64,000 bases of DNA, from contig NZ_PYGJ01000010.1 of assembly GCF_003014475.1 (NCBI RefSeq), forward strand, positions 1-64,000. Direction: 5' to 3'. Source of the stretch: Shimia abyssi (GTDB lineage Bacteria; Pseudomonadota; Alphaproteobacteria; Rhodobacterales; Rhodobacteraceae). Below are positions 1 through 64,000 of the stretch, in pieces; the first letter of the stretch is position 1; every line of letters begins with the position of its first letter. Below the pieces are notes generated by a model, which saw only the letters and a program-made list of their open reading frames with translations, searched no databases and was not told the origin of the DNA. The translations under genes and the position numbers were made by a program.

Positions 1-83
1 AAGATCAAAACAAGGAAACAAAACCGCAATCAATATCCCAACAAAAAGAACATACCTATTCAACAAAAATACAGGAAAAAGAA

Positions 84-1028
84 TCAAATAAGGGGTGTTT
101 TCTGCGCTGCCACGTCCGCCGCAACCAGCGCCTTATAGAGCGCCCTTAAGCGCAGCGTCATTGGACCCGCGCCCGATGTGCTGCCGATCACCTTGCCGTC
201 AATCTCGGCCACCGGTGTCTGCGCGCCAAACGTTCCGGTAAGAAACGCCTCATCCGCGCCATAGGCCTCGTATAGCGAATAGTTCTTTTCGCGCACCGGA
301 ATGTCGTTTTCCCGGCACAGATCGATCACCTTCTGGCGCGTCACGCCATTCATGCAATAATCCCCGGTCGAGGTCCAAACCTCGCCCCGGCGCACGATGA
401 AGAAATTGCAGGCGTTGGTCGTGTTCACAAATCCATGCGGATCCAGCATCAGCGCCTCATCGGCCCCTGCCTGTTCGGCCTGTAAACAGGCAATCACACA
501 GTTCAGCTTGGAATGGCTGTTGAACTTGGCATCCTGACTGGTCGGCAGCCCGCGCACCTGTGGCACCGTGGCCAGCCTGATCCCCTTGGCCTGCACGTTT
601 TCTGCCGGTTTGGAATGCTCAACAATCGCCACGATAGTCGGCCCGAAGCGCGACAGGCTGGGGTGCTGAAACGGCTTGGCCTTGCGGCCGCGCGTGATCA
701 TCAGACGGCAATGTGCATCGCCTGTCATGCCATTCGCCGCTGCCGTGCGGTTCAGAATGTCGCGAATATCCGCAGGCCCCATGTCAATCTCTAGCGACAC
801 CGATTTCAGCGAATTGAACAGCCGGTCCATGTGCTCGTCAAAAAACGCCCAACACCCATCGTACAGTCGCATCCCCTCCCACATGCCGTCGCCCAGCATG
901 AAACCGCTGTCATAGACCGACACCTTGGCCGCGTCCTTGTGCACGATCTCGCCGTTCACATAGATCAACAGATCGTCGTTGCGTGCATCCGCCTCTGCGT
1001 CATGGGTCGTCTGGCCCAGTTCGATCAT
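84..1028 (-). CDS. PLP-dependent class IV aminotransferase (branched-chain or D-amino-acid type)
   Basis: A 314-residue fold-type IV PLP aminotransferase. The N-terminus carries IYVNGEIV and VYDSGFMLGDGMWEGMR, which match the family start, and the C-terminal half carries GADEALMLDPHGFVNTT and FLTGTFGAQTPVAEIDG, the cofactor-phosphate region. Family members transfer amino groups between 2-oxo acids and branched-chain or D-amino acids in the cytosol; which substrate applies here cannot be read. The segment expected to hold the Schiff-base lysine reads DAKFNSHSKLN, with two lysines and no classic K-x-L-N spacing, so the catalytic lysine is uncertain. The start overlaps the stop of the upstream rhodanese gene by 4 bases (ATGA), which suggests translational coupling. 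Confidence 0.85.
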   Translation of the reverse strand: MIELGQTTHDAEADARNDDLLIYVNGEIVHKDAAKVSVYDSGFMLGDGMWEGMRLYDGCWAFFDEHMDRLFNSLKSVSLEIDMGPADIRDILNRTAAANGMTGDAHCRLMITRGRKAKPFQHPSLSRFGPTIVAIVEHSKPAENVQAKGIRLATVPQVRGLPTSQDAKFNSHSKLNCVIACLQAEQAGADEALMLDPHGFVNTTNACNFFIVRRGEVWTSTGDYCMNGVTRQKVIDLCRENDIPVREKNYSLYEAYGADEAFLTGTFGAQTPVAEIDGKVIGSTSGAGPMTLRLRALYKALVAADVAAQKTPLI

Positions 1029-1438
1029 GCACCCTCCCCCCTTGACGCAGAAGGGATTTCAACGGGCCCACCCTGCTTCTCCCACGTCGAAAATCCCTCT
1101 TTCAAATGCGCTGCCTCAAACCCCATGTCCTGCAGCAACGCCACCGAAAGTGCCGAGCGCCAGCCAGACGCGCAATGGAAGACAAATTTGCGGTCCTCGC
1201 CAAAGATTGGCTTGAAATATGGGCTCTCGGGATCAACCCAGAACTCCAGCATCCCGCGCGGACAGTGGAAACTGCCGGGGATATAACCCAGTTTCTGGCG
1301 TTCCCGCACGTCGCGCAGATCAACAACCAAAACCGACGGGTCGTCCAGCATTGCGATCATGTCCGGCGTTTCCACCTCTTCGATCCGCGCTCGTGCGGCG
1401 CTGACCATCTCTTTGACCGAAGTCCTCAATTTTGGCAT
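1025..1438 (-). CDS. Rhodanese-domain sulfurtransferase
   Basis: A single rhodanese domain of about 137 residues. Visible motifs are VLVVDLRDVRERQKLGYIPG in the first half and the active-site loop FHCASGWRSAL, whose cysteine is the expected persulfide carrier; GFSTWEKQGGPV closes the fold. Such proteins move sulfane sulfur from thiosulfate or cysteine-derived donors to acceptors; the acceptor is unknown. The reading frame is open ten codons further upstream, but a strong purine-rich ribosome binding site (AAAAGGGGGGCAG) lies directly before the ATG at 1438, so I place the start there. It is coupled to the aminotransferase gene downstream by a 4-base overlap. Confidence 0.85.
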   Translation of the reverse strand: MPKLRTSVKEMVSAARARIEEVETPDMIAMLDDPSVLVVDLRDVRERQKLGYIPGSFHCPRGMLEFWVDPESPYFKPIFGEDRKFVFHCASGWRSALSVALLQDMGFEAAHLKEGFSTWEKQGGPVEIPSASRGEGA

Positions 1439-1584
1439 CTGCCCCCCTTTTGCCGTCTGCGCGGTCACATCAATTCAATCCCGCCACCCAAAGTAGTGAC
1501 GCCATTCAATCGCACCATCAAGCTCGACCTCACATTTTGCAGGCGTTGAACACGCGGGCCTTCCTCGTTGCCAAATCGCGACCA

Positions 1585-1623
1585 AAACAAAAAACACCGC
1601 CCCAGATCACTCCGGCGCGGTGT
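1585..1623 (-). terminator. Rho-independent terminator of the inositol ABC operon
   Basis: On the minus strand the arms ACACCGC and GCGGTGT (1617-1623 and 1594-1600) can pair around a 16-base loop and are followed at once by six T residues. It lies 22 bases beyond the ABC ATPase stop, where the transporter transcript should end. Confidence 0.65.
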
Positions 1624-1644
1624 CATTTAATCAAATACGTCAGA

Positions 1645-2439
1645 TCAGACAGTTCCGCCGAGGCTCCCCTCAAGCGCAACCAGCTCCTGACCACCGGCCA
1701 TCAGATCCTGCAACTCTTCTGGCGTGATCTGCCCGCGTTGCGCGGTGCCCAGCGTTTTGCCACGGTTCAGCACGGTAAAGCGATCTCCCACGGCCATCGC
1801 GTGGCGTACGTTGTGTGTGATGAAGACTACCGCGATCCCCTGCTTGCGCACCTTGTCGATGGTCGCCAGCACGTTCGCGGTCTGACGCACACCAAGGGCC
1901 GAGGTCGGCTCGTCCAAAATCAGCACTTTCGCGCCAAAATGAACCGCACGGGCAATGGCAACCGTTTGACGCTCACCGCCCGACAAAGTCCCGACCGCCT
2001 GATCCGGCCCCCGCAGGTTGATGCCCATCTTGCGCATCTCTTCCATGGTGACCCGGTTGGCCTTTTCATGATCAAAGAACGACATGCCAGCCACTTTCTT
2101 GGTCGGCTCATTGCCCATAAAAAAGTTACGGCTGACAGACATCAGCGGGATCATCGCCAAATGCTGGTGCACGGTTGCAATCCCCGCCGAAATCGCATCC
2201 CGGGGATCTGCAAAATGCATCTCCTGACCTTCGAAATGGATTTCGCCATGGGTGGGTTTGTGCACACCAGACATCGTTTTGATAAAGGTCGATTTTCCGG
2301 CACCGTTATCACCCAACAGGCAATGACATTCGCCGGGATACACCTCGACCGACACCCCAGCCAGCGCAATCACGCTGCCAAAATGCTTTTCGATGTTCTT
2401 CATCTGAATGATGGGCGCATGTTCTGTACGAGAGTTCAT
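1645..2439 (-). CDS. Sugar/inositol ABC transporter ATP-binding protein (CUT2 type, single domain)
   Basis: Cytoplasmic ATPase of an ABC importer. The Walker A motif GDNGAGKST, the signature LSGGERQ and the Walker B motif VLILDEPTSAL are all present in order in 264 residues. CUT2 ATPases such as RbsA usually carry two fused nucleotide domains of about 500 residues; this one has a single domain, like FrcA, and would have to act as a homodimer. It follows the permease gene with a 1-base gap and precedes a terminator. The LacI operator upstream and the neighbouring iol genes make myo-inositol the likely substrate; a related polyol or sugar is possible. Confidence 0.9.
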   Translation of the reverse strand: MNSRTEHAPIIQMKNIEKHFGSVIALAGVSVEVYPGECHCLLGDNGAGKSTFIKTMSGVHKPTHGEIHFEGQEMHFADPRDAISAGIATVHQHLAMIPLMSVSRNFFMGNEPTKKVAGMSFFDHEKANRVTMEEMRKMGINLRGPDQAVGTLSGGERQTVAIARAVHFGAKVLILDEPTSALGVRQTANVLATIDKVRKQGIAVVFITHNVRHAMAVGDRFTVLNRGKTLGTAQRGQITPEELQDLMAGGQELVALEGSLGGTV

Positions 2440-2440
2440 A

Positions 2441-3571
2441 TCAACGCTCCCCCGTAATGATGCGACGGATATACGTGTTCAGGATCACAGCACCGAGCAG
2501 GATCACCCCAAGGAACACCCTAAAGAGCGAACTTTCGACCCCGGCAAAGAACAGACCCTGCTGCACCACACCAAAGATCAACGCCCCCAGCGCCGCCCCA
2601 ATGACAGAGCCATATCCGCCCGTCAAAAGCGCGCCACCGATCACAACCGCAATGATCGCCTCAAATTCCTTGAGCAAACCACGGTCCGCCCCGGCAGAGC
2701 CGAACTCCATCACCTGACAGGTTGCAAACACACAGGCGCAGAACGCGGTGAACATGAACATCAGGATTTTGACGCGGTTCACTGGCACACCCGAGTTGCG
2801 CGCTGCTTCTGCGTCGCCACCCGAGGCAAAGATCCAGTTGCCGAATTTGGTCTTGGTCAACAGAATATGACCCAACACCACCAGTATCAGCGCCCAAACG
2901 ATCAGCATCGGCACGCCGTCAACAACTGGTTGCCCGGCCCGCGATCCGCGCTCAAACACCGCGATAATCCCGGCGTCACCCATCCACTGGAAAAATCCGG
3001 TCAGGATCTTGCCGCCAAACACCGCTGCCAGCCAATCACCTTCGGAAACATCCTTGATGCCGCCAATGATCGTCTTGCGTTCGATCGTCTGTGGGAAATA
3101 AATCGTAAACCCGCGTAGAATGAACAGGAACGCCAGCGTCACGATGAAGCTTGGCAAACCTGTGCGGATCACGATGAACCCGTTCAACGCGCCCAGCGCG
3201 ATGCACAGGATAAAGGCCGTGATAATGGCCATCCACACCGGCCAGCCCAACGTGACCGAGAAGATTGCGATCATCATGCCCGCAAAGCCGATCATCGACC
3301 CGACCGACAGGTCAAACTCGCCCGCAATCATCAACAAACAGGCACCCACTGCGATAATCATGAATTGGGCCGAAACCTGGCTCCAGTTCATAATGCCCTG
3401 GCTGTTGAACATGCCCGAGTCAAAGGCGAAAAGAAGGAAAAGAGCGAATACAATGGCGGTGCCCACAATGCCGCCGAGTTCAGGGCGGATCATGGCTTCG
3501 CGGAACTTAGAGCGTTGTTTAATACGCTCGTCACCGCCTGCCGCCGCATTAGGTGCGTCAGACATGGTCAT
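2441..3571 (-). CDS. Sugar/inositol ABC transporter permease (CUT2 type)
   Basis: An inner-membrane permease of 376 residues with a hydrophilic start followed by about nine to ten hydrophobic segments. The conserved CUT2 stretch MIAGEFDLSVGSMIGFAG appears at about residues 80-98, and GGALLTGGYGSVIGA is near the C-terminus. It forms the translocation path with the ATPase encoded directly downstream. The first ATG (3571) and a second in-frame ATG two codons later both fit a GAGG ribosome binding site. A hairpin followed by a U-tract separates it from the binding-protein gene upstream, which may lower its expression relative to that gene. Confidence 0.9.
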   Translation of the reverse strand: MTMSDAPNAAAGGDERIKQRSKFREAMIRPELGGIVGTAIVFALFLLFAFDSGMFNSQGIMNWSQVSAQFMIIAVGACLLMIAGEFDLSVGSMIGFAGMMIAIFSVTLGWPVWMAIITAFILCIALGALNGFIVIRTGLPSFIVTLAFLFILRGFTIYFPQTIERKTIIGGIKDVSEGDWLAAVFGGKILTGFFQWMGDAGIIAVFERGSRAGQPVVDGVPMLIVWALILVVLGHILLTKTKFGNWIFASGGDAEAARNSGVPVNRVKILMFMFTAFCACVFATCQVMEFGSAGADRGLLKEFEAIIAVVIGGALLTGGYGSVIGAALGALIFGVVQQGLFFAGVESSLFRVFLGVILLGAVILNTYIRRIITGER

Positions 3572-3602
3572 GGACCTCGATTAAGTTTGGATTGGGGTAG
3601 CG

Positions 3603-3638
3603 AAAAAAGAAGGGGCGGCCAGCACGTGCCAGCCGCCC
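3603..3638 (-). terminator. Intercistronic hairpin (attenuator) between binding protein and permease
   Basis: On the minus strand GGGCGGC and GCCGCCC (3632-3638 and 3613-3619) enclose the self-complementary GCACGTGC, giving a long hairpin, followed by CTTCTTTTTT. It lies between the binding-protein stop and the permease start, the usual place for partial termination that keeps binding-protein mRNA in excess. Confidence 0.6.
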
Positions 3639-3648
3639 ACAACATTAA

Positions 3649-4599
3649 TCAGCGATATTCGCCGGCATACTTCTCGACCAGGGTCAGACCATCAGCAGTC
3701 ACAAACCCAGGGCCAGAGTTGATGTTGTTACCCGGCAGAACGCCGTAGCGGTGATAGTTGGTCATAACCACAACCGGCAGGTATGCCTGCAGGAACGGCT
3801 GCTGGTCGATGCCCCAGTTAATGGTGCCCGCCTTAATGCCTTTGACGATTTCTTCACCCAGATCGAAGGTGCCGAAATAGATGTCACCGGCCATGCCGTT
3901 TTCATCCAGCGCCAACAGGGTTGGATCAGCAGATGTCGGGCCAAGCGTCAGAACGGCGTCTGTATCAGGATTAGCTGACAGATACGCCAGAACCTTGTTC
4001 TTGATTTCCGATGGATCCTGACCCGAGTCGATCATCTGGTTGGCCAGATCAATACCCAGACCATCCGCGAAGCCCTGGCAACGCTCGGTCGACGATGGCG
4101 ACGAGATATAGTGGTTCACGCAGAGGAACGATCCAACGCCGTCACCCTTTGCACGCAGACCAGCCGCATGGCCAGCATCATATTCGGGCTGACCCACATA
4201 CATCAGCGCGCCTACTTCGCGTGCCTGCTCAGGGGTGCCTGAGTTCATGATGATCACATCAACACCGGAATCAACCGCCGCCTGAATGGGGCCGGACAGA
4301 ACGTCATAGTCGCTCAGCGTGGTGATGATGCCGTTTGGCCCAGACGCTGCCGCCTGCTCGATGATACGCGCCATGTCGGCCAAATCGCCGGTGGGCGGGT
4401 TGCGGTATTCGACCTCAACACCCATCTGCTCGCCCGCAAGCGCGATGCCGTTCTTGATGGTGTTCCACCAGCTGTCGCTGTCGGGTGCGTGGCTGACGAG
4501 GATATATTTCTCGCCCTCAGCAGACGCCACAGTTGCCGCCATCAGCGGCGTTACAATAACTGCCGCGGCCAGTGCGGCCTTCTTGAAAATTGATTGCAT
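3649..4599 (-). CDS. Periplasmic sugar/inositol-binding protein of the ABC transporter
   Basis: A 316-residue Peripla_BP_4-type binding protein. The first 27 residues form a Sec signal peptide (two lysines, a long alanine-rich stretch, ending ASA before EGEKY). Family features include YILVSHAPDSDSWWNTI at the start of the mature protein and FGTFDLGEEIVKGI near residue 240. It would capture the sugar or cyclitol in the periplasm for the permease and ATPase. It is first in the operon, with a good AGGGAGG ribosome binding site. The palindromic LacI operator lies about 90 bases upstream. Ligand specificity is inferred from context only. Confidence 0.9.
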   Translation of the reverse strand: MQSIFKKAALAAAVIVTPLMAATVASAEGEKYILVSHAPDSDSWWNTIKNGIALAGEQMGVEVEYRNPPTGDLADMARIIEQAAASGPNGIITTLSDYDVLSGPIQAAVDSGVDVIIMNSGTPEQAREVGALMYVGQPEYDAGHAAGLRAKGDGVGSFLCVNHYISSPSSTERCQGFADGLGIDLANQMIDSGQDPSEIKNKVLAYLSANPDTDAVLTLGPTSADPTLLALDENGMAGDIYFGTFDLGEEIVKGIKAGTINWGIDQQPFLQAYLPVVVMTNYHRYGVLPGNNINSGPGFVTADGLTLVEKYAGEYR

Positions 4600-4686
4600 A
4601 CTTTTCCTCCCTAAAGTCTCCGGTCAAGGCGAGAGATCGGAATCTCTCCACCCTTCGACTCAAAACTAAGCACATCGCGACCCATA

Positions 4687-4702
4687 TTGCAACCGGTTGC
4701 AA
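4687..4702. promoter_or_regulatory. LacI-family operator (TTGCAACCGGTTGCAA), copy 1
   Basis: A perfect 16-bp palindrome in the divergent promoter region between the binding-protein gene and the lacI-type gene. The centre CG with flanking inverted arms is typical of LacI-family operators. The same sequence recurs at 9088-9105, the only other copy seen in the window. Confidence 0.8.
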
Positions 4703-4780
4703 ATTATGCTCTCCTATTTTTCACAAGCCTGCGGTAAACCTCGCAAATTGTCACAGCCAGCCATGGGAGCAGCCAACCGA

Positions 4781-5782
4781 ATGTCGATCACACTCAAAGA
4801 AGTGGCCCAACGTGCGGGTGTCTCGCGGTCGGCCGTGTCACGCACGTTCACCGATGGTGCTTCGGTCTCTGAGAAGATGCGGCGCAAGGTTGAAAAAGCG
4901 GCCAAGGAACTGGGTTACAGTCCCAACGCGCTGGCCTCTTCGCTGACCACAGGCCGCACCAAGATGATCGGCCTGATCTCGAACAACTTTCACAACCCGA
5001 TCTTCCTACAAGTCTTTGATCTCTTTACACGCGGCCTTCAGGAACGCGGCTTGCGCCCCCTTCTTGTGAACCTCACAGACGAGGTCGATCCGGAAAACTC
5101 GGTCCGCATGTTGCGCCAATACAGCGTAGATGGCGTGGTGGTGGCATCTTCCACCCTGCCCCCGGAATTTGCCGAGGCATTCCGCGATGCCAAAATGCCC
5201 GTTGTGCACTCCTTTGGCCGTCAATCTGCCAACCCAAAAGTGCACGTCGTTGGCATCGACAACGTCGAATGTGGGCGCATGGTTGCGCGCACGTTGTACG
5301 AGCGGGGGTATACTGACGTTGCCTTTCTTGGTGGTCCAGAAAACGCGACCTCGACCCAGGATCGCCAAAAAGGGTTCCTCTGGCAGCTCTCTGAGTACCC
5401 ATCAATGAACGTCAGCCACAGTTTTGCCGACGCCTATTCGTTTGAGGCCGGGCGCCGCGAAATGCTCCGTCTGCTAGACGCGGGCAAACCCGCGCAGGCG
5501 TACTTCTGCGGGGATGATGTCTTGTCTATCGGGGCACTTTCCGCAGTCTGTGATCGCGGATTGAAAGTACCTGATGACATTGGAATCATTGGGCTAAACG
5601 ACATGGAAATGTCCCGCTGGGAGAATATCGACCTCACGACCGTTCACCAGCCGATCAGCCAGATTGTCACCTCTTCGGTGGAATTGGTCGTTGCCATGCT
5701 CGACGAACCCGACAGGTTCCCCGAGGCGCGGATTTTCCCCTGCTCAGTGGTGGACCGGGGCACGTTGCGCCCCGCTCCTTAA
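4781..5782 (+). CDS. LacI-family transcriptional regulator of inositol uptake and catabolism
   Basis: The N-terminal helix-turn-helix reads TLKEVAQRAGVSRSAVSRTF, followed by the hinge SPNALASSLTTGRT and a periplasmic-binding-protein-like sensor domain; the length of 333 residues is normal for LacI. I chose the ATG at 4781 because it places the helix-turn-helix at residue 4, as in the family; ATGs at 4763 and 4697 are also in frame, but the latter would lie inside the operator. It is divergent from the transporter operon, and a palindrome fitting this family is present in its own promoter and before the catabolic genes, so autorepression plus inducer release by inositol or a derivative is the simplest model. 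Confidence 0.9.
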   Translation: MSITLKEVAQRAGVSRSAVSRTFTDGASVSEKMRRKVEKAAKELGYSPNALASSLTTGRTKMIGLISNNFHNPIFLQVFDLFTRGLQERGLRPLLVNLTDEVDPENSVRMLRQYSVDGVVVASSTLPPEFAEAFRDAKMPVVHSFGRQSANPKVHVVGIDNVECGRMVARTLYERGYTDVAFLGGPENATSTQDRQKGFLWQLSEYPSMNVSHSFADAYSFEAGRREMLRLLDAGKPAQAYFCGDDVLSIGALSAVCDRGLKVPDDIGIIGLNDMEMSRWENIDLTTVHQPISQIVTSSVELVVAMLDEPDRFPEARIFPCSVVDRGTLRPAP

Positions 5783-5789
5783 TTTCAGT

Positions 5790-6923
5790 TCAGCGAAAGA
5801 TCGACGGACGCGCATCAACCCACGCGCCATTGTCGTTGGATGATGCGACAGCTGCATGAACCGCCGCCATCGACCGCACACCATCCGCCGCATTGGGCAA
5901 CCCATCACGGATCTCGCCGCGAATCGCATCCGCGAGATCGCAATAGATATTGGCCACTGCCAGCGGGAAGCCCTCTGGGTGCGCAATTGCAACGCGCGAC
6001 AAACGCTCCGCATCCGCACTCAGCCCGCCTTCTCCCTTTTCAATGATCTGCGTGCGACCGCCCACCGGTGTATAAATCAACTGGTTCGGCTGTTCAGACG
6101 CCCAGCGCAAACCGCCGGTCTCGCCAAATATCTGGATATCAAACCCATGCTGACGCCCAATCGCCACGGATGATGTCCAGAGCCGCCCAACCGTGCCGCC
6201 ATCCATACGGAAATTGACCATTGCGTCGTCTTCCAACTCTCGGCTGGCAATCGTCGACGCAAAGTCGGCAGACAGAGTTTTCACCTCGTCATCACAGACG
6301 AAGCTGGCCATGTGCAACGCATGAATGCCGCAATCGGCAAACTGCCCGGACACACCTGCCATCTTGGGGTCATAGCGCCAGCGCACACGCGGATTATCCG
6401 CATCTGTCGCGTCTCCATGATGTCCGTGACTAAAGTTTGTCACCACCAGCCGCACTTTGCCGATCTCACCCGTCCGCACCATAGCCCGTGCCTGACGCAC
6501 CATTGGATAGGCCGAGTAGCAATAGTTCACCGCACAGATTTTGCCGGTGGATTCGGCCACGCGCACAATCTCTTCGCCTTCCTCAACGGTCATTGTCATC
6601 GGCTTTTCGCACAGCACGTTGAACCCGGCCTCAAGGAACGATTTGGTAATCTCAAAATGTGTCGAATTCGGAGTCGCAACCGTCACCAGATCAACGCGAT
6701 CCTCGCGACCCTGCTCTCCGGCTAGCATGTCCTCCCAGCCGCCATAGGCCCGGTCAGCCGCCACGCCCAGCCGCTGCGCATACTCTCGCCCAACCTCCGG
6801 GCGATGATCCAGCGCCCCGGCAGCTAATTCAAAATGCCCGTCCGCAAGCGCACCCAACCTGTGCGCTGGTCCGATCTGGCTGCCTTCACCGCCACCGATC
6901 ATTCCCCATTTCAGCTTCTTCAT
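5790..6923 (-). CDS. Gfo/Idh/MocA-family dehydrogenase (inositol/inosose type)
   Basis: A 377-residue NAD(P)-dependent oxidoreductase. The Rossmann start reads KWGMIGGGEGSQIGPAHR, and the catalytic-lysine motif CEKPMTMTVEEGEEI is at about residue 110; the C-terminal half is the mixed alpha/beta substrate domain. Homologues oxidise myo-inositol, scyllo-inositol or inosose derivatives and related sugars. It is the last gene of a three-gene minus-strand unit (7929-9035, 7018-7911, this gene) that runs away from the second LacI operator. It converges with the lacI-type gene with only 7 bases between the stops. A second, different Gfo/Idh gene lies in the same unit, so the two probably act on different inositol stereoisomers. 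Confidence 0.85.
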   Translation of the reverse strand: MKKLKWGMIGGGEGSQIGPAHRLGALADGHFELAAGALDHRPEVGREYAQRLGVAADRAYGGWEDMLAGEQGREDRVDLVTVATPNSTHFEITKSFLEAGFNVLCEKPMTMTVEEGEEIVRVAESTGKICAVNYCYSAYPMVRQARAMVRTGEIGKVRLVVTNFSHGHHGDATDADNPRVRWRYDPKMAGVSGQFADCGIHALHMASFVCDDEVKTLSADFASTIASRELEDDAMVNFRMDGGTVGRLWTSSVAIGRQHGFDIQIFGETGGLRWASEQPNQLIYTPVGGRTQIIEKGEGGLSADAERLSRVAIAHPEGFPLAVANIYCDLADAIRGEIRDGLPNAADGVRSMAAVHAAVASSNDNGAWVDARPSIFR

Positions 6924-6978
6924 GCCAACATCCTTCTCGTGTCACAGGCACCCGTCGACCGCAAAACGGCACAGACGC

Positions 6979-7011
6979 AATACCGACGTAATACCGACGT
7001 AATACCGACGT
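6979..7011. repeat. Three tandem copies of an 11-bp unit (AATACCGACGT)
   Basis: Three identical, directly adjacent 11-bp units lie in the 106-bp space between the Gfo/Idh gene and the TIM-barrel gene. The 11-bp period is close to one DNA turn. No known protein site is recognised; slippage-generated repeats are equally possible. Confidence 0.9.
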
Positions 7012-7017
7012 CGCATT

Positions 7018-7911
7018 TTACGCAAATCCGATCCCTTCAAGATACTCTCGGTTCAGGCGTGCATCCCCCAACGGATCGGGGTCCAACAGCGGGTCACAAT
7101 CCTGTTCTACCGTGCACCATCCTTGGAAATTTGCCTCTAACAGAACGTCGCGCACCGCTGAAAAATTGACATCCCCATCGCCCAGATTACAAAAAATTCC
7201 TTGCCCGCAAGCGTCATAGAACCCGGTCCGGTTTTCAATGACCTCTGCCTTGATCCTTGGGTTTATGTCTTTGAAATGCATATAAGAAATTCTCCCAATA
7301 TGCCGTTTCATAAAGGCCACAGGATCAAACCCGGCGTAGGAATGGTGCCCGGTGTCAAAGCAGATCTTCATGATCTTCTCATCCACTTCATCCAACAGCC
7401 GTTCCAACTCTGGCTCAAAATCCATAAACCCCGCCGCATGAGCGTGGATGCCCACGGTCAATCCATACTCCTCGGTCCCAATCCTTGCCGCCGTCGCAAT
7501 CCGATCCCGATAGGCATTCCATTCGGCCGTTTCCATCTGCTCGGCCTCGCTTGCACGCCCCGCTGTCGGCGCCCTTCGTTCGCTGATTGAGTCAATTAAA
7601 ACAAGGTGTTGTGCGCCATGCGCGGACAGTGAACGACAGGTTCTGTGCGTCGCGTCCAAAACCTCATCCCATTTCTCAGCGTCATGAAACGGGCGAAAAA
7701 CAACGCCGCCAATCAGCTCCAGATCATGCTGCGCCAGCCCCTCACCCAGCTCTACTGGGTCCTCGGGCATGAACCCCACAGGGCCCAGCTCAATGCCCTT
7801 GTATCCCGCCGCTGCGCAGTCCCGCAAAACGGATCGCCAACTCGGATTACGAGGATCATTTGCAAACTCCACACCCCAACTACATGGGGCATTCCCAATT
7901 CTGATTGCCAT
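7018..7911 (-). CDS. IolE/IolI-like TIM-barrel protein (inosose dehydratase or isomerase)
   Basis: A sugar phosphate isomerase/epimerase-like TIM barrel of about 297 residues. It begins IRIGNAPCSWGVEF, and metal-ligand candidates are visible in GIHAHAAG, KICFDTGHHSYAG and YMHFKDIN with a late Glu in WCTVEQDCDP, the arrangement seen in IolE and IolI. IolE dehydrates scyllo-inosose to the diketone that IolD cleaves, which fits the divergent iolD. The start is set at ATG 7911 because GGAG lies 9 bases upstream; an upstream ATG at 7953 would overlap the neighbour by 25 bases. IolE and IolI are hard to separate by eye, so the exact reaction is inferred from the pathway gap. Confidence 0.8.
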   Translation of the reverse strand: MAIRIGNAPCSWGVEFANDPRNPSWRSVLRDCAAAGYKGIELGPVGFMPEDPVELGEGLAQHDLELIGGVVFRPFHDAEKWDEVLDATHRTCRSLSAHGAQHLVLIDSISERRAPTAGRASEAEQMETAEWNAYRDRIATAARIGTEEYGLTVGIHAHAAGFMDFEPELERLLDEVDEKIMKICFDTGHHSYAGFDPVAFMKRHIGRISYMHFKDINPRIKAEVIENRTGFYDACGQGIFCNLGDGDVNFSAVRDVLLEANFQGWCTVEQDCDPLLDPDPLGDARLNREYLEGIGFA

Positions 7912-7928
7912 GGCTTTTTCTCCAACCG

Positions 7929-9035
7929 TCAGAAATGACTGACGTTTTTCCACATCTTGTCGCGCGACGATTGCATCGCCGCGGCAATTACCCGGTTCAC
8001 GTCATGCCCATCCCGAAAGGTGGGCCAAACCGGTTGTCCGGTCTCAATGGCCAACAGGAAATCCCGCGCCTCGATGATAATTTGATCCTGATACCCGGTT
8101 CCATGACCGGGTCCCTGACAGAACGGTAAATAGTCCGGATGCGCCGGCCCGGTCAGCACTTTGACAAACCCGCGCGTCGCCTCATCCCCGTGTGATCGAT
8201 AAACCCAAATCGCGTTCTGATCTTCCTGATCAAATCGAATGGCGCCTTTTGTTCCCGTGATTTCATAGGCATAGCCCATCTTGCGCCCATGCGCGACGCG
8301 GCTGAAATATAGCTGCCCCATCGCGCCATTTTCGAACCGGCACATGAATTGCCCATGATCGTCATTGGTCACATCCCCACCCGGACGGGTGCTGTGAACG
8401 GTCTCCACCTCTGCGATCAATCGATCAATCGGTCCAATCAGCGCCAATGCTGCATTCACCATATGCGGGGCCAAATCGCCCATTGTGCCATTGGCCTGCC
8501 CGGTCGTACGCCAGTTCGCAGGCGTTTCGGGATCTGCCAGGAAATCTTCGGTATGTTCTCCGCGAAACCAGGTCACATCGCCAATCTCACCATCCGCAAT
8601 CAACTTGCGCGCAAACTGGCTGGCAGGGGTACGAATGTAGTTGAACCCAACCATATTGGCGACACCATGGGTCTCGGCCAGCTCCACCATCCGTGCGCCA
8701 TCTTCGATTGACGCCCCCAGCGGTTTTTCACACAAAACCGGCTTGCCCAGCCGCATCGCGGCCTCAGCGATTTCCAGATGTGTCTCTTGTGGCGATGCGA
8801 TCACAACAGCCTCAACCGAAGGGTCGTTCACTAAAACACGCCAATCATGCGTCGCGCGGTGAAACCCATAGGCCACCCGGTAGCGCTCTGCCGACGCCTT
8901 GCTTGTAGCACAAACCATTTCCAGGCTTGGGCGCAAATTCGTATTGAACACGGCCCCCACAGCAGACATGGCAACAGCATGGGCTTTGCCCATGTAACCA
9001 CCGCCAACGATGCCTATACCGACCTTTGCCACCAC
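7929..9035 (-). CDS. Gfo/Idh/MocA-family dehydrogenase, probable inositol 2-dehydrogenase (IolG-like)
   Basis: A 368-residue oxidoreductase with the Rossmann motif VGIGIVGGGYMGKAHA, the catalytic-lysine motif LCEKPLGASIEDG, and the substrate-domain stretch TMGDLAPHMVNAALALIG. The family oxidises myo-inositol to scyllo-inosose with NAD. It is the first gene leftward from the second LacI operator. Translation begins at GTG (9035), supported by GGAGG five bases upstream. It is divergent from iolD, so the two first pathway branches share one operator. Which of the two Gfo/Idh proteins is the true IolG cannot be decided by eye; I prefer this one because it is promoter-proximal. Confidence 0.85.
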   Translation of the reverse strand: MVAKVGIGIVGGGYMGKAHAVAMSAVGAVFNTNLRPSLEMVCATSKASAERYRVAYGFHRATHDWRVLVNDPSVEAVVIASPQETHLEIAEAAMRLGKPVLCEKPLGASIEDGARMVELAETHGVANMVGFNYIRTPASQFARKLIADGEIGDVTWFRGEHTEDFLADPETPANWRTTGQANGTMGDLAPHMVNAALALIGPIDRLIAEVETVHSTRPGGDVTNDDHGQFMCRFENGAMGQLYFSRVAHGRKMGYAYEITGTKGAIRFDQEDQNAIWVYRSHGDEATRGFVKVLTGPAHPDYLPFCQGPGHGTGYQDQIIIEARDFLLAIETGQPVWPTFRDGHDVNRVIAAAMQSSRDKMWKNVSHF

Positions 9036-9087
9036 AGTTTCCTCCGAACACCAATTTGGCTACCGATTCTCAAGTTGTGATTTTCAA

Positions 9088-9105
9088 TTTGCAACCGGTT
9101 GCAAA
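9088..9105. promoter_or_regulatory. LacI-family operator, copy 2 (18-bp palindrome)
   Basis: TTTGCAACCGGTTGCAAA, a perfect palindrome that contains the 16-bp sequence found at 4687-4702. It lies between the divergent IolG-like gene and iolD, 53 bases from the former start and 75 bases from the latter, and can control both directions. Confidence 0.8.
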
Positions 9106-9180
9106 ATTAGTATCCTGAGAATCGAGAGGCTGCAAGTCTCTTTCGATATCGCCGCATGCCCACGAAAGGTTTTGGCCACC

Positions 9181-11049
9181 ATGACGACAACCAGCGAAAC
9201 GATCACCCTAACGACTGCTCAGGCCATCATTCGTTGGCTATCCAATCAGTTCATCGAAGTGGATGGCAAGGAGATGCGCGTATGCGGAGGAGGATTTGGA
9301 ATCTTCGGGCATGGCAACGTAACCTGCCTTGGCGAAGCTCTGCACGGTGTTCAGGATGAACTGCCGCTCTATCGCGGACAAAACGAGCAAAGCATGGGTT
9401 TTGCCGCGGCTGGCTATTCCAAGCAATGGCTGCGGCAGCGATTCATGTTCTGCACCGCCAGCGCAGGGCCCGGTACGTCTAACCTGCTGACCAGCGCGGC
9501 CTTGGCACATGCCAACCGTCTGCCGATGCTGCTTTTGTGTGGTGACACGTTCCTGACGCGTCTGCCTGACCCGGTTTTGCAGCAGATGGAGAATTACAAC
9601 GATCCAACTTTTGGTGTGAATGACGCGTTCAAGCCGGTGGTCCGCTATTGGGATCGCATCTGCCACCCGGCGCAGATCCTGCAATCGCTGCCAAACGCGC
9701 TTGCCACAATGCTTGATCCGGCTGATTGCGGCCCGGCATTCCTTGGGCTGCCGCAAGATGTACAAGGATGGACCTACGATTACCCAACGGTTTTCTTTGA
9801 GAAAAAAGTGCACCGCATTCGACGCCAGTCCCCGGATGAGAGCGAAATCGCTGATGCCGTTGCACTGCTCAAGTCAGCTCAGCGGCCGATGATCATTGCG
9901 GGTGGCGGGGTTCAATATTCGCGCGCTACGGCCGAGCTCACCGCTTTTGCAGAAGCGCACCAAATCCCGGTTGTCGAAACAATCGCCGGACGCGCCAACA
10001 TGCTCGACACGCATCCGCTCAATATTGGGCCGATCGGCGTGACCGGATCGGATTCGGCCAATGCCATTGCCGAAAAGGCCGACGTTATTCTGGCCGTCGG
10101 CACCCGCCTTCAGGACTTTACCACCGGATCATGGACTGCATTTGCCAAAGACGCCAAATTTGTCTCAGTCAACGCGGCCCGTCACGATGCGGGCAAACAC
10201 ATGTCATTGCCAGTTGTCGGCGACGCCAAAATGTCGCTTGCCGCTTTGGCGCACGCCCTTGATTACGACACCCCATCCGAATGGGTCACATTTGCCAAGG
10301 CAGAGCGCACCAAGTGGGTCAGCTATGTTGCCGACAATGTCGCTTATGGCAATCGCCCCAACTCCTATGCACAAGCCATCGGAGTGGTGAACAAACTCTG
10401 CGATTCCCGTGACAGGGTGGTCGCTGCAGCGGGCGGTCTGCCTGCCGAAGTTACCGCAAACTGGCGCACTTTGGACATCGGCACAGTTGACGTTGAATTC
10501 GGGTTCTCTTGCATGGGTTACGAAATTTCGGGCGCATGGGGTGCCAGAATTGCCCAGGCCGAACGTGAACCAGATCGCGACACCATCACATTCTGCGGTG
10601 ATGGCTCTTACATGATGATGAATAGCGACATCTATTCGTCTGTCCTCAGCCAAAAGAAGATGATTGTGCTGGTTCTGGACAATGGCGGGTTCGCGGTTAT
10701 CAACAAGCTGCAAAACAACACCGGCAACGAGAGCTTTAACAACCTGCTGGCCGATTGCCCGACCATCGCTGAACCCTTTGCCGTCGATTTCGAAGCCCAC
10801 GCCGCCGCCATGGGCGCCGCAACCGAACGCGTCGCAAACCCAGCCGAGCTGGAAGACGCGTTCAAACGCGCCAAGGCTTCTGACAAAACCTACGTCATTG
10901 TTATGGACGTTGATCCCTACGATGGCTGGACAACCGAAGGTCACGCATGGTGGGAGGTGGGCACACCACACATCACCGACGATGAAAACGTGCGCAAAGC
11001 GCATGTCGACTGGGAATCTTCCCGCTCCAAACAGCGACGGGGTGTGTGA
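9181..11049 (+). CDS. iolD: 3D-(3,5/4)-trihydroxycyclohexane-1,2-dione hydrolase
   Basis: A thiamine-diphosphate enzyme of 622 residues that opens the ring of the inositol-derived diketone to 5-deoxy-glucuronate. The N-terminal domain has the conserved ThDP-activating glutamate in YRGQNEQSMGFAAAGY, and the C-terminal domain has the ThDP/Mg motif starting GDGSYMMMNSDIYSS and ending LVLDNGGFAVIN. The C-terminus includes WWEVGTPH, as in other IolD proteins. The start at ATG 9181 is chosen because it follows the operator and matches the family length; the frame stays open further upstream across the operator. Its stop overlaps the iolC start by one base (TGATG). Confidence 0.95.
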   Translation: MTTTSETITLTTAQAIIRWLSNQFIEVDGKEMRVCGGGFGIFGHGNVTCLGEALHGVQDELPLYRGQNEQSMGFAAAGYSKQWLRQRFMFCTASAGPGTSNLLTSAALAHANRLPMLLLCGDTFLTRLPDPVLQQMENYNDPTFGVNDAFKPVVRYWDRICHPAQILQSLPNALATMLDPADCGPAFLGLPQDVQGWTYDYPTVFFEKKVHRIRRQSPDESEIADAVALLKSAQRPMIIAGGGVQYSRATAELTAFAEAHQIPVVETIAGRANMLDTHPLNIGPIGVTGSDSANAIAEKADVILAVGTRLQDFTTGSWTAFAKDAKFVSVNAARHDAGKHMSLPVVGDAKMSLAALAHALDYDTPSEWVTFAKAERTKWVSYVADNVAYGNRPNSYAQAIGVVNKLCDSRDRVVAAAGGLPAEVTANWRTLDIGTVDVEFGFSCMGYEISGAWGARIAQAEREPDRDTITFCGDGSYMMMNSDIYSSVLSQKKMIVLVLDNGGFAVINKLQNNTGNESFNNLLADCPTIAEPFAVDFEAHAAAMGAATERVANPAELEDAFKRAKASDKTYVIVMDVDPYDGWTTEGHAWWEVGTPHITDDENVRKAHVDWESSRSKQRRGV

Positions 11050-12032
11050 TGAGCGCCCTACTCGAAGGCATTCGCAAGAACCGCTTTGCCGTGTTCGGGC
11101 GGGCGGGCATGGATATGTTTGCTGACCCGGTCGGCACCAAAAGCGAAAATGCTGAACAATTCCGCTCAGACCTTGGCGGGTCTTCCGCCAATATCTGCGC
11201 AGGCCTGTGCAAGCTGGGCAGCACCAGCGCGCTGGTGACGTCAGTCTCGGACGACGCCGTCGGGCGGTTCTGTATCAATCGGCTAAATCACTACGGTGTC
11301 GACACTCGCTATGTGCGCTCAATTGCTGGCGAATTCCGAACATCCCTTGCCGTTTACGAAAGCTGTATCGAAGATTTCCAGAATGTCATCTACCGGAATG
11401 GCGCCGCCGATTTCCAAGTGACCGACGCGGATGTCGACGCTGTTGATTACGCCAATTTCAGCGCTCTGATTTCCGCCGGAACCGTGTTTGCCGCCGAACC
11501 TTCGCGCGGCTCAACGTTTCGGGCCTTTGAAAACGCACGCAAGGCGGGCCTGCCGGTGATCTTTGACATCGACTATCGCCCATACTCGTGGCCGTCGCCC
11601 GAGGTCGCATCCGACGTACTTTCGCGCGCGGGCGATCAAAGCGACCTGATCGTTGGCAATGATGAAGAGTTCGGCTTTATGGCGGGCGGCATCGAAAAAG
11701 GCTTGGAGAAAGCGCGCGAACTGGCGTCAAAACCGGGCCGCATCGTGATCTACAAAATGGGTCACGAAGGGGCCGTTACCTTTGCCGACGGTAAAGAAAT
11801 TCGCACCGGAATCTACCCCGTGACTGCTGTAAAACCCAATGGTGCTGGCGACAGCTTCATGGCTGGCCTTTTGGCTTCACTGGCCAACGGACATGATCTG
11901 CGCGACGCCGTTTTACGCGGCTCGGCCTGCGCGTCGATTGTCGTGTCGCAACCCGGCTGTGCTCCGGCCATGCCCACCACCAATGAACTTGAGGCATTTC
12001 TCGCTTCTCACTCCGGCCCAAGCGACGCTTGA
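11049..12032 (+). CDS. iolC: 5-dehydro-2-deoxygluconokinase
   Basis: A PfkB-family sugar kinase of 327 residues. Substrate-side motifs DLGGSSANICAGLCKLG are near residue 40, and the catalytic PfkB signature KPNGAGDSFMAGLLASLANG is near residue 265. In inositol breakdown it phosphorylates 5-dehydro-2-deoxy-D-gluconate at C6. It lies directly after iolD with ATG overlapping the iolD stop by one base, so the two are translationally coupled. Unlike some proteobacterial IolC proteins it has no C-terminal DUF2090 aldolase-like extension; the aldolase step is supplied by the separate class II aldolase gene two positions downstream. Confidence 0.93.
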   Translation: MSALLEGIRKNRFAVFGRAGMDMFADPVGTKSENAEQFRSDLGGSSANICAGLCKLGSTSALVTSVSDDAVGRFCINRLNHYGVDTRYVRSIAGEFRTSLAVYESCIEDFQNVIYRNGAADFQVTDADVDAVDYANFSALISAGTVFAAEPSRGSTFRAFENARKAGLPVIFDIDYRPYSWPSPEVASDVLSRAGDQSDLIVGNDEEFGFMAGGIEKGLEKARELASKPGRIVIYKMGHEGAVTFADGKEIRTGIYPVTAVKPNGAGDSFMAGLLASLANGHDLRDAVLRGSACASIVVSQPGCAPAMPTTNELEAFLASHSGPSDA

Positions 12033-12053
12033 GCCGCCAGAAAGGACTGCACA

Positions 12054-12896
12054 ATGCATATTGCGCCTTACGATAACCAAAACCAGGCCATCGTGGATGC
12101 TGACCACGATCTGGTGCCGCTGACCTATTTCAACATCGTCAAACTCAAGCAAGGTGAGGTGTTCGAATACAGCGTGCCAGGCTATGAAACCTGTATTGTT
12201 CCAGCCACGGGCACCGTTGACGTCGATGTCGAAGGCGCAGTTTACACAGGAATTGGCAACCGCACCGTCGATGTCTGGGACGGCGACCCCGAAGGTGTCT
12301 ACGTGCCGGTCGGAGCCACCGTGCGCCTGACTTGCAAATCTGAGGCCACGGAAACCTTCATTGCCGGGGCGAAATATGACAAGGTGCTAGAGCCATTCGA
12401 CGTGCGCGCCGATGCGCTTGATCTTGTGCAATACGGATCAGATGACACCAAAACCCACCGCAAAATCAAACACATCCTTGGCGCAAAGCACCACGACAAA
12501 GTAGGCCGCCTTTTGGTCAGTGAGCTGTTCACAGTTGGCCAAGGGGGCTGGTCCGGATTTCCCAGCCACAAGCACGACACAGACCGCTTGCCCGAAGAAA
12601 CCCGCCACGACGAAACCTATAACTTCCGATTCCGCCCAAATTACGGTTCCGGCCTGCAAATGCTGCAACGCGAAGATAACAAGCCCGGCGATGCCTATCA
12701 CATCGTGGATGGCTCCACGATTTGCATCGACAAGGGATATCACCCCTGTGCGGTCCTGCCCGGCTATGAGATGTACTATTTCACCATTCTGGGCGGTTTG
12801 AGCCAACGCAGCCTGAAGCAATATTTCCAACCCACACATGCCGAACAATTGCACACAATTCCCGGCATCATGGACATGGTGGCAAAGTTCAAATGA
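12054..12896 (+). CDS. iolB: 5-deoxy-glucuronate isomerase
   Basis: A bicupin isomerase of 280 residues that converts 5-deoxy-glucuronate to 5-dehydro-2-deoxygluconate, the step between IolD and IolC. The metal-site stretch FPSHKHDTDRLPEETRHDE has the expected two histidines and glutamates; YHPCAVLPGYEMYYFTILGG and the C-terminal RSLKQYFQPTHAEQLH are also typical of IolB. It lies 21 bases after iolC with an AGAAAGGA ribosome binding site, and its stop overlaps the next start by 4 bases (ATGA). Confidence 0.94.
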   Translation: MHIAPYDNQNQAIVDADHDLVPLTYFNIVKLKQGEVFEYSVPGYETCIVPATGTVDVDVEGAVYTGIGNRTVDVWDGDPEGVYVPVGATVRLTCKSEATETFIAGAKYDKVLEPFDVRADALDLVQYGSDDTKTHRKIKHILGAKHHDKVGRLLVSELFTVGQGGWSGFPSHKHDTDRLPEETRHDETYNFRFRPNYGSGLQMLQREDNKPGDAYHIVDGSTICIDKGYHPCAVLPGYEMYYFTILGGLSQRSLKQYFQPTHAEQLHTIPGIMDMVAKFK

Positions 12897-13723
12897 GTTT
12901 GGTGACTTTGAAAGATGTCCTTCAACCCGCGTTGAAGGATGGTTACGCCGTGGCTGGTCTTGTGACACTTGGCTGGGAAGACATGCGTGCCTATGTAGCC
13001 GCCGCCGAGGCCGAAAATGTGCCCGTCATTCTACAGGCTGGTCCCTCGTGCCGTGCACATACACCGTTGTCTGTGTTGGGCAAGATGTTCACGCACCTTG
13101 CTGAAAACGCATCCGTCCCGGTCGTGGCCCATCTTGATCATGGCTACACGCCCGAAGAATGCCACGAAGCCATCGACAGCGGCTTTACCTCCGTTATGTT
13201 TGACGGCTCTCGCGAGGCGATTGACAAGAACATCGCCAACACAGCCGCCATCGTTGAAATGGCCCATACAGCGGGGGTATCTTGCGAGGGTGAGATTGGA
13301 TTTGTTGGCTATTCCGGCGGCGAGGGTTCCGCAGGAACCGACCCCGAAGAAGCCGCCCGTTTTGCCCGCGAAACCGGCGTCGACGCGATGGCCATTTCCG
13401 TAGGCAACGTCCATTTGCAGCAAAACAAAGAAGGCGGCCTGGACGAGGCGCGCATCCGTGCCATCGAAGCAATGACCGACATTCCGCTGGTCATCCACGG
13501 CGGCTCTGGCGTGCCGGTCGCTCAGCGCACCTCATTGGCGCAGCAGTCCAGTATCTGTAAATTCAACATCGGTACCGAACTGCGCATGGCCTTTGGTTCT
13601 GCGCTACGCACTTCGGTCAATGCCGATCCTGACCGGTTCGACCGCGTGCAAATCCTGAAAGACACCCATGACCCGTTGGTCGCCGCGACCCGCACGGTTC
13701 TGCGCGCCTTTCAAAAAGGCTAG
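12893..13723 (+). CDS. Class II aldolase, probable 6-phospho-5-dehydro-2-deoxy-D-gluconate aldolase (IolJ-like)
   Basis: A zinc-dependent class II fructose-bisphosphate-aldolase-type TIM barrel of 276 residues. The zinc and catalytic motif VVAHLDHGYTPEECHEAI is near residue 80, with CEGEIGFVGYSGGEG, AISVGNVHL and VIHGGSGV supplying the other metal and phosphate sites. As the last gene of iolD-C-B it most likely splits the IolC product to DHAP and malonate semialdehyde. No methylmalonate/malonate-semialdehyde dehydrogenase (IolA) is in the window; that step would lie elsewhere. A general fructose-bisphosphate aldolase role is the alternative, less likely given the operon. Confidence 0.85.
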   Translation: MSLVTLKDVLQPALKDGYAVAGLVTLGWEDMRAYVAAAEAENVPVILQAGPSCRAHTPLSVLGKMFTHLAENASVPVVAHLDHGYTPEECHEAIDSGFTSVMFDGSREAIDKNIANTAAIVEMAHTAGVSCEGEIGFVGYSGGEGSAGTDPEEAARFARETGVDAMAISVGNVHLQQNKEGGLDEARIRAIEAMTDIPLVIHGGSGVPVAQRTSLAQQSSICKFNIGTELRMAFGSALRTSVNADPDRFDRVQILKDTHDPLVAATRTVLRAFQKG

Positions 13724-13743
13724 GGTCAGGACCCTAAGAGTTC

Positions 13744-13768
13744 TGGGCGCGGGTCAAACCCGCGCCCA
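13744..13768. terminator. Bidirectional hairpin between the inositol and sulfosugar operons
   Basis: A perfect 11-bp stem (TGGGCGCGGGT and ACCCGCGCCCA) with the 3-base loop CAA, lying in the 53-bp gap between two convergent operons. It has no long T-tract on either side, so it is a strong structure but perhaps not an intrinsic terminator in the strict sense. Confidence 0.6.
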
Positions 13769-13776
13769 AACCGCCA

Positions 13777-14331
13777 TTACTTGGCAACTTCTGTCATGAA
13801 ACGATCGCGGATCACCACAGGATCCATGGTAATCACCGGCATCTTGGCATTACCGCTCTCGCATTTGCAGACGATGATCGTCATTTGATCGCCATCCAAC
13901 GCCTCTTGCAGCACCCGTCCTGTGTCCTCCGCTGCGCACTCGACCACATTCTCGCACCCACACGCCTCGGCCACTTTGGCAAGCGATGTTTTCATGCCCG
14001 CATAAGTCGGTTGATCTCCGGTCGACCCGTATGAACCATTATCCACAATCATCAAAATGAAGTTATTTGCCACATTGTTCGCAATGGTCGGCAACGTGCC
14101 AAGGTTGGTCAACACAGACCCATCCCCGTCAATCGCGATCACTTTCTTGGGTTGTGCCAAGGCCAGCCCCAACCCGATTGATGAGGCCAGTCCCATTGTG
14201 CCCAACATGTAAAAGTTGGTTGGCTGATCGTCGATGGCGTGCAGCTCTTGGCTGGGAATGCCGATATTACAGACCACCAACTGATCCCGCAGGATCGGTG
14301 CGATTTCTTTAAGTATTTCAGAGCGGATCAT
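13777..14331 (-). CDS. comE: Sulfopyruvate decarboxylase beta subunit (ThDP-binding)
   Basis: The ThDP/Mg-binding half of a two-subunit 2-oxoacid decarboxylase, about 184 residues. The motif runs from AIDGDGSVLTNLGTL to LMIVDNGSYGSTGDQPTY at about residues 75-115. With the alpha subunit encoded 2 bases upstream it would convert 3-sulfopyruvate to sulfoacetaldehyde and CO2. Split subunits of this size match ComDE; phosphonopyruvate decarboxylase is usually one fused chain. The start is placed at ATG 14331 (MIRSEILKEI); the frame extends upstream into comD. It is the last gene of the nine-gene minus-strand operon and ends at a hairpin. Confidence 0.85.
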   Translation of the reverse strand: MIRSEILKEIAPILRDQLVVCNIGIPSQELHAIDDQPTNFYMLGTMGLASSIGLGLALAQPKKVIAIDGDGSVLTNLGTLPTIANNVANNFILMIVDNGSYGSTGDQPTYAGMKTSLAKVAEACGCENVVECAAEDTGRVLQEALDGDQMTIIVCKCESGNAKMPVITMDPVVIRDRFMTEVAK

Positions 14332-14333
14332 GA

Positions 14334-14837
14334 TCAGTACCCTCCCCAGAATGACGCATCCGTCAGGATTGCGACCGGTTTGTTGCACATGAACGTATAG
14401 TCGATGATCTTACCCAGCTCCTCGACATCGTCACGTTTATGGAAATGATAGGTCGGGATGTTCATCTGCGCCAAAAGCGCCTTGGTGTGCACCGCCATCT
14501 CCACCTGACACGCCACCGGTTCGCCCAGCTCTCCGCGATAGGAGATCAGCATCGGCAAAGGCATCCGGTAATACTGGATCAACGTCGCCAATGTGTTGAT
14601 TGTCACGCCCAACGCGGTGTTCTGCATGATGATCGCGGGCTTTTTGCCGCCCATAAAGGCACCGGCGCACAGGCCCATGCCCTCGTCTTCTTTGTTTGAT
14701 GGCACGTGATGAATATCGGGCGACTCTTCAAGAACTTCGATCACCCCGGCCAGCTGCTTGCACGGCACCGTGGTGATAAAGTTAACGCCCTTTTCGGTTA
14801 GGTCGGATACGATCCGCCTGTCTATGTCCTTGGCCAT
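14334..14837 (-). CDS. comD: Sulfopyruvate decarboxylase alpha subunit
   Basis: The pyrimidine-binding (PYR) half of the decarboxylase, 167 residues. It shows VNFITTVPCKQLAGVIEVL and HHVPSNKEDEGMGLCAGAFMGG, where the Glu of the NKEDEG stretch is the expected ThDP-activating residue, then IIMQNTALGVTINTLATLIQYY. It pairs with the beta subunit directly downstream. ATG 14837 is preferred over a GTG two codons earlier because AGGAG sits five bases upstream. The gene before it encodes a hydroxyacid dehydrogenase that would produce the sulfopyruvate substrate, which supports a sulfonate rather than phosphonate role. Confidence 0.85.
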   Translation of the reverse strand: MAKDIDRRIVSDLTEKGVNFITTVPCKQLAGVIEVLEESPDIHHVPSNKEDEGMGLCAGAFMGGKKPAIIMQNTALGVTINTLATLIQYYRMPLPMLISYRGELGEPVACQVEMAVHTKALLAQMNIPTYHFHKRDDVEELGKIIDYTFMCNKPVAILTDASFWGGY

Positions 14838-14839
14838 GT

Positions 14840-15763
14840 TCACTCCTGCGATAAAGTCTTGAGGGTCAGGTCTGCGATCATCTCGCTGACCCGAACGTTG
14901 CTGTCCTGCGTCACGCCCGCAATATGCGGGGTCAGGATCAGGTTGGGCAGTTCGGCGAATTTCGCCGCCGCCTTTGCTGTCAAAGGTTCGGTCTCAAACA
15001 CGTCCAGCGCAGCACCAGCAATGCCGCCCTGTCGCAGCGCATCGGCCAGCGCCGCTTCATCCACGACGCCCCCGCGCGCTGCATTGATCAACACCGCATC
15101 ATCACGCATCTGCCCCAGCGCTTCGGCGTTGATCAGATGGCGGGTGCCATCCGTCAACGGGACGTGCAGGCTGATCACATCCGCACATGCATACATATCT
15201 TCCAGCGACACATTCTTGGTCTTGGACCAAAGCGGGCTGTCTGATGGGACAAACGGATCATGTGCACAGGTCCGCATTCCCAGATTATGCGCCATATCCG
15301 CCGTTGCTTGTGCAATCTCGCCAAACCCGATCAACCCTAATGTGCGCCCGGCAACCTCTCGCCCGGAACATGCGGCGCGCGGCCAGGCGCCCGCCAGCAT
15401 CTGCGCCTTGGCCTGATAGGCATTGCGCAACAGGATTGCAGCGTTGGTCACAACGTATTCGGCCACCGAAAGCGTATTGGCGCCCACAGCTGGACACACG
15501 GCAACACCAGCCTCCTTGCAGGCTGCAAGGTCGATGTTATCAAGCCCAACACCAAGCCGGCCAACCATCTGCAAATCCGGCGCTGCGGCAAGCAGCGCCC
15601 GTGTCACCTGTGTTCTGTTGCGCACGATCAGCACCCGGACACCGGCCATCCTCGCCGGTATATCGCCTTGGGCATCGGCCAACTCCGGCGCGTATTGCGT
15701 TGGAAAGGCGTCCGCCATCCGCACGACCGACGCCTCGTCCATGAATTCTGTGACCAGTATCAA
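14840..15763 (-). CDS. D-isomer-specific 2-hydroxyacid dehydrogenase, probable sulfolactate dehydrogenase (SlcC-like)
   Basis: A phosphoglycerate-dehydrogenase-fold protein of about 307 residues. The NAD-binding motif GRTLGLIGFGEIAQATADMA is in the middle; the catalytic Arg is in NAARGGVVDE, and the catalytic His is in LILTPHIAGVTQD. Family members reduce or oxidise 2-hydroxy acids; SlcC of this family oxidises (S)-sulfolactate to sulfopyruvate. The genes on either side (aldehyde dehydrogenase upstream, ComDE downstream) make that reaction fit exactly. The start is put at TTG 15763, since it gives the family N-terminus (LILVTEF) and overlaps the preceding stop; GTG 15784 and ATG 15742 are alternatives. 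A 3-phosphoglycerate dehydrogenase role is possible but does not fit the operon. Confidence 0.75.
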   Translation of the reverse strand: MILVTEFMDEASVVRMADAFPTQYAPELADAQGDIPARMAGVRVLIVRNRTQVTRALLAAAPDLQMVGRLGVGLDNIDLAACKEAGVAVCPAVGANTLSVAEYVVTNAAILLRNAYQAKAQMLAGAWPRAACSGREVAGRTLGLIGFGEIAQATADMAHNLGMRTCAHDPFVPSDSPLWSKTKNVSLEDMYACADVISLHVPLTDGTRHLINAEALGQMRDDAVLINAARGGVVDEAALADALRQGGIAGAALDVFETEPLTAKAAAKFAELPNLILTPHIAGVTQDSNVRVSEMIADLTLKTLSQE

Positions 15764-17214
15764 CCGCCCAACTCCGCAAGGCACAGGTACTTGGTCTCAA
15801 GGTAGTCATCCAGCCCTTGGCTGCCGCCCTCCTTGCCCATACCGCTTTCCTTAAGGCCACCAAACGGCGCTTCTACGGTGGTGATAAGCCCCGAATTTAT
15901 ACCGATCAGCCCATAGTCCAGTTCTTCGTTCAGCCGGAACGCCCGCCCCAGATCGCGGGTATAAGCATAGGCGGCCAGCCCGAACTCTGTGTCATTTGCC
16001 GCCGCAATAGCCTCTTCTTCGGATTCGAACTTGAAGACAGCCGCGATGGGGCCAAAAATCTCGTCCTTGGCAAATTGCATGTCAGCAGTGGCGCCAGTGA
16101 TCACGGTTGGCTCAAAAAACGTTCCACCTAGCGCGTGACGATTGCCGCCCTGCACAACCTCGCCGCCTTTGGTCGTGGCGTCGGCAATCATTTCTTCAAC
16201 CTTCGCAACCGCGCCGTCATCAATCAGCGGGCCTTGCGCTACGCCATCCTGCGTTCCGTCCCCAACAACAAGTTTTGCCGTCGCCTCGCGCAGCTTCTCG
16301 ACAAAGGTGTCGTGAATGCCTGCCTGCACGTAAAACCGGTTGGTACAGACACAGGTCTGCCCCATGTTACGGAATTTGGCGATCATGCCGCCTTCAACGG
16401 CGGCGTCCACATCGGCATCGTCAAACACAAGGAACGGTGCGTTGCCGCCCAGCTCCATCGACACTTTCTTGACCGTATCTGCCGACTGGCGGATCAGTGT
16501 TTTGCCCACCTCGGTAGAGCCGGTGAAGGTCACCTTGCGCACCTCTGGGCTGGCCATGATCGCTCCGCCAATGGCGCGCGCGCTGCCGGTCACGATATTG
16601 ATCACACCAGCAGGAAACCCGACATCCTCGGCCAGCTTGCCCCACACCAGACCGGAATACGGTGTTGATGTCGCGGGTTTTGCCACGACAGTGCAGCCCG
16701 CCGCCAAGGCTGGCCCCAGCTTACGCGCCAGCATGGATGACGGGAAATTCCACGGCGTAATCGCCCCAACCACACCCACCGGGTGGCGCGTCGCCATCAA
16801 CCGCCGGCCATTGATCGGCGCGGGGATGATCTCGCCTTTGGCGCGGCGGATTTCTTCGGCAAACCAGCGGATATAGGCCGCGCCAATTGCAATCTCGCCA
16901 CGCGCTTCAAACAGCGGCTTGCCCTGTTCTGCGGTCAGCAGCTGCGCCAGCGCCTCTTGGTTGTCCATCAGCGCATCGTGCAGCTTGTGCATCAGCCCGA
17001 CACGCTCCAGCAAACCGGTACGCGCCCATGGCTTAAACGCCGCACTTGCGGCGGCAATCGCGCGCTCGGTTTCATCCGCGCCACTGTTGGGAACACTGCC
17101 CAGTGCCGCGCCAGTGGCAGGATTGGTCACTGCAATCTCCGCCCCTCCATCGGCGCCAACCCATTCACCGCCAATCAGGTTGGCCTGCATCATCAAACCG
17201 TTAAAATCGCTCAT
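15760..17214 (-). CDS. NAD(P)-dependent aldehyde dehydrogenase (GabD-like), probable sulfolactaldehyde dehydrogenase
   Basis: A 484-residue aldehyde dehydrogenase of the succinate-semialdehyde type. Catalytic residues are visible: Asn156 in TPWNFP, Lys179, Glu254 in MELGGNAP and Cys288 in GQTCVCTNR; the last two motifs nearly match GabD. In sulfo-Entner-Doudoroff bacteria a GabD-like enzyme oxidises 3-sulfolactaldehyde to sulfolactate, and here it sits between a mutarotase and a sulfolactate-dehydrogenase candidate downstream of the sulfofructose-phosphate aldolase. It overlaps both neighbours by about 4 bases. Succinate-semialdehyde or malonate-semialdehyde oxidation are alternatives; the operon favours sulfolactaldehyde. 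Confidence 0.8.
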   Translation of the reverse strand: MSDFNGLMMQANLIGGEWVGADGGAEIAVTNPATGAALGSVPNSGADETERAIAAASAAFKPWARTGLLERVGLMHKLHDALMDNQEALAQLLTAEQGKPLFEARGEIAIGAAYIRWFAEEIRRAKGEIIPAPINGRRLMATRHPVGVVGAITPWNFPSSMLARKLGPALAAGCTVVAKPATSTPYSGLVWGKLAEDVGFPAGVINIVTGSARAIGGAIMASPEVRKVTFTGSTEVGKTLIRQSADTVKKVSMELGGNAPFLVFDDADVDAAVEGGMIAKFRNMGQTCVCTNRFYVQAGIHDTFVEKLREATAKLVVGDGTQDGVAQGPLIDDGAVAKVEEMIADATTKGGEVVQGGNRHALGGTFFEPTVITGATADMQFAKDEIFGPIAAVFKFESEEEAIAAANDTEFGLAAYAYTRDLGRAFRLNEELDYGLIGINSGLITTVEAPFGGLKESGMGKEGGSQGLDDYLETKYLCLAELGG

Positions 17215-18206
17215 GTGTTTTCCTTCAAAAATACGAATTGCGTGTGTTGGCGATAGCGCTCATCAGGTCGCAATATCGCCTGTGGAAAATGGGCGTGATG
17301 GTTGGCGTCTGGCCAAACCTGCGGTTCCATCGCAAGCCCCGCATACGCCCCCATAGGCTCTCCACTCAGCCCTCCCAGGTCAATATTGATATTCGCACCG
17401 TCATATATCTGAAGCCCCGGTTCGGTTGTGCGGCACTCCATAGACACCCCCGAACGTTGGCTCTTGAGCCATGCGACCGGGCGTATCGCGCCGCGTTTCT
17501 GTGACAGACAGAAATTGTGATCCACAGGATGGGCCTGTTTCAACCGCGCAAACGCGCGAAAATCAAAGCTGGTTCCATCAACATCGCGGACTTCTCCGGT
17601 CGGGATCAACTCACCGTCCACTGGCAAATATTGCCCCGTATCAACTTTGAGCAAATGCTCAGAAATAGTCCGGCCATCATCCAGCACAAAATAACTATGA
17701 TGCGCCAAATTACACAGCGTTGGCGCATCCGTCTCGGCTTCCATCACAAAATCCAGCACACCGCCATCAAGAACCCGGATCGTCACCCGTGCGGTTAACG
17801 CGCCCGGAAACCCCATATGCCCGTCCGGTAACTCATGTGTCAGCACGACATGCGACGCGCTGTGTTCCTGCACCTGCCACAGCCGTTTGCCCATGCTGTC
17901 CAGCCCACCGTGCAAACAGTGCTTTCCCAGAAAATTGCAGGCCAGCTGATGCGTGGCGCCGTCAATCTCAAGATGCCCGTCTGCAATCCGATTGGCGTAA
18001 CGCCCGGCAATCGCACCAAAAAACGGCGAACGGTCAAGGTAAGGTGCAAACTCGGGAAACCCAAGCACCAGCGGCGCGTCATGCCCCTCCAGTCTCAGGT
18101 CCTGCAACACCGCCCCATAGGTCAGCACATGCGCCGTCAGGCCTCCTCCCTCCAGCCGCAGCCGATGCACCGTTTCGCCTGTTGGCATGGTCCCAAATGC
18201 GTGCAT
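17211..18206 (-). CDS. Aldose 1-epimerase family protein (candidate sulfoquinovose mutarotase)
   Basis: A GalM-type beta-sandwich of 331 residues. Recognisable parts are LTYGAVLQDLRLEG at the start, FGAIAGRYANRIADG near residue 65, the catalytic-histidine region NLAHHSYFVLDDGR near residue 165, and the late Glu region MEPQVWPDANHH. Aldose mutarotases interconvert anomers of a free sugar; YihR does this for sulfoquinovose in the E. coli pathway. Its place directly after the Gfo/Idh gene and before the dehydrogenase gene suggests it serves the sugar released by the preceding enzyme. Its sulfonate preference cannot be read from the sequence by eye. Confidence 0.8.
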   Translation of the reverse strand: MHAFGTMPTGETVHRLRLEGGGLTAHVLTYGAVLQDLRLEGHDAPLVLGFPEFAPYLDRSPFFGAIAGRYANRIADGHLEIDGATHQLACNFLGKHCLHGGLDSMGKRLWQVQEHSASHVVLTHELPDGHMGFPGALTARVTIRVLDGGVLDFVMEAETDAPTLCNLAHHSYFVLDDGRTISEHLLKVDTGQYLPVDGELIPTGEVRDVDGTSFDFRAFARLKQAHPVDHNFCLSQKRGAIRPVAWLKSQRSGVSMECRTTEPGLQIYDGANINIDLGGLSGEPMGAYAGLAMEPQVWPDANHHAHFPQAILRPDERYRQHTQFVFLKENT

Positions 18207-18208
18207 CT

Positions 18209-19297
18209 TTACACCTTCACGTCAATGGCCTGCCCGCAACGCGCGCTTTCTTCGGCAGCCTCGCCCACGATCACTGACCACAACCCGTCCAACAGCGTCA
18301 CTTCGGGTGTGCCGTGACCTTGGTTCACCAGATCGCGGAATTTCGCGTGTTGGAAATAGGTCGATCCGTGGTGATCGCCCGCCGACAGGATGGAATGATC
18401 GACCTCGATCTCTTCGCGGATCACGTCCTTGCTGGCGCGGTGTGAAATCTCGATTTCCGAGGCACGCTCGGCCCCGTCCACTGTGAATCGCGCTGGCCCC
18501 GGCACCTTGGCGTCAACCCGCGCCGCCGCCCCTGTAACCGACACCACCTCTTGCCAATAAGACCCTTCGGCAAACATGCACAGATCAAGCATTCCGCGTG
18601 TCCCGTTCTCAAAATCGACAACCACATAGGCGTTGTCGATAATGTCCGGCACGCGCCCCTCGTAGCGCTCGTCCAGATGATTCACATCCACACCCGCGCT
18701 GGCAAACACCCGCACCGGATTGCTCTCGAGCGTCAGGCGCATCAAGTCCCAGAAATGGCAGCATTTTTCAACCAAAGTGCCCCCGGTACGTTTTGAAAAC
18801 CGGTTCCAGTCGCCAACCTTTTCCAGAAATGGAAAGCGGTGTTCCCGGATCGACATCATGCGCGGCGCGCCCACTGTGCCGCTCTGCACCTCCTGCAAAA
18901 GCCGTTGTACGGGTGGCATGTAACGGTACTCCATCGCCACCCATACGGGTGCGGCACGGCCATCGGCCTTGGCCAAAACTTCGCGGCAATCCGCAGACGT
19001 GGTGCACAATGGTTTTTCGCACAGGATGGGCAGGTTAGTTTCCAACAGATCCAGCATAATGGAGTGGTGCGTGTCATTTGGCGCGCCAATTAACACCGCA
19101 TCACACACGCCCGCCGACAGCATATCCTTGTAATCGGCGAACCCCGTTGCCCCGCCCGCAGTTTCAATCGACGCGGCGCGCATCCCCTCATTCGGGTCGG
19201 CCACGGCCGTGACTTCGCACCCCTCCAGCAGGTTGAGGTTACGAATGTGTTCTTGCCCCATCATCCCGGAACCGATGATGCCATATCGCACTGTCAT
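18209..19297 (-). CDS. Gfo/Idh/MocA-fold protein of the sulfosugar operon (candidate NAD-dependent sulfoquinovosidase)
   Basis: A 362-residue Rossmann-fold protein: VRYGIIGSGMMGQEHIRN at the start, ILCEKPLCTTSADCREVL at about residue 95, and AMEYRYMPPVQRLLQEV after it. Ordinary family members are sugar dehydrogenases, but some (GH109, GH188) use bound NAD to cleave glycosides; I recall that GH188 members are sulfoquinovosidases in sulfo-EMP2 clusters. The operon has no GH31-type sulfoquinovosidase, so this protein could supply that entry step. ATG 19297 is preferred; a TTG at 19306 would overlap the isomerase stop. A plain sugar dehydrogenase remains the main alternative. Confidence 0.75.
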   Translation of the reverse strand: MTVRYGIIGSGMMGQEHIRNLNLLEGCEVTAVADPNEGMRAASIETAGGATGFADYKDMLSAGVCDAVLIGAPNDTHHSIMLDLLETNLPILCEKPLCTTSADCREVLAKADGRAAPVWVAMEYRYMPPVQRLLQEVQSGTVGAPRMMSIREHRFPFLEKVGDWNRFSKRTGGTLVEKCCHFWDLMRLTLESNPVRVFASAGVDVNHLDERYEGRVPDIIDNAYVVVDFENGTRGMLDLCMFAEGSYWQEVVSVTGAAARVDAKVPGPARFTVDGAERASEIEISHRASKDVIREEIEVDHSILSAGDHHGSTYFQHAKFRDLVNQGHGTPEVTLLDGLWSVIVGEAAEESARCGQAIDVKV

Positions 19298-19302
19298 TCC
19301 GC

Positions 19303-20685
19303 TCAAAGCTCCAAAACCGGCAGGTTCATGGCACCCGCCACCCCGCGCAACGTGTCAATATGGTCGCCATAGGCCAGCGCCATGTGATGCTCCAAACCGC
19401 ACTCGATCATCCGGTCCAGCACTTCGCCAGTGGGTCGCGTGAATTTCAAAACACCCGAGGTGCCGGTGAATGCCATTGGCCGCGCCTGCATCTCTCCTTT
19501 GGCCAGCACCATCGATGGTACGCCATCCGCCTGGCTGATCCGCATCATGGTCACGGTGCCCGGTTTCAGAGGAAACTGAAACAGCAATGGCTGTTTGCGA
19601 TTGGTGTGAACCGTCGCTTCAGCCTCAAACGCCGGGTCACGCATCGACATGGGCGCCTGTCCGCAATGCCAAACGACCCCTGTGTCGTCCTCTGCATCCA
19701 TGTCCACGATATCCGTCAAAAACACCGGGGCATCAGCGGCCTGCATCAGGATCAACTGGGTCAGCGCCCCGTAAACGTCAGCTTCGCAGGCACAGGGCAC
19801 GCGCGCCTCGCCCAACATCCCCGCCGGTCCGCACACCGCGCCGCCATATTCGGTAAACGTCTCAGGCCAGCACCGAATGGCAAAAGCATCATATGCCCCT
19901 TCAGCGCGCAGCGTGTCCAACCCCGCCTTAAGCCGCAAAGACCGATCCAGCTGCGCCTGATCCACGTCTTCCAACCCGCTCAGCACCTGATCCGCCTCAT
20001 TTCTCAACGCCCGCGCCCGCTCATCAGATGCGTTGCGCGCCTTATCAAACAGGTCGTCCAGCTCAATCGCATCAACCCCGACCTGCGCCAGATCCCGGAT
20101 CGCATTTGCATCATAGGCGCATGTGTCAAAGCCAACCGGATGGGCACCAATGCGCGCAATCCGGTTGCCTTTGACGGCCTCTGCTACCGCGCGCCCTGCG
20201 TCGGTCGCCTCCGGGCGCGCTGCTGCCACCGCGTGGCCTGCGCCACGCGCACCTGTCAACAAATCCTGCACATCGCGAGAAACATCCGCCTCTGGATCGG
20301 CATAGAGCCAGCCAAAGTCGCGCCCGTTGCGCCGCAAGGCATGGCTGGCGAGGTTCAGCCCGCAAAAGGCGTTCAGCCGCAGCCGCCCGCCGAGCCTCGG
20401 TTCGGGAACGGCCCAAATATGCAGCGCCTGTTCAAACGCATTGGCCACCGAAACCACAAAAGACGCATCCGTAAACGTCACCTGCAACACCAGAACCGCG
20501 TCGACATGTCCCTGCTGCAACGTGTCAATCGCCGCTCCTGCTGCTTCGTCATCCATCAACAACACGCGCGGCCCGCACAATTCGTGCCCGCTCGCGTCCA
20601 ACACCGCGAGCATCGCCGCCAACTTGCTTTCAGCATAGGCCACATCAAATGTCGGCCGCGCCAATGGCAGTATTCCAAGTTTCAT
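19303..20685 (-). CDS. L-fucose/L-arabinose isomerase-fold sugar isomerase (candidate sulfoquinovose isomerase)
   Basis: A 460-residue protein with the look of the L-fucose/arabinose isomerase superfamily: an N-terminal Rossmann-like half (VLVLQVTFTDASFVVSVANA, then WAVPEPRLGGRLRLNAFCGL), a central ARIGAHPVGFDTCAYDANAI, and a C-terminal half with FAIRCWPETF, CACEADVYGALTQLI and VWHCGQAPMSM. These match the general pattern in which acidic and His residues bind a divalent metal. In this operon it would convert sulfoquinovose to sulfofructose. E. coli uses an unrelated AGE-family isomerase (YihS) that is absent here. It begins three bases upstream of the aldolase stop boundary with GGAG eight bases before the ATG. 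The assignment to sulfoquinovose is by context. Confidence 0.7.
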   Translation of the reverse strand: MKLGILPLARPTFDVAYAESKLAAMLAVLDASGHELCGPRVLLMDDEAAGAAIDTLQQGHVDAVLVLQVTFTDASFVVSVANAFEQALHIWAVPEPRLGGRLRLNAFCGLNLASHALRRNGRDFGWLYADPEADVSRDVQDLLTGARGAGHAVAAARPEATDAGRAVAEAVKGNRIARIGAHPVGFDTCAYDANAIRDLAQVGVDAIELDDLFDKARNASDERARALRNEADQVLSGLEDVDQAQLDRSLRLKAGLDTLRAEGAYDAFAIRCWPETFTEYGGAVCGPAGMLGEARVPCACEADVYGALTQLILMQAADAPVFLTDIVDMDAEDDTGVVWHCGQAPMSMRDPAFEAEATVHTNRKQPLLFQFPLKPGTVTMMRISQADGVPSMVLAKGEMQARPMAFTGTSGVLKFTRPTGEVLDRMIECGLEHHMALAYGDHIDTLRGVAGAMNLPVLEL

Positions 20686-21720
20686 TCAGTGGTCTCCAAA
20701 ATCGCCATATTCGTGGCGAAAACTCGCATCCCCGGGCGCAAACCGCGCACCACCGGCACCATAACACGCATGTTCCGCCCAATTGGCCGCGCTTGCATCC
20801 GCCAACGCCGAGATATCGGCCATGTACTCCGCCGACGGCCCCTCAAGTTCACGCCGAATGGCATCCCAATCCGGGTAGGCGCCAAACGCATCCAGCCAAA
20901 TCGCCCGCCCCGCCAAAAAGCCTGACGCACCGGCGGCAAAGGCATGTTCCAGAACTTTGCGGAACTCTGGCTTGCCTGCACCTGCGCTCAACATCACCCA
21001 AGGCCGCCCGGCAAGCCGCCCCATCTCGTCAAACACCTGCTGAACCTCTGCCGAACCATCCGCATCTGCGGCATTCACCGGGCTTTCCAGCTTAAAGACG
21101 TCAACACCGTATTCCGGCTTAGCAAACTCCTCGACCGAGGCCAGAACATCGTCCGCCTTCTTGCCCTTCATCTCCACATATTCCTTGGTCTGGTGCGCAT
21201 CCGCCGCCAATGGATAGACCAGCAATTCAAACAGGAATGGAACGTCATAGCGGGCGCATTCTTCGCCAATCCTCTTGACATAATCCTTCTGTGCCTGATT
21301 GACCGCGTCCCCCGCATCCGGACGATACCATGCCAGCACCTTGACCGCGTCACCGCCCATGCGCTTGATCTTGGCAACGGACCACTCGTCGATATCAGAC
21401 GACAATCGCCCCTCTGGCGTTTCGCTGAACAGGCTGTCTTCCAGCGTCACAATCAGCCCCTTTGTCGGGGACAATACGTCAACGCTATGGGGTATCGCAT
21501 AATGCGGGTCCAAGAGCATCGCCGTGCTTTGCGCCTGCAATGTCTCGATCAACAGTCCCTTGAACCGTGCAACCTCCTCCCAAGGGGCCTGCTCCACGCC
21601 CAGATGCTTGGCGATCGGGCCCTTGATCGGCGGGCGTTGATCTACGGCTGTCATTTTAAACAGACCGTTCTCGTCGGCCATACGGCGCAACCCCCAAAGC
21701 TTACCGGGTGTCAGTGTCAT
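20686..21720 (-). CDS. Class I aldolase of the LacD/YihT family, probable 6-deoxy-6-sulfofructose-1-phosphate aldolase
   Basis: A 344-residue Schiff-base aldolase. The start shows FKMTAVDQRPP; the lysines expected in the active site are Lys127 (DAVKVLAWYRPD) and Lys210 (DVFKLESP); the C-terminal motif GASGFLAGRAIW contains Arg272. As I recall the sequences, YihT has GASGFLAGRAVW here whereas tagatose-bisphosphate aldolase LacD has a different GVLCGRATW form, so this protein is closer to YihT. The reaction would yield DHAP and 3-sulfolactaldehyde. The gene overlaps the kinase by 20 bases and has AAGGAGAG before its ATG. Tagatose-1,6-bisphosphate aldolase is the alternative. Confidence 0.82.
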   Translation of the reverse strand: MTLTPGKLWGLRRMADENGLFKMTAVDQRPPIKGPIAKHLGVEQAPWEEVARFKGLLIETLQAQSTAMLLDPHYAIPHSVDVLSPTKGLIVTLEDSLFSETPEGRLSSDIDEWSVAKIKRMGGDAVKVLAWYRPDAGDAVNQAQKDYVKRIGEECARYDVPFLFELLVYPLAADAHQTKEYVEMKGKKADDVLASVEEFAKPEYGVDVFKLESPVNAADADGSAEVQQVFDEMGRLAGRPWVMLSAGAGKPEFRKVLEHAFAAGASGFLAGRAIWLDAFGAYPDWDAIRRELEGPSAEYMADISALADASAANWAEHACYGAGGARFAPGDASFRHEYGDFGDH

Positions 21721-22603
21721 GGGTTCTCTCCTTCAGGAATTCGTCTGTTTCTTCGCGCGTTGGCGCACCTTCCCGACCACCGGGTTTCAGGCATTTCAAC
21801 GCCGCCGCTGCATTCGCAAATTCAATGGCGCGCCGCTCGGTCAGCCCTTCGGCCAACCCCAGCGCCAGCGCCCCGTGCCAGATGTCTCCGGCACCTAATG
21901 TGTCAATTGGTTCGACCTGAAATGCCGGTACATGCACGATGTCACCACCATCCGCGTACCAAACGCCATGTTCACCGTCGGTCACACAGACCCAGCACCC
22001 ATAGCGTTCGCAGATCTGCAACAGGGCCGCCTCGGGCGTCATACCCGGCACCAGATCCTTCAGGCCCTGCATGGATAACGCAGCATGGCTGGCATGGTTC
22101 AGCAATTCGGGATCAATCGGCGCTTCACCGTCCAGCACACCCGGCACCCCGCACTCACGTGCAAACTGAAGCGCATCCCGCGCCGCCGAAACGCGCCGGG
22201 TATCCGTTAAAACCGCGCCCAGCCCTTCAATCCCAGCGAACCAATCCGTGGCCAGCACAAGCCCCTGACCACGGAAGTTCACAATCTGCCGCTCGCCGGC
22301 CGCATCCACATAAACCGATGAATACGAACTGCGCGCACCGGGTGTGCGGGTCACGTTGGACACGTCAACTCCGTCCTTGCTCAACCCGTCCAGCACCATG
22401 TCGCCAATCAAGTCCTGCCCCAATCGTGCGCCAAGGATCGCATGACCGCCCAGCCGTGCCACGGCCACCGCCGCGTTTGCCGCGCACCCGCCGCCAACGA
22501 TCGCCGCGTCCTCGGTCCCGAATTTTTCGGCCCGCTCAGGCAATTCCGGTAAATAGAACAGAAAATCGACCACTGCAGCGCCGACACACAAAACTTTGCT
22601 CAT
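21701..22603 (-). CDS. PfkB-family kinase, probable 6-deoxy-6-sulfofructose kinase (YihV-like)
   Basis: A 300-residue ribokinase-fold enzyme with GGGCAANAAVAVARLGG, the catalytic IDTLGAGDIWHGALALGLAEG and a C-terminal AALKCLKPGGREGAPT. Aligned by eye to E. coli YihV, it keeps the three residues reported to hold the sulfonate: Lys27 (ERAEKFG), Asn109 (GERQIVNF) and Arg136 (LTDTRR, Arg138 in YihV). This is the best sequence-level evidence that the operon handles a sulfonated sugar. It would use ATP to make sulfofructose-1-phosphate for the aldolase downstream. ATG 22603 overlaps the stop of the cytochrome gene upstream by one base, so it may be co-transcribed with that gene. Confidence 0.85.
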   Translation of the reverse strand: MSKVLCVGAAVVDFLFYLPELPERAEKFGTEDAAIVGGGCAANAAVAVARLGGHAILGARLGQDLIGDMVLDGLSKDGVDVSNVTRTPGARSSYSSVYVDAAGERQIVNFRGQGLVLATDWFAGIEGLGAVLTDTRRVSAARDALQFARECGVPGVLDGEAPIDPELLNHASHAALSMQGLKDLVPGMTPEAALLQICERYGCWVCVTDGEHGVWYADGGDIVHVPAFQVEPIDTLGAGDIWHGALALGLAEGLTERRAIEFANAAAALKCLKPGGREGAPTREETDEFLKERTHDTDTR

Positions 22604-23907
22604 CAGGGCACCTCAAGTCCGCTTGGCACCTGATCAGGCCGCCCCAACCGCCCCTTGACCGACTCTGTCCCGGTTAGCGCATGAAGAAAGGCCACGATCT
22701 GGGCCACTTCCGCATCACTCAACGAAACCGGTTCAATATCGGATACCGCACCCAGCCGCGCGCGCTCGCGCTTGTCCTGCATCGAAAGCAAATCTGCTGC
22801 CGACAACCATGGAACCTCTGGCAGAACCGCCATGCTCGCATCCCAAGCCTCAAACGCAGCTCGTGCATCGAGGTGGTGGCGCACGATCCCTTCCAACGTC
22901 GCATAAGCTCCGTTGTGCCCATACGGCCCAGTCAGCGCGACGTTACGCAATTGCGGCGTCCTGAACCGATACGCATCCTCTAAACGGTCCGATGCCCCCA
23001 TGCGCCCCACATCGCGCACAATCGGATCCCACTGGCGTGTTTTGCCGGGTCCAAAATGCGGCAACATCAGCGCATGAAAACTTTGATCTGACAACAACTT
23101 ACCGGAATGGCAAGCGCTGCACTGCGCCTTGCCAAAAAACAGGTCCATGCCCGCCTTTTGCGCCCCGTCCAGCGCTGCTTTATCACCGTTCAGATAGGCG
23201 TCAAACGGGCTGTCGAAACTCTGAAATTCACTGCCCTGAAACGCTGCCAAAGCATTGGCGACATGGGTTATCGAAATATCCAGCGGCTTGTTCACATCCT
23301 CAAACGCTGCCACAAACATGTCCGCATATTCCGGAATCACCCGCACCCGCTTGGCGATAATTGGCCAAACCGCATCAATCCGATCATAGGCCGCGCCAGC
23401 GACCTGATTTTCCTTTGGATCACCCGCCATTTCAAACTGCGACGTCATCGGAAACACCGCCTGTACGGCCAGAATGCTGTCCAACCCTTCGGGCAGCCAT
23501 TCCTGTGCTGGCGTGTCAAACCCATTGTCATAAATCGCAGACTTCGAAACGCGCCCGTCGTGAAACAGAATATCAATGTCACGCGCACCCAAATTCCACA
23601 GCGCGGGTGCATTGCGCGGAATGCGCTTGATAATACGCGTATTCCCTTGACCCGGCGTCCGCTCCGGGCCCAGCCCCATGCCACCTTCGCCAATGCCCAG
23701 CGACAAACCGTCCCCGCTGCCATGCTCGGGGTGATGACAGGTCGCGCAGGCGATGTTGCGATTACCCGACAGGATTGGGTCAAAAAACAACAGCTGCCCG
23801 ATCTTGGCCTTGGCTGGATCAAACTCCAGAAAATCCGACACTTGCAAAGGTGCCGGAAGCGGGTTCCCATACGCGGGCGCGCACGCAAACGCGGCGCAAA
23901 ATATCAA
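22603..23907 (-). CDS. Di-heme cytochrome c peroxidase / MauG-family protein
   Basis: Two haem c sites are visible, IACATCHHPEHG and AQCSACHSGKLL, separated by about 225 residues, with RTPQLRNVALTGPYGHNGAY typical of bacterial di-heme peroxidases and MauG-like enzymes. A short hydrophobic leader (LIFCAAFACAPAYG) before the mature part predicts export to the periplasm. The start is uncertain: the frame runs open to 24348, antisense to a real gene, and no ATG or GTG lies near the leader; TTG 23907 is the nearest usable codon. The stop overlaps the sulfofructose kinase start by one base. Its link to the sulfosugar operon is unexplained. Confidence 0.75.
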   Translation of the reverse strand: MIFCAAFACAPAYGNPLPAPLQVSDFLEFDPAKAKIGQLLFFDPILSGNRNIACATCHHPEHGSGDGLSLGIGEGGMGLGPERTPGQGNTRIIKRIPRNAPALWNLGARDIDILFHDGRVSKSAIYDNGFDTPAQEWLPEGLDSILAVQAVFPMTSQFEMAGDPKENQVAGAAYDRIDAVWPIIAKRVRVIPEYADMFVAAFEDVNKPLDISITHVANALAAFQGSEFQSFDSPFDAYLNGDKAALDGAQKAGMDLFFGKAQCSACHSGKLLSDQSFHALMLPHFGPGKTRQWDPIVRDVGRMGASDRLEDAYRFRTPQLRNVALTGPYGHNGAYATLEGIVRHHLDARAAFEAWDASMAVLPEVPWLSAADLLSMQDKRERARLGAVSDIEPVSLSDAEVAQIVAFLHALTGTESVKGRLGRPDQVPSGLEVP

Positions 23908-23922
23908 ACCAACGGAGCCAAA

Positions 23923-24393
23923 ATGAAGCGACTTGCCCTTGTTCTGATGCTGACTGCCCAGACCGCCTTTGCCGAAATCGAAACGGCGCGCGATCTTATG
24001 GATGCCCAGGATTACGAGGCCGCGATGCAGGAACTCCTGCCAGCGGCGCGGTCCGGCAATGCCGAGGCCGAAGAACTGATTGGCGTGATGTACGCGCTGG
24101 GGCTGGGTGTCCCGCGCGACGATATCCGCGCATTTGAGTGGTACTTGCGCTCCTCTCTCAAGGGGCACGCTGGCGCTCAATCTGGTATTGGATGGTATTA
24201 CGAGGTCGGCCGCGGAATGCCCGCACCGGATCTGGTCAGAGCCTACATGTGGTACACGCTCTCCGCGATCGGAGGCGATCCGGATGCGGCCATTTCCCTT
24301 GAGGAAGTGGTGAAAAAGATGACCAAGGAACAAATCGAAAAAGCCCATATTCTGGTGGACGACTATCGGGTCTGGCTTTACCCGTTTCGCTAA
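23923..24393 (+). CDS. Secreted Sel1-repeat protein
   Basis: A small protein of 156 residues with a signal peptide (MKRLALVLMLTAQTAFA) and Sel1-like repeats: AEELIGVMYALGLGVPRDDI, then WYLRSSLKGHAGAQSGIGWYY and AYMWYTLSAIGGDPDAA. Sel1 repeats form alpha-solenoids that mediate protein contacts, so a periplasmic scaffold role is likely. The ATG at 23923 has GGAG six bases upstream; the frame is open further left, but that part is antisense to the cytochrome gene. It is divergent from the cytochrome gene, with about 15 bases between the proposed starts. A clear terminator follows. Confidence 0.8.
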   Translation: MKRLALVLMLTAQTAFAEIETARDLMDAQDYEAAMQELLPAARSGNAEAEELIGVMYALGLGVPRDDIRAFEWYLRSSLKGHAGAQSGIGWYYEVGRGMPAPDLVRAYMWYTLSAIGGDPDAAISLEEVVKKMTKEQIEKAHILVDDYRVWLYPFR

Positions 24394-24401
24394 GCGGAGG
24401 C

Positions 24402-24433
24402 GGAGGCGCCCACACAGGCGCCTCCCTTTTCTT
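24402..24433 (+). terminator. Rho-independent terminator after the Sel1 gene
   Basis: A 9-bp perfect stem GGAGGCGCC / GGCGCCTCC with a 6-base loop (CACACA), followed by CTTTTCTT on the plus strand. It separates the Sel1 gene from the convergent TRAP binding-protein gene. Confidence 0.85.
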
Positions 24434-24447
24434 GCACATAGGAACGA

Positions 24448-25506
24448 TCAGTTCAGATCTTTCGCCATGCCTTCGTTGATGCTGGCTTCGGCGTCCGCTA
24501 CGGCAGATACCAGCGCGTCAAAGATCACGTCACCGCCGTCAATGTTGCCTTTGAACCAGTCATATACCGGCGCAGCAGCTTCTTTGAACGCGGCCTTTTC
24601 TTCAGGTGTCGGCACATAGAGATCACCGCCACCGGCGACAAAATCTTCATACGCTTGGATCGACTTACGCTTGGGCGACGCGAAGGTTGCCTGCTGCAAC
24701 GCCGAGAACCCATCGACAACAACGCGACGCATATCTTCTGGCATATCCATGAACTTGGCGTTGTTCATCCACCACAGCGCGCCCATATAGGCGTGGCCGT
24801 CCAGCGTCACATATTGCAGGCCAGCATCCGGGAATTTCATACCCATGATGTCGGTGATACCGTTCTTGGAACCTTCTACAACACCAGTCTGAAAGCTGGT
24901 GAACAGCTCAGGCCATGGGATCGGAGTTGGCGATGCACCCAGTGCGCGCACCAGCTCTTGGGGCAGGTCTGCAACCACGGTCCGGATCTTCAGCCCTTCC
25001 ATGTCGCTGGGCGACTGAACGCGGCGTTTAGTGTTGGCAAAGTTACGCCAGCCGCCAGTGTTACCAATGGTCATCAGGCGAATTGTCCCGCCGCTGTCTT
25101 CCAGCGCCATTTCACGCATCTTGCGGGTGAAATCACCGGCAAGCACTTCTTCGGCAATGCGGTCGTTCGCCATCAGATACGGCAGGTCAAGCACCTGAAC
25201 ATAAGGGAAAATCCCCGATGCGCCGCCCGAAGTCGAAATATAGACATCGATGGTGCCGTCAGCCACACCTTGCAAACACTCCGCACCCTTTGCGCACAGC
25301 TGTGTACCGATGAACAGCTCAACTTCAATCGCGCCGTTCGATGCGGCTTCTACAAAATTCTTGAAGACAACAAGACCGTCGTAGTCCTCGTCGTTTTCAT
25401 TCGAGTTCGCAGTCGCCCGGATCGTGTAGTCCGCCGCTTGCACCGCAATGGCCGAACCGGCCAGCATCGCAGCCGCCGTAAGCGCCTTGATGGTTGATTT
25501 GAACAT
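24448..25506 (-). CDS. TRAP transporter substrate-binding protein (DctP family)
   Basis: A 352-residue periplasmic binding protein with a signal peptide cut near AVQA (residue 24). DctP features are visible: IFPYVQVLDLPYLM near residue 105, the ligand-carboxylate arginine region GLKIRTVVADLPQELVRALG near residue 175, and PWPELFTSFQTGVVEGSKNG after it. It delivers an organic anion to the membrane subunits encoded just upstream (QM before P). The ligand is not identifiable by eye; organosulfonates are transported by TRAP systems in related bacteria, so a sulfosugar or sulfonate is a reasonable guess given the neighbouring operon. Confidence 0.9.
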   Translation of the reverse strand: MFKSTIKALTAAAMLAGSAIAVQAADYTIRATANSNENDEDYDGLVVFKNFVEAASNGAIEVELFIGTQLCAKGAECLQGVADGTIDVYISTSGGASGIFPYVQVLDLPYLMANDRIAEEVLAGDFTRKMREMALEDSGGTIRLMTIGNTGGWRNFANTKRRVQSPSDMEGLKIRTVVADLPQELVRALGASPTPIPWPELFTSFQTGVVEGSKNGITDIMGMKFPDAGLQYVTLDGHAYMGALWWMNNAKFMDMPEDMRRVVVDGFSALQQATFASPKRKSIQAYEDFVAGGGDLYVPTPEEKAAFKEAAAPVYDWFKGNIDGGDVIFDALVSAVADAEASINEGMAKDLN

Positions 25507-25545
25507 GTTTTCCTCCTTGTTAACTCTTGGTTTTAGCTTTTGTTT

Positions 25546-27042
25546 TTATTGGACAAAGCCCGTCAGACGCGGGATCGTCATAGAAATCGCCGGGATATAG
25601 GTGATCAGGAAGATCACGACCACCTCGACCATCAGGAACGGCAGGATCGCCTTCGAGATCGCCTCGACCTTTTCACCAGACACTGAACTGGCCACAAACA
25701 GCACCAGCCCCATCGGCGGCGTGGCCAGACCTACGGTCAGGTTCACGCTCATAATGATCGCAAAGTGAACCGGGTGCACACCCAGATCGACAAAGATTGG
25801 ACCCAGGATTGGACCCAGAATGATAATTGCCGGCCCCGCATCCAGGAACATACCGACCACAAACAGCAGGATGTTGATCAGAAACAACAGGATCAGCGGG
25901 TTTTCAGACAGCCCCAGAATCCAGTCCGCCATGATCTCCGGCGCGTGGCTCAAGCTCACCACCGTTTTAAAGGCGACAGCCGCCCCAACCAGCAACAGAA
26001 CCGTCGACGACGCCAGCGCCGCCCGTGTCAGCGCGCCCGGCAAATCGCTCAGCTTCATAGACCGCAAGATAAAGAACGATACCACCAGCGCATAGGCCAC
26101 CGCGACCGCACTTGCTTCGGTTGGGGTAAAGACACCCACCAGAATACCGCCCAGAATGATGATCGGAGTCTGCAAAGGCGCCACCGCCTTTTTACAGATG
26201 ATCCTGAAATCGTTGCTCACCTTGGTCCGCAACCGCATTAGCAAAAGATGCGCAATCGGCAGGAACACAAGAAACACCAGCCAGCCATTGACCGAGATAT
26301 TCACCCCGGCCAATCCCAGCAGGGCGGATACACCAGCAAACAAACCGACCAGCACCCCGGCAAAATTCAACCGCAGCAACGCAAAGCTGACATTCGCTTC
26401 CAGCGGAGTAATCGTCTGATTTTGATGCACAATCCGTTCGGCCTTTGGCAGATCGTATTTGTCCGCCATCAGGCGCACCATCACCATCAGACCAATACCC
26501 ACCATCACACCCGGCACAATTCCGGCCAGGAACAGCGCGGCAACGCTTTCGCCCATTACATAGGCGTAAATGATCATGATGCCAGAGGGCGGAATGATCG
26601 GTCCGATCACCGAGCTCGCCGCCGTCACCGCCGCCGCGAAGGTCCGCGAGTAACCGTTTTTCTCCATCGCCGGGATCAGCGTCGAGCCAAGCGCCGACGT
26701 GTCCGCCACCGCAGAGCCGGACAGTCCGGCAAACAGGATGGAACTCAGAATGTTCACATGCGCCAGCCCGCCGCGCAAATGCCCCATCATGGCTTGGCTG
26801 AACTCGACAATCCGCGTGGTAATACCGCCGCGGTTCATCAGCTCACCCGCCAGTACAAAAAACGGCAACGCCATTAGCGGGAAACTGTCCATCCCGTTGT
26901 AAACATTGCGGTACAACAGCGCGATATCGCGTTCCTGCCCATTCAGCATCAGCAGCACACCAGGCGCAAACAGCAAGGCAAAGACAACCGGCAGACCGAT
27001 CATCAGGAAGACTAGGAAAACCGGAAGGAAAAGAGCCAGCAT
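25546..27042 (-). CDS. TRAP transporter large permease (DctM family)
   Basis: A 498-residue inner-membrane protein with about twelve or more hydrophobic segments. The family stretches SSILFAGLSGSAVADTSALG, IGPIIPPSGIMIIYAYVM and ILGGILVGVFTPTEASAVAV are present in order. It is the sodium-coupled transport subunit that works with the small permease and the binding protein. At 498 residues it is longer than the usual 425 or so because of an extra loop region around residues 190-280. ATG overlaps the stop of the small permease at a single base. Confidence 0.92.
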   Translation of the reverse strand: MLALFLPVFLVFLMIGLPVVFALLFAPGVLLMLNGQERDIALLYRNVYNGMDSFPLMALPFFVLAGELMNRGGITTRIVEFSQAMMGHLRGGLAHVNILSSILFAGLSGSAVADTSALGSTLIPAMEKNGYSRTFAAAVTAASSVIGPIIPPSGIMIIYAYVMGESVAALFLAGIVPGVMVGIGLMVMVRLMADKYDLPKAERIVHQNQTITPLEANVSFALLRLNFAGVLVGLFAGVSALLGLAGVNISVNGWLVFLVFLPIAHLLLMRLRTKVSNDFRIICKKAVAPLQTPIIILGGILVGVFTPTEASAVAVAYALVVSFFILRSMKLSDLPGALTRAALASSTVLLLVGAAVAFKTVVSLSHAPEIMADWILGLSENPLILLFLINILLFVVGMFLDAGPAIIILGPILGPIFVDLGVHPVHFAIIMSVNLTVGLATPPMGLVLFVASSVSGEKVEAISKAILPFLMVEVVVIFLITYIPAISMTIPRLTGFVQ

Positions 27043-27623
27043 CAGTCGGCCTCCATCGCTACGCCAAAGCTGTCATCGTCCGGCAAAGTTGCATTCGGAT
27101 TGATCAACAGGAACACCGTCCGCATCAACAGTTCGATATTCACCGAGATCAGCAAAAGGACACACAGGAACAGCGAGCCATACATATAGCGCAGCTTCAC
27201 TTTGATGGCCTCAAGCCCGACCCAGTCAAACGGCAACACCAAAGACGAGCTGTTAAAGTTGCCCCCAAACCCCATCGTGTGATTGTATCCGTGGCTTACC
27301 GCAATCAGCAGAACGGCCAGCGACATGACCAGCAAAACCAAGTTCAGCATCGCGCCCAACCGGCTCGGGAGTGCTGAGCCAAGCATGTCGATGGCGACAA
27401 ACCCGCCCCACCGATACGCCGACGGCGCCATCAAACCCGTCATCCACAGCATCAGAAACCGCGCGCCCTCATCCGGCCACGGCAAGGCGCTGTTCAAAAC
27501 ATAGCGACAAAAAACCTGAGTCAGAATCACGACAACCATCAAGGCGAGGGCAACCCAGCCCACCAGCCTTCCGGCGCGCAAAATCCACGTGTTCACCCAC
27601 GCTAGGGCGTTCAAAATAGCCAT
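27042..27623 (-). CDS. TRAP transporter small permease (DctQ family)
   Basis: A 193-residue inner-membrane protein with four hydrophobic segments (about residues 18-40, 50-70, 88-110 and 140-165). The conserved stretch of this family appears as LPWPDEGARFLMLWMTGLMA, in which WPDE and the following Arg are usual. It forms the membrane complex with DctM. It is the first gene of the TRAP operon. A TTGACA-like element and CGAAA repeats lie in the 126 bases upstream. Confidence 0.88.
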   Translation of the reverse strand: MAILNALAWVNTWILRAGRLVGWVALALMVVVILTQVFCRYVLNSALPWPDEGARFLMLWMTGLMAPSAYRWGGFVAIDMLGSALPSRLGAMLNLVLLVMSLAVLLIAVSHGYNHTMGFGGNFNSSSLVLPFDWVGLEAIKVKLRYMYGSLFLCVLLLISVNIELLMRTVFLLINPNATLPDDDSFGVAMEAD

Positions 27624-27672
27624 TCTATTACCTTCCTCCCCGGAGGCACCAGATCAGCGTGACCAATGATGG

Positions 27673-27727
27673 TTCGTTTTGATTTCGTTATTTTCGATTA
27701 GAAGCACAAGTCGAAGCGACCTGTCAA
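27673..27727 (-). promoter_or_regulatory. TRAP operon promoter with candidate DeoR operator
   Basis: On the minus strand TTGACA (27722-27727) and TCTAAT (27697-27702) are spaced by 19 bases and resemble a -35/-10 pair. Three CGAA repeats (27673-27696 region, spaced 9 and 11 bases) follow immediately downstream, where a repressor would block initiation. CGAAA repeats also occur before the DeoR-type gene. Confidence 0.45.
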
Positions 27728-27749
27728 GAAAATGCGCATCGCTTTCTCA

Positions 27750-28520
27750 TTATGCCTCTACCAACCCAACACCGTGGGCTACACAAAGCGCGCGCAATTC
27801 CTGCGGACACCGGCGATCTGTCACCAATGTGCGCACCTGCGACAAATGCCCGATGCAGACAGAGGCCATTCGGTCATATTTCGAACTGTCCGCTGCCAGA
27901 ATAACGTGGCGCGCGTTCTCAACAATCGCGCGAACAAGCGATGCTTCGCGCAAGTCATAGTCCAGCAATGCACCGTCCTGCGCGATGGCTGCCGCGCCAA
28001 TCACGGCAACATCGGACCGGAACTGACGAATGAAATCCACAGCCACCTCACCCAATATCGCACCGTCGGATGCTCGGACCACGCCACCGGGAACCATCAC
28101 TTCTACACCCGGAAAATCTCTTATTTCATTGGCCACGGACACTGAATCCGTCACAATCTTCAAGCCAGTGTGCCCCTGAAGATGGCGCGCCACGGCCGCC
28201 GTCGTCGTGCCCGAGTTGATCATAACGGCAGTGTTATCCGGTACCATTTCGGCCACCGCACGACCAATCGTTTCTTTCTCATCTTTCGCGATCTGTTGGC
28301 GCACGGAAAACCGGGTGTATTCCGTGCCCGCCAAAAGAGATGCGCCACCGTGAAAGCGCATCACCAGACCTTCGTCCGCGAGATAACTCAGGTCTTTACG
28401 AATGGTTTGTGGCGTGGTCACGAATAACGCCGCCAATTCATCCACAGTCGCGCGCCCGTTTTCCTTAAGCCGGGCCAGGATCGCTGCATGGCGAGACTGT
28501 GAATTTTTCGACGGTCGCAT
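27750..28520 (-). CDS. DeoR/GlpR-family transcriptional regulator
   Basis: A 256-residue regulator. The N-terminal winged helix-turn-helix reads GRATVDELAALFVTTPQTIR and ends with the family marker MRFHGGA; the C-terminal sugar-phosphate sensor domain has MINSGTTTAAVARHL and the later VIGAAAIAQDGALLDYD. DeoR proteins respond to sugar phosphates. E. coli sulfoquinovose genes are controlled by a DeoR-family protein (CsqR/YihW), so this is a candidate regulator of the TRAP and sulfosugar genes. ATG 28520 is chosen; GTG 28535 is in frame upstream. It lies 126 bases upstream of the TRAP operon in the same direction. Confidence 0.88.
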   Translation of the reverse strand: MRPSKNSQSRHAAILARLKENGRATVDELAALFVTTPQTIRKDLSYLADEGLVMRFHGGASLLAGTEYTRFSVRQQIAKDEKETIGRAVAEMVPDNTAVMINSGTTTAAVARHLQGHTGLKIVTDSVSVANEIRDFPGVEVMVPGGVVRASDGAILGEVAVDFIRQFRSDVAVIGAAAIAQDGALLDYDLREASLVRAIVENARHVILAADSSKYDRMASVCIGHLSQVRTLVTDRRCPQELRALCVAHGVGLVEA

Positions 28521-28542
28521 ATCTTTCGCTTTCACCAGTTAA

Positions 28543-28568
28543 CTTTCGTATTTAGCAAAAAACGAAAG
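28543..28568. promoter_or_regulatory. Inverted repeat CTTTCGT-N12-ACGAAAG upstream of the DeoR gene
   Basis: Perfect 7-bp arms separated by 12 bases, 23 bases upstream of the proposed start. It shares the ACGAAA core with the repeats before the TRAP operon, suggesting autoregulation by the DeoR-type protein. Confidence 0.5.
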
Positions 28569-28618
28569 CACATGGCAAGTCGCACTAGCCAGATTCGGGC
28601 CATACGCACCAGATTCGC

Positions 28619-29647
28619 TCAGACCGTTTCCGTGACTTTGTTCAAATGGCGCGGCACATCCGGGTTTATGCCACGGTTTGCCGCGACTTGGTCAACCATA
28701 CCATAAAACGAAACAATCGCTGCAATTGGGTCCGTCAACCAATGCCCTGTTCGAACATGCGGCAGGACGTTGGCTTGCTTCACCAGCGACGTGGTCGCAA
28801 AAACTTGCGCGCCCTTGGCCGCCAATTCGTCGGCAACACCGGCAACTGAAGTTTCAGCAGCGTCGGCACCTGCAAAGATCAACACTGGAAATCCTTGCTC
28901 CACAATGGACACCGGCCCATGCATCACCTCAGCCGAAGAATAGCTTTCGGCCTGAATCAAACAGGTTTCCTTAAACTTCAATGCGGCTTCGTTCGAAATA
29001 GCCCACGACGGCCCCCGCCCCAGCGTATAAAGCGGCCTTCCATCCATTGCGCCCGCCGCCGTGCCCCAATCGCAACTGGTGGCTTGCGACAGGAACTCAG
29101 GAAGCGAAAACAGCGCGGCTTTGAGCGCTTCATCGTGCTTCCATTCCGCCAGAAACCAAAGCCCGGCAATAATTGACGTGACAAAGGTTTTGGTCGCCGC
29201 AACGCTCAGCTCTGGCCCCGCATGGATCGGCAATGTCGCGTTTGACACTTTGGCCAGTCGCGACTCGTCGTTGTTCGTGATCGCCACAGCATAGCTCCCC
29301 GCCTCCGCCAGCGAACGTGTCATCTGCACAATGTCCGGGCTTTGACCGGATTGCGACACCGAAACACAAACCGAACGATCGCACCGCAGGTTAACGCCAT
29401 AGATTGATTGCACCGATGGCCCAACCGATGCCATTGGCCGCTGCAACAACAGCTCACTGGCGTATTTCAGATAGGTACATGCATGGTCCGACGACCCGCG
29501 CGCGACAGACATCAAAAAGGGTGGATCAATGGCTCTGACATCATCGGCGGCCTGAACAATATTGGCACCGCCCAGCGACAACAGACGTTCAACCGCTTCG
29601 GGAATTTCCAAAATCTCTCGTTTCATTTGGGATTCAGACTGTGTCAT
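28619..29647 (-). CDS. SIS-domain sugar isomerase/deaminase (GlmS C-terminal or AgaS type)
   Basis: A 342-residue double-SIS protein. The first sugar-phosphate site is SVSQSGQSPDIVQMTRSLAE, preceded by SVARGSSDHACTYLKYASEL; the second half has LGRGPSWAISNEAALKFKET followed by AESYSSAEVMHGPVSIVE, as in the isomerase half of GlmS. There is no glutaminase domain, so it would act as an amino-sugar phosphate deaminase/isomerase or related enzyme. ATG 29647 is chosen with AAAGGCGG upstream; the frame runs on for 19 codons. It lies 13 bases after the GntR gene, which fits an amino-sugar control unit (NagR-type regulator with a deaminase). Confidence 0.83.
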   Translation of the reverse strand: MTQSESQMKREILEIPEAVERLLSLGGANIVQAADDVRAIDPPFLMSVARGSSDHACTYLKYASELLLQRPMASVGPSVQSIYGVNLRCDRSVCVSVSQSGQSPDIVQMTRSLAEAGSYAVAITNNDESRLAKVSNATLPIHAGPELSVAATKTFVTSIIAGLWFLAEWKHDEALKAALFSLPEFLSQATSCDWGTAAGAMDGRPLYTLGRGPSWAISNEAALKFKETCLIQAESYSSAEVMHGPVSIVEQGFPVLIFAGADAAETSVAGVADELAAKGAQVFATTSLVKQANVLPHVRTGHWLTDPIAAIVSFYGMVDQVAANRGINPDVPRHLNKVTETV

Positions 29648-29660
29648 AACAAGCCGCCTT

Positions 29661-30455
29661 TCATGTGGACAAGCGCAGATCGGCCACAAAATCGTAGGCG
29701 TCACCGCGAAAAATGGAGCGGGTCAGTTCAATAACACGACCGCTGCTAAGGTAAGATCTGCGCAGAATTCTCAACCCGGCTGTCCCCTCAGCCACCTGCA
29801 ACAGCTCCGCGTCTTCTGCCTCCAGGTTGATTGCAGAAATCTTTTGCACGGCCCGCACAGGGTGGTTCCCGGATTTGTGAAGCAAATCATAAAGCGAGGT
29901 GGTCACCTCAACTGGATTGGGAAGGATGTCATACGGTAGAGAGGCGTATTCCAACGCCATCGGACGCTTTTCTGCTTCCCTCAATCGGCAAATCCGTGAG
30001 ACTTGCTCGCCCTCGGCCAGCCCCAGCGCCTGCACTTCTTCAAAGGTTGGCCGAAAAACACCGCGCTCCAGCCAAGTCGACCGCGCTTGCATTCCACGGT
30101 CACGCATCTCTTCGGTAAATGACGTCAGGTGAGACAGCGATTGTTCAACCCGAACAACATCATCCCGCACGAATGAACCGGATCCCTGCCTCTGCTCAAT
30201 GACACCCTGCCGCACCAATTCCTGAATGGCCTTGCGGACTGTGACCCGCGACAGACCTGTGATTTCAACCAGTTCCCGCTCAGGTGGCAGAGAGGAATTT
30301 GGGCGCAGAACACCCGTTTCGATCCCCTCCACTAGGCGATGGCGCAGCTGCACGTATCGCGGTCCACCCACCCCACGGCCCAACCAGCCGTCCGGTTTCA
30401 GAAAGTCGACAACATCCACAACCTCGCCTCCTACTACTTCGTAGCCCACCACCAT
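29661..30455 (-). CDS. GntR-family regulator with UTRA domain (HutC/NagR subfamily)
   Basis: A 264-residue regulator with an N-terminal winged helix GVLRPNSSLPPERELVEITG, then LSRVTVRKAIQELVRQGVIE, and a C-terminal UTRA effector domain with the marker MALEYASLPYDILPNP. This subfamily includes NagR/DasR, which sense amino-sugar phosphates, and it is followed by a GlmS-like SIS enzyme, so an amino-sugar ligand is likely. ATG 30455 is chosen since the upstream stretch adds an atypical hydrophobic tail. It is divergent from the aminotransferase gene across a 379-base gap. Confidence 0.85.
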   Translation of the reverse strand: MVVGYEVVGGEVVDVVDFLKPDGWLGRGVGGPRYVQLRHRLVEGIETGVLRPNSSLPPERELVEITGLSRVTVRKAIQELVRQGVIEQRQGSGSFVRDDVVRVEQSLSHLTSFTEEMRDRGMQARSTWLERGVFRPTFEEVQALGLAEGEQVSRICRLREAEKRPMALEYASLPYDILPNPVEVTTSLYDLLHKSGNHPVRAVQKISAINLEAEDAELLQVAEGTAGLRILRRSYLSSGRVIELTRSIFRGDAYDFVADLRLST

Positions 30456-30834
30456 CGCCGCCAATCGGTACGGCGCCACGCAATCGAACCAATGTGTAAC
30501 TGCTCCAATAAGCGCAAAATAATACCATTTCAATACCTTTATTCAGCAATGTGAATTCAATAAATACCAATTATTAAAAAACAAGACCAATCAAGGAAAA
30601 TATGGTCCAATTTCACCGCTGAAAATAGGTCGTAAGACCGGTTTAAGAACCGCACCATTCTTAGATGGAGCCCACCCCCCACCTCATCAATCGTGCTCCA
30701 GAGACCCATAACAATCTCGATATATGTATTTTTTTCAAACGCTTATCCTGAAAAATCACACAAGCATTGTGAACAACAGTGAATTCGCACAGTATCCAGA
30801 AGGCTGAAGATGATCGCACAGGACGCCAAGAAAC
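30456..30834. other. Intergenic divergent promoter region (379 bp)
   Basis: AT-rich stretch between the GntR gene and the aminotransferase gene. I see no convincing gene. GGTCGTAAGACC (30628-30639) has 4-bp inverted arms and could be a regulator half-site pair, but is too short to call. The region probably holds both promoters. Confidence 0.5.
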
Positions 30835-32037
30835 ATGATTTCCAAAGCAGGCAAGCTTGCCGGTGTTAAACGTCCCGCCTCAATGGAAATGGCACAAAAG
30901 GCCCGAGAACTGGCTCAGTCCGGCCAAAACATCATTTCGCTGAGTTCGGGCCAACCTCATTGGGATACACCGCAGCCTGTCAAAGACGCAGCATGGCGCG
31001 CGCTAGAACACGGCGAGACCAAATACACACCCGTTGACGGCATCCCGCCGCTCAAGCACGCGATCATTGAAAAATTCATACGGGACAACGATTTATCATA
31101 TAATCCGTCCGAGGTTATTGTGGGCGCGGGCGTCAAACAAGTCATTTCCAACGCGCTCGCGGCCACGCTTGATCCCGGCGATGAGGTGCTCTTTCCAACA
31201 CCATGCTGGGTCAGCTACCCCGACATTGCACGCCTGTGCGGGGCCACTCCAGTCCCGATTGCGACTGGCCCCGAAACCCAATTCAAACTCACCCCGGATC
31301 AGCTGAGCAGCGCAATCACGCCACGCACAAAATGGGTTATTCTGAATTCTCCAAACAACCCGTCCGGCGCGATTTACACGGCGCAAGAGCTCAGGGCACT
31401 GGCCGAAATCCTGCTGCAACACGAACACGTGGCCATCCTCTGCGACGATATTTACGAGCATTTTTGCTACACCGATGCCCCTTTCGTAACGATGGCTCAG
31501 GTCGAGCCGCGCCTGAAATCACGCACCCTGACATGCAATGGCGTCTCCAAGGCTTATGCAATGACAGGCTGGCGCATCGGCTACGCGGGCGGGCCCGACT
31601 CTGTAATTTCCGGCATGCGCACAATCCAGTCGCAAACCACATCCGCACCCAGCTCAATCGCACAATGGGCCGCTGTTGAGGCTTTGACAGGCGATCAATC
31701 GTTCCTTGTCACCAACCGCGAACTTTACCGGTCCAACCGCGATGTCGCAGTCGGCCTTCTCTCCTCAGTTGACGGCATGTCTTGCCAAACACCCGATGGC
31801 GGGTTCTATGCCTACCCAGATATTTCGACGCTTATCGGCAAATCAACACCCGGTGGTGTTCGCATTGAAACAGATGACGACTTTGCCATGCAATTGCTGC
31901 TGGAAACCGGCGTCGCGATCGTCGCAGGGTCTGCCTACGGTACCTCGCCATTTATAAGGGTCAGCTTTGCAACGTCGCAGGCTTTGTTGAAGGACGCGTG
32001 CCAGCGCATTGCTGCCTTCTGCCAAGACTTGCGCTAA
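30835..32037 (+). CDS. Class I/II PLP aminotransferase (aspartate aminotransferase family)
   Basis: A 400-residue fold-type I aminotransferase. ISLSSGQPHWDTPQ and GETKYTPVDGIPPLKHAI are the N-terminal substrate strand; LNSPNNPSGAIY and the PLP-lysine motif SKAYAMTGWRIGYAGG, with a late RVSFA, are the classic sites. It would transaminate aspartate, aromatic or other amino acids. It is the first gene of a plus-strand run into the polysaccharide region and has an acyltransferase-like gene 5 bases after it, so the two may be co-transcribed. A role in making an amino-sugar or an amino-acid substituent is possible. Confidence 0.88.
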   Translation: MISKAGKLAGVKRPASMEMAQKARELAQSGQNIISLSSGQPHWDTPQPVKDAAWRALEHGETKYTPVDGIPPLKHAIIEKFIRDNDLSYNPSEVIVGAGVKQVISNALAATLDPGDEVLFPTPCWVSYPDIARLCGATPVPIATGPETQFKLTPDQLSSAITPRTKWVILNSPNNPSGAIYTAQELRALAEILLQHEHVAILCDDIYEHFCYTDAPFVTMAQVEPRLKSRTLTCNGVSKAYAMTGWRIGYAGGPDSVISGMRTIQSQTTSAPSSIAQWAAVEALTGDQSFLVTNRELYRSNRDVAVGLLSSVDGMSCQTPDGGFYAYPDISTLIGKSTPGGVRIETDDDFAMQLLLETGVAIVAGSAYGTSPFIRVSFATSQALLKDACQRIAAFCQDLR

Positions 32038-32042
32038 CCAAG

Positions 32043-33113
32043 ATGCGCTGCGATATCATCTCTGTCCCGGACCTCGACGCAGACAGCATCGAACAATGGC
32101 GCCAGAACCAGCTCCAAAACCCCGACCTGTGCAGCCCATTCTTCTCTGTTGGCTATGCACAGGCTGTTGCCAAACACCGCAGCGACGTCAAAGTCGCGGT
32201 TATAGAATACTCCGAACAGACAAAAAGCTTCTTTGCCTTCCACAAACTGTCCAGAGCGCGCGGCGCGCCGCTGGGTGGGCAAATCTCCGACTACCAAGGG
32301 ATCGTCGGCCCAACTGGCGCCCCCATTCACACCCCGTCCTTCCTTAAATCTGTCGGCCTTGCCAGCTACGATTTCAACCATGCGCTCCAAACACAGCCAA
32401 CCTTTGCGCAAAATGCATACTGGCAGTCAGACTCGCCCCGCATCGACCTGCGCGACGGGTATGAGAACTGGTATAAAGGCCGCGCGCAGGAAACCAGCGC
32501 GCTCAAAACCGTCGCTCGCAAAAAACGTAAACTGATCCGCGAACTGGGCGAGCTGCGTTTCCTGGCACATGACCCCGACCCTGATGCGTGGGACATTTTT
32601 CTTGAATGGAAACGGGCCGCATTAGCGGAACAGAACGCCCGGTTTATTCTGGATACGCCATGGCTCATGGACGTCGCCAAGACCATCCGCGATACAAAAA
32701 CAACTGATTTTGCTGGCATGTTTTCGACGCTCTACGCTGGGGACCGCCTGATCGCGGCGCATTTCGGAATGCGTTCACACGCGGCGCTGCACTGGTGGAT
32801 GCCATCTTATGACGCCTCGCTTAATCGATATTCTCCGGGCCTCGTGCACCTCGCGCTTTGCGCCGAAGACGCAGACGCGCGCGGGCTCAGCGAAGTGGAC
32901 CTCGGGCGCGGTACGCAGCGGTACAAAAGAGAATTTTCAAACGCGTCGCGCCAGTTGTGCGAAGGCAGCTTGGAACGCCCGCTTTCAATTCCCGGCAGTG
33001 CGCGCGGTATACGCAAACTCACCCAAAAAGGACTCAACAGGTTTGGCTCAAACCGCTCAGCGGAACTCGGCAAACGTGCAATGACCCGCGCTTTATCACA
33101 GGGCCGCGTCTAA
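32043..33113 (+). CDS. CelD/FemAB-like GNAT acyltransferase
   Basis: A 356-residue protein of the GNAT/FemAB superfamily. The middle shows RIDLRDGYENWYKGRAQETS and ARKKRKLIREL, then FLEWKRAALAEQNARF; the C-terminal half has GMFSTLYAGDRLIAAHFGMR, WWMPSYDASLNRYSPGLVHL and EVDLGRGTQRYKREF, which match the BcsL/CelD type of polysaccharide-linked acetyltransferases. It has no signal peptide. ATG 32043 is preferred; an upstream ATG at 31998 lies inside the aminotransferase gene. The likely role is acylation of a saccharide or lipid precursor of the nearby exopolysaccharide. Confidence 0.75.
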   Translation: MRCDIISVPDLDADSIEQWRQNQLQNPDLCSPFFSVGYAQAVAKHRSDVKVAVIEYSEQTKSFFAFHKLSRARGAPLGGQISDYQGIVGPTGAPIHTPSFLKSVGLASYDFNHALQTQPTFAQNAYWQSDSPRIDLRDGYENWYKGRAQETSALKTVARKKRKLIRELGELRFLAHDPDPDAWDIFLEWKRAALAEQNARFILDTPWLMDVAKTIRDTKTTDFAGMFSTLYAGDRLIAAHFGMRSHAALHWWMPSYDASLNRYSPGLVHLALCAEDADARGLSEVDLGRGTQRYKREFSNASRQLCEGSLERPLSIPGSARGIRKLTQKGLNRFGSNRSAELGKRAMTRALSQGRV

Positions 33114-33126
33114 AAGAGGCACCATT

Positions 33127-33189
33127 GTTTCCAATTGTGATACAATAATTCAAAAAAACGTCATTGATTTGGAAACAGTTCGTTTCCAA
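33127..33189. promoter_or_regulatory. GTTTCCAA repeats upstream of the RraA-like gene
   Basis: An inverted repeat TTGGAAAC-AGTTC-GTTTCCAA (33169-33189, 8-bp arms) plus a third copy of GTTTCCAA at 33127-33134. They lie 150-215 bases before the RraA-like gene and could be a regulator binding site; no matching regulator is recognised. Confidence 0.45.
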
Positions 33190-33341
33190 GATCTCTGTTT
33201 CAACTCCACGAACGAATGCGCGTATCCTGTGTTCAGTTTGTATTAAAATCTTATTGGGTTTGCGTCGCCGTTTCCGGGCGCGGACCGTTGTTCATGTCTA
33301 CTCGGATCGGTTCTACCGTCTTAAACTGGGGGAAAGACAGA

Positions 33342-34076
33342 ATGTTGGAAAAAAATGTGTGCGCCGCGAAACCCAAATCCGCGGACATCACGCCGGGACC
33401 AGGATTTCGCATCAAGTCATCCAGCGAACGGCTACCCCAAGATATCATTGATGGTTTTAGCAAATTTGAATCATGTGATGTGTCTGACATGCTCAACCGC
33501 ATGTTCGCGATGCATCAACAGATCAATAACGTTGTGAACACGAGAAAGCTGTTTGGCCCCGCCTGCACGGTCAAAGTGTATCCGGGCGACAATCTCATGG
33601 TGCACAAGGTACTGGATATTGCCAATCCCGGCGATGTGATCGTTGTCGATTGCACCGGCTCCGCTAGCGCTGCTGTCATTGGCGACCTGATTGCAAACAA
33701 GGCAGCGTCGCGTGGCATAGCCGGGTTTGTCATTGACGGTCTGGTGCGTGATCTGGACGGCCTCAAGGAACTCGACATGCCGATCTTTGCCCGTGGCACG
33801 ACACCCTTCGGCCCGCTCCATCGGGGGCCGGGCGAAATAAACTACCCGATCAGCTGCGGCGGCGTAGTGGTCAATCAAGGTGATGTCATCTGCGCGGATT
33901 GCAGCGGGGTAACTGTGGTCCCTCAGGACTTTGCCACCGAGGTTCTCGCGCGACTTCAGGCCAACGATGCACGCATGTCCGAATACGTCGCAAATATACG
34001 CATGGGAAATTTTTCGAATGCGTGGGTTGATGATCTTCTTGAAGAAAAAGGTTGTCGATTAGACGAAAACTCTTGA
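33342..34076 (+). CDS. RraA-family protein (class II HMG/CHA-type aldolase fold)
   Basis: A 244-residue protein with the RraA fold: SCDVSDMLNRM near the start, GPACTVKVYPGDNLMVHKVL in the first third, then GDVIVVDCTGSASAAVIGDL and RGIAGFVIDGLVRDLDGL, which match the RraA/HMG aldolase active site. Members are either RNase E regulators or 4-hydroxy-4-methyl-2-oxoglutarate/CHA aldolases; a lyase acting on a sugar acid is more likely near sugar genes. ATG 33342 has a purine-rich GGGGGAAAG ribosome binding site. It precedes the ATP-grasp gene by 62 bases. Confidence 0.85.
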   Translation: MLEKNVCAAKPKSADITPGPGFRIKSSSERLPQDIIDGFSKFESCDVSDMLNRMFAMHQQINNVVNTRKLFGPACTVKVYPGDNLMVHKVLDIANPGDVIVVDCTGSASAAVIGDLIANKAASRGIAGFVIDGLVRDLDGLKELDMPIFARGTTPFGPLHRGPGEINYPISCGGVVVNQGDVICADCSGVTVVPQDFATEVLARLQANDARMSEYVANIRMGNFSNAWVDDLLEEKGCRLDENS

Positions 34077-34138
34077 TCGTCCTTACAATACAGCGCGGCG
34101 CTCTCTGACCGCTTTTCAAACAGGCCAGAAGGCGACCA

Positions 34139-35326
34139 ATGAATACCAGCACCCCCATATTGTTTCTTGGCGGCGAAATGAACGCGCTCGCAATTGCACG
34201 CCACCTTGGTCCGCTGGGAGTGCCGATCAAGGCCAGTGGCAATTCCGGTTGCTGGGTGATGAACAGCCGCTATTGCCAGCAGAGTTTTCCGGTTCCCGAA
34301 GGAACCGAAACCCATGCTCATTGGCGCGCGCTGCTTTTGGGCGCTGACACCCATGGCCTCGAGGGGCACATTCTATTCGCGCTCAATGACGATTCCATCG
34401 AATTTGTCCTCGACAATTATGACGCCCTAAAAGACCGCTTTATTCTTGAACGGTTCGATCCAGACCTGAAACGCGCCGTGTTGAACAAGCAGGACACACT
34501 CGACCTTGCCAATCAGGTCGGCGTGCCCGCGCCTCTATATTGGCCGGTCTCAAACATGGAAGACGTACGCCAAGCGGTGCCCGATGTCACCTTTCCGGTC
34601 ATGATCAAACCCATGCACTCGCACCACTTTGTCGAGACGTTTGGCAAAAAGCTCTTTATCATCGAAGACAGTCCGGACGAGCTTCTGGAAAAGGCGCAGC
34701 TCGCGTTTGACCACGATCTCGACATCATGATTGTCGAAATGATCCCGGGCGACGATAACATGGCGACCAGTTGTTACACCTATTACGGAGAGCACGGCAA
34801 ACCGCTGATCCATTTCACCAAAACCATTATTCGTCGCCTGCCCAAGAACATGGGCGGCGCTGTGTTTCATAATACCGAATGGCACGAAGAAACCGATCGC
34901 GTCGGGCACCAGTTCATTTCTGGCATCGGTTGGCGCGGCATTGCAGAGCTTGAATTCAAGATCGACGCCCGCGACGGCAAACTCAAGATTATCGAGCTGA
35001 ACTCCAGATTTACAGCCCCCCATCGCCTGCTGATCAAGGTCGGGGCCAAAACGGATCTGATCGTCTATTGCGACCTTACGGGCCAACCCATTCCAAAACT
35101 TGAAAATTTTGACTACGGCCTGCGGTGCTGGTATCCGATACGCGACTTCCGCGCCTATCTCGAATTGCGCAAAAAGGGCGAGCTGACGCTCTGGCAATGG
35201 CTGGGCTCCGTTTTCGAGAAGCGATGGATTTTGCCTTCTTTCAGCTGGGTTGATCCGGTGCCTGAACTCATCCGGTTGGGCCAGACGCTCAGAAATGGAT
35301 TTCGCCGTCTCGGGCGCCTGAATTGA
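34139..35326 (+). CDS. ATP-grasp family ligase
   Basis: A 395-residue ATP-grasp enzyme. The N-terminal pre-ATP-grasp domain begins ILFLGGEMNALAIARHLG; the ATP-binding region contains FPVMIKPMHSHHFVETFGKK and LDIMIVEMIPGDDN; the metal-binding end is AELEFKIDARDGKLKIIELN followed by SRF. Such enzymes form amide or ester bonds with carboxylate-phosphate intermediates. Its place between an RraA-like gene and a flippase suggests it attaches an amino acid or acid substituent to a surface glycan. The substrate is not identifiable from the sequence. Confidence 0.82.
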   Translation: MNTSTPILFLGGEMNALAIARHLGPLGVPIKASGNSGCWVMNSRYCQQSFPVPEGTETHAHWRALLLGADTHGLEGHILFALNDDSIEFVLDNYDALKDRFILERFDPDLKRAVLNKQDTLDLANQVGVPAPLYWPVSNMEDVRQAVPDVTFPVMIKPMHSHHFVETFGKKLFIIEDSPDELLEKAQLAFDHDLDIMIVEMIPGDDNMATSCYTYYGEHGKPLIHFTKTIIRRLPKNMGGAVFHNTEWHEETDRVGHQFISGIGWRGIAELEFKIDARDGKLKIIELNSRFTAPHRLLIKVGAKTDLIVYCDLTGQPIPKLENFDYGLRCWYPIRDFRAYLELRKKGELTLWQWLGSVFEKRWILPSFSWVDPVPELIRLGQTLRNGFRRLGRLN

Positions 35327-35377
35327 TCCTTCCACTTTTTCCACTTTGTGCCACGGGCATCTGTCGACGACTTTCAA

Positions 35378-36799
35378 ATGCATAGTTTCATCCAAAAACT
35401 TGCGTCTCCTTTTGCCGTTGGCGTTGGCGCACGTTTGTTGGTTCAATGCCTGTCTTTTGTCAGCATTATGATTGCATCGCGCGTTCTTTCACTCGCTGAA
35501 TTTGGTGTGTTCGCACTGTCATGGGCGCTGTTGGTTGTCTCCAACAGCTTTATGTTTACCGGCTTTTACCACGCGCTCCTGCGCAGTCACGATTTGGACC
35601 GGGACAAGGACACCTATTTTTGGGTCCTGTTTATCATGGCGGCCATAACGTCACTCGTTTTCCTCGGGCTTGGCCTGATTTCACAGGCAAATGCCTCAAA
35701 TCTCGGCGCGCTGCTCGTAGTTTTCTGCCTCTTGCCCTTCCTACGTGCACCAATCGCCTGGAACGAAGCACAGCTCTTTGCCGACAAACGCCCCCGCACC
35801 GCCAGCGCGTATATCGTTGTCGGAGAAGTGATCGCGCTGATCGCCATGATCCTCGCGCTGCGATCCGGTTGGGGCGTATACGCGCTGGTTCTTGGCCGGT
35901 ACACAACATCCATTGTCGAATTGTTGGTCACAACCGCGATCCTGCGCCGGTTCCCTCGGTTTTCCTGCCAGCTCGAAATCGTCAAGCGCGGCTGGAAAAC
36001 CGCCCGGTCCCTTTGGGTCACAACCGCAACCGGTATGTTCAATAATTACGGCGCAGATTTTCTGCTCGGGCTTTTTCTGACGCCCGCCGCCGTTGGTGCC
36101 TTTCGTGGCGGAGCCCGCATCGCACAAACCGCCTCGGACTTGCTGGCAACCCCGCTTTCCCTGCTCAGCTGGGCCCGTTTCTCGCGCCTCGAAAAAGAAA
36201 ACCAGAGCACCGACATGGCGTCCGCTTGGCACGAATACACTGCCTTTGGAGCCGCAGCGATTTGGCCGGCAATGGTGTCACTTGCTTTGCTATCCGACCA
36301 AATTGTCGTGCTGGTTTTCACCAAAGACTGGTTGCCAGCGGCACCCATTATCGGAATTCTTTGTCTGGCCCGCGCCATTAGATTGGGCTCCATGCTGCTT
36401 GAGCCGACAATGGGCTGCCGCAACAAGGCGATCATCCAAGAGCGCATTCGATGGCTCGGCCTGATCGTTCTGCTGGTCCTGTTGCTGACAATTGGACGTT
36501 CTGGTGCCGAAATGGCCGCCTTTTGTCTGCTTGGCACGGCCGTTGTTATCTCAACAGTTTCACTCATCGCGATGGTCAAAGAGCTGGACCTCAAGCTGTC
36601 CGATATCGTGCGTGACATTACACCCGGCGTCGTCATTTCGCTGATGTGCATCGCAATGATTTCCGCCTCTGATTCTTTTTTGAACCATCTGCCGGACACG
36701 ACAGCCTTCATGTTTCTATTTGCCTCGTTATTTATTTGCTGGGTGGCGAGCATTACGATCTGCATAAAAGCTAAGTTGCTTGTTTTACCCGCCAGCTAA
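35378..36799 (+). CDS. Polysaccharide flippase (Wzx/MOP family)
   Basis: A 473-residue membrane protein with about 12 to 14 hydrophobic segments, beginning with FAVGVGARLLVQCLSFVSIM and the motif ASRVLSLAEFGVFALSWALL characteristic of oligosaccharide flippases. It would move lipid-linked repeat units to the periplasmic face for polymerisation. The start is uncertain: ATG 35378 gives a typical N-terminus, whereas a GTG at 35348 is also in frame; neither has a strong ribosome binding site. It follows the ATP-grasp gene in the same orientation. Confidence 0.85.
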   Translation: MHSFIQKLASPFAVGVGARLLVQCLSFVSIMIASRVLSLAEFGVFALSWALLVVSNSFMFTGFYHALLRSHDLDRDKDTYFWVLFIMAAITSLVFLGLGLISQANASNLGALLVVFCLLPFLRAPIAWNEAQLFADKRPRTASAYIVVGEVIALIAMILALRSGWGVYALVLGRYTTSIVELLVTTAILRRFPRFSCQLEIVKRGWKTARSLWVTTATGMFNNYGADFLLGLFLTPAAVGAFRGGARIAQTASDLLATPLSLLSWARFSRLEKENQSTDMASAWHEYTAFGAAAIWPAMVSLALLSDQIVVLVFTKDWLPAAPIIGILCLARAIRLGSMLLEPTMGCRNKAIIQERIRWLGLIVLLVLLLTIGRSGAEMAAFCLLGTAVVISTVSLIAMVKELDLKLSDIVRDITPGVVISLMCIAMISASDSFLNHLPDTTAFMFLFASLFICWVASITICIKAKLLVLPAS

Positions 36800-37145
36800 G
36801 TCTCAGCTCAATTGAGAGGTACAAACCATTCCAGCGCGCCTATTTTGCAGCTCTGGGCACCATAGACCGACGCTCCAGCCCGACCGTTTTTCACCAAAAA
36901 CCAAACAATTTCAGAGATTTATGCCAAATATTCTTTGGTGGAACCAATACTGCGACGGCAGAGCGCTCCATTCAACACAGGTGGAAATCACCTCGCGGAA
37001 CAGCCGCCTCTTGGGCCTCAATGGTACTCAGATCACCAATCAGCACTATCGTTTCCCACACGGAAACCTATTGTTTCAATATTTTACGGAAAGCATATAT
37101 CCAATTTATGCAATATTTGCAGAGCGTCACTGAGGGGGACGAAAC
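36800..37145. other. Intergenic stretch without a convincing gene (346 bp)
   Basis: Between the flippase and the sugar transferase. A 70-codon open frame at 36921-37133 has no recognisable motif or ribosome binding site and is not called. The promoter of the sugar transferase is probably here. Confidence 0.5.
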
Positions 37146-37850
37146 TTGTACCAACAGCGTATTCCTCTGGAACCAAGCGCGGGGCCAGAGACTGCATACA
37201 AGTTAAGGGTCGCAGAAGGCAACCAACGCAGGGGCATAACTGCCAGCCTGCTAGAACCTGTGTTTGATCGCACCTTTGCCGCCGTAGCTCTGTTCGCCGT
37301 AACGCCCCTTATTCTGTTGCTCTGCCTGCTATTAAAACTCACCCAGGGCGGTCCGGTGTTTTACGCACACAACCGGCTGGGCAAAGGTGGCAAAACTTTT
37401 CCATGTTACAAGTTCCGCACGATGGCACAGAATGCCGACCAGCGCCTTGAACAAGTGCTGCGCATAGATCCGATTGCGCGCGCGGAATGGGAACAAAGGC
37501 AAAAACTTGATCGCGACCCCCGCGTTCACAAGCTGGGTGCGTTCCTGCGTAAGACCAGCCTGGACGAAATCCCGCAATTCTGGAACGTTCTGGTGGGCCA
37601 TATGTCAATCGTTGGCCCGCGCCCCATTACCCGCGACGAGGCACACCATTATGGTGCAGATCTCAGCCTGTGTTTGTCGGTCAAACCCGGCATTACCGGC
37701 ATTTGGCAGGTCAGCGGGCGCTCAAACACCACCTACGCGGAACGCGTTGCCCTTGATGTCGGCTATGTTAAAAACCTGCGTCTTTGGACCGACATAAAAA
37801 TCATCCTTAAAACGGTGTTTGTCGTCCTGAACCAAAGCGACGCGCGTTAA
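37146..37850 (+). CDS. Initiating sugar transferase (polyprenyl-phosphate glycosyl-1-phosphate transferase)
   Basis: A 234-residue protein of the bacterial sugar transferase (WcaJ C-terminal) family with a single hydrophobic membrane segment near residue 55. Family motifs are [39 protein letters not shown] followed by SIVGPRPI, and [13 protein letters not shown]. It loads the first sugar phosphate on undecaprenyl phosphate. The frame starts with TTG (37146) preceded by a GGGGGA ribosome binding site. It lacks the N-terminal multi-membrane half present in larger relatives. Confidence 0.9.
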
Positions 37851-38111
37851 GGTCAGGCCCCATTAATCCTGCATCTCTGGCGCCAAATCCGCGAAATATC
37901 GTTGGTTTGGGCTGCGAAGGTAAGTGTTGCTCATTTTATTGAACGGCCCGAGCCTCTGAGATGAAACGGAATTGGCGTCCTTTGGATTTGGCGGATTTTC
38001 AGCCCGGCCATGTCTCGGGATCTTAAAATTGAACCGCTATTCCTTCACCCCTGATCCTAACTAAACCGAAAACCTGTCAAACCAGTGGCGCAGGATTAAT
38101 GGCGCCTGACC
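37851..38111. repeat. Element flanked by 22-bp inverted repeats (MITE-like)
   Basis: The ends 37851-37872 and 38090-38111 are inverted copies with one mismatch, both containing ATTAATCCTGC read inward. The 261-bp element has no gene. Its right end overlaps the stop region of the glycosyltransferase gene. The CTAGGGTCAGG sequence at its right edge also appears at about 13721-13731 after the inositol aldolase gene. Confidence 0.5.
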
Positions 38112-39329
38112 CTAGCGCGCCACGCTTTCATAAAGCTCCATCAATTCGTCGATCCAGCTTTGCTGAGTATGGGCCAACTGATGCCAGACATCGAAGGCCC
38201 TTTCGCTCATGCCCCGTAAGGCGTCATCCGACAGCTCGTCGAACGTAGTCAGAGCACTGCACATACTATCGATGTCATGAACATCAAACTGATACCCCAC
38301 ACCTAACCCACAAATCTCTTCCGCCATCAGCGCAGATTGCGCCGTCAGAACCGGCACGCCGCTGCCCAGCGCTTCGACCAAGACCAGGGCAAACGGTTCG
38401 GGATGCAGCGACGGCATGACCAGCGCGCGATGTCCTTCAATACGTTGCCCTATCTCTTCGCGCGTCAGCCACCCCGTGACCTCGAAACCTTGCGATACCA
38501 GCGTTTCGGCCAACGGCCCCTCGCCCACAAAGGTCACGTGTGCACCGCAGCGAACGGCTGCTTCGGCCAGCCGGGCAACTCCTTTATCGGCCTCCAAGCG
38601 TCCGACATAGACAAATCCGGTGTTCTCTTCGACACACACCCGCTGATCCGTAAACGGCCGCGCCGGGTTTCTGACGGTGTGAAACATCTCCGGCTCATAC
38701 CCGGCGCGCGACAACCTTGGGATCATCGCAGGAAGGATCGGCACAATGCCGGCCCAGCCCTCCTGTCTCGCAAACAACCGCTGGACATTGCGCTGACGCG
38801 CCAACCGCCACAGCTTGTGCGGATAGGATCGCTTGTCGCAGTTGCGCGTGACACAGGCAAAAGACAACGGCACGCGCTGGCACACAGTGTCATGCCGGTA
38901 GTCCATGTAAACACCGTTTGGACAGGCCAAAAACATGTCATGCGCATGCACCCATGTGCGCCGTGCCACGGGACGCAGCGCCTCAAACACCGCCGGTGAA
39001 AACACCTGCGCCCACCCATGCAGATGATACACCGTGCCCGCGCTATCATGCTTGCGCAGAACTTGGGCGATCAATCCCTCTGTCGCGTCATTGTAAAGCC
39101 CGCGTCGAAACGCCCTGGCAGCGCTTTGAGACAACAGCCGCTCGCCCCCGAGGGCGTGCACCTCAACCCCCAATCGCGCCAACTCATCGTTTTCGCCATC
39201 GTCCCCACACACATACACAACCGGCACACCGCGCTCTCGAAGCAATCGCACAGACAATAGCGCCAATCCGGTGGCGCCACCCCGCGCTTGGCTGGCATCA
39301 TTGATCACGACAACCTTTTGGACCGGCAT
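38112..39329 (-). CDS. GT4-family glycosyltransferase
   Basis: A 405-residue GT-B glycosyltransferase. The N-terminal donor half shows VINDASQARGGATGLALLSV and YHLHGWAQVFSPAVFEAL; the C-terminal half has FVYVGRLEADKGVARLAEAA, VTFVGEGPLAETLVSQGFEV and the EX7E-like HPEPFALVLVEALGSGVPVL. It transfers a sugar in exopolysaccharide or lipopolysaccharide synthesis. ATG 39329 is preferred over GTG 39359 on position in the family. It is divergent from the pyruvyltransferase gene and its end touches the inverted-repeat element. Confidence 0.85.
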   Translation of the reverse strand: MPVQKVVVINDASQARGGATGLALLSVRLLRERGVPVVYVCGDDGENDELARLGVEVHALGGERLLSQSAARAFRRGLYNDATEGLIAQVLRKHDSAGTVYHLHGWAQVFSPAVFEALRPVARRTWVHAHDMFLACPNGVYMDYRHDTVCQRVPLSFACVTRNCDKRSYPHKLWRLARQRNVQRLFARQEGWAGIVPILPAMIPRLSRAGYEPEMFHTVRNPARPFTDQRVCVEENTGFVYVGRLEADKGVARLAEAAVRCGAHVTFVGEGPLAETLVSQGFEVTGWLTREEIGQRIEGHRALVMPSLHPEPFALVLVEALGSGVPVLTAQSALMAEEICGLGVGYQFDVHDIDSMCSALTTFDELSDDALRGMSERAFDVWHQLAHTQQSWIDELMELYESVAR

Positions 39330-39476
39330 GGTTTGGCTTATCTCCGCATCTTGCGGCACAAACCGCGGTTTCTCTGCACCTTACAGCCACAACGTTGCAT
39401 TCGTGCGCAATTTTTATCTGTGCACATCAGCCATGCCAGATACCTTTAGTGTCGAACAGACAATTGGGACTGCACA

Positions 39477-40655
39477 ATGAAAATTGTCATCTTTGGCCTG
39501 CCTTACAGCGAAAATGTTGGCGACGGTGTCATTGCGGAATGCCTGTCCCACACGCTTGAAGCCGCCCCCGCTCAGCCGCGTGTCAACTGCATCGACATCT
39601 CCGGGCGCGAAGGCTTTGGTCAGGTCATGGTCAAAAATCGCCAACACGTGTTGCGCGTACTGTCTGCCCTGCCCTTACCTGTCCGGCAATTGCTCGTGAA
39701 ATGGAAGCTGGGAAAGCTGCTCGACACCCACGCGCCGCGCTGGTCTCAGACCCTCAATGGCGCGGATCTGGCGATCATCGGCGGCGGTCAGATTCTGTCA
39801 GACGCCGATCTCAACTTCCCGCTCAAGGTCAGCCGCGTTGCGCGCCTGTTGCGTGGCGCTGGAATTCCATACGCACTCTACGCGGCGGGAGTTGCCAGCA
39901 ATTGGACCAAACCCGGCGCTGCCCTGTTTCACGATGTCTTCTCACCCGATCTGTTTCTGATTGGGCTGCGCGATGCCGGATCAATCGAAAACTGGCAGTC
40001 TCAATGTCCAGGCACATCCCCCTTGCCCCTGTTGCGGCTCGATCCGGGTTTGCTGGCCTTCGCCACCTATGGTGCGCCGTCTAAACACGGTGATCGTATC
40101 GGCCTGTGCATCACCGATCCCAGCATTCTCAACTACCATGCGGATGGTCAAGCCGCCGGAACCAGCGGCAACGGGCTGGACTTCTACGCCGACATCATTC
40201 TCACGCTGATCGCCCAAGAAAATCCGGTTTCAATCTTTTGCAATGGTGCCGCCGAAGACCGGCGCACCGTGGAAACACTGGCCACACACCCAGACCTGCA
40301 CCCACATAAGGAAACCGGAGCACTTCGCATTGAAAGCGCACCAAATACGCCCCGCGAACTGGTGTCGCTGATCTCTGGCTATCGCGCTGTGCTTGCCCAC
40401 CGACTACACGCATGTATCGTTGCGTATTCCTATCAAATTCCATGCGTCGGGTTTGGATGGGACAATAAGTTGGCCGACTTTTTCAAAACCGTGCACCTCG
40501 GTGACCGCGTTCTGACAGACCCAAAAATCTCTCCAGCAGACGTGCTCGAAAAACTCAACACAGCCTTGTCCCAAGGCATAAACCCGGATCAACACGCTCA
40601 AATCCTCGCCAAAACCCGTGATGACATCCATGCTTTAACAACCGTGCCCAAGTAG
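39477..40655 (+). CDS. Polysaccharide pyruvyltransferase family protein
   Basis: A 392-residue protein. It begins KIVIFGLPYSENVGDGVIAE, carries the pyruvyl/sialyl transferase-like motif ADLAIIGGGQILSDADLNF, and later LISGYRAVLAHRLHACIVAY and VGFGWDNKL, typical of the family. Such enzymes attach ketal-linked pyruvate from phosphoenolpyruvate to sugars. Together with the flippase and transferases it suggests a pyruvylated acidic polysaccharide. It is convergent with the glycoside hydrolase gene, with 8 bases between stops. Confidence 0.82.
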   Translation: MKIVIFGLPYSENVGDGVIAECLSHTLEAAPAQPRVNCIDISGREGFGQVMVKNRQHVLRVLSALPLPVRQLLVKWKLGKLLDTHAPRWSQTLNGADLAIIGGGQILSDADLNFPLKVSRVARLLRGAGIPYALYAAGVASNWTKPGAALFHDVFSPDLFLIGLRDAGSIENWQSQCPGTSPLPLLRLDPGLLAFATYGAPSKHGDRIGLCITDPSILNYHADGQAAGTSGNGLDFYADIILTLIAQENPVSIFCNGAAEDRRTVETLATHPDLHPHKETGALRIESAPNTPRELVSLISGYRAVLAHRLHACIVAYSYQIPCVGFGWDNKLADFFKTVHLGDRVLTDPKISPADVLEKLNTALSQGINPDQHAQILAKTRDDIHALTTVPK

Positions 40656-40663
40656 CCCAGCGC

Positions 40664-42352
40664 TTAACGCGTCGTTCGATACATCCGCACCCGCAACTGC
40701 GTGACATCACCCTGTGATGTCTCACCCGGCCCCACGATCACATCCACCTGATCCGCCTTGCCCACTGCGATCGGCCCCAGATTAAATTCTTGCGCGGATG
40801 TCACCACCTCGTGGATCAGCACATCTCCATTCAGAATCACATCCAAGGTCACCCCATCGGTGCTGCGATCCGCCGGGGATATATCCACCTGCACTATCAC
40901 GTCTCGTGCCTTCGGGCTCACGTGGCGCACCATGACGTCCAAGGGCGCATCGCCATGCAATCCGGGCAGCACCCAGCCCGGACCAGCCCGCGTCAACCCA
41001 TCCAGATCGGTGCCCAGATAGGGCGTCCACGGTACTCCGTTCTTTTCCTGCCCACGCCGCAATTGCATTGGCCTTTCCGCACCGCCCTTGCGCACGTGCC
41101 AACTGAAATTGCTTCCTCGCTGCGCGGGATCAAACGCAAACTGAAACCGGGTATCTGCCAGCACAGGGCTTTGGCCAAGCTGGACTTCCTCGCCCAACGC
41201 ACCTTCCGCAGACACCAAAATCACCGGCGTATCTTCGTCCAACGTGATCTTTTCGCCGCCCCATTCCGCACCATTGGGCAAAACAGCCCGAATATTAGGG
41301 TCGCGGATTACCACATCCCGATTTGCCCCCCACAGAACCATGGCGTTTTCGCCATAACGACAGCCAAAAACCAGCGGATCGTCAGAGACAGGCGCAACCG
41401 ATTGCCCGACAAAATACTGCTGTATCAATGCAAATGTCTTGCCCACGTCCGTGGGCTCGAAATCCTCACCAATCAGCGGCGCATACCCGTCACCCCTTGG
41501 GTTTAGCGGATACCAAACCGCGCGCGTTACGCCAGACAGCGACATCTGACAATGGCTCTTGATCAGATAAGCTGGCGCCTCCTGCCCCGAGCGCCATCCG
41601 AACTCCGTGATCTCCAACGGCACTTCCCGCGCCTCTGGCCGCAACCGCAACAGGTCGATCATCGCGGGCAAATCCTCTGGTGCCACCGAATAGGGATGCA
41701 CAACCCAGGCATCCACAAACTTGGCCGCGCCCTGTTCAAACAACGCGTCAAACCACGCTAGCGGGATCGATTCTGCCGCCCCGCCAAGAATACGCATCGG
41801 CTTTTCCAGTCCGCGCACATGAGTTGAGGTCTCAGCAAGCAGTGCCACATACGCCGCCGCCCGCTCCTCTAATGTGCCATCCCACCCCGGCCCCGACGCA
41901 AATCTCTGGCTGTTCATCTCGTTGCCAACCTCAACGGCATCCACCGCTGCAAACCGCTGCGCCGCCGTTGCCGCAAACCGCGCAAACGCCCCCACAGCCT
42001 CCGCGCTGTACGGCGTGTTGCCTTCGTCATAGCGTTCATGCGGGTTGTTGACGGTCAAACTCATGCGCGCCCCAAATGCGCCAATCGTGTCAGGGTAAAC
42101 AACACGTGGCCCCGCAAAGTCATACGCCCCGCCCGCCTGCTCGACCGATTGCCAATAGACGGCATCGCGAAAATCACGCACGCCCAGCGCAATCGCTGCC
42201 TGCATCATTCTGTCCGATGTTGCCTGCCCAAAATTAGAAGCCGCCCCCAGACGCGCACCAACCCGGTCTTGGGCCAGCGCTGGTTGGGCACAGATCCCGA
42301 TCACCAGCGCACTTGCCAGTAACCGTCGCACTTTGCTCAAATACCCCGACAT
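40664..42352 (-). CDS. Secreted glycoside hydrolase (GH39/PslG-like TIM barrel)
   Basis: A 562-residue exported hydrolase with a signal peptide ending ALA at residue 27. The catalytic acid/base is probably Glu145 in VEVGNEMNSQRF and the nucleophile Glu250 in LEITEFGWRSG, the beta-alpha barrel pattern of clan GH-A enzymes. The C-terminal part from about residue 360 looks like a beta-rich accessory domain. It could trim the polysaccharide made by the cluster, as PslG does. ATG 42352 lies 1 base after the polymerase stop (42354), so the two genes are adjacent in one unit. The family label is approximate. Confidence 0.8.
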   Translation of the reverse strand: MSGYLSKVRRLLASALVIGICAQPALAQDRVGARLGAASNFGQATSDRMMQAAIALGVRDFRDAVYWQSVEQAGGAYDFAGPRVVYPDTIGAFGARMSLTVNNPHERYDEGNTPYSAEAVGAFARFAATAAQRFAAVDAVEVGNEMNSQRFASGPGWDGTLEERAAAYVALLAETSTHVRGLEKPMRILGGAAESIPLAWFDALFEQGAAKFVDAWVVHPYSVAPEDLPAMIDLLRLRPEAREVPLEITEFGWRSGQEAPAYLIKSHCQMSLSGVTRAVWYPLNPRGDGYAPLIGEDFEPTDVGKTFALIQQYFVGQSVAPVSDDPLVFGCRYGENAMVLWGANRDVVIRDPNIRAVLPNGAEWGGEKITLDEDTPVILVSAEGALGEEVQLGQSPVLADTRFQFAFDPAQRGSNFSWHVRKGGAERPMQLRRGQEKNGVPWTPYLGTDLDGLTRAGPGWVLPGLHGDAPLDVMVRHVSPKARDVIVQVDISPADRSTDGVTLDVILNGDVLIHEVVTSAQEFNLGPIAVGKADQVDVIVGPGETSQGDVTQLRVRMYRTTR

Positions 42353-42353
42353 C

Positions 42354-43796
42354 TCAGTACGCCGCCTGCCCGCGCATGGCCTTGGTCTGTAACGGTACAT
42401 CAACCATCGCGCGATACCTCAAGACACTGCCCCGCGACAAACCCGCCGACAATCCGGCTAACGTGAAAAAGAACATGCCCGGATTGGGCGTCGTCGCAAT
42501 CAACAAATCCGAGCAGAAAAACGCAAAACACGCCGCCTTTAGCGATTCCGTAACCGCCACATTCTCCTGATCACGCGGATCAGGCGACAGGCGGAACAAT
42601 GACAAAAAGAAAATCAGATACAAACCTGTGCCAATCACCCCAATGCTGCCCAAACTCGCCACCAGCCAGTTTGACGCCCGCACACTGCCCAATCCCGCGC
42701 CCACCATCCACGTATCTACAAAATTCTGAAACGCCTGATTGTTCCAGCTCATCCGCTCCACACCCGAACTGGTATCCAGCTTGCCAAACAGCGAGCGTTC
42801 CAGAAAATCAGACACCGGCGTTAACGTTTCCATCGCCACATACAATGTCCATCCAAACAGCCAGCACAGCATGACAACCGCAATTGCCACCGCCGCCGCG
42901 CGTCCGGGCAGGCGGTCGCGCATACGCGTCACCATCATGAAACCGCCATACAGCACCAGATAGATAACCACCGCCACATACGCGCCCGAAGACGTGGATC
43001 TCAGCAAGACAAAGATCGACAACGCCAACATCCACGGCGCAATCTTTGATTGCCGGTTCTGCGCCCAGTAATGCAGCCAAAACGCAAACAGCCCCAGCGA
43101 AAATGCGCCAAAGACCGACGCCTCTGGAAAGCCTCCGATCATGCGTTTTAGACCCATCATATAATGGTCTTCCAGAATGGCGTAATTGGCGGTGCGGATC
43201 GGCTCCATCAGGGCACTGGTCCCGGTTGAGAATGTAAAGACATCCAGCAATCCCAGCACCAGATGCACCACCGATGCAACCACCATCGAGCGCACCACAA
43301 TGGCGCCATTGGGCCGCGCCCGAAACAAAGTCGCAAAACACAGATAGGCCAGCGCGCTCATCGTCAGCAGGAACAGCTGCGTGATATTCCCACTCGTCGC
43401 CCGCAGCGGAATCGCAACAATGCCGCTATCATTCGAGCTGCGCGACAGGCTAAAAATCTCAGTCTGCCCTGCAAACACCCGCGCCGCAAACAGTGCTGAA
43501 AGCAGGCAAAACAACCAGAACATCAGCAACCAGAACCCCGGCTGGCCGGGTTTCAACGTGCCCAGCATCCTGTTCGCTCCATAGGGTTGCACCGCGCAGC
43601 ATGCAAAAACAGCCAAGACCGCGCATTCCTTCAACCCGATAGTCGAACCACCAACCGCGGGCAAATTAAACGCCGCCGCGGCACCAAACGGAACCAACGC
43701 AAAAAACACCCACAGGCTTTTGTAGGGGCCTTGGCTGACAATCAAACCGCAGGCGGCCAGGGCCAGGAATGTGCTTGGGACTATCTCCATTGTCAT
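42354..43796 (-). CDS. O-antigen ligase/Wzy-type polysaccharide polymerase
   Basis: A 480-residue membrane protein with about ten to twelve hydrophobic segments and a large periplasmic loop. The end of the loop shows GVERMSWNNQAFQNFVDTW and GAGLGSVRASNWLVASLGSI, similar to the conserved region of O-antigen ligase/polymerase proteins. It would polymerise or ligate the flipped units. ATG 43796 is chosen; the frame is open for 16 codons more. It is divergent from the Wzz/kinase gene. Confidence 0.8.
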   Translation of the reverse strand: MTMEIVPSTFLALAACGLIVSQGPYKSLWVFFALVPFGAAAAFNLPAVGGSTIGLKECAVLAVFACCAVQPYGANRMLGTLKPGQPGFWLLMFWLFCLLSALFAARVFAGQTEIFSLSRSSNDSGIVAIPLRATSGNITQLFLLTMSALAYLCFATLFRARPNGAIVVRSMVVASVVHLVLGLLDVFTFSTGTSALMEPIRTANYAILEDHYMMGLKRMIGGFPEASVFGAFSLGLFAFWLHYWAQNRQSKIAPWMLALSIFVLLRSTSSGAYVAVVIYLVLYGGFMMVTRMRDRLPGRAAAVAIAVVMLCWLFGWTLYVAMETLTPVSDFLERSLFGKLDTSSGVERMSWNNQAFQNFVDTWMVGAGLGSVRASNWLVASLGSIGVIGTGLYLIFFLSLFRLSPDPRDQENVAVTESLKAACFAFFCSDLLIATTPNPGMFFFTLAGLSAGLSRGSVLRYRAMVDVPLQTKAMRGQAAY

Positions 43797-44135
43797 CCAG
43801 CATAAGCTACGCGCGCTTGTTTCTGTCAAGACACGCGAACACACGCGGCAAATCTATCTAAACGTCAGCGCTTTCAAGATATGATTCGGCGCAAACCGGG
43901 CACGCTCCCCTTGCTACCACGCAACAATCCAACCCTCTGGCCGCGATTGTGCAACAATCAGCGCATTGAACCCGGCGTCATGCGAATCTGGTCCGTTAAC
44001 CTCGACTTACGGGACATTAGACGTCACAATTTGGGGAAACCGGCGCGGCGGCAAAACAACCGTATGAATATCGCATGGCAATTCCGGTGTTCACAGACCG
44101 GTCAGAGCAGCAATTTCAATCCGCCGGAACACAAA
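43797..44135. other. Intergenic divergent region between polymerase and kinase genes (339 bp)
   Basis: No gene is supported. The frame of the kinase is open across most of it, but lacks a family-like N-terminus. GCAACAATC occurs twice (about 43922 and 43952); no clear operator is seen. Confidence 0.45.
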
Positions 44136-46355
44136 ATGGAACGTTGGATGAATCGACACGACCCCAGACATGACGCATCCCCCTACGGGATGCCGCGCGG
44201 AGAAAGCCTGACCGACCCGGATTCACATGATATCCGGGCGCTGTTTCGCAGCCTCTGGCAAAAACGCTGGCGTTTCCTGCTTGTTATGCTTGGCGTCGGT
44301 ATTGCGGTCTTCGTCTTGGTCTCCAGCATGGCACCCACCTACACCGCATATGCCAAGGTGGTTCTTGACCCGCGCAAAGCACAGATCGTAACCGGCAACG
44401 AGGTTGTTGCGTCCCTTCAGCCCAGCGAAGAAATGGTGAACGGAGAAGTTGCCGTTCTCAGCTCAAATCTGTTGATCACAGACGTGGTCAATCTGCTGTC
44501 CGATGACCTCAAGAATAAACTGGACCCGGCCTTACAGCCTAAATCGCTGATGGATCGCGGCAAAGACACGGTCAAATCCGCACTGGGCGCCCTCACCGGA
44601 TCGTCGCCCGCCCCGACACCTTCCAGCGGTCTGTCCGAGGAAGAACAACGCACCGCCCGCGTGGTCAAGGCCATCCGAAACGGCTTGTCCGTTTATGACG
44701 AACCCGATTCCTTTGTGATTGTCGTGAAGTCCGAATTTGGCGACCGTGAATTGGCCCAAGTCATCCCTAACACCGTCATCAATGTCTACCTCGACACTCA
44801 GACCGGCGCGCGACGTGACGCCGTCACACAGGCTGCCGACTCGCTCCAGGCGCAAGTCAGCACGCTGGAAGCCGAGGTGGAAGCCGCCGAACTGGCCGTA
44901 TCTGAATATATCGCCAAGAGTGTTTTGGAAAACGGCGGCACACTGGAAAACACCGTTGAACAGCTCTCCAGCCTTAACACCCAGCTGATCGCAACCCGTT
45001 CAGAGCGTGTCGCCGCTCGTGCGCGGTTTACGCAACTGGAAAGCACGATCAACACCCGTGGCCCACGCGCAGCAGCCAATATCGTGGACACTCCCACGAT
45101 GGAGACTTTGCGCGTTCAGGAACTGTCACTCCTGCAAGAAGACGCTGAATGGGCCCGCAGCTTTGACGAAACCCAAAAACGGCGTGTACGCATCCGCGAT
45201 GAACTAGAAGCCGTCGGTCAGGCAATGGAGCGCGAGGTCATGGATGTCCTTGAAATCCAGCGCAATGAACTAGAAATTGCCGAGCTGCGCGAAGCAAGCC
45301 TGAGTCAAAGCATTGCCAACCTCGAGGCCAAGGTCATTCAGATTTCCGGCAGTATGCTGCAACTCAAACAGTTAGAGCGCGAGGCCGCAGCGTCGCGCCA
45401 AAACTATCAGACCCTGTTAACACGCCTGACCGAGATGCGCAGCCAACGCGACCTGCAACAAGCTGACGCAAAACTGATCGAAACCGCCATTCGCCCTGAA
45501 ATCCCCACGGCGCCCAGACCCAAACTGATGGCGGCCTTTACCGCCATTCTGGCTGGCACCGTGCTGGGCGCGGTTATTCTGTTCAATGAAATGGCCCCCA
45601 CCACGTTCCGCTCCAGCCACGAGCTGGAACGCGCCACCGATCTGCCAATCCTCTCAGCGCTGCCCAAACTGCGACGATCGGCTGCGCGCAACATTCTGTC
45701 AGAGGTCAAGGGCAACCCACTTGGTGCCTATTCCGAAGGTGTCCGACAATTGCGCACATCCCTTGATGTGATGGGACATCGGCAACAAACCGTCATGCTC
45801 ACATCCGCGCTCCAGAACGAAGGCAAATCAACCACGCTTCTCGCGCTGGCTCAAGTCACCGCCATGGCCAACAAAGACGTCATCGTGCTTGACCTTGACG
45901 CGCGCGGACCGTCCATCAAACGGCAACTTGGGATTACGCTCGAAAACGACCTGTCGGACTACATCAACCACAAATGCAATTTGTCTGAGGTAATCTACCG
46001 GGCGGACAACCTTGATTTTGACGTGCTTGCCTTTGACGACCTTGATTTGCAGGCGGTCGAGGATCTGTCGACCGACTGGATCGAACCCTTGATCACCGAG
46101 CTCAAAGACAAATACGACGCCGTATTGATTGACTCACCCGCATTGTTCCCAGCACTTGACGCATTACTGATTTCGCAGCTTGTCGATGCGCGCATTCTTG
46201 TTGTCGCCTGTGAAAGCACCCAACGGTCTGCCGTTATGCGCGGTATCCGCCACTTCAAAAAGGCTCATACGCCAATCGACGGTGCGGTGCTCAGCATGGC
46301 CAATAACCGTAACGCCTCGCGCCAATACGAAGTCGGTAGCTATGAATACTCATAG
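44136..46355 (+). CDS. Wzz-type chain-length protein fused to tyrosine autokinase (BY-kinase)
   Basis: A 739-residue protein. The N-terminal Wzz domain has a membrane segment (FLLVMLGVGIAVFVLVSSMA, about residues 45-65), a long coiled-coil region (about 220-460), a second membrane segment (FTAILAGTVLGAVILF), then a C-terminal P-loop kinase: Walker A TSALQNEGKSTTLLALA, the A'-motif VLDLDARGPS, and Walker B VLIDSPALFPALD. The end RQYEVGSYEYS carries three tyrosines that may be autophosphorylated. It would set polymer length and export. The glycosyltransferase gene overlaps its end by 14 bases. Confidence 0.88.
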   Translation: MERWMNRHDPRHDASPYGMPRGESLTDPDSHDIRALFRSLWQKRWRFLLVMLGVGIAVFVLVSSMAPTYTAYAKVVLDPRKAQIVTGNEVVASLQPSEEMVNGEVAVLSSNLLITDVVNLLSDDLKNKLDPALQPKSLMDRGKDTVKSALGALTGSSPAPTPSSGLSEEEQRTARVVKAIRNGLSVYDEPDSFVIVVKSEFGDRELAQVIPNTVINVYLDTQTGARRDAVTQAADSLQAQVSTLEAEVEAAELAVSEYIAKSVLENGGTLENTVEQLSSLNTQLIATRSERVAARARFTQLESTINTRGPRAAANIVDTPTMETLRVQELSLLQEDAEWARSFDETQKRRVRIRDELEAVGQAMEREVMDVLEIQRNELEIAELREASLSQSIANLEAKVIQISGSMLQLKQLEREAAASRQNYQTLLTRLTEMRSQRDLQQADAKLIETAIRPEIPTAPRPKLMAAFTAILAGTVLGAVILFNEMAPTTFRSSHELERATDLPILSALPKLRRSAARNILSEVKGNPLGAYSEGVRQLRTSLDVMGHRQQTVMLTSALQNEGKSTTLLALAQVTAMANKDVIVLDLDARGPSIKRQLGITLENDLSDYINHKCNLSEVIYRADNLDFDVLAFDDLDLQAVEDLSTDWIEPLITELKDKYDAVLIDSPALFPALDALLISQLVDARILVVACESTQRSAVMRGIRHFKKAHTPIDGAVLSMANNRNASRQYEVGSYEYS

Positions 46356-47511
46356 CTATCCCCATATCCAAACCACAAACGCCAGCGATTTGCGGGTGGC
46401 CATTGTCCATTATTGGCTGGTTGGAATGCGTGGCGGTGAAAAGGTTCTGGAAACCTTATGCCGCATGTTCCCACAAGCGGTCATTTTCACCCATGTCTAC
46501 GCGCCCGACCAGATGAGCGACCTCATCAACAGCCACGAGGTGCGCACCACCAAAATCTCCAACCTGCCCATGGCGCGCAGCATGTACCAAAAATACCTGC
46601 CGCTCATGCCAAACGCACTCGCCAAACTCGACCTGACAGATTTTGACCTGATCATTTCCAGCGAGTCCGGCCCAGCCAAAGGCGTTAAAACACGCGCTGA
46701 CGCGGTGCACCTGTGCTACTGCCATTCCCCCATGCGTTACATTTGGGATCAATACGATGTTTACCGACAGCAGGCCGGTCTGATCACCCGTACCGTGATG
46801 CCCGCATTGGTTGGAAAATTGCGCAGCTGGGACCAGCAAAGCGCCAGCGCGCTTGATGGTATCGCCAGCAATTCCAACCATGTTGCCAATCGGGTCAAAA
46901 CCTATTGGGACTGTCCGTCACACGTCGTCCACCCCCCCGTCGCGGTCGAGGACTTTTCGCCCGTACCCGCCTCGGAACTGGGCGAATTTTACCTTTGGGC
47001 GGGTGAGCTCGCCCCCTATAAACGCCCAGATCTCGCGGTGGAGGCATTCAATCGCCTTAAGAAACCGCTGATCGTCATTGGCGGTCCACCCAAAACCGAA
47101 CGCACCCTTTCGCGGCTCGCAAATCCGGAATATGTCCATTTTCTCGGACGTGTCAGCTTTGACAAAATGAAGGCATACATGGCCCATTGCCGCGCGCTGA
47201 TCTTCCCCGGAGAAGAAGATTTCGGCATTGTTCCGGTCGAGGTCATGGCTTCGGGTCGTCCCGTCATTGCCTATGGAAAAGGTGGTGCATTGGACACCGT
47301 TGTTGACGGCAAAACGGGTCTTTTATTTCAGGATCAAACCGTCGAAGGGTTGATACAAGCCGTTACGGATTTTGAGGCACAGGGCCTCGACAAACTGCCA
47401 GCACATTCCATCGTCAAACACGCCCAGAAATTCTCTGAAAAGGTTTTTGTCGAACGTTTCCTTGCCTTCGCACGCGACCATGGCCTCGATATCGCTCTTA
47501 CCGAAGAGTGA
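46342..47511 (+). CDS. GT4-family glycosyltransferase
   Basis: A 389-residue glycosyltransferase. The N-terminal part begins VAIVHYWLVGMRGGEKVLET and continues CYCHSPMRYIWDQYDVYR; the C-terminal nucleotide-sugar half has YLWAGELAPYKRPDLAVEAF, then FPGEEDFGIVPVEVMASGRP and a nearby VIAYGKGGALDTV, the EX7E region. It would add a sugar to the lipid-linked unit. ATG 46342 sits inside the last codons of the kinase gene in another frame, so translation is coupled. It converges with the GINT1-like gene with 5 bases between stops. Confidence 0.88.
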   Translation: MNTHSYPHIQTTNASDLRVAIVHYWLVGMRGGEKVLETLCRMFPQAVIFTHVYAPDQMSDLINSHEVRTTKISNLPMARSMYQKYLPLMPNALAKLDLTDFDLIISSESGPAKGVKTRADAVHLCYCHSPMRYIWDQYDVYRQQAGLITRTVMPALVGKLRSWDQQSASALDGIASNSNHVANRVKTYWDCPSHVVHPPVAVEDFSPVPASELGEFYLWAGELAPYKRPDLAVEAFNRLKKPLIVIGGPPKTERTLSRLANPEYVHFLGRVSFDKMKAYMAHCRALIFPGEEDFGIVPVEVMASGRPVIAYGKGGALDTVVDGKTGLLFQDQTVEGLIQAVTDFEAQGLDKLPAHSIVKHAQKFSEKVFVERFLAFARDHGLDIALTEE

Positions 47512-47516
47512 CCCAC

Positions 47517-48947
47517 CTAAGGGTGTCTAACATCCACCACAAACCACCCATCCGCAAAATCCGCATGATGACAGCCGATCACACCGGGGATCTGCTCTGG
47601 CGTCACGTGTCTTAGTCGCCGTTCGGAATATGCCTCCAGCGTCAATTCAGTGATCTCCATCACGTTCAACCCATAGCCGTAAACACCTCCGGTATTGTCC
47701 TGTGACATCCGAACCAACCGGCCATCGCCCACGTGCACCCGCCCGGCATTGCGCGCCGTGGCGCTGTCAATCACCACAGGGTTCATCGGATGCGGCTCCA
47801 CGGATTTCAAGGCGGGGCCATCCACCCGAAACACATGCAGATCGCTGCAAAAATCCCCAAAGCTGTCGCTGCTCAGATTGGCAAACATCCACGTTTCTCC
47901 ACCGTGTTTTGCCAACACCACATCTGACGCGGCTTGCCCCTCCAACGCTGTAGTGTGCAGTTCCCACCCCAAAGGGAAATCCGTTGCGCGCCACACTTCA
48001 ACCCGTTTGGCCGCGCAGGTTTCGGGGATCATGTACACTTCGCCATCTTGCTCAAAGACAAACGGAAACGACAAATGTATGTCGCGCCGCATCACCTCGC
48101 CCAACGGGTGCCAACCGGCCTCATCCACACGCGCCACCGAAAGATGCCCCAACCCTCGGGAATAGTCATATTCCTCGTAAAAACAGTATGTCGCGCCCTG
48201 CCACTGAAACAAAAACGGATCCGCTGCAAATGTTCCCCGCTCTGGGGTCACTTCAATCGCGCTCGCCGGATCAAAGTCGTCCAACCCGCCACGCCCATAG
48301 CGCAGGCGAAACTGCCGTGGCGCGCGCCCCATCCGCGATCTGACCTTGCGAACAACACGCCCCGCTGCTTCCCCAGCAACAGCACCCAAATATCCCGCAA
48401 CTGACACAGACGCGTGCCCCGGCACCATCTCAAATCGTGGCCCTTGGCCATCCACATCGCACCGCGCTAACTCGCGCAGGACCAATTGCACCGATTTCTC
48501 GCGCAAATAGGCTTTTGTCATCGACACAAGCGGTTTGGTGTCATAGCTGCCCGCCGCCAGAAAGGAATCCTCACCGTCCCGCCCCACCCGCGACAGCATC
48601 ACCTTAACAAACGGCGCCCCCCGAGACATCTCTGCCCATCCGGCATCCGCCGCATAAGACGATAGTCGCCACATCCCAAACCGCGCCTGGGTGGCAATAT
48701 CAAACGCAACTTGAGACATTGAAAAATCGATCACCACATCGGGCTGTCCCGGCACCACGTCGCTGACAGGAGCCTCAACCGGTTTAGACAAAGGCCGCAA
48801 TCGCGTCTCAAGCCGCTCTATGACCGCCATGGCGCCACCGGGTCGGGCCATGTCTTCGTCCGCAACACGCTGAAACAAAACAAGCTCGTAGCGCGCGTCT
48901 CGTTTCAACGCAGAAACAAGACGCACCACGCCTGCATCACCGGCCAA
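47517..48947 (-). CDS. Glucosamine inositolphosphorylceramide transferase 1-like protein (GINT1 N-terminal domain)
   Basis: A 476-residue protein whose C-terminal half matches the GINT1_N type: GTFAADPFLFQWQGATYCFY, then EEYDYSRGLGHLSVARVD, LSFPFVFEQDGEVYMIPETC and FPLGWELHTTALEG, a five-bladed beta-propeller pattern. In plants this domain occurs in a glycosyltransferase; in bacteria it is found near formyltransferases and sugar genes, with unknown role. The start is uncertain: TTG 48947 is the first usable codon, but the frame stays open upstream to 49004 with a natural first beta-strand (LKVGIVCPSALA) and only a CTG (48977) available. Confidence 0.6.
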   Translation of the reverse strand: MAGDAGVVRLVSALKRDARYELVLFQRVADEDMARPGGAMAVIERLETRLRPLSKPVEAPVSDVVPGQPDVVIDFSMSQVAFDIATQARFGMWRLSSYAADAGWAEMSRGAPFVKVMLSRVGRDGEDSFLAAGSYDTKPLVSMTKAYLREKSVQLVLRELARCDVDGQGPRFEMVPGHASVSVAGYLGAVAGEAAGRVVRKVRSRMGRAPRQFRLRYGRGGLDDFDPASAIEVTPERGTFAADPFLFQWQGATYCFYEEYDYSRGLGHLSVARVDEAGWHPLGEVMRRDIHLSFPFVFEQDGEVYMIPETCAAKRVEVWRATDFPLGWELHTTALEGQAASDVVLAKHGGETWMFANLSSDSFGDFCSDLHVFRVDGPALKSVEPHPMNPVVIDSATARNAGRVHVGDGRLVRMSQDNTGGVYGYGLNVMEITELTLEAYSERRLRHVTPEQIPGVIGCHHADFADGWFVVDVRHP

Positions 48948-49004
48948 CGCGCTCGGGCAAACAATTCCAACTTTCAGGATACGCTCGCCCTCGCTCGCCT
49001 TGCG

Positions 49005-50978
49005 TCAAATCGACTTCAGAAACTCGATGATCGCCGCGCGCTCCTCATCCGTGAACGCGGGCCCAATCACACCCGTCTTGTCGCCGTTTTTCTGCACTCC
49101 AAATCCATGCCCTGAATTTAGGTTTCCCGGCAACGATGTGTCCAGAATAAACAGCCCATCCTGATAAGGTGGATAGCTGTCAGCCCCCAAATCGGGCTGT
49201 TTCACACCCACTTTTATCGGATCAATCTCGAGGCTGCCCAATTGCACGAATGCAGGACGTTCATCAACCGGGCGCAACAGATCGTCCAATGTCGGGACCG
49301 AGCCGTTATGCAAGAACGGCGCAGTTGCCCAAACGCCGTTCAGCGGGCGCGCCTTATATCCGGCATCCGCCTGCAAACAGTTTGGCCGGTTACCTTGATA
49401 TGGCGCGCGGTCGGCTTCGGCAATGCCATTGGCCTCGAACCACGCATTGTTGGTGTTCTGCACCAGCGCCGCCAGCGCCTTGGCAAAATTCAGCATCGGT
49501 CCGTCATTCACCCGAACCTGCTCCAATGCGCCGTTGCCTTGGTTCAAACAGATCGTCGCCGCCAGCCCAATAGCCTCGGTCCCTGTCTCAATATTACCGG
49601 CGGTGTCGATTGTGCGATCCCGCAAAATTCCCGCCTGTGCCGGATCGGTGCCCACCACACGCAAGGGGATTACGTTGACACTGATATAGGGCAGTTCCGT
49701 TTCCAACTGCTGCGCACCGGACGTGTACTGGATTTTTTTGAACACCCGATCCGACCAGAACGCTTCGCTATCCGGTGCGGGTAAATGGCACCCGGAACAG
49801 TGTTTTGCATACAGCGCGGCACCCTTGGTGCGCAATTCTCCGTCAATCGCGCCCAACGCATCTGGCCATTTTGGCGACAACAGCCCGCCAAAAGCCTTGG
49901 CCTCCATCGGATGTGTTTTGCCTGCCAGCGTATCTTCGATCCAATCCAGGTTTCTGACCGGCACAGCAGATGAAAACCGCTGTTCGTCCTTGGGCGCGGT
50001 TGTGTTGACATGCGTATGCACACCCAATGCCTCGCCAGAGTTGCGCATCAGCGGCTGCATGATCGACCCGTCATACTGCACCCAGTTAAACCAAGACGAT
50101 GTCCAGATATGCGGGAAATTCACCGGCGCCGAAATCGGCACGTAATTCTGTGGCCGGTCAATATTTTCTGCAAAAACCTGATTGCCAATCCGGTTCAGCG
50201 CGTCCAACCGTCCATGCCCCTCAAGCACGTTGAACCGATCCGGATAGGACGCGCCCAGTGCCCCTTTCAGATCGACCGCCAATTGCTGTTTCGCCGCCGC
50301 CCCATAGCGATCACCCAGAATGGTCCGGGCAAACCGCTCAAATCGCCGGTTGGGTGTCGGCAAAGCCGAAGCCAACGCCGTCTGCCCCAACGCCGCCCCC
50401 AACGTATTGGTCAGCGCATCCAAATCCACGGTCGACGGCCCGCCGTCCACGACATATCGCTTGCCCTCATAGCTGAACTGCCCCGTATGACAGGCCGCAC
50501 AGGTCAACCCAAGAGATGTTGCCTTGCCCGACACACCCGGCAAATTCTGGAAATCCGACGTCGCAAACCCAATCGGAAGCCCATACGGATTGTCCGGCGA
50601 AACCGGCGATGGAATGAACCCGAACCGCGCCAGATACCCGGTTTCGAAAAGCCTTGGCTGTCGGTTGGGCCACAACAAACCGCTCAACGAGGCTTCCGGT
50701 ACCTCCAGCGCCAGCAACCACTCTACCGGAACCGGAAACGTGCTGGTCCCCTGAGAGGTGTGATGGAACCTGTGCCGCGTGTCAGCACTCCAGTTTTGCC
50801 CCATCTCATCAGCCATCTCCAGCGTGGCCACATCTGGCAACTCAGGTGGTGTCAAGCGCTCTCGCAACGTGGCCACCGTGGGCGATTTTAGCCCGATCAC
50901 GACCAACACGGCCACGCCGATCACAACAATCAGCCAAAACTTCCACGAACCTAGAAATGAAAAGAACCGTCGCAACAT
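49005..50978 (-). CDS. Membrane-anchored di-heme cytochrome, RoxA/peroxidase-like
   Basis: A 657-residue protein with one N-terminal membrane segment (FWLIVVIGVAVLVVIGL) and two haem c sites, GLTCAACHTGQFSYEGK and AKHCSGCHLPAPDSEAFW. The middle stretch EGHGRLDALNRIGNQVFAEN and the C-terminal AGYKARPLNGVWATAPFLHN resemble di-heme peroxidase and rubber-oxygenase (RoxA-type) families. A soluble periplasmic oxidase or peroxidase role is likely; the substrate is unknown. The gene is transcribed away from the small membrane-protein gene. A GMC oxidoreductase fusion a few genes away could be a partner in hydrophobic-substrate oxidation, which is speculative. Confidence 0.8.
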   Translation of the reverse strand: MLRRFFSFLGSWKFWLIVVIGVAVLVVIGLKSPTVATLRERLTPPELPDVATLEMADEMGQNWSADTRHRFHHTSQGTSTFPVPVEWLLALEVPEASLSGLLWPNRQPRLFETGYLARFGFIPSPVSPDNPYGLPIGFATSDFQNLPGVSGKATSLGLTCAACHTGQFSYEGKRYVVDGGPSTVDLDALTNTLGAALGQTALASALPTPNRRFERFARTILGDRYGAAAKQQLAVDLKGALGASYPDRFNVLEGHGRLDALNRIGNQVFAENIDRPQNYVPISAPVNFPHIWTSSWFNWVQYDGSIMQPLMRNSGEALGVHTHVNTTAPKDEQRFSSAVPVRNLDWIEDTLAGKTHPMEAKAFGGLLSPKWPDALGAIDGELRTKGAALYAKHCSGCHLPAPDSEAFWSDRVFKKIQYTSGAQQLETELPYISVNVIPLRVVGTDPAQAGILRDRTIDTAGNIETGTEAIGLAATICLNQGNGALEQVRVNDGPMLNFAKALAALVQNTNNAWFEANGIAEADRAPYQGNRPNCLQADAGYKARPLNGVWATAPFLHNGSVPTLDDLLRPVDERPAFVQLGSLEIDPIKVGVKQPDLGADSYPPYQDGLFILDTSLPGNLNSGHGFGVQKNGDKTGVIGPAFTDEERAAIIEFLKSI

Positions 50979-51106
50979 ATTGTTCCTAAACAGTTAAAAT
51001 AAACACCTGTGCGAAAGCACCAATGGGATGGAACCAAGCATAATTCACCCTATGCTTGTGTGTCACTCATTTCTTCTCGCATAGTGTTAATGCGAGGAGA
51101 CAAATC

Positions 51107-51745
51107 ATGTTTATTGGTCACTATGGAATTGCTCTAGGAACACACGCTTTGATCCCCGCAGCGCCCCTGCCTGCAGTGTTCCTTGCCACCCAGTCAATCG
51201 ACATCGTTTGGTCTTCACTGGTACTGGCGGGCGTGGAAAAGGTAGAGATCCGCCCCGGTGCCACTGCGACCACGCCGCTAAATCTCTACTACATGCCCTA
51301 TTCGCACAGCCTGCTTGGCGCTTGTGTTATCAGCCTCGCCTGCGCGGGATTGGCGCTTGGGGCTGGTTTGACAGGGGCGGTCGCCCTTGTCATTTTCGCT
51401 GTCGCTCTGTCGCACTGGTTTCTGGACCTGATCGTACATGTTCACACACTCAGCATTTTGCCGCACGGTCGCAAAGTCGGCTTTGGCCTTTGGCAAAACC
51501 GGCCCGCATCAATCATTCTGGAATTTGCCCTTATCCTTGGCGGAATGGCGCTCTATTGGTCGGCTTTCGCCCCGCTCAAGGGCGCGTCAGGATGGCTGTT
51601 CCTTGCGGTCTGCGCCTTTGCGCTCTTTGCTCAGGCCATGTCGTTCTTTGGAAAACCGCCCAAAAACAAAACCGCGCTGTGCCTGACGATCCTGGGGGTG
51701 TTCACGGCTCTCACGCTGGCCTCATTCTGGATGAACCAGACCTGA
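51107..51745 (+). CDS. Small integral membrane protein (metal-dependent hydrolase-like/YdjM type)
   Basis: A 212-residue membrane protein with about five to six hydrophobic segments. It starts MFIGHYGIALGTHALIPAAP, has ATQSIDIVWSSLVLAG, a possible metal-site stretch YMPYSHSLLGACVISL, and LSHWFLDLIVHVHTLSI, which resemble inner-membrane proteins of the YdjM/DUF457 type. ATG 51107 has AGGAG seven bases upstream; frames extend further left. No function is known for close relatives. It is convergent with the cyclase gene. Confidence 0.75.
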   Translation: MFIGHYGIALGTHALIPAAPLPAVFLATQSIDIVWSSLVLAGVEKVEIRPGATATTPLNLYYMPYSHSLLGACVISLACAGLALGAGLTGAVALVIFAVALSHWFLDLIVHVHTLSILPHGRKVGFGLWQNRPASIILEFALILGGMALYWSAFAPLKGASGWLFLAVCAFALFAQAMSFFGKPPKNKTALCLTILGVFTALTLASFWMNQT

Positions 51746-51753
51746 CCGGGCGC

Positions 51754-54700
51754 TTACGCCCCCAGTTCATCCAACGACTGGCGCACCTCTTGCGCGGCAA
51801 GGTCATATCCGTCCGCGTCAAAGAACTCTCGCGCCAATTCCAAATGGTCACGCGCCACCTCTGCACGGCGACCAGACTTGGCCAATAGCCCCAAACCGTG
51901 ATGTGCCCGCGCGACCAGCGGGCCGGTTCTGGCATTTGTATCCTTCAGGTATTTCTCAAACAGCGCCTTGGCTCGCCCGCGCGCAGATAAACGCATCTGC
52001 GCAAATGCCAGCAAATCCTTTGCCCCCAATTTCGGCTTTGGTCCCGTCGACCGCCTCAACCCCATCAGCGCCAACAGGATTTCAGCCTGATAAAGCAACA
52101 TGATACGCTGCAATTCATTGGTTCCCAAAACGCGCACATCCTCGGTCATGTCGCGCATCTCTTGCCGGCCCCGCGCGATCTTTCCAGACTTGAAACACGC
52201 CATCATGCGCCCAATCCACGTGGTATGGTGCAGCGTAAAATCCTCGATATCGCGCGATGTTTGCATAATCGGCGTAAACGCCTCAGGGTCCGGAAATTCG
52301 CCCTCTTCCAACAGACCGATGGCAACATCAAATAACCCTGCAACACGCCAATCCGCCGTTCCGGGGACGGCATGTTCAAACACCGTTTGCGTCGCTTCGC
52401 GCAGCTTCACCGGATCGCGCTTGGTAAAACAATGCACCGCCTTGGCCCAATTCGCATAGGCCATGGCGCGCGAATCCCGGTTTTCAAGCCCATAGGCCTC
52501 CAGTTCATCGATCAACTTTTCGGCTTTGCGTGTCTGACCGTTGCCACGGAAACACGCCTGCATGTTGTAGATACACGCCTGTATCATATGCCCGTCCTGC
52601 AACCGTTCCGCGACCGGGCGAACCTCCTTGTAAATCGCGTAAAGCTCGTCAATCGTGGCCGCTTCGGTATCACCATAGATCCTCAGTTTGGCGGCTTTGA
52701 CCCAGGCTTTCGACGCCTCGTCGCCGATGGCTTCACTATCGCGCGTCGCTTGTTCGATCAGGTCCAACGCCAGCGGATAGTTCCCGCCATGGCATCGCGA
52801 CAACGCCTGCAATGTCAGGCAAATCACGTAATTTCGCGACGGCCCAATCGCCTCCAACCGCCCACCACGTTGTTCCACCACTTCGTTCACACGGCGGAAA
52901 TTCCCAAAGATGTCCAATGCCCGGCAATGCAGCAATAGCATCTCGCCATAGTCGCGATCCCCGACAATGTCTGGGTCGGCCTCGATCAATTCAAAGGCGC
53001 GTTCCAGTTGGACATCGGCAATATCAACCGCGTAAACCGACATCGATTCCGACGCAGCCTGCCAAAAATATTGCACCGCTTTATCGGGGTCTTCTCCATT
53101 GGAGAAATGAAATGCCAACTCCGCCGCAGTCGACCCATCCACCGTTTCCAACGCCGCACCAACCTGCAAATGCAACCGCGTCCGCTCGGCTTTCAGGATC
53201 GACTCGTAGATCGTTTCCCCAACCAGCGCGTGCGAAAACCGCAAGGCCCTACGCCCGCCCCGCGGATCAATCTCTGCAATCCCGAGGTTTGTGACCTCAT
53301 CAACGGCCGCCAGCACGGCGTCATTGTCTCCGGTACATTTTTCCAGAAAACCAACGCTGAAACGCCGCCCCTTGGTCGCCGCAAATTTAAGACAGCTTTG
53401 CGCGTCTGATGACAGCCCGTCAAACCCGCTCAGAATGATATGCTGCAAATTGCCCGCCTCGCGCAGCGTTCCATCCTTGGCTTCAAACGTGACTTTGCCG
53501 TTCTCAATCTGGATTTGCCCGTCCTGCTTCAGGAATTGCACCACTTCCTCGGCAAACAATGGCAGACCGTCGCTGGTCTGTGTCACGAATTTTAACAGGT
53601 TATCGGGGATTTCAGCGGCGCCCAGAACCGACCGTATGATGCTCGCTAATCCTTCGGTGCTCAGCGGGCTTAACTGTAAATGCCGAACTGTTCCGGAAAG
53701 AATACCTTCCATGCGTTTATCAGGGCGGCGGGTCACTGCGATCCGCAAATCGCCGCTGGCAACCATTTCCGACAACAGATCAGCACTTGTCGAATCCATC
53801 CAGTGTGCATCTTCAATCAGGATCGCAATATCCGACTGACGCGACAGTACCCGCAACGCACGCGTCAGCTCGGCACGTATTTCAATCGCATTCTCGCGCT
53901 CCGCTCTGGCACTGCCCCCCGCCGTCCCGGCCAACAAATCGACAAAGGCATGTGCCTCAACAACCTGTGGCCCAAAGGCACTGGCCATTTGCGCCGTCAA
54001 CACAGAAACTGGCTGGTCCGGTGCCCAGTTCAAATAGGAACGCAGCAACCCAACCAATGGATAGAACGACGCGCTGCGCCGCCCAATCTCGCAATTCCCC
54101 TTCAACAGCCGGATCTTTTGCCCCAAACGGCTGCCCAGCTCGTAAAACAGCCGGGATTTTCCAATCCCGGCCTGTCCGACAATCTCGATAACGGGTGCTT
54201 CGCTCTGATCCTGCCCGGCCCACTTTGTCAGGATGTCCAGTTCCGCATCGCGCCCCGCAAAATCCTTTGCCCCGCGCCGTAATCGCATCTGGAACGCGCT
54301 GCGTTCCTGCAATACCGATTTCAATCGGAAAACCGGCTCTGGCTCAGAAAATCCCTTGAGGGTCTTGTCGCCAAGCGCTTCTAACTCAACATGATTTTCC
54401 ACCTGATCGCGGATGCGCGTCGAAATTAGCACTTCGCCCGCCTGCGCCATACCCTCTAACCGCGAGGCCCGGTTTACCGCACTGCCCAGCACGTTCAGGC
54501 TCATCTTGGAACTGATCGACAAATCCCCAACAGTGACAACACCGCCGCCCAGCCCAATCCGCATCTGCGGCGCGTGACCATAAAGCTTTTCAAACTGCTC
54601 CGCGTTCTCGCTCAGAAAACTCTGGATCTCCAGGGCCGTTTCACAGGCATTCAACGACGCATTCTCAACCGCGACCGGCGCGCCAAAGATCGCCAACAGG

Positions 54701-54903
54701 CTGTCGCCGCCGAATTCCACGGTGTGCCCGTGGCGTTTCTCAACGATTGACCACGCCCCGCGCATCAGGTCACGCATCAACCCGTAAAAATTGTCAGCAC
54801 CCAGCGTTTCAGACAATTCCGTCGACCCAACCACATCCGCAAACAGGATCGCCGCCCAACGTCTCTGGCCGGAAATCTCTTCTTGCTGGGTCAAGTTTGT
54901 CAT
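51754..54903 (-). CDS. Class III adenylate/guanylate cyclase with ATPase and TPR regulator domains
   Basis: A 1049-residue multidomain regulator. Residues 15-190 are a class III cyclase domain: metal-site ILFADVVGSTELSE, GGDSLLAIFG and NVLGSAVNRASRLEGM (transition-state Asn/Arg). Residues about 215-560 are a STAND-type ATPase with Walker A IVGQAGIGKSRLFY and Walker B AILIEDAHWMDSTS. The rest is helical TPR-like repeats, ending DGYDLAAQEVRQSLDELGA. It should make cAMP or cGMP under control of the ATPase and TPR parts. The signal sensed is unknown. A small hairpin lies between it and the convergent membrane-protein gene. Confidence 0.88.
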   Translation of the reverse strand: MTNLTQQEEISGQRRWAAILFADVVGSTELSETLGADNFYGLMRDLMRGAWSIVEKRHGHTVEFGGDSLLAIFGAPVAVENASLNACETALEIQSFLSENAEQFEKLYGHAPQMRIGLGGGVVTVGDLSISSKMSLNVLGSAVNRASRLEGMAQAGEVLISTRIRDQVENHVELEALGDKTLKGFSEPEPVFRLKSVLQERSAFQMRLRRGAKDFAGRDAELDILTKWAGQDQSEAPVIEIVGQAGIGKSRLFYELGSRLGQKIRLLKGNCEIGRRSASFYPLVGLLRSYLNWAPDQPVSVLTAQMASAFGPQVVEAHAFVDLLAGTAGGSARAERENAIEIRAELTRALRVLSRQSDIAILIEDAHWMDSTSADLLSEMVASGDLRIAVTRRPDKRMEGILSGTVRHLQLSPLSTEGLASIIRSVLGAAEIPDNLLKFVTQTSDGLPLFAEEVVQFLKQDGQIQIENGKVTFEAKDGTLREAGNLQHIILSGFDGLSSDAQSCLKFAATKGRRFSVGFLEKCTGDNDAVLAAVDEVTNLGIAEIDPRGGRRALRFSHALVGETIYESILKAERTRLHLQVGAALETVDGSTAAELAFHFSNGEDPDKAVQYFWQAASESMSVYAVDIADVQLERAFELIEADPDIVGDRDYGEMLLLHCRALDIFGNFRRVNEVVEQRGGRLEAIGPSRNYVICLTLQALSRCHGGNYPLALDLIEQATRDSEAIGDEASKAWVKAAKLRIYGDTEAATIDELYAIYKEVRPVAERLQDGHMIQACIYNMQACFRGNGQTRKAEKLIDELEAYGLENRDSRAMAYANWAKAVHCFTKRDPVKLREATQTVFEHAVPGTADWRVAGLFDVAIGLLEEGEFPDPEAFTPIMQTSRDIEDFTLHHTTWIGRMMACFKSGKIARGRQEMRDMTEDVRVLGTNELQRIMLLYQAEILLALMGLRRSTGPKPKLGAKDLLAFAQMRLSARGRAKALFEKYLKDTNARTGPLVARAHHGLGLLAKSGRRAEVARDHLELAREFFDADGYDLAAQEVRQSLDELGA

Positions 54904-55156
54904 TTTTAGTCACCCATTTCATAGGCGCTCGGCGCATTGGCTACGCATCGTTTCACAACCGTGCAACACCAACTTCCCTTACGTTAATCGAGGATAGTGC
55001 GTTTACCAAAAGGCGCAAATCATTTGTCAATTTCGCGTCCAACGGACCGAAAAATCGAAAAATATTAGGTCAAAATTCCACCCTGCGCTACCATGACGGG
55101 AACATTTACCCCGTGACATTCTTCTATAGCGACATCACCTTTTGAAAGGTAAGCCA

Positions 55157-56617
55157 TTGGAACAGACTCATAACACCCTGAAATACGTTTGCCTTTCCGA
55201 TTTTCACTCCGGCGCATTATCCAGCGTCTTCACGGCCTTAGACAAAAACTGTGCGTTTGATCCCGATACTGTCAGCCCGACGACCGAGACACTGGGCGCA
55301 GCCCTTGGCGCAACCCTCAAATCCCTTAACGGAAAAGACGCTCCGCCTGATCTGATCATGATGGGCGATTCGTTCGATATGTCCTTTTCGCCACCCGATC
55401 GCGCCAGCCATGTTCTCGGGACGGTTCTCAAATCGCTCTACGCTACACCCGGCGCTCTATCGCAGAAAATGCTGTTCCTGCCGGGCAATCATGATCACGC
55501 GCTCTGGACAGCCGAACGGTATGATGGACGTGCCGAAGATGGCGTTGTACCGGGCTTTCGTCACGTCACGGCCGCGTTCCAGCCGACCAACGAATGCCCC
55601 GCCTCACGCATACTCGAACATCTCGCATCCACGCTTGGCCTCGACCTCAAGGTGCCCACCTATTACCCTAATATGGGCCTCACCAATGCGGCTGGCGACC
55701 GCGCCATTGTGCTGCATCACGGCCACTTCACCGAAAGCACTTATCGCGCCATGAATCTTGTCGCCTCCGTGATGAGCGGACGTACCGACATCGGTGAGGA
55801 CGTGGAAACGCTTGAGGCGCTAAATGGCAACTGGATCGATTTTGGCTGGTCCACCATCGGCTCTGGTGGTCTTCTGGGCAAGGACGTCACCGAGGCCTAT
55901 CACAGCCTGCTCACAGGCGCAGAAACCGCCAAATTTCAACAACGTATCGCGGACCATCTGGCCCACATCGTGGCCACAAAATTTGACCTCCCCCCGACAA
56001 AAATGATCGAAGAGGGCCTCGCGATTGCCGCCCGTGGGATCGTCGAAAGCCTCGTTGGTAATTTCAGCCAACTGGAACGCTACGCCTACACCGCGCCCCT
56101 CTCTGCCGGGTCGGTCGATACGCTGAAATCCTATCTCTCCAAAGCGGTCTTGCCGCAAATGCACAAGGAACTCGGTGCAACTCTGCCCGACCGCACCACG
56201 TTCATCTTTGGCCACACCCACAAGCCCTTCGAAGACCAGATCATCACGGACGGATTTTCCGGCCCTGTCGGCCTTTATAACACCGGCGGCTGGGTGCTGG
56301 ACACAGCGCTGCTCTCAACAGTCGAGGGCGGCTCGGCGGTGTTTATCGACGATGATCTCAACACCGCCGCCCTGCGCCTCTACGGAATGCCGGTCAACGG
56401 CCAACCCACCAGCGTGCGTGTCACCACTGCCGATATTGACCGCGACGGAAACAACCCGCTGGTTCAGCGCCTGCAACACGCCGTCGACCAGAACGCGGAT
56501 CTCTGGACCGCCTTTTCCAACGCTGTCGCAGGGGATTTGGAACTGCGCCAAACCATGATCCTTCGAATGACCGAAGAATCCGACAGCCGCGCCAACAAAT
56601 TGGGAGGGCTGGTGTGA
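55157..56617 (+). CDS. Calcineurin-like metallophosphoesterase
   Basis: A 486-residue phosphoesterase. The five metal motifs are visible in order: LSDFHSG, MGDSFD, PGNHDH, LHHGHFTES and FGHTHKP. It hydrolyses phosphoester bonds; the substrate is not known. The first codon is probably TTG 55157, with AAAGG spaced 7 bases before it; TTG 55142 is in frame upstream. Its stop overlaps the start of the GMC fusion gene by one base (TGATG), so the two are translationally coupled, and a shared pathway with the lipid-like oxidase is possible. Confidence 0.85.
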   Translation: MEQTHNTLKYVCLSDFHSGALSSVFTALDKNCAFDPDTVSPTTETLGAALGATLKSLNGKDAPPDLIMMGDSFDMSFSPPDRASHVLGTVLKSLYATPGALSQKMLFLPGNHDHALWTAERYDGRAEDGVVPGFRHVTAAFQPTNECPASRILEHLASTLGLDLKVPTYYPNMGLTNAAGDRAIVLHHGHFTESTYRAMNLVASVMSGRTDIGEDVETLEALNGNWIDFGWSTIGSGGLLGKDVTEAYHSLLTGAETAKFQQRIADHLAHIVATKFDLPPTKMIEEGLAIAARGIVESLVGNFSQLERYAYTAPLSAGSVDTLKSYLSKAVLPQMHKELGATLPDRTTFIFGHTHKPFEDQIITDGFSGPVGLYNTGGWVLDTALLSTVEGGSAVFIDDDLNTAALRLYGMPVNGQPTSVRVTTADIDRDGNNPLVQRLQHAVDQNADLWTAFSNAVAGDLELRQTMILRMTEESDSRANKLGGLV

Positions 56618-59600
56618 TGACCAAACCCGAAAAGAACCTCACCGCAAACCTCACCACATCCTTCCACATGGACCCGATTTCGATCACGCCCTCCGCTCTG
56701 ACCGAGACAACATTCGACGCCATTGTCGTTGGCAGCGGTTACGGCGGCGGCGTCGCGGCCTCTCGCCTCTCGCGCGCTGGTCTAAAGGTCTGTGTGCTCG
56801 AACGAGGCCGCGAAATCCTACCCGGTGACTACCCGAATTCCATCACGTCCGCCCTTGCCGAAACCCAGCTGACCGCCTCTCAAGTCGGTCGGCTGACACC
56901 GGACAAAAACGGCATGATGGACATGCGCATGAACGACGATATCAATGTGATTGTCGGCTGCGGGCTTGGCGGCACATCCCTGATCAACGCCAACGTCGCG
57001 TTGGAAACCGACCCGCGCACGTTCAAGGATAAACGCTGGCCCGACTTCTTCCGCCAAGACGGCGCACTTGATCCATTCTACGACATGGCGCGCGACATGC
57101 TCGGCTCCAACCCATTGCCGCCGCAATACAACCCGCACAAGCTGCAAGCGCTTGAAACGTCAGCCAATTACATGGATGCAAAGTTCGAGCGCCCACCGAT
57201 CAATGTCACCTTCACCGACGGCCCAAATGCCGCCGGGGTGATGCAGGCCGCCTGCAACATGTGCGGCGATTGCTGCTCGGGTTGCAACTACGGCGCCAAG
57301 AACACAACCCTGATGAACTACCTTCCCGATGCCCACAAACACGGCGCCACCATCGTCTGCGAAGCCCGCGTGCAAACCGTGCTGCAAAAGGGTGACGGCT
57401 GGGAGGTTACTATCGAGGACATCACCGATCTCAAGAACCCAAAGACCATTCACCTATCTGCCGACACCGTCGTGTTGGGCGCGGGTACTTTGGGCAGCAC
57501 CGAAATCCTCATGCGCTCGTCCAAGGCGGGCCTGCCGCTCAGCACCAAAAATCTCGGCGCTGGCTTTTCCGGCAATGGCGACGTGCTGGCCTTTGGTTTT
57601 GATGCCAACTGGAAGCACGCCAAAACCGAGAAAGACCGCGCGCCGGTCTACGGCATTGGTGCCGGCGCGAACATCCCCACATGGGACACGCCGCAATACA
57701 TGCCCGGCCCCTGCATCACCGGTGTGATCAAGGTCGACATGGAACCGGGTAAACCCGGCGAAAAGGGCCTTGTCATCGAAGAGGGTGTCGCCCCCGGCGC
57801 GCTCGCCATGGTCTACGGCGCGGCCTTTTTCATGGAAGAGGCCCTTCATGGTGATCTGTTCCGCTTCCCCGACGCCCAAATGCGCCTGATGGACATCAAG
57901 GCCATCGGAAACGCCTTTGAAACCGGAGGTGACATTACCGGCATGGCCTATGACGGCCCGATCAGCCGCACACAGACTTTCCTGTTGATGTCGCACGACG
58001 CCGCAGATGGCGAAATCCAGTATGATCAAGACCTCGACATGGCCATCGTCTCATGGCCCGGCGTCGGCGCGTCCAAAACATATCTGCACGATAACGACAT
58101 GATCCGCGACGCCTGTGATGGTATTTGGGCCAACTACCTCGAAAACCCGATCTCGCTCACACCGTTTGGCGAAAAACTCGTCACCGTACACCCGGTTGGC
58201 GGGTGCCGCATGGGTGACAGCGGCGAAACCGGTGTGGTCAATGATCACTGCGAGTTGTTCACCGGCACGGGCACCGACACCCACAAGGGGCTTCTGGTCT
58301 GTGACGGCTCGGTCATGCCCACCTCGCTTGGCCTGAACCCTCTCTTGACCATTACCGCCGTGTCCGAACGCGCGATGTCGATGCTGATCGAGAAAAACGG
58401 CTGGAAAAACACCGAAGCACAGCCCGCCCATCAACCCATGATGCGCAAAATGGACGATCCCATCGACCACGCCTTGCCTAAAACTGACGCCAAATCTGGC
58501 CAGCCTGAAATCATAACCAAGGTCATTCATGGTCTCGATGATGTACGCGCAAAACTCAGCCATATCCAAAAACTACGCGAAACCGATCTCTCCGCCGCCA
58601 CCAAGGCGGCGCGCGAGTTGCTGGACGACCTGATCGACAAATACGGCCCTGATAGCTGGATCAAGAAAAAATACGCCAAGACTCGCGTCTACTGGGGGCT
58701 GACCGATGGCGAAATGCGCGATGATCTCGGCCCGGCCATCGACGACATCCTGCATGTGCTCGACAAGGTCAGCGACGAAATGTCGGAAAACGCCGACACT
58801 GTTCCATGGACCACGCGCCTCGAAGGGGTCATTGAATACCTCGCCGATGACGTTGGCGATTTCTCTCCCGAAGCCAGCTTTGACGAAACCATGTCAGGCC
58901 ACGTCGCCCGCCCCACACCAGCGGCAACCGGGGCAATCTCTGACCCCTACGCCGTATCCGCAGCACTTGGCGCCACCCGCGACGACGGCGAGATGACCGG
59001 CAATTTCCACATCTACGCCCCCTCGATCGAGGCCGTGCTCAAAGACAAAACCCATCCCGCCGACCTCTCGGGCGAGGTACTCTGCCCGCTCTTGCCCGGT
59101 GGCAAAGGCACTATCAAACCCGGCACCGGTACGTTTGAGCTCTTGAAACAGGATGCTTCGCATGTCGAAGAATGGCTGATGGTCTATGTCGGCCAACTGG
59201 TGTCCAAGGACGATCCCGACGGCACTGTGCATTATTTCAAAGGTGTCAAAACCCTCAAACGCCGTGCCGGTTCCGATTGGTGGACTGACCTCACCACGCT
59301 CTTTGTGGACCTTTACGAGGGCGAGGACGACACCGGCAATCACATCGCCCAAGGTGTGATCCGCCTTGGCATGCAACAGCTTGCTGCTCAGGCGCAGACA
59401 ATCACGTCGAAACTCAACACCGACGTGCCGGCCGATCTGATCTACCGCCTGTTTATGGACATCGTCTCGCGCGGCAATTTGCACAAGGATTTGGTCGCAC
59501 CCAAGACCCGCAAACAACTCATGCGCCGCATCCTTCAGGCGATCCTTGCCAAGCTCGACCCAGAGGCCGCGTCCAAGGTCGAAATGGCCATCTCCATGGT

Positions 59601-60882
59601 CTTTGGCAAACAGGTCGGTGTGCTCTTTGCCATGCTGATTTTCCGCACCTATGGCGGTTTCCTCGCCTACATGAAAAATTTCCCCGCCACAGATCCCGAT
59701 CCCGGCAACACATTGCCCGTCGACGGAGAGCTTTTGCGCAAGGGCTCTGACATCACGGTGCAAAAGGTGGCGATCACCACCAAAACCGGCGTGCCTCTTG
59801 AACTGCTGCGCGCCAAGGGCGGCACCGCCGGGCCCGTGATCCTCGCCCCCGGTTTTGCCACCAAGGCCAGCTCATTTGCCTTGCGCACAGTCGAGACCAA
59901 CTTTGTTGAAATGCTCTGCGACGCTGGTTTTGACGTCTGGATGTTCGAATATCGCGGCAGCCCTGCCTTGGGCAAAACCTCGATGGAACCTTTCACCATC
60001 GACGACGTCGCACACGAAGACTGGCCCGCCGCCGTCGATCACGTGCTTCAGGCGACCGGGGCCGACGACGTGCAAATCGTCGCCCATTGCATGGGGTCCA
60101 TGACTTGCCTGATGTCCATCCTCTGCGGCGCGGTCGACAAATCCAAAATCCGCTCGATCGTCTCGTCTCAGCTCACCACGCACCCGGTCACAAACTGGTT
60201 CAACCAAATGAAGGCCGACACCCGCGTGACCAGCCTGATCCGAAACGGCGTACCAGACAGCCTGCACGGCCTCGTCTCACAGGTTGTGCCCGATCCGGCC
60301 ATGGCGGACCTTTTCTTTGGCCTCGAAACCATCGACGCCAATTCCTCAGCCGCTTTCCCACCCGACCCGGCCAATCCGGGTCTGCAAAAACAGGATCAGG
60401 CAATTGACCTGATGATGTGGAAGGTGCCTTTCCCCAACGAAGACCCGTGCTACAGCCCCACATGCCATCGTATCTATGGCATCTACGGCCCGATTTATCT
60501 GCACAGCCAGCTGAACGAGGCCACCCATAACGCGGTCAAGGATATCTTCGGACGCATCTCGACCAAACCGTTCCTGCAAATCGCCCTGATGATGCGCGAA
60601 GGACAATCCGTGGCGGCTGATGGGTCTAATATCTACCTCCCAAACCACCAGAACCTTGATATGCCGATCACCTTCATCGCCGGTGCCCTGAACGAAGAGT
60701 TCCTGCCCGACACGTCACTGCGCACGCTTGAATGGCTGCGCGAGGCCAACCCGGACAAGGCGCATCTCTATCATCGGCATGTTTTCACGGAATATGGCCA
60801 CATGGATTGCTTCATTGGCCGCAACGCCAACCGCGATATCTTCCCAATGATCATCGAACGCCTCAAAAACCCGACCCCCTGA
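56617..60882 (+). CDS. GMC oxidoreductase fused to a Cys-nucleophile alpha/beta hydrolase
   Basis: A 1421-residue fusion. Residues about 30-600 are a GMC/cholesterol-oxidase-like FAD domain: DAIVVGSGYGGGVAASRLSR, the Cys-rich CNMCGDCCSGCNYGAKNT near residue 215, and VHPVGGCRMGDSGETG with the late SLGLNPLLTITAV. Residues about 640-1080 are a middle region without a recognised domain. Residues about 1080-1421 are an alpha/beta hydrolase: PVILAPGFATKASSFALRT, a nucleophile elbow VAHCMGSMTCLMS with Cys1158 where Ser is usual, and FTEYGHMDCFIG with the late His. It probably oxidises a sterol- or lipid-like alcohol and acts on an ester or thioester; no substrate is known. Confidence 0.85.
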   Translation: MTKPEKNLTANLTTSFHMDPISITPSALTETTFDAIVVGSGYGGGVAASRLSRAGLKVCVLERGREILPGDYPNSITSALAETQLTASQVGRLTPDKNGMMDMRMNDDINVIVGCGLGGTSLINANVALETDPRTFKDKRWPDFFRQDGALDPFYDMARDMLGSNPLPPQYNPHKLQALETSANYMDAKFERPPINVTFTDGPNAAGVMQAACNMCGDCCSGCNYGAKNTTLMNYLPDAHKHGATIVCEARVQTVLQKGDGWEVTIEDITDLKNPKTIHLSADTVVLGAGTLGSTEILMRSSKAGLPLSTKNLGAGFSGNGDVLAFGFDANWKHAKTEKDRAPVYGIGAGANIPTWDTPQYMPGPCITGVIKVDMEPGKPGEKGLVIEEGVAPGALAMVYGAAFFMEEALHGDLFRFPDAQMRLMDIKAIGNAFETGGDITGMAYDGPISRTQTFLLMSHDAADGEIQYDQDLDMAIVSWPGVGASKTYLHDNDMIRDACDGIWANYLENPISLTPFGEKLVTVHPVGGCRMGDSGETGVVNDHCELFTGTGTDTHKGLLVCDGSVMPTSLGLNPLLTITAVSERAMSMLIEKNGWKNTEAQPAHQPMMRKMDDPIDHALPKTDAKSGQPEIITKVIHGLDDVRAKLSHIQKLRETDLSAATKAARELLDDLIDKYGPDSWIKKKYAKTRVYWGLTDGEMRDDLGPAIDDILHVLDKVSDEMSENADTVPWTTRLEGVIEYLADDVGDFSPEASFDETMSGHVARPTPAATGAISDPYAVSAALGATRDDGEMTGNFHIYAPSIEAVLKDKTHPADLSGEVLCPLLPGGKGTIKPGTGTFELLKQDASHVEEWLMVYVGQLVSKDDPDGTVHYFKGVKTLKRRAGSDWWTDLTTLFVDLYEGEDDTGNHIAQGVIRLGMQQLAAQAQTITSKLNTDVPADLIYRLFMDIVSRGNLHKDLVAPKTRKQLMRRILQAILAKLDPEAASKVEMAISMVFGKQVGVLFAMLIFRTYGGFLAYMKNFPATDPDPGNTLPVDGELLRKGSDITVQKVAITTKTGVPLELLRAKGGTAGPVILAPGFATKASSFALRTVETNFVEMLCDAGFDVWMFEYRGSPALGKTSMEPFTIDDVAHEDWPAAVDHVLQATGADDVQIVAHCMGSMTCLMSILCGAVDKSKIRSIVSSQLTTHPVTNWFNQMKADTRVTSLIRNGVPDSLHGLVSQVVPDPAMADLFFGLETIDANSSAAFPPDPANPGLQKQDQAIDLMMWKVPFPNEDPCYSPTCHRIYGIYGPIYLHSQLNEATHNAVKDIFGRISTKPFLQIALMMREGQSVAADGSNIYLPNHQNLDMPITFIAGALNEEFLPDTSLRTLEWLREANPDKAHLYHRHVFTEYGHMDCFIGRNANRDIFPMIIERLKNPTP

Positions 60883-60892
60883 CCACCGGGCG

Positions 60893-60940
60893 CGCCGCCC
60901 TCGCGAGGAAAGCCCGCACGGGCTTGACGAGCGGCGCCCC
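60893..60940 (+). other. Stem-loop region after the GMC fusion gene
   Basis: Inner stem AAGCCCG / CGGGCTT (60910-60925) nested in a partly complementary GGGCG-rich outer stem. No T-tract follows, so it is not a clear intrinsic terminator. Confidence 0.35.
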
Positions 60941-61047
60941 AAGCAACTCCCTACCCTGCACTACATGCCTCTATGCGCAAACAGACTGTTTGCACATTGC
61001 TATTGCTTTGCTAACCTATCGCCGGGAGCCGAGGAAAACGCCTGAGA

Positions 61048-62169
61048 ATGCTGGATTATTCGCACAACGCGCTATTGGTTGCGGCGTCGCTGGCCATTGC
61101 CATGATGGCAGGTTTCAGCGGCCTGTCACTCACCCGTGGCGCTTCGGCACTTGCTGGAACACAGCGTAAACTGATTGTGGTGATTTCTGCCGTCATTCTG
61201 GGCGGTGGCATCTGGTCGATGCATTTTGTGGCCATGCTTGGCCTGCAATTGCCGATCTTGTTCTATTACGACGGGCTGATGACCCTGATCTCGGCCCTAA
61301 CCGCGATCCTGATGGTTGGTTTTGCGCTTCTGATCCTGCATTTTCGAACCCGCACCCCCCTGACGCTCACATTGGCGGGCGCGGTTGTCGGTTTTGGCAT
61401 CGTGGCCATGCACTATATCGGCATGTTGGGCATGGAGCTGTGCAAACCGGTATTCGCCCCCAGCGGCATCATTATCGCACTAGCCTCGGCCATGGGCCTG
61501 TCTGTGCTGGCCATCTGGGTCGCGTACGGGGCCCGCACCAAGGGCAATATTCTCCTCGGCACCGTCTGTTTCGGGCTCTCGGTCTTTGCGGTGCATTTTG
61601 TGGCGATGTCCGGCACAAGCTTTATTGCGCTGGACACCACCGGCGGCGGTGGGCCCGCCCTTTCCAACGAAGTTCTCGCCATGGGTGTCACCGTGACGGC
61701 CTTTGTAATCTGCGGTGTTTTTTTGCTGAACGGCGTGTCGTTCCTCGAACCTACGGCCCAAAATGCGGTGCCATCTCCCGCCGTGCAACCCGAACCAGCC
61801 CCTGAACCGGCCCCCGAACCTGTTGCCGCCCCCGACATCACCCCGGTGCCCTTCGAAAAAGAGGGCCGCACCCAGTTTCTCGAACGCACCGCAATCGCCG
61901 CCATACGTGCGGAAGGCCACTATACCGTACTCTATGCGGGTGACGAAAAACTCTTTTGCCCCTGGTCCATTTCCGAGGCCGAAACCCGCCTTGGCACGTC
62001 CCATTTCATTCGTGCGCATCGCAGCTATCTGATCAACCCGGCCTATGTCACCGAATTCCGCCGCGCCAAGGATAGCGGCGTTTGCTTCTTTGATGGGGTT
62101 GGCTCTTTGCCCAAAGTACCCGTCGCGCGCTCACGCTTAAACGAGGTGCGCGACCTGCTGGGTGTCTGA
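61048..62169 (+). CDS. MHYT-domain membrane sensor fused to a LytTR DNA-binding domain
   Basis: A 373-residue protein with six to seven membrane segments and three MHYT-type motifs: SMHFVAMLGLQLP, AMHYIGMLGMELC and AVHFVAMSGTSF. These motifs carry the Met/His residues thought to bind copper, oxygen or CO. After a Pro-rich linker (PAPEPAPEPVAAP) the C-terminal about 110 residues are a LytTR domain: FLERTAIAAIRAEGHYTVLY then HFIRAHRSYLINPAYVTEFR. This layout lets a membrane-bound sensor act directly on DNA. Its own operator and target genes are not visible. It precedes, convergently, a metal or haem ABC transporter. Confidence 0.88.
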   Translation: MLDYSHNALLVAASLAIAMMAGFSGLSLTRGASALAGTQRKLIVVISAVILGGGIWSMHFVAMLGLQLPILFYYDGLMTLISALTAILMVGFALLILHFRTRTPLTLTLAGAVVGFGIVAMHYIGMLGMELCKPVFAPSGIIIALASAMGLSVLAIWVAYGARTKGNILLGTVCFGLSVFAVHFVAMSGTSFIALDTTGGGGPALSNEVLAMGVTVTAFVICGVFLLNGVSFLEPTAQNAVPSPAVQPEPAPEPAPEPVAAPDITPVPFEKEGRTQFLERTAIAAIRAEGHYTVLYAGDEKLFCPWSISEAETRLGTSHFIRAHRSYLINPAYVTEFRRAKDSGVCFFDGVGSLPKVPVARSRLNEVRDLLGV

Positions 62170-62174
62170 CCTGC

Positions 62175-63239
62175 TCACGCGCCACCCTGCCCCGATTTGC
62201 GCCGCAAGAGCCAAACAAAAAAGCACCCGCCAACAAACCCGGTTACAATGCCAATCGGCATATCCTCTGGCGCCATCACCGTGCGCGCCACAATATCGGC
62301 CCACAGCACAAACAGCCCGCCCAGAAAGGCCGACATCGGCACCACGCGGCGATAATCCCCCCCGGTGATCAGCCGCGCAATATGCGGCACCATCAGCCCG
62401 ACAAACCCGATCATGCCCGAAAACGCCACCATCACCCCGGTGATCAACGCACCAATCACAAAAACCGACAACCGAAACCGCGCAACCCTCAGCCCAAGCG
62501 TCGTCGCGGTTTCATCACCAATTGTCATTGCATTCAGGTCACCCGCCCGCAGGTAAAACCAGCCAAGGCACGGCACCAGCACAACCAGCGGGTACATCAG
62601 ATGGGACCACTGCGCCAATCCCAACCCGCCCAGCATCCAGAATACAACCGTATGGATGGCCCGCGGATCCCCCATAAATATCAACATGTTGGCTCCGGCC
62701 ATGATCACAAACGAAATCGCAACCCCTGTCAGCACCAACCGATCCGCGCTGGTGGCCGAGGCAAAGTTAGACATGCCCAGCACCAACAGCGTCGCCATCA
62801 GCGCCCCGCCAAAGGCAAACAACGGCACCGTGAGCAGCCCAAGAAACAACCCGGTATGCAGCAACGCCAAAATGGCACCAAAAGCCCCGCCCGACGAAAT
62901 CCCCAGCAAATGCGGATCGGCAAGCGGATTGCGCGTCACCGCCTGCAACGTGGCCCCCACGGCGGCCAACCCGGCCCCGACGATCACCGCCAATATCGCG
63001 CGGGGAAAACGGATATCCCACACGATGGCCGACTTGCCCCGCGACCACGTCACCTCGACTGAACCCGGCGCAATCTTGTCCAGCACAATGCCCCACACCG
63101 TCCCCGCCGGGACAGAAACCGCCCCAACGCAGACGGCCATTGTCACCGACGCCGCCAACAGCGCCACACCCACCAAGGTATAGCGTATCGCATGTCGCGG
63201 GCGGGGTGCGCCCGCGCTGTTTGCGGCGTTCAGCGGCAC
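62175..63239 (-). CDS. FecCD-family ABC transporter permease (iron/haem/cobalamin type)
   Basis: A 354-residue membrane protein with about nine to ten hydrophobic segments. Family stretches are IRFPRAILAVIVGAGLAAVG, then AVTRNPLADPHLLGISSGGA and FVGLMVPHIARLITGGDYRR near the C-terminus. It forms the transmembrane part of a siderophore, haem or vitamin B12 importer. The start is uncertain: GTG 63239 overlaps the stop of the binding-protein gene (TAGTG), and a TTG at 63251 is also possible. The ATPase gene is not in the window and would lie further along the minus strand or elsewhere. Confidence 0.87.
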   Translation of the reverse strand: MPLNAANSAGAPRPRHAIRYTLVGVALLAASVTMAVCVGAVSVPAGTVWGIVLDKIAPGSVEVTWSRGKSAIVWDIRFPRAILAVIVGAGLAAVGATLQAVTRNPLADPHLLGISSGGAFGAILALLHTGLFLGLLTVPLFAFGGALMATLLVLGMSNFASATSADRLVLTGVAISFVIMAGANMLIFMGDPRAIHTVVFWMLGGLGLAQWSHLMYPLVVLVPCLGWFYLRAGDLNAMTIGDETATTLGLRVARFRLSVFVIGALITGVMVAFSGMIGFVGLMVPHIARLITGGDYRRVVPMSAFLGGLFVLWADIVARTVMAPEDMPIGIVTGFVGGCFFVWLLRRKSGQGGA

Positions 63240-64000
63240 TACTGAGCCCAAAAGCTCTCGGCTAGCGTTTTGATCGCCGCAATATTGCGTGGCCCCGGTG
63301 TGGCCTCAACATATTCCAGCGTCACGAACCGGTCGTTCTTGACGGCATCAATATCGGCAAAAGCTGGGCTCGACATCATGAACGCCCGCTTTTCCTCAGC
63401 GGTGACATTGCCGTAATTCACGATCACGATCACCTCGGGATTGCGCTCGACCACTTTTTCCCACGTGATCGTGGCCCAGCTTTTTTCAAAGTCATCCAGA
63501 ATATTCTGCCCCCCGGCCGCCTCAATCAGCGCGGTTGGCATGGCGTAACGCCCCGCTGTAAACGGCGTGCTTTCACCGCTGTCATAGACAAACACCCGCA
63601 GCGGCGTGTCACCCGCGTCCAGCTCAGCCGTAAAAGCCGCCAACTCGGCCTTATACCCGTCCACCAGCGCCTGCGCCTTGTCCTCAACATCAAATATCCG
63701 ACCCAGATTCAGCAGGTCATTATACATGTCGTCCATACCGACCTTGGCCTTTTGACCAATGTGGATACAGCTCTCGGTCAGCTCGTAAACGTCAATCCCA
63801 AACGGCGCCAACGTCTGGGGCGTCACTTCGCCACCCACCTTCATGCCGTAATTCCAGCCCGCGAAAAAGAAATCCGCATCGGCCCCGATCAACACTTCTT
63901 TGCTGGGGTATTTGGACGACAACTCAGGAAGCGCCTCAACACCGGCCCGCATATCTTCATCCAGCGTTTTCCAGCCCGAAATGCCGGTATAGCCAACCAT
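63239..64000 (-). CDS. Periplasmic ABC substrate-binding protein (FepB/BtuF-like), 5'-truncated by the window edge
   Basis: At least 253 residues of a TroA-type binding protein are inside the window; the start lies beyond position 64000. Visible stretches are EVLIGADADFFFAGWNYGMK, DDMYNDLLNLGRIFDVEDKA with the following QALVDGYKAELAAF, then SWATITWEKVVERNPEVIVI, VTLEYVEATPGPRNIAAIKT and the end LAESFWAQ. Such proteins bind ferric siderophores, haem or cobalamin in the periplasm. It is the first part of a transporter with the FecCD permease directly downstream in the same direction. The ligand cannot be read from this fragment. Confidence 0.82.
   Translation of the reverse strand: MVGYTGISGWKTLDEDMRAGVEALPELSSKYPSKEVLIGADADFFFAGWNYGMKVGGEVTPQTLAPFGIDVYELTESCIHIGQKAKVGMDDMYNDLLNLGRIFDVEDKAQALVDGYKAELAAFTAELDAGDTPLRVFVYDSGESTPFTAGRYAMPTALIEAAGGQNILDDFEKSWATITWEKVVERNPEVIVIVNYGNVTAEEKRAFMMSSPAFADIDAVKNDRFVTLEYVEATPGPRNIAAIKTLAESFWAQ

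Follow-up and report, generated by a model that had tools for sequence, protein, structure and literature searches.

Layout of the operon and its neighborhood

The window, that is, the whole 64,000-nucleotide stretch of Shimia abyssi contig NZ_PYGJ01000010.1 that was analyzed, carries nine ORFs on the minus strand at 13777-22603, whose order, from the kinase to ComE, and coordinates in our ORF check are those of an earlier sequence-only reading. That reading had described gaps of at most 5 bases or overlaps; the measured gaps are at most 2 bases, and the remaining junctions overlap (neighbor distances from kinase–aldolase through ComD–ComE: −20, 0, −4, +2, −4, −25, −4 and −55 bases). A profile search assigns the products, in transcription order, to PfkB kinases, DeoC/LacD aldolases, the fucose-isomerase C-terminal domain, Gfo/Idh/MocA proteins, aldose epimerases, aldehyde dehydrogenases (SSADH group), 2-hydroxyacid dehydrogenases (PGDH group) and the two halves of a TPP decarboxylase. 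The first gene of the operon is probably the one before the kinase gene, which encodes a MauG-like di-haem peroxidase; its own start, a TTG at 23907, is an estimate (the mechanical ORF extends to 24348). The true start of ComE is probably an internal ATG near 14331, because the TIGR03846 match covers the listed ORF only from residue 22 onward.

27750..28535, minus strand: DeoR-family regulator (PF00455)
27042-27623, minus strand: TRAP transporter gene dctQ
25546-27042, minus strand: TRAP transporter gene dctM
24448-25506, minus strand: TRAP transporter gene dctP (family profiles for the three TRAP genes: PF03480, PF06808, PF04290)
22603..23907, minus strand: MauG-like di-haem cytochrome c peroxidase (PF03150, 116.4 bits), overlapping the kinase gene by 1 base
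21701..22603, minus strand: very likely sulfofructose kinase, YihV-like, PfkB family (177 bits to 7ag6)
20686..21720, minus strand: probable sulfofructose-1-phosphate aldolase, class I, LacD-type subfamily PRK12858 (PF01791; NF009498, 332.6 bits)
19303..20685, minus strand: probable sulfoquinovose-sulfofructose isomerase, arabinose/fucose isomerase fold (NF048012, 250.8 bits, cut-off 700)
18209..19306, minus strand: predicted GH188 NAD+-dependent sulfoquinovosidase, SqgA (397-405 bits to 8qc2, 8qc3 and 8zn9)
17211..18206, minus strand: aldose-1-epimerase family, probable sulfoquinovose mutarotase (PF01263, 242 bits)
15760..17214, minus strand: probable S-sulfolactaldehyde dehydrogenase, GabD/SlaB type (PF00171, 545 bits)
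14840..15784, minus strand: probable S-sulfolactate dehydrogenase, SlcC-like, PGDH family (PF02826, 189 bits)
14334..14843, minus strand: sulfopyruvate decarboxylase alpha subunit ComD by profile (TIGR03845, 160.2 bits, cut-off 147.95)
13777..14388, minus strand: sulfopyruvate decarboxylase beta subunit ComE by profile (TIGR03846, 240.9 bits, cut-off 221.5)
13720..13737, minus strand: terminator-like hairpin 3′ of comE, from a consensus scan only, which yields 30 hits in the region and 15.6 in shuffled sequence

Related loci were fetched with the isomerase alone, and the best 80 of 200 were confirmed. TRAP genes are common neighbors among these 80 (dctP in 59, dctM in 57), and the transporter is perhaps the importer of sulfoquinovose or its glycosides. 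The MauG-like peroxidase has a homologue in 50 of the same 80 loci and the DeoR-family regulator in 39.

Candidate enzymes from sulfoquinovoside to sulfite

First, the protein that had been placed in the Gfo/Idh family does belong there, but its role needs correcting to that of a GH188 NAD+-dependent sulfoquinovosidase, as judged from structure matches, the next one after the three listed scoring 79 bits, and from contact residues. The ArSqgA contacts K107, Y136, R166, L170, K172, E189, H193 and H321 (PMC10755693), placed by hand-counting on the alignment with one constant offset of 13, correspond at all eight positions to K98, Y127, R157, L161, K163, E180, H184 and H312, each invariant in 66/66 aligned sequences. 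Glu163 of that paper lies one place off the offset and falls on E155 of the window protein, likewise kept in 66/66. With a sulfoquinovosidase in this position, the operon could therefore begin at glycosides and not at the free sugar alone.

Second, the kinase was rightly called YihV-like. Among structures of named function, its best match is E. coli sulfofructose kinase 7ag6, with 120 bits for the best ribokinase, while a match of 180 bits goes to 2rbc, a “sugar kinase” whose function is unnamed. Its K27, N109 and R136 align with YihV K27, N109 and R138, which we take to be the sulfonate contacts of YihV; the K27 and R138 positions are kept in 68/68 sequences and that of N109 in 58/68. There is thus a strong likelihood, as far as comparison of proteins can tell, that it is a sulfofructose kinase.

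Third, the aldolase, which had been called YihT-like, resembles YihT only distantly overall (66 bits) and is of the LacD type (about 146 bits), its best structure match being 8tnf (316 bits), which has no named function. What stands of the earlier name is the presence of 16 conserved polar positions in common: K210 aligns with YihT K193, presumably the Schiff-base lysine, and 15 further positions, including that of R253, are common to YihT. A grouping with tagatose enzymes, named beforehand as evidence against the reading, is in part seen, in overall similarity, yet the protein lies far below the cut-off of the LacD equivalog (144.6 bits against 432). From its context, this class I aldolase probably acts on sulfofructose-1-phosphate.

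Fourth, the fucose-isomerase fold proposed for the next protein is borne out by a predicted model (pLDDT 92.1), which matches arabinose and fucose isomerases with E values of 1.6e-21 and 5.3e-18; the fucose-isomerase C-terminal domain scores 27.5 bits, just below the Pfam cut-off of 29.3. The sole NCBIfam match is the sulfoquinovose isomerase model (SftI), below its cut-off, and the invariant E275, E301, D303, H340, H433 and H434 are candidate metal ligands. The enzyme is probably a sulfoquinovose-sulfofructose isomerase, at a likelihood lower than that of the kinase assignment. The mutarotase was correctly placed in the aldose-1-epimerase family, and a role on sulfoquinovose is probable.

For the lower pathway, the GabD-like class of the aldehyde dehydrogenase holds. 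Its R164, R282 and C288 align with R171, R289 and C295 of structure 8c54. These numbers fit RlGabD, for which an excerpt of PMC10599462 gives the arginine pair and the cysteine. It scores higher against succinate-semialdehyde dehydrogenase 3jz4 (596 bits) than against 8c54 (545 bits), and 3jz4 has arginines at both positions too, so the pair does not separate the two functions; S-sulfolactaldehyde is the probable substrate in this genomic context. The PGDH-fold class also proved correct, and among its family-model matches none names a substrate. In 10 of the best 80 of 200 loci, a homologue of this enzyme is also flanked by SuyB- and ComC-like genes, and the setting in the operon makes S-sulfolactate its probable substrate.

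ComD and ComE, as claimed, both exceed their profile cut-offs; the operon's comD is the only TIGR03845 match in the genome, which holds no second comDE copy. An xsc gene, suggested as a check, is present elsewhere in the genome (NF005713, 1030.6 bits, cut-off 620; TIGR03457, 931.6 bits, cut-off 676.4), and pta adjoins it (TIGR00651, 333.2 bits, cut-off 311.2). The pathway had been described as ending in sulfoacetaldehyde, which the operon reaches but which, with xsc and pta encoded elsewhere, is probably not the endpoint of the cell. Profile and residue comparisons establish the gene identities of the sulfoquinovosidase, ComDE, Xsc and Pta.

The proposed route and its rivals

We consider it very probable, on sequence grounds, that the operon specifies a hybrid sulfo-EMP pathway extended via ComDE and Xsc. 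Sulfoquinovosides would be imported, perhaps via the adjoining TRAP transporter, and hydrolyzed by the GH188 enzyme; the mutarotase and the isomerase would yield sulfofructose, from which the kinase and the LacD-type aldolase would produce DHAP and S-sulfolactaldehyde. The GabD-like dehydrogenase would then form S-sulfolactate, the PGDH-fold dehydrogenase sulfopyruvate, and ComDE, by decarboxylation, sulfoacetaldehyde, which Xsc and Pta would convert to sulfite and acetyl-CoA. The one-operon route proposed earlier is thus upheld in outline, with GH188, the aldolase and the endpoint corrected; that it is induced and carries flux, we infer.

The gene set appears to be more than chance, because the kinase, the aldolase and the Gfo/Idh protein recur in 72, 70 and 68 of the best 80 of 200 isomerase-fetched loci; the PGDH-fold gene is found in 52 of them and the aldehyde dehydrogenase in only 33. 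In the last module, ComDE (14 loci of these 80) is exchanged across clusters with SuyA/B-like genes (13 loci), never both together, and with a ComC-like gene (10/13 Suy loci, 0/14 ComDE loci). This mutual exclusion is partly confounded with kinship; the SuyA/B names rest on families PF04295/PF20629, a weak SAF and context, and that of ComC on NF040650 (182 bits, below the cut-off of 500) and context. Neither module is in view in 53 of the best 80 of 200 loci, some cut by contig ends, and in L009 and L010, the nearest relatives of the window, the cluster stops at the PGDH-fold gene although the sequence continues past it; ComDE is therefore not an obligatory part. ComD is present in 13/25 isomerase-bearing genomes versus 55/270 others (Fisher p 0.0009, ignoring kinship), and isomerase and ComD lie at most 5 kb apart in 8 of the 25. 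Xsc does not discriminate, being present in 13/14 ComDE genomes and 10/13 Suy genomes.

The exchange fits the stereochemistry. Sulfolactaldehyde dehydrogenase gives S-sulfolactate and HpsN the R form (excerpt of PMC11382572), and SuyAB is an R-sulfolactate sulfolyase (partial text of PMC9594981). As decarboxylation would occur at achiral sulfopyruvate, no ComC would be needed to supply R-sulfolactate, and racemization would be avoided. We regard as reasonably likely the wider claim that single cells mineralize both halves of sulfoquinovose (to DHAP, acetyl-CoA, CO2 and sulfite), solving the chirality mismatch without a racemase, and that alphaproteobacteria assembled this route more than once, by acquiring ComDE at the point at which relatives rely on SuyAB-ComC or stop with the PGDH-fold dehydrogenase. 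The cluster-linked ComDE do not form one clade (p-AU 1.6e-29), which could alternatively reflect one early linkage and later separations.

Could ComDE instead be a side branch of sulfoquinovose sulfoglycolysis, with S-sulfolactate mainly exported, or racemized by the PGDH-fold enzyme and ComC and cut by SuyAB encoded elsewhere? At C12 elsewhere in the genome, genes resembling suyA, comC and suyB (the last 89% identical to its Hoeflea counterpart) adjoin HisD-family, SDR and zinc-alcohol-dehydrogenase genes, and this leaves racemization some likelihood; moreover, of 75 clusters in the tree, 37 carry neither module even though a tail would fit. Against this alternative, comDE is single-copy and overlaps its operon neighbor, none of the 14 ComDE loci has a ComC-like gene, and the C12 ComC-like protein shares ~50% identity with that of the Suy clusters and has neighbors resembling genes for dihydroxypropanesulfonate use. 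We hold this alternative to be unlikely. A still slimmer chance attaches to another sulfohexose, such as sulfofucose (6-sulfo-D-galactose), degraded via sulfotagatose by a tagatose-type aldolase that is non-selective at carbon 4: the aldolase's closeness to tagatose-bisphosphate aldolases, the isomerase fold and the existence of alphaproteobacterial sulfofucose degraders speak for it, but the invariant O4-contacting E180 of GH188 (ArSqgA E189) and the isomerase's NCBIfam match point away, and the known sulfofucose route is of Entner-Doudoroff type with other families (excerpt of PMC12421959). The idea of a sugar-acid or inositol-type operon for unsulfonated substrates, with enzymes that merely resemble sulfonate enzymes, as the adjoining myo-inositol genes (iolD and iolC exceed their cut-offs, the iolB-like gene does not) and the broad families of aldolase, kinase, aldehyde dehydrogenase and PGDH-fold enzyme might suggest, can be practically dismissed given GH188, ComDE and the YihV-type positions, the opposite strand of the iol genes, and three iol-side window ORFs (276, 280 and 328 aa) that cluster with no ORF in the best 80 of 200 loci.

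Meaning and comparison with known systems

Sulfoquinovose is an abundant sulfur sugar of plants and algae, and its full breakdown is usually described as split between different bacteria; here, one cluster in a probably marine bacterium appears able to free and split it and to pass the sulfur half toward sulfur release. Authors of PMC12421959, in the part consulted, call both pathway halves in one bacterium unusual. If the extended hybrid sulfo-EMP reading is true, some Roseobacter-type bacteria could alone return sulfoquinovose sulfur to sulfite sulfoglycolytically, as against the group's known monooxygenase route, and surveys using the classical set (YihS, YihT, SqiA, SmoC) might overlook them. 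The exchange of ComDE with SuyAB-ComC further opens the role of sulfolactate chirality to direct testing. The earlier reading knew of no description of this exact gene set; SuyAB-extended and GH188/fucose-isomerase/SLADH/PGDH/SuyAB clusters are in fact published (excerpts of PMC9594981 and PMC11465081), while the ComDE version was not found in the open-access literature searched and appears, from its genes, to be a new form of extended sulfoglycolysis.

With sulfo-EMP (E. coli yih; Arthrobacter sp. AK01) the operon has in common the proposed intermediates, a YihV-type kinase and the class I aldolase superfamily, and with AK01 also GH188 SqgA and a GabD-type dehydrogenase, here a probable SLA dehydrogenase. 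It differs in running beyond sulfolactate to sulfoacetaldehyde, in the TRAP genes adjoining it (Arthrobacter clusters carry ABC transporters), and in its LacD-type PRK12858 aldolase and fucose-isomerase-fold isomerase, whose fold and sole NCBIfam match rule out the YihS type. Sulfo-EMP2 (Bacillus urumqiensis SqvD/SqiK/SqiA) and the Vibrio hybrid sulfo-EMP have a FucI-family isomerase, as the operon probably does, and show that the two enzyme sets can occur mixed, but SqiK is PfkA-type and SqiA class II (PF00365, PF01116), and PF00294 and PF01791, a PfkB-type kinase and a class I aldolase, were found instead. Sulfo-SMO of the Roseobacter clade has related hosts, a GH188 sulfoquinovosidase and sulfite as product in common with the proposed route, but its monooxygenase cuts the C–S bond of the intact sugar; a family search of the operon's genes found no sulfoquinovose monooxygenase.

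Roseovarius nubinhibens reportedly uses a bifurcated route of Xsc-type dihydroxypropanesulfonate/sulfolactate degradation. The SlcD-ComDE-Xsc route of Jannaschia and Ruegeria runs, like the proposed one, from sulfolactate via sulfopyruvate and sulfoacetaldehyde to sulfite and acetyl phosphate, but begins at dihydroxypropanesulfonate or sulfolactate and, in the excerpt of PMC11382572, is not linked to sulfoglycolysis. The tandem sulfofucolytic-sulfolactate sulfolyase pathway of Paracoccus wurundjeri likewise joins sulfohexose catabolism and mineralization in one alphaproteobacterium, with an Entner-Doudoroff upper half and a SlcC-ComC-SuyAB lower half, unlike the operon here (partial text of PMC12421959). 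Closest in scope, SuyAB-extended sulfo-TAL clusters of Thermotogae/Chloroflexi (PMC9594981, in part) also take sulfoquinovose past the C3 sulfonate in one cluster, and, as excerpted from PMC11465081, the gene list of the actinobacterial GH188 “Y160” cluster (fucose isomerase, SF kinase, SFP aldolase, SLADH, PGDH, SuyAB) nearly equals that of the window operon up to the last module. These SuyAB-extended clusters, as far as the excerpts describe them, cleave the C–S bond of R-sulfolactate and carry ABC transporters, whereas the window operon would decarboxylate sulfopyruvate through ComDE and then rely on Xsc.

Gene content and boundaries of the operon

The nine-gene set proposed by the sequence-only reading is borne out: the genes lie at 13777-22603, minus strand, and are transcribed in the order kinase, aldolase, fucose-isomerase-fold protein, Gfo/Idh protein, mutarotase, aldehyde dehydrogenase, PGDH-fold dehydrogenase, ComD and ComE, with distances between neighbours of -55 to +2 bases. 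The run probably includes a tenth gene, which encodes a MauG-like di-haem cytochrome c peroxidase and overlaps the kinase gene by 1 base. This gene is a frequent companion ahead of the kinase gene, detected by tblastn in 50 of the best 80 of 200 related loci; we know of no role of MauG-like peroxidases in sulfonate metabolism. Because the long mechanical ORF of the peroxidase overlaps a Sel1-repeat gene, it probably starts near 23907 and is transcribed away from the Sel1 gene.

22603-23907, minus strand: MauG-like di-haem cytochrome c peroxidase gene, directly before the kinase gene
23923-24393, plus strand: gene lying between the operon and the TRAP genes; its product is a small Sel1-repeat protein that appears to have a signal peptide
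13737-13720, minus strand: terminator-like hairpin after comE (consensus scan only)
24402-24425: terminator-like hairpin in the gap that separates the TRAP genes from the Sel1 gene (consensus scan only)

The scan behind the two hairpins returned 30 such sites versus 15.6 in shuffles. A similar Sel1 gene stands at the same place in several relatives (cluster c13; for example, locus L068 at 6319-6786). Directly beyond comE, convergent with the operon, lies a myo-inositol set (iolD, iolC, iolB-like and class II aldolase genes; 9172-13723, plus strand). Upstream of the DeoR gene, the region 28619-30533 holds a GntR/UTRA regulator gene and a SIS-domain gene, whose top NCBIfam match, glucosamine-6-phosphate deaminase NagB-II, is below cut-off. 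Elsewhere in the window (56614-60882, plus strand), a single 1422-residue chain combines an alpha/beta hydrolase domain with GMC oxidoreductase domains.

Enzymes of the predicted route and the rest of the genome

First, the strongest single pointer to sulfoquinovose is the predicted GH188 enzyme, which the sequence-only reading had placed in the right family, Gfo/Idh, while missing its identity as a sulfoquinovosidase. The protein scores 397-405 bits to three solved chains (8qc2, 8qc3 and 8zn9) and 79 bits to the next structure, and its matches to SqgA, the enzyme of structures 8QC2, 8QC3, 8QC5, 8QC6 and 8QC8 (PMC10755693), rule out a generic oxidoreductase. The ArSqgA contact residues given in that paper (K107, Y136, R166, L170, K172, E189, H193 and H321) align, by hand count on the alignment, with K98, Y127, R157, L161, K163, E180, H184 and H312 of the window protein; all eight positions are invariant among the aligned sequences remaining after filtering by length and identity (66/66, window included). 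With an E limit of 1e-15, the genome yields one GH188 match.

Second, the kinase scores 177 bits to sulfofructose kinase 7ag6, 120 to ribokinases and 180 to 2rbc, a "sugar kinase" of unnamed function. K27, N109 and R138 of YihV, which we take to be its sulfonate contacts, correspond to K27, N109 and R136 here; the K and R positions are kept in 68/68 aligned kinases and the N in 58/68, and the IolC of the window has Q, I and P at the three positions. Residue counts for these enzymes cover the 68 kinases, 68 aldolases and 79 isomerases, window included, that passed length and identity filters. The only NCBIfam match of the isomerase is the sulfoquinovose isomerase SftI, at 250.8 bits well below the cut-off of 700. 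Since its sequence gave no match among solved structures at E up to 1, a structure was predicted and matched by fold: the AlphaFold2 model (28 sequences; pLDDT 92.1, pTM 0.91) matches arabinose and fucose isomerases, the family to which SqvD is reported to belong (PMC9594981). The aldolase falls in the LacD-type subfamily PRK12858 (332.6 bits) and scores 316 bits to structure 8tnf, which is named only by domain, about 146 to LacD and 66 to YihT; it and YihT have 16 conserved polar positions in common, the counterparts of YihT K193 and R253 among them. It is a probable sulfofructose-1-phosphate aldolase. The mutarotase gene encodes a member of the aldose-epimerase family.

Third, the lower half begins with an aldehyde dehydrogenase of the SSADH/SLADH group, which carries both of the arginines that are proposed to bind the sulfonate in RlGabD (PMC10599462); as the higher-scoring succinate-semialdehyde dehydrogenase 3jz4 has them too, its substrate is assigned from context. 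The PGDH-fold protein matched no substrate-specific family model. ComD and ComE both score above curated cut-offs, and no second ComD match was found in the genome. The product of SLA dehydrogenase is described as S-sulfolactate (PMC11382572) and the substrate of SuyAB as the R form (PMC9594981), so that, on these accounts, a SuyAB tail would need SlcC and ComC, a need from which a ComDE tail would be free.

Finally, an xsc gene, which the sequence-only reading had named as a strengthening sign if nearby in the genome, is indeed present elsewhere in the genome, at C9, and a further probable sulfonate locus lies at C12.

C9:62821-64584: xsc, adjoining pta
C12:34889-40467: suyA-, suyB-, ComC-like, HpsN/O/P-like and TRAP-like genes (locus L095)

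With xsc and pta in the genome, sulfoacetaldehyde can proceed to sulfite and acetyl-CoA. The xsc neighbours are pta, a MocR-type regulator gene and a class-III aminotransferase gene; the locus looks like a taurine locus, and Xsc is probably common to the sulfoquinovose route and taurine use. At C12, the suyA-, suyB- and ComC-like genes adjoin HisD-family, SDR and zinc-alcohol-dehydrogenase genes. Dihydroxypropanesulfonate clusters of the hpsNOP-suyAB kind have been described (PMC11382572), and the C12 locus is probably one of them, separate from the sulfoquinovose operon; from this separation we infer that the R-sulfolactate formed from dihydroxypropanesulfonate and the S-sulfolactate formed from sulfoquinovose seem to be kept on separate routes.

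Related loci and the history of the ComDE tail

Relatives, mostly Rhodobacterales and Hyphomicrobiales, were found by an isomerase scan, and gene presence was counted in the best 80 of 200 loci. As ORF calling by codon-usage score misses some genes, presence was scored by tblastn at bit-score thresholds of our own choosing; some loci are cut by contig ends. The kinase is present in 72/80, the aldolase in 70, the sulfoquinovosidase in 68, TRAP dctP in 59 and dctM in 57, the PGDH-fold gene in 52, the mutarotase in 41, DeoR in 39 and the aldehyde dehydrogenase in 33. Several Silicimonas and Boseongicola loci (L013, L014, L018, L019, L026, L031 and L033) gave no aldolase or sulfoquinovosidase match within the stretch examined; they retain the kinase, isomerase, aldehyde dehydrogenase and PGDH-fold genes.

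Among the same best 80, ComD/E genes occur in 14 loci, SuyA- or SuyB-like genes in 13, both in 0 and neither in 53; the clusters with ComDE include those of Shimia haliotis DSM 28453 (L016) and Actibacterium pelagium JN33 (L049). A ComC-like gene accompanies 10/13 Suy loci versus 0/14 ComDE loci, and the Suy loci without a ComC match (L054, L082 and L088) appear to stop before its expected place. The SuyA/B-like genes fall within the family of galactarate/altronate dehydratases, where SuyAB has been placed (PMC9594981), and the top model of the ComC-like gene is L-sulfolactate dehydrogenase (182 bits versus a cut-off of 500); with matches at family level or below cut-off, these names rest on family and on company with the PGDH-fold gene. 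Xsc fails as a discriminator of ComDE genomes, being found in 13/14 of them versus 10/13 Suy genomes.

On the cluster tree (75 rows with at least three of four genes, 8 "short" rows standing outside the change count), 12 of the 13 Suy loci sit in one part, which partly confounds the mutual exclusion of Suy and ComDE with kinship. Even so, Suy requires 5 changes and ComDE 9, and something beyond kinship is therefore needed to explain the exclusion. In a family survey of 295 genomes, sampled evenly from a larger set and counting the genome of the window itself, the isomerase occurs in 25 and ComD in 68; ComD is found in 13/25 isomerase genomes versus 55/270 without it (Fisher p 0.0009, kinship ignored), and the two lie at most 5 kb apart on one contig in 8 of the 25.

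The ComDE tree holds 45 rows, 18 linked to a sulfoquinovose cluster and 27 unlinked, with 31 chosen regions from the survey; L122, identical to L021, was dropped, L055 (23% filled) and L115 (long branch) were included, and L036, whose ComDE lies about 8 kb off on the other strand, was scored as linked. A single lineage of linked ComDE is rejected (p-AU 1.6e-29). Fourteen linked rows and 4 unlinked ones form one clade, and the window ComDE groups with 23 unlinked rows and the linked L015, L036 and L081; 7 label changes are required, 3 of them forced by well-supported branches. One early linkage of ComDE followed by separations is a possible history; the simplest reading of the tree is that ComDE was recruited to such clusters more than once. 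The cluster tree places the window as sister to L009 and L010, where the cluster stops at the PGDH-fold gene, and the L009 genome (G220, with the isomerase match at the same place) carries an unlinked ComDE of the same second kind as the window's. In the simplest history, the window lineage added a ComDE of this second kind to the tail of an existing sulfoquinovose cluster.

Place among known sulfoglycolytic pathways

Canonical sulfo-EMP is ruled out by the isomerase, and membership of sulfo-EMP2 by the kinase and aldolase, which belong to other families. The sequence-only interpretation, a route from sulfoquinovose to sulfoacetaldehyde, was right in outline; it missed the GH188 identity, and the route can continue beyond its proposed end through xsc and pta.

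Searches of an open-access text collection, with few subscription papers, found no ComDE-tailed sulfoglycolysis operon. Within that collection, "sulfopyruvate decarboxylase" and "sulfoglycolysis" were found together only in a gut study, which names ComDE in a legend about the breakdown of dihydroxypropanesulfonate. Clusters of Jannaschia and of a Paracoccaceae bacterium appear in Fig. 5c of PMC10755693, and a similar operon may be among them.

Both halves coexisting in one bacterium are called unusual in PMC12421959, and extended sulfoglycolysis with SuyAB has been described (PMC9594981). A possible new pathway has been suggested for an Actinobacteria cluster (PMC11465081), which has GH188, fucose isomerase, kinase, aldolase, SLADH and PGDH genes, with SuyAB rather than ComDE as its tail. 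Judged by its gene content, the Shimia operon is a hybrid with a predicted ComDE/Xsc tail, one that would work like extended sulfoglycolysis and belongs beside it.
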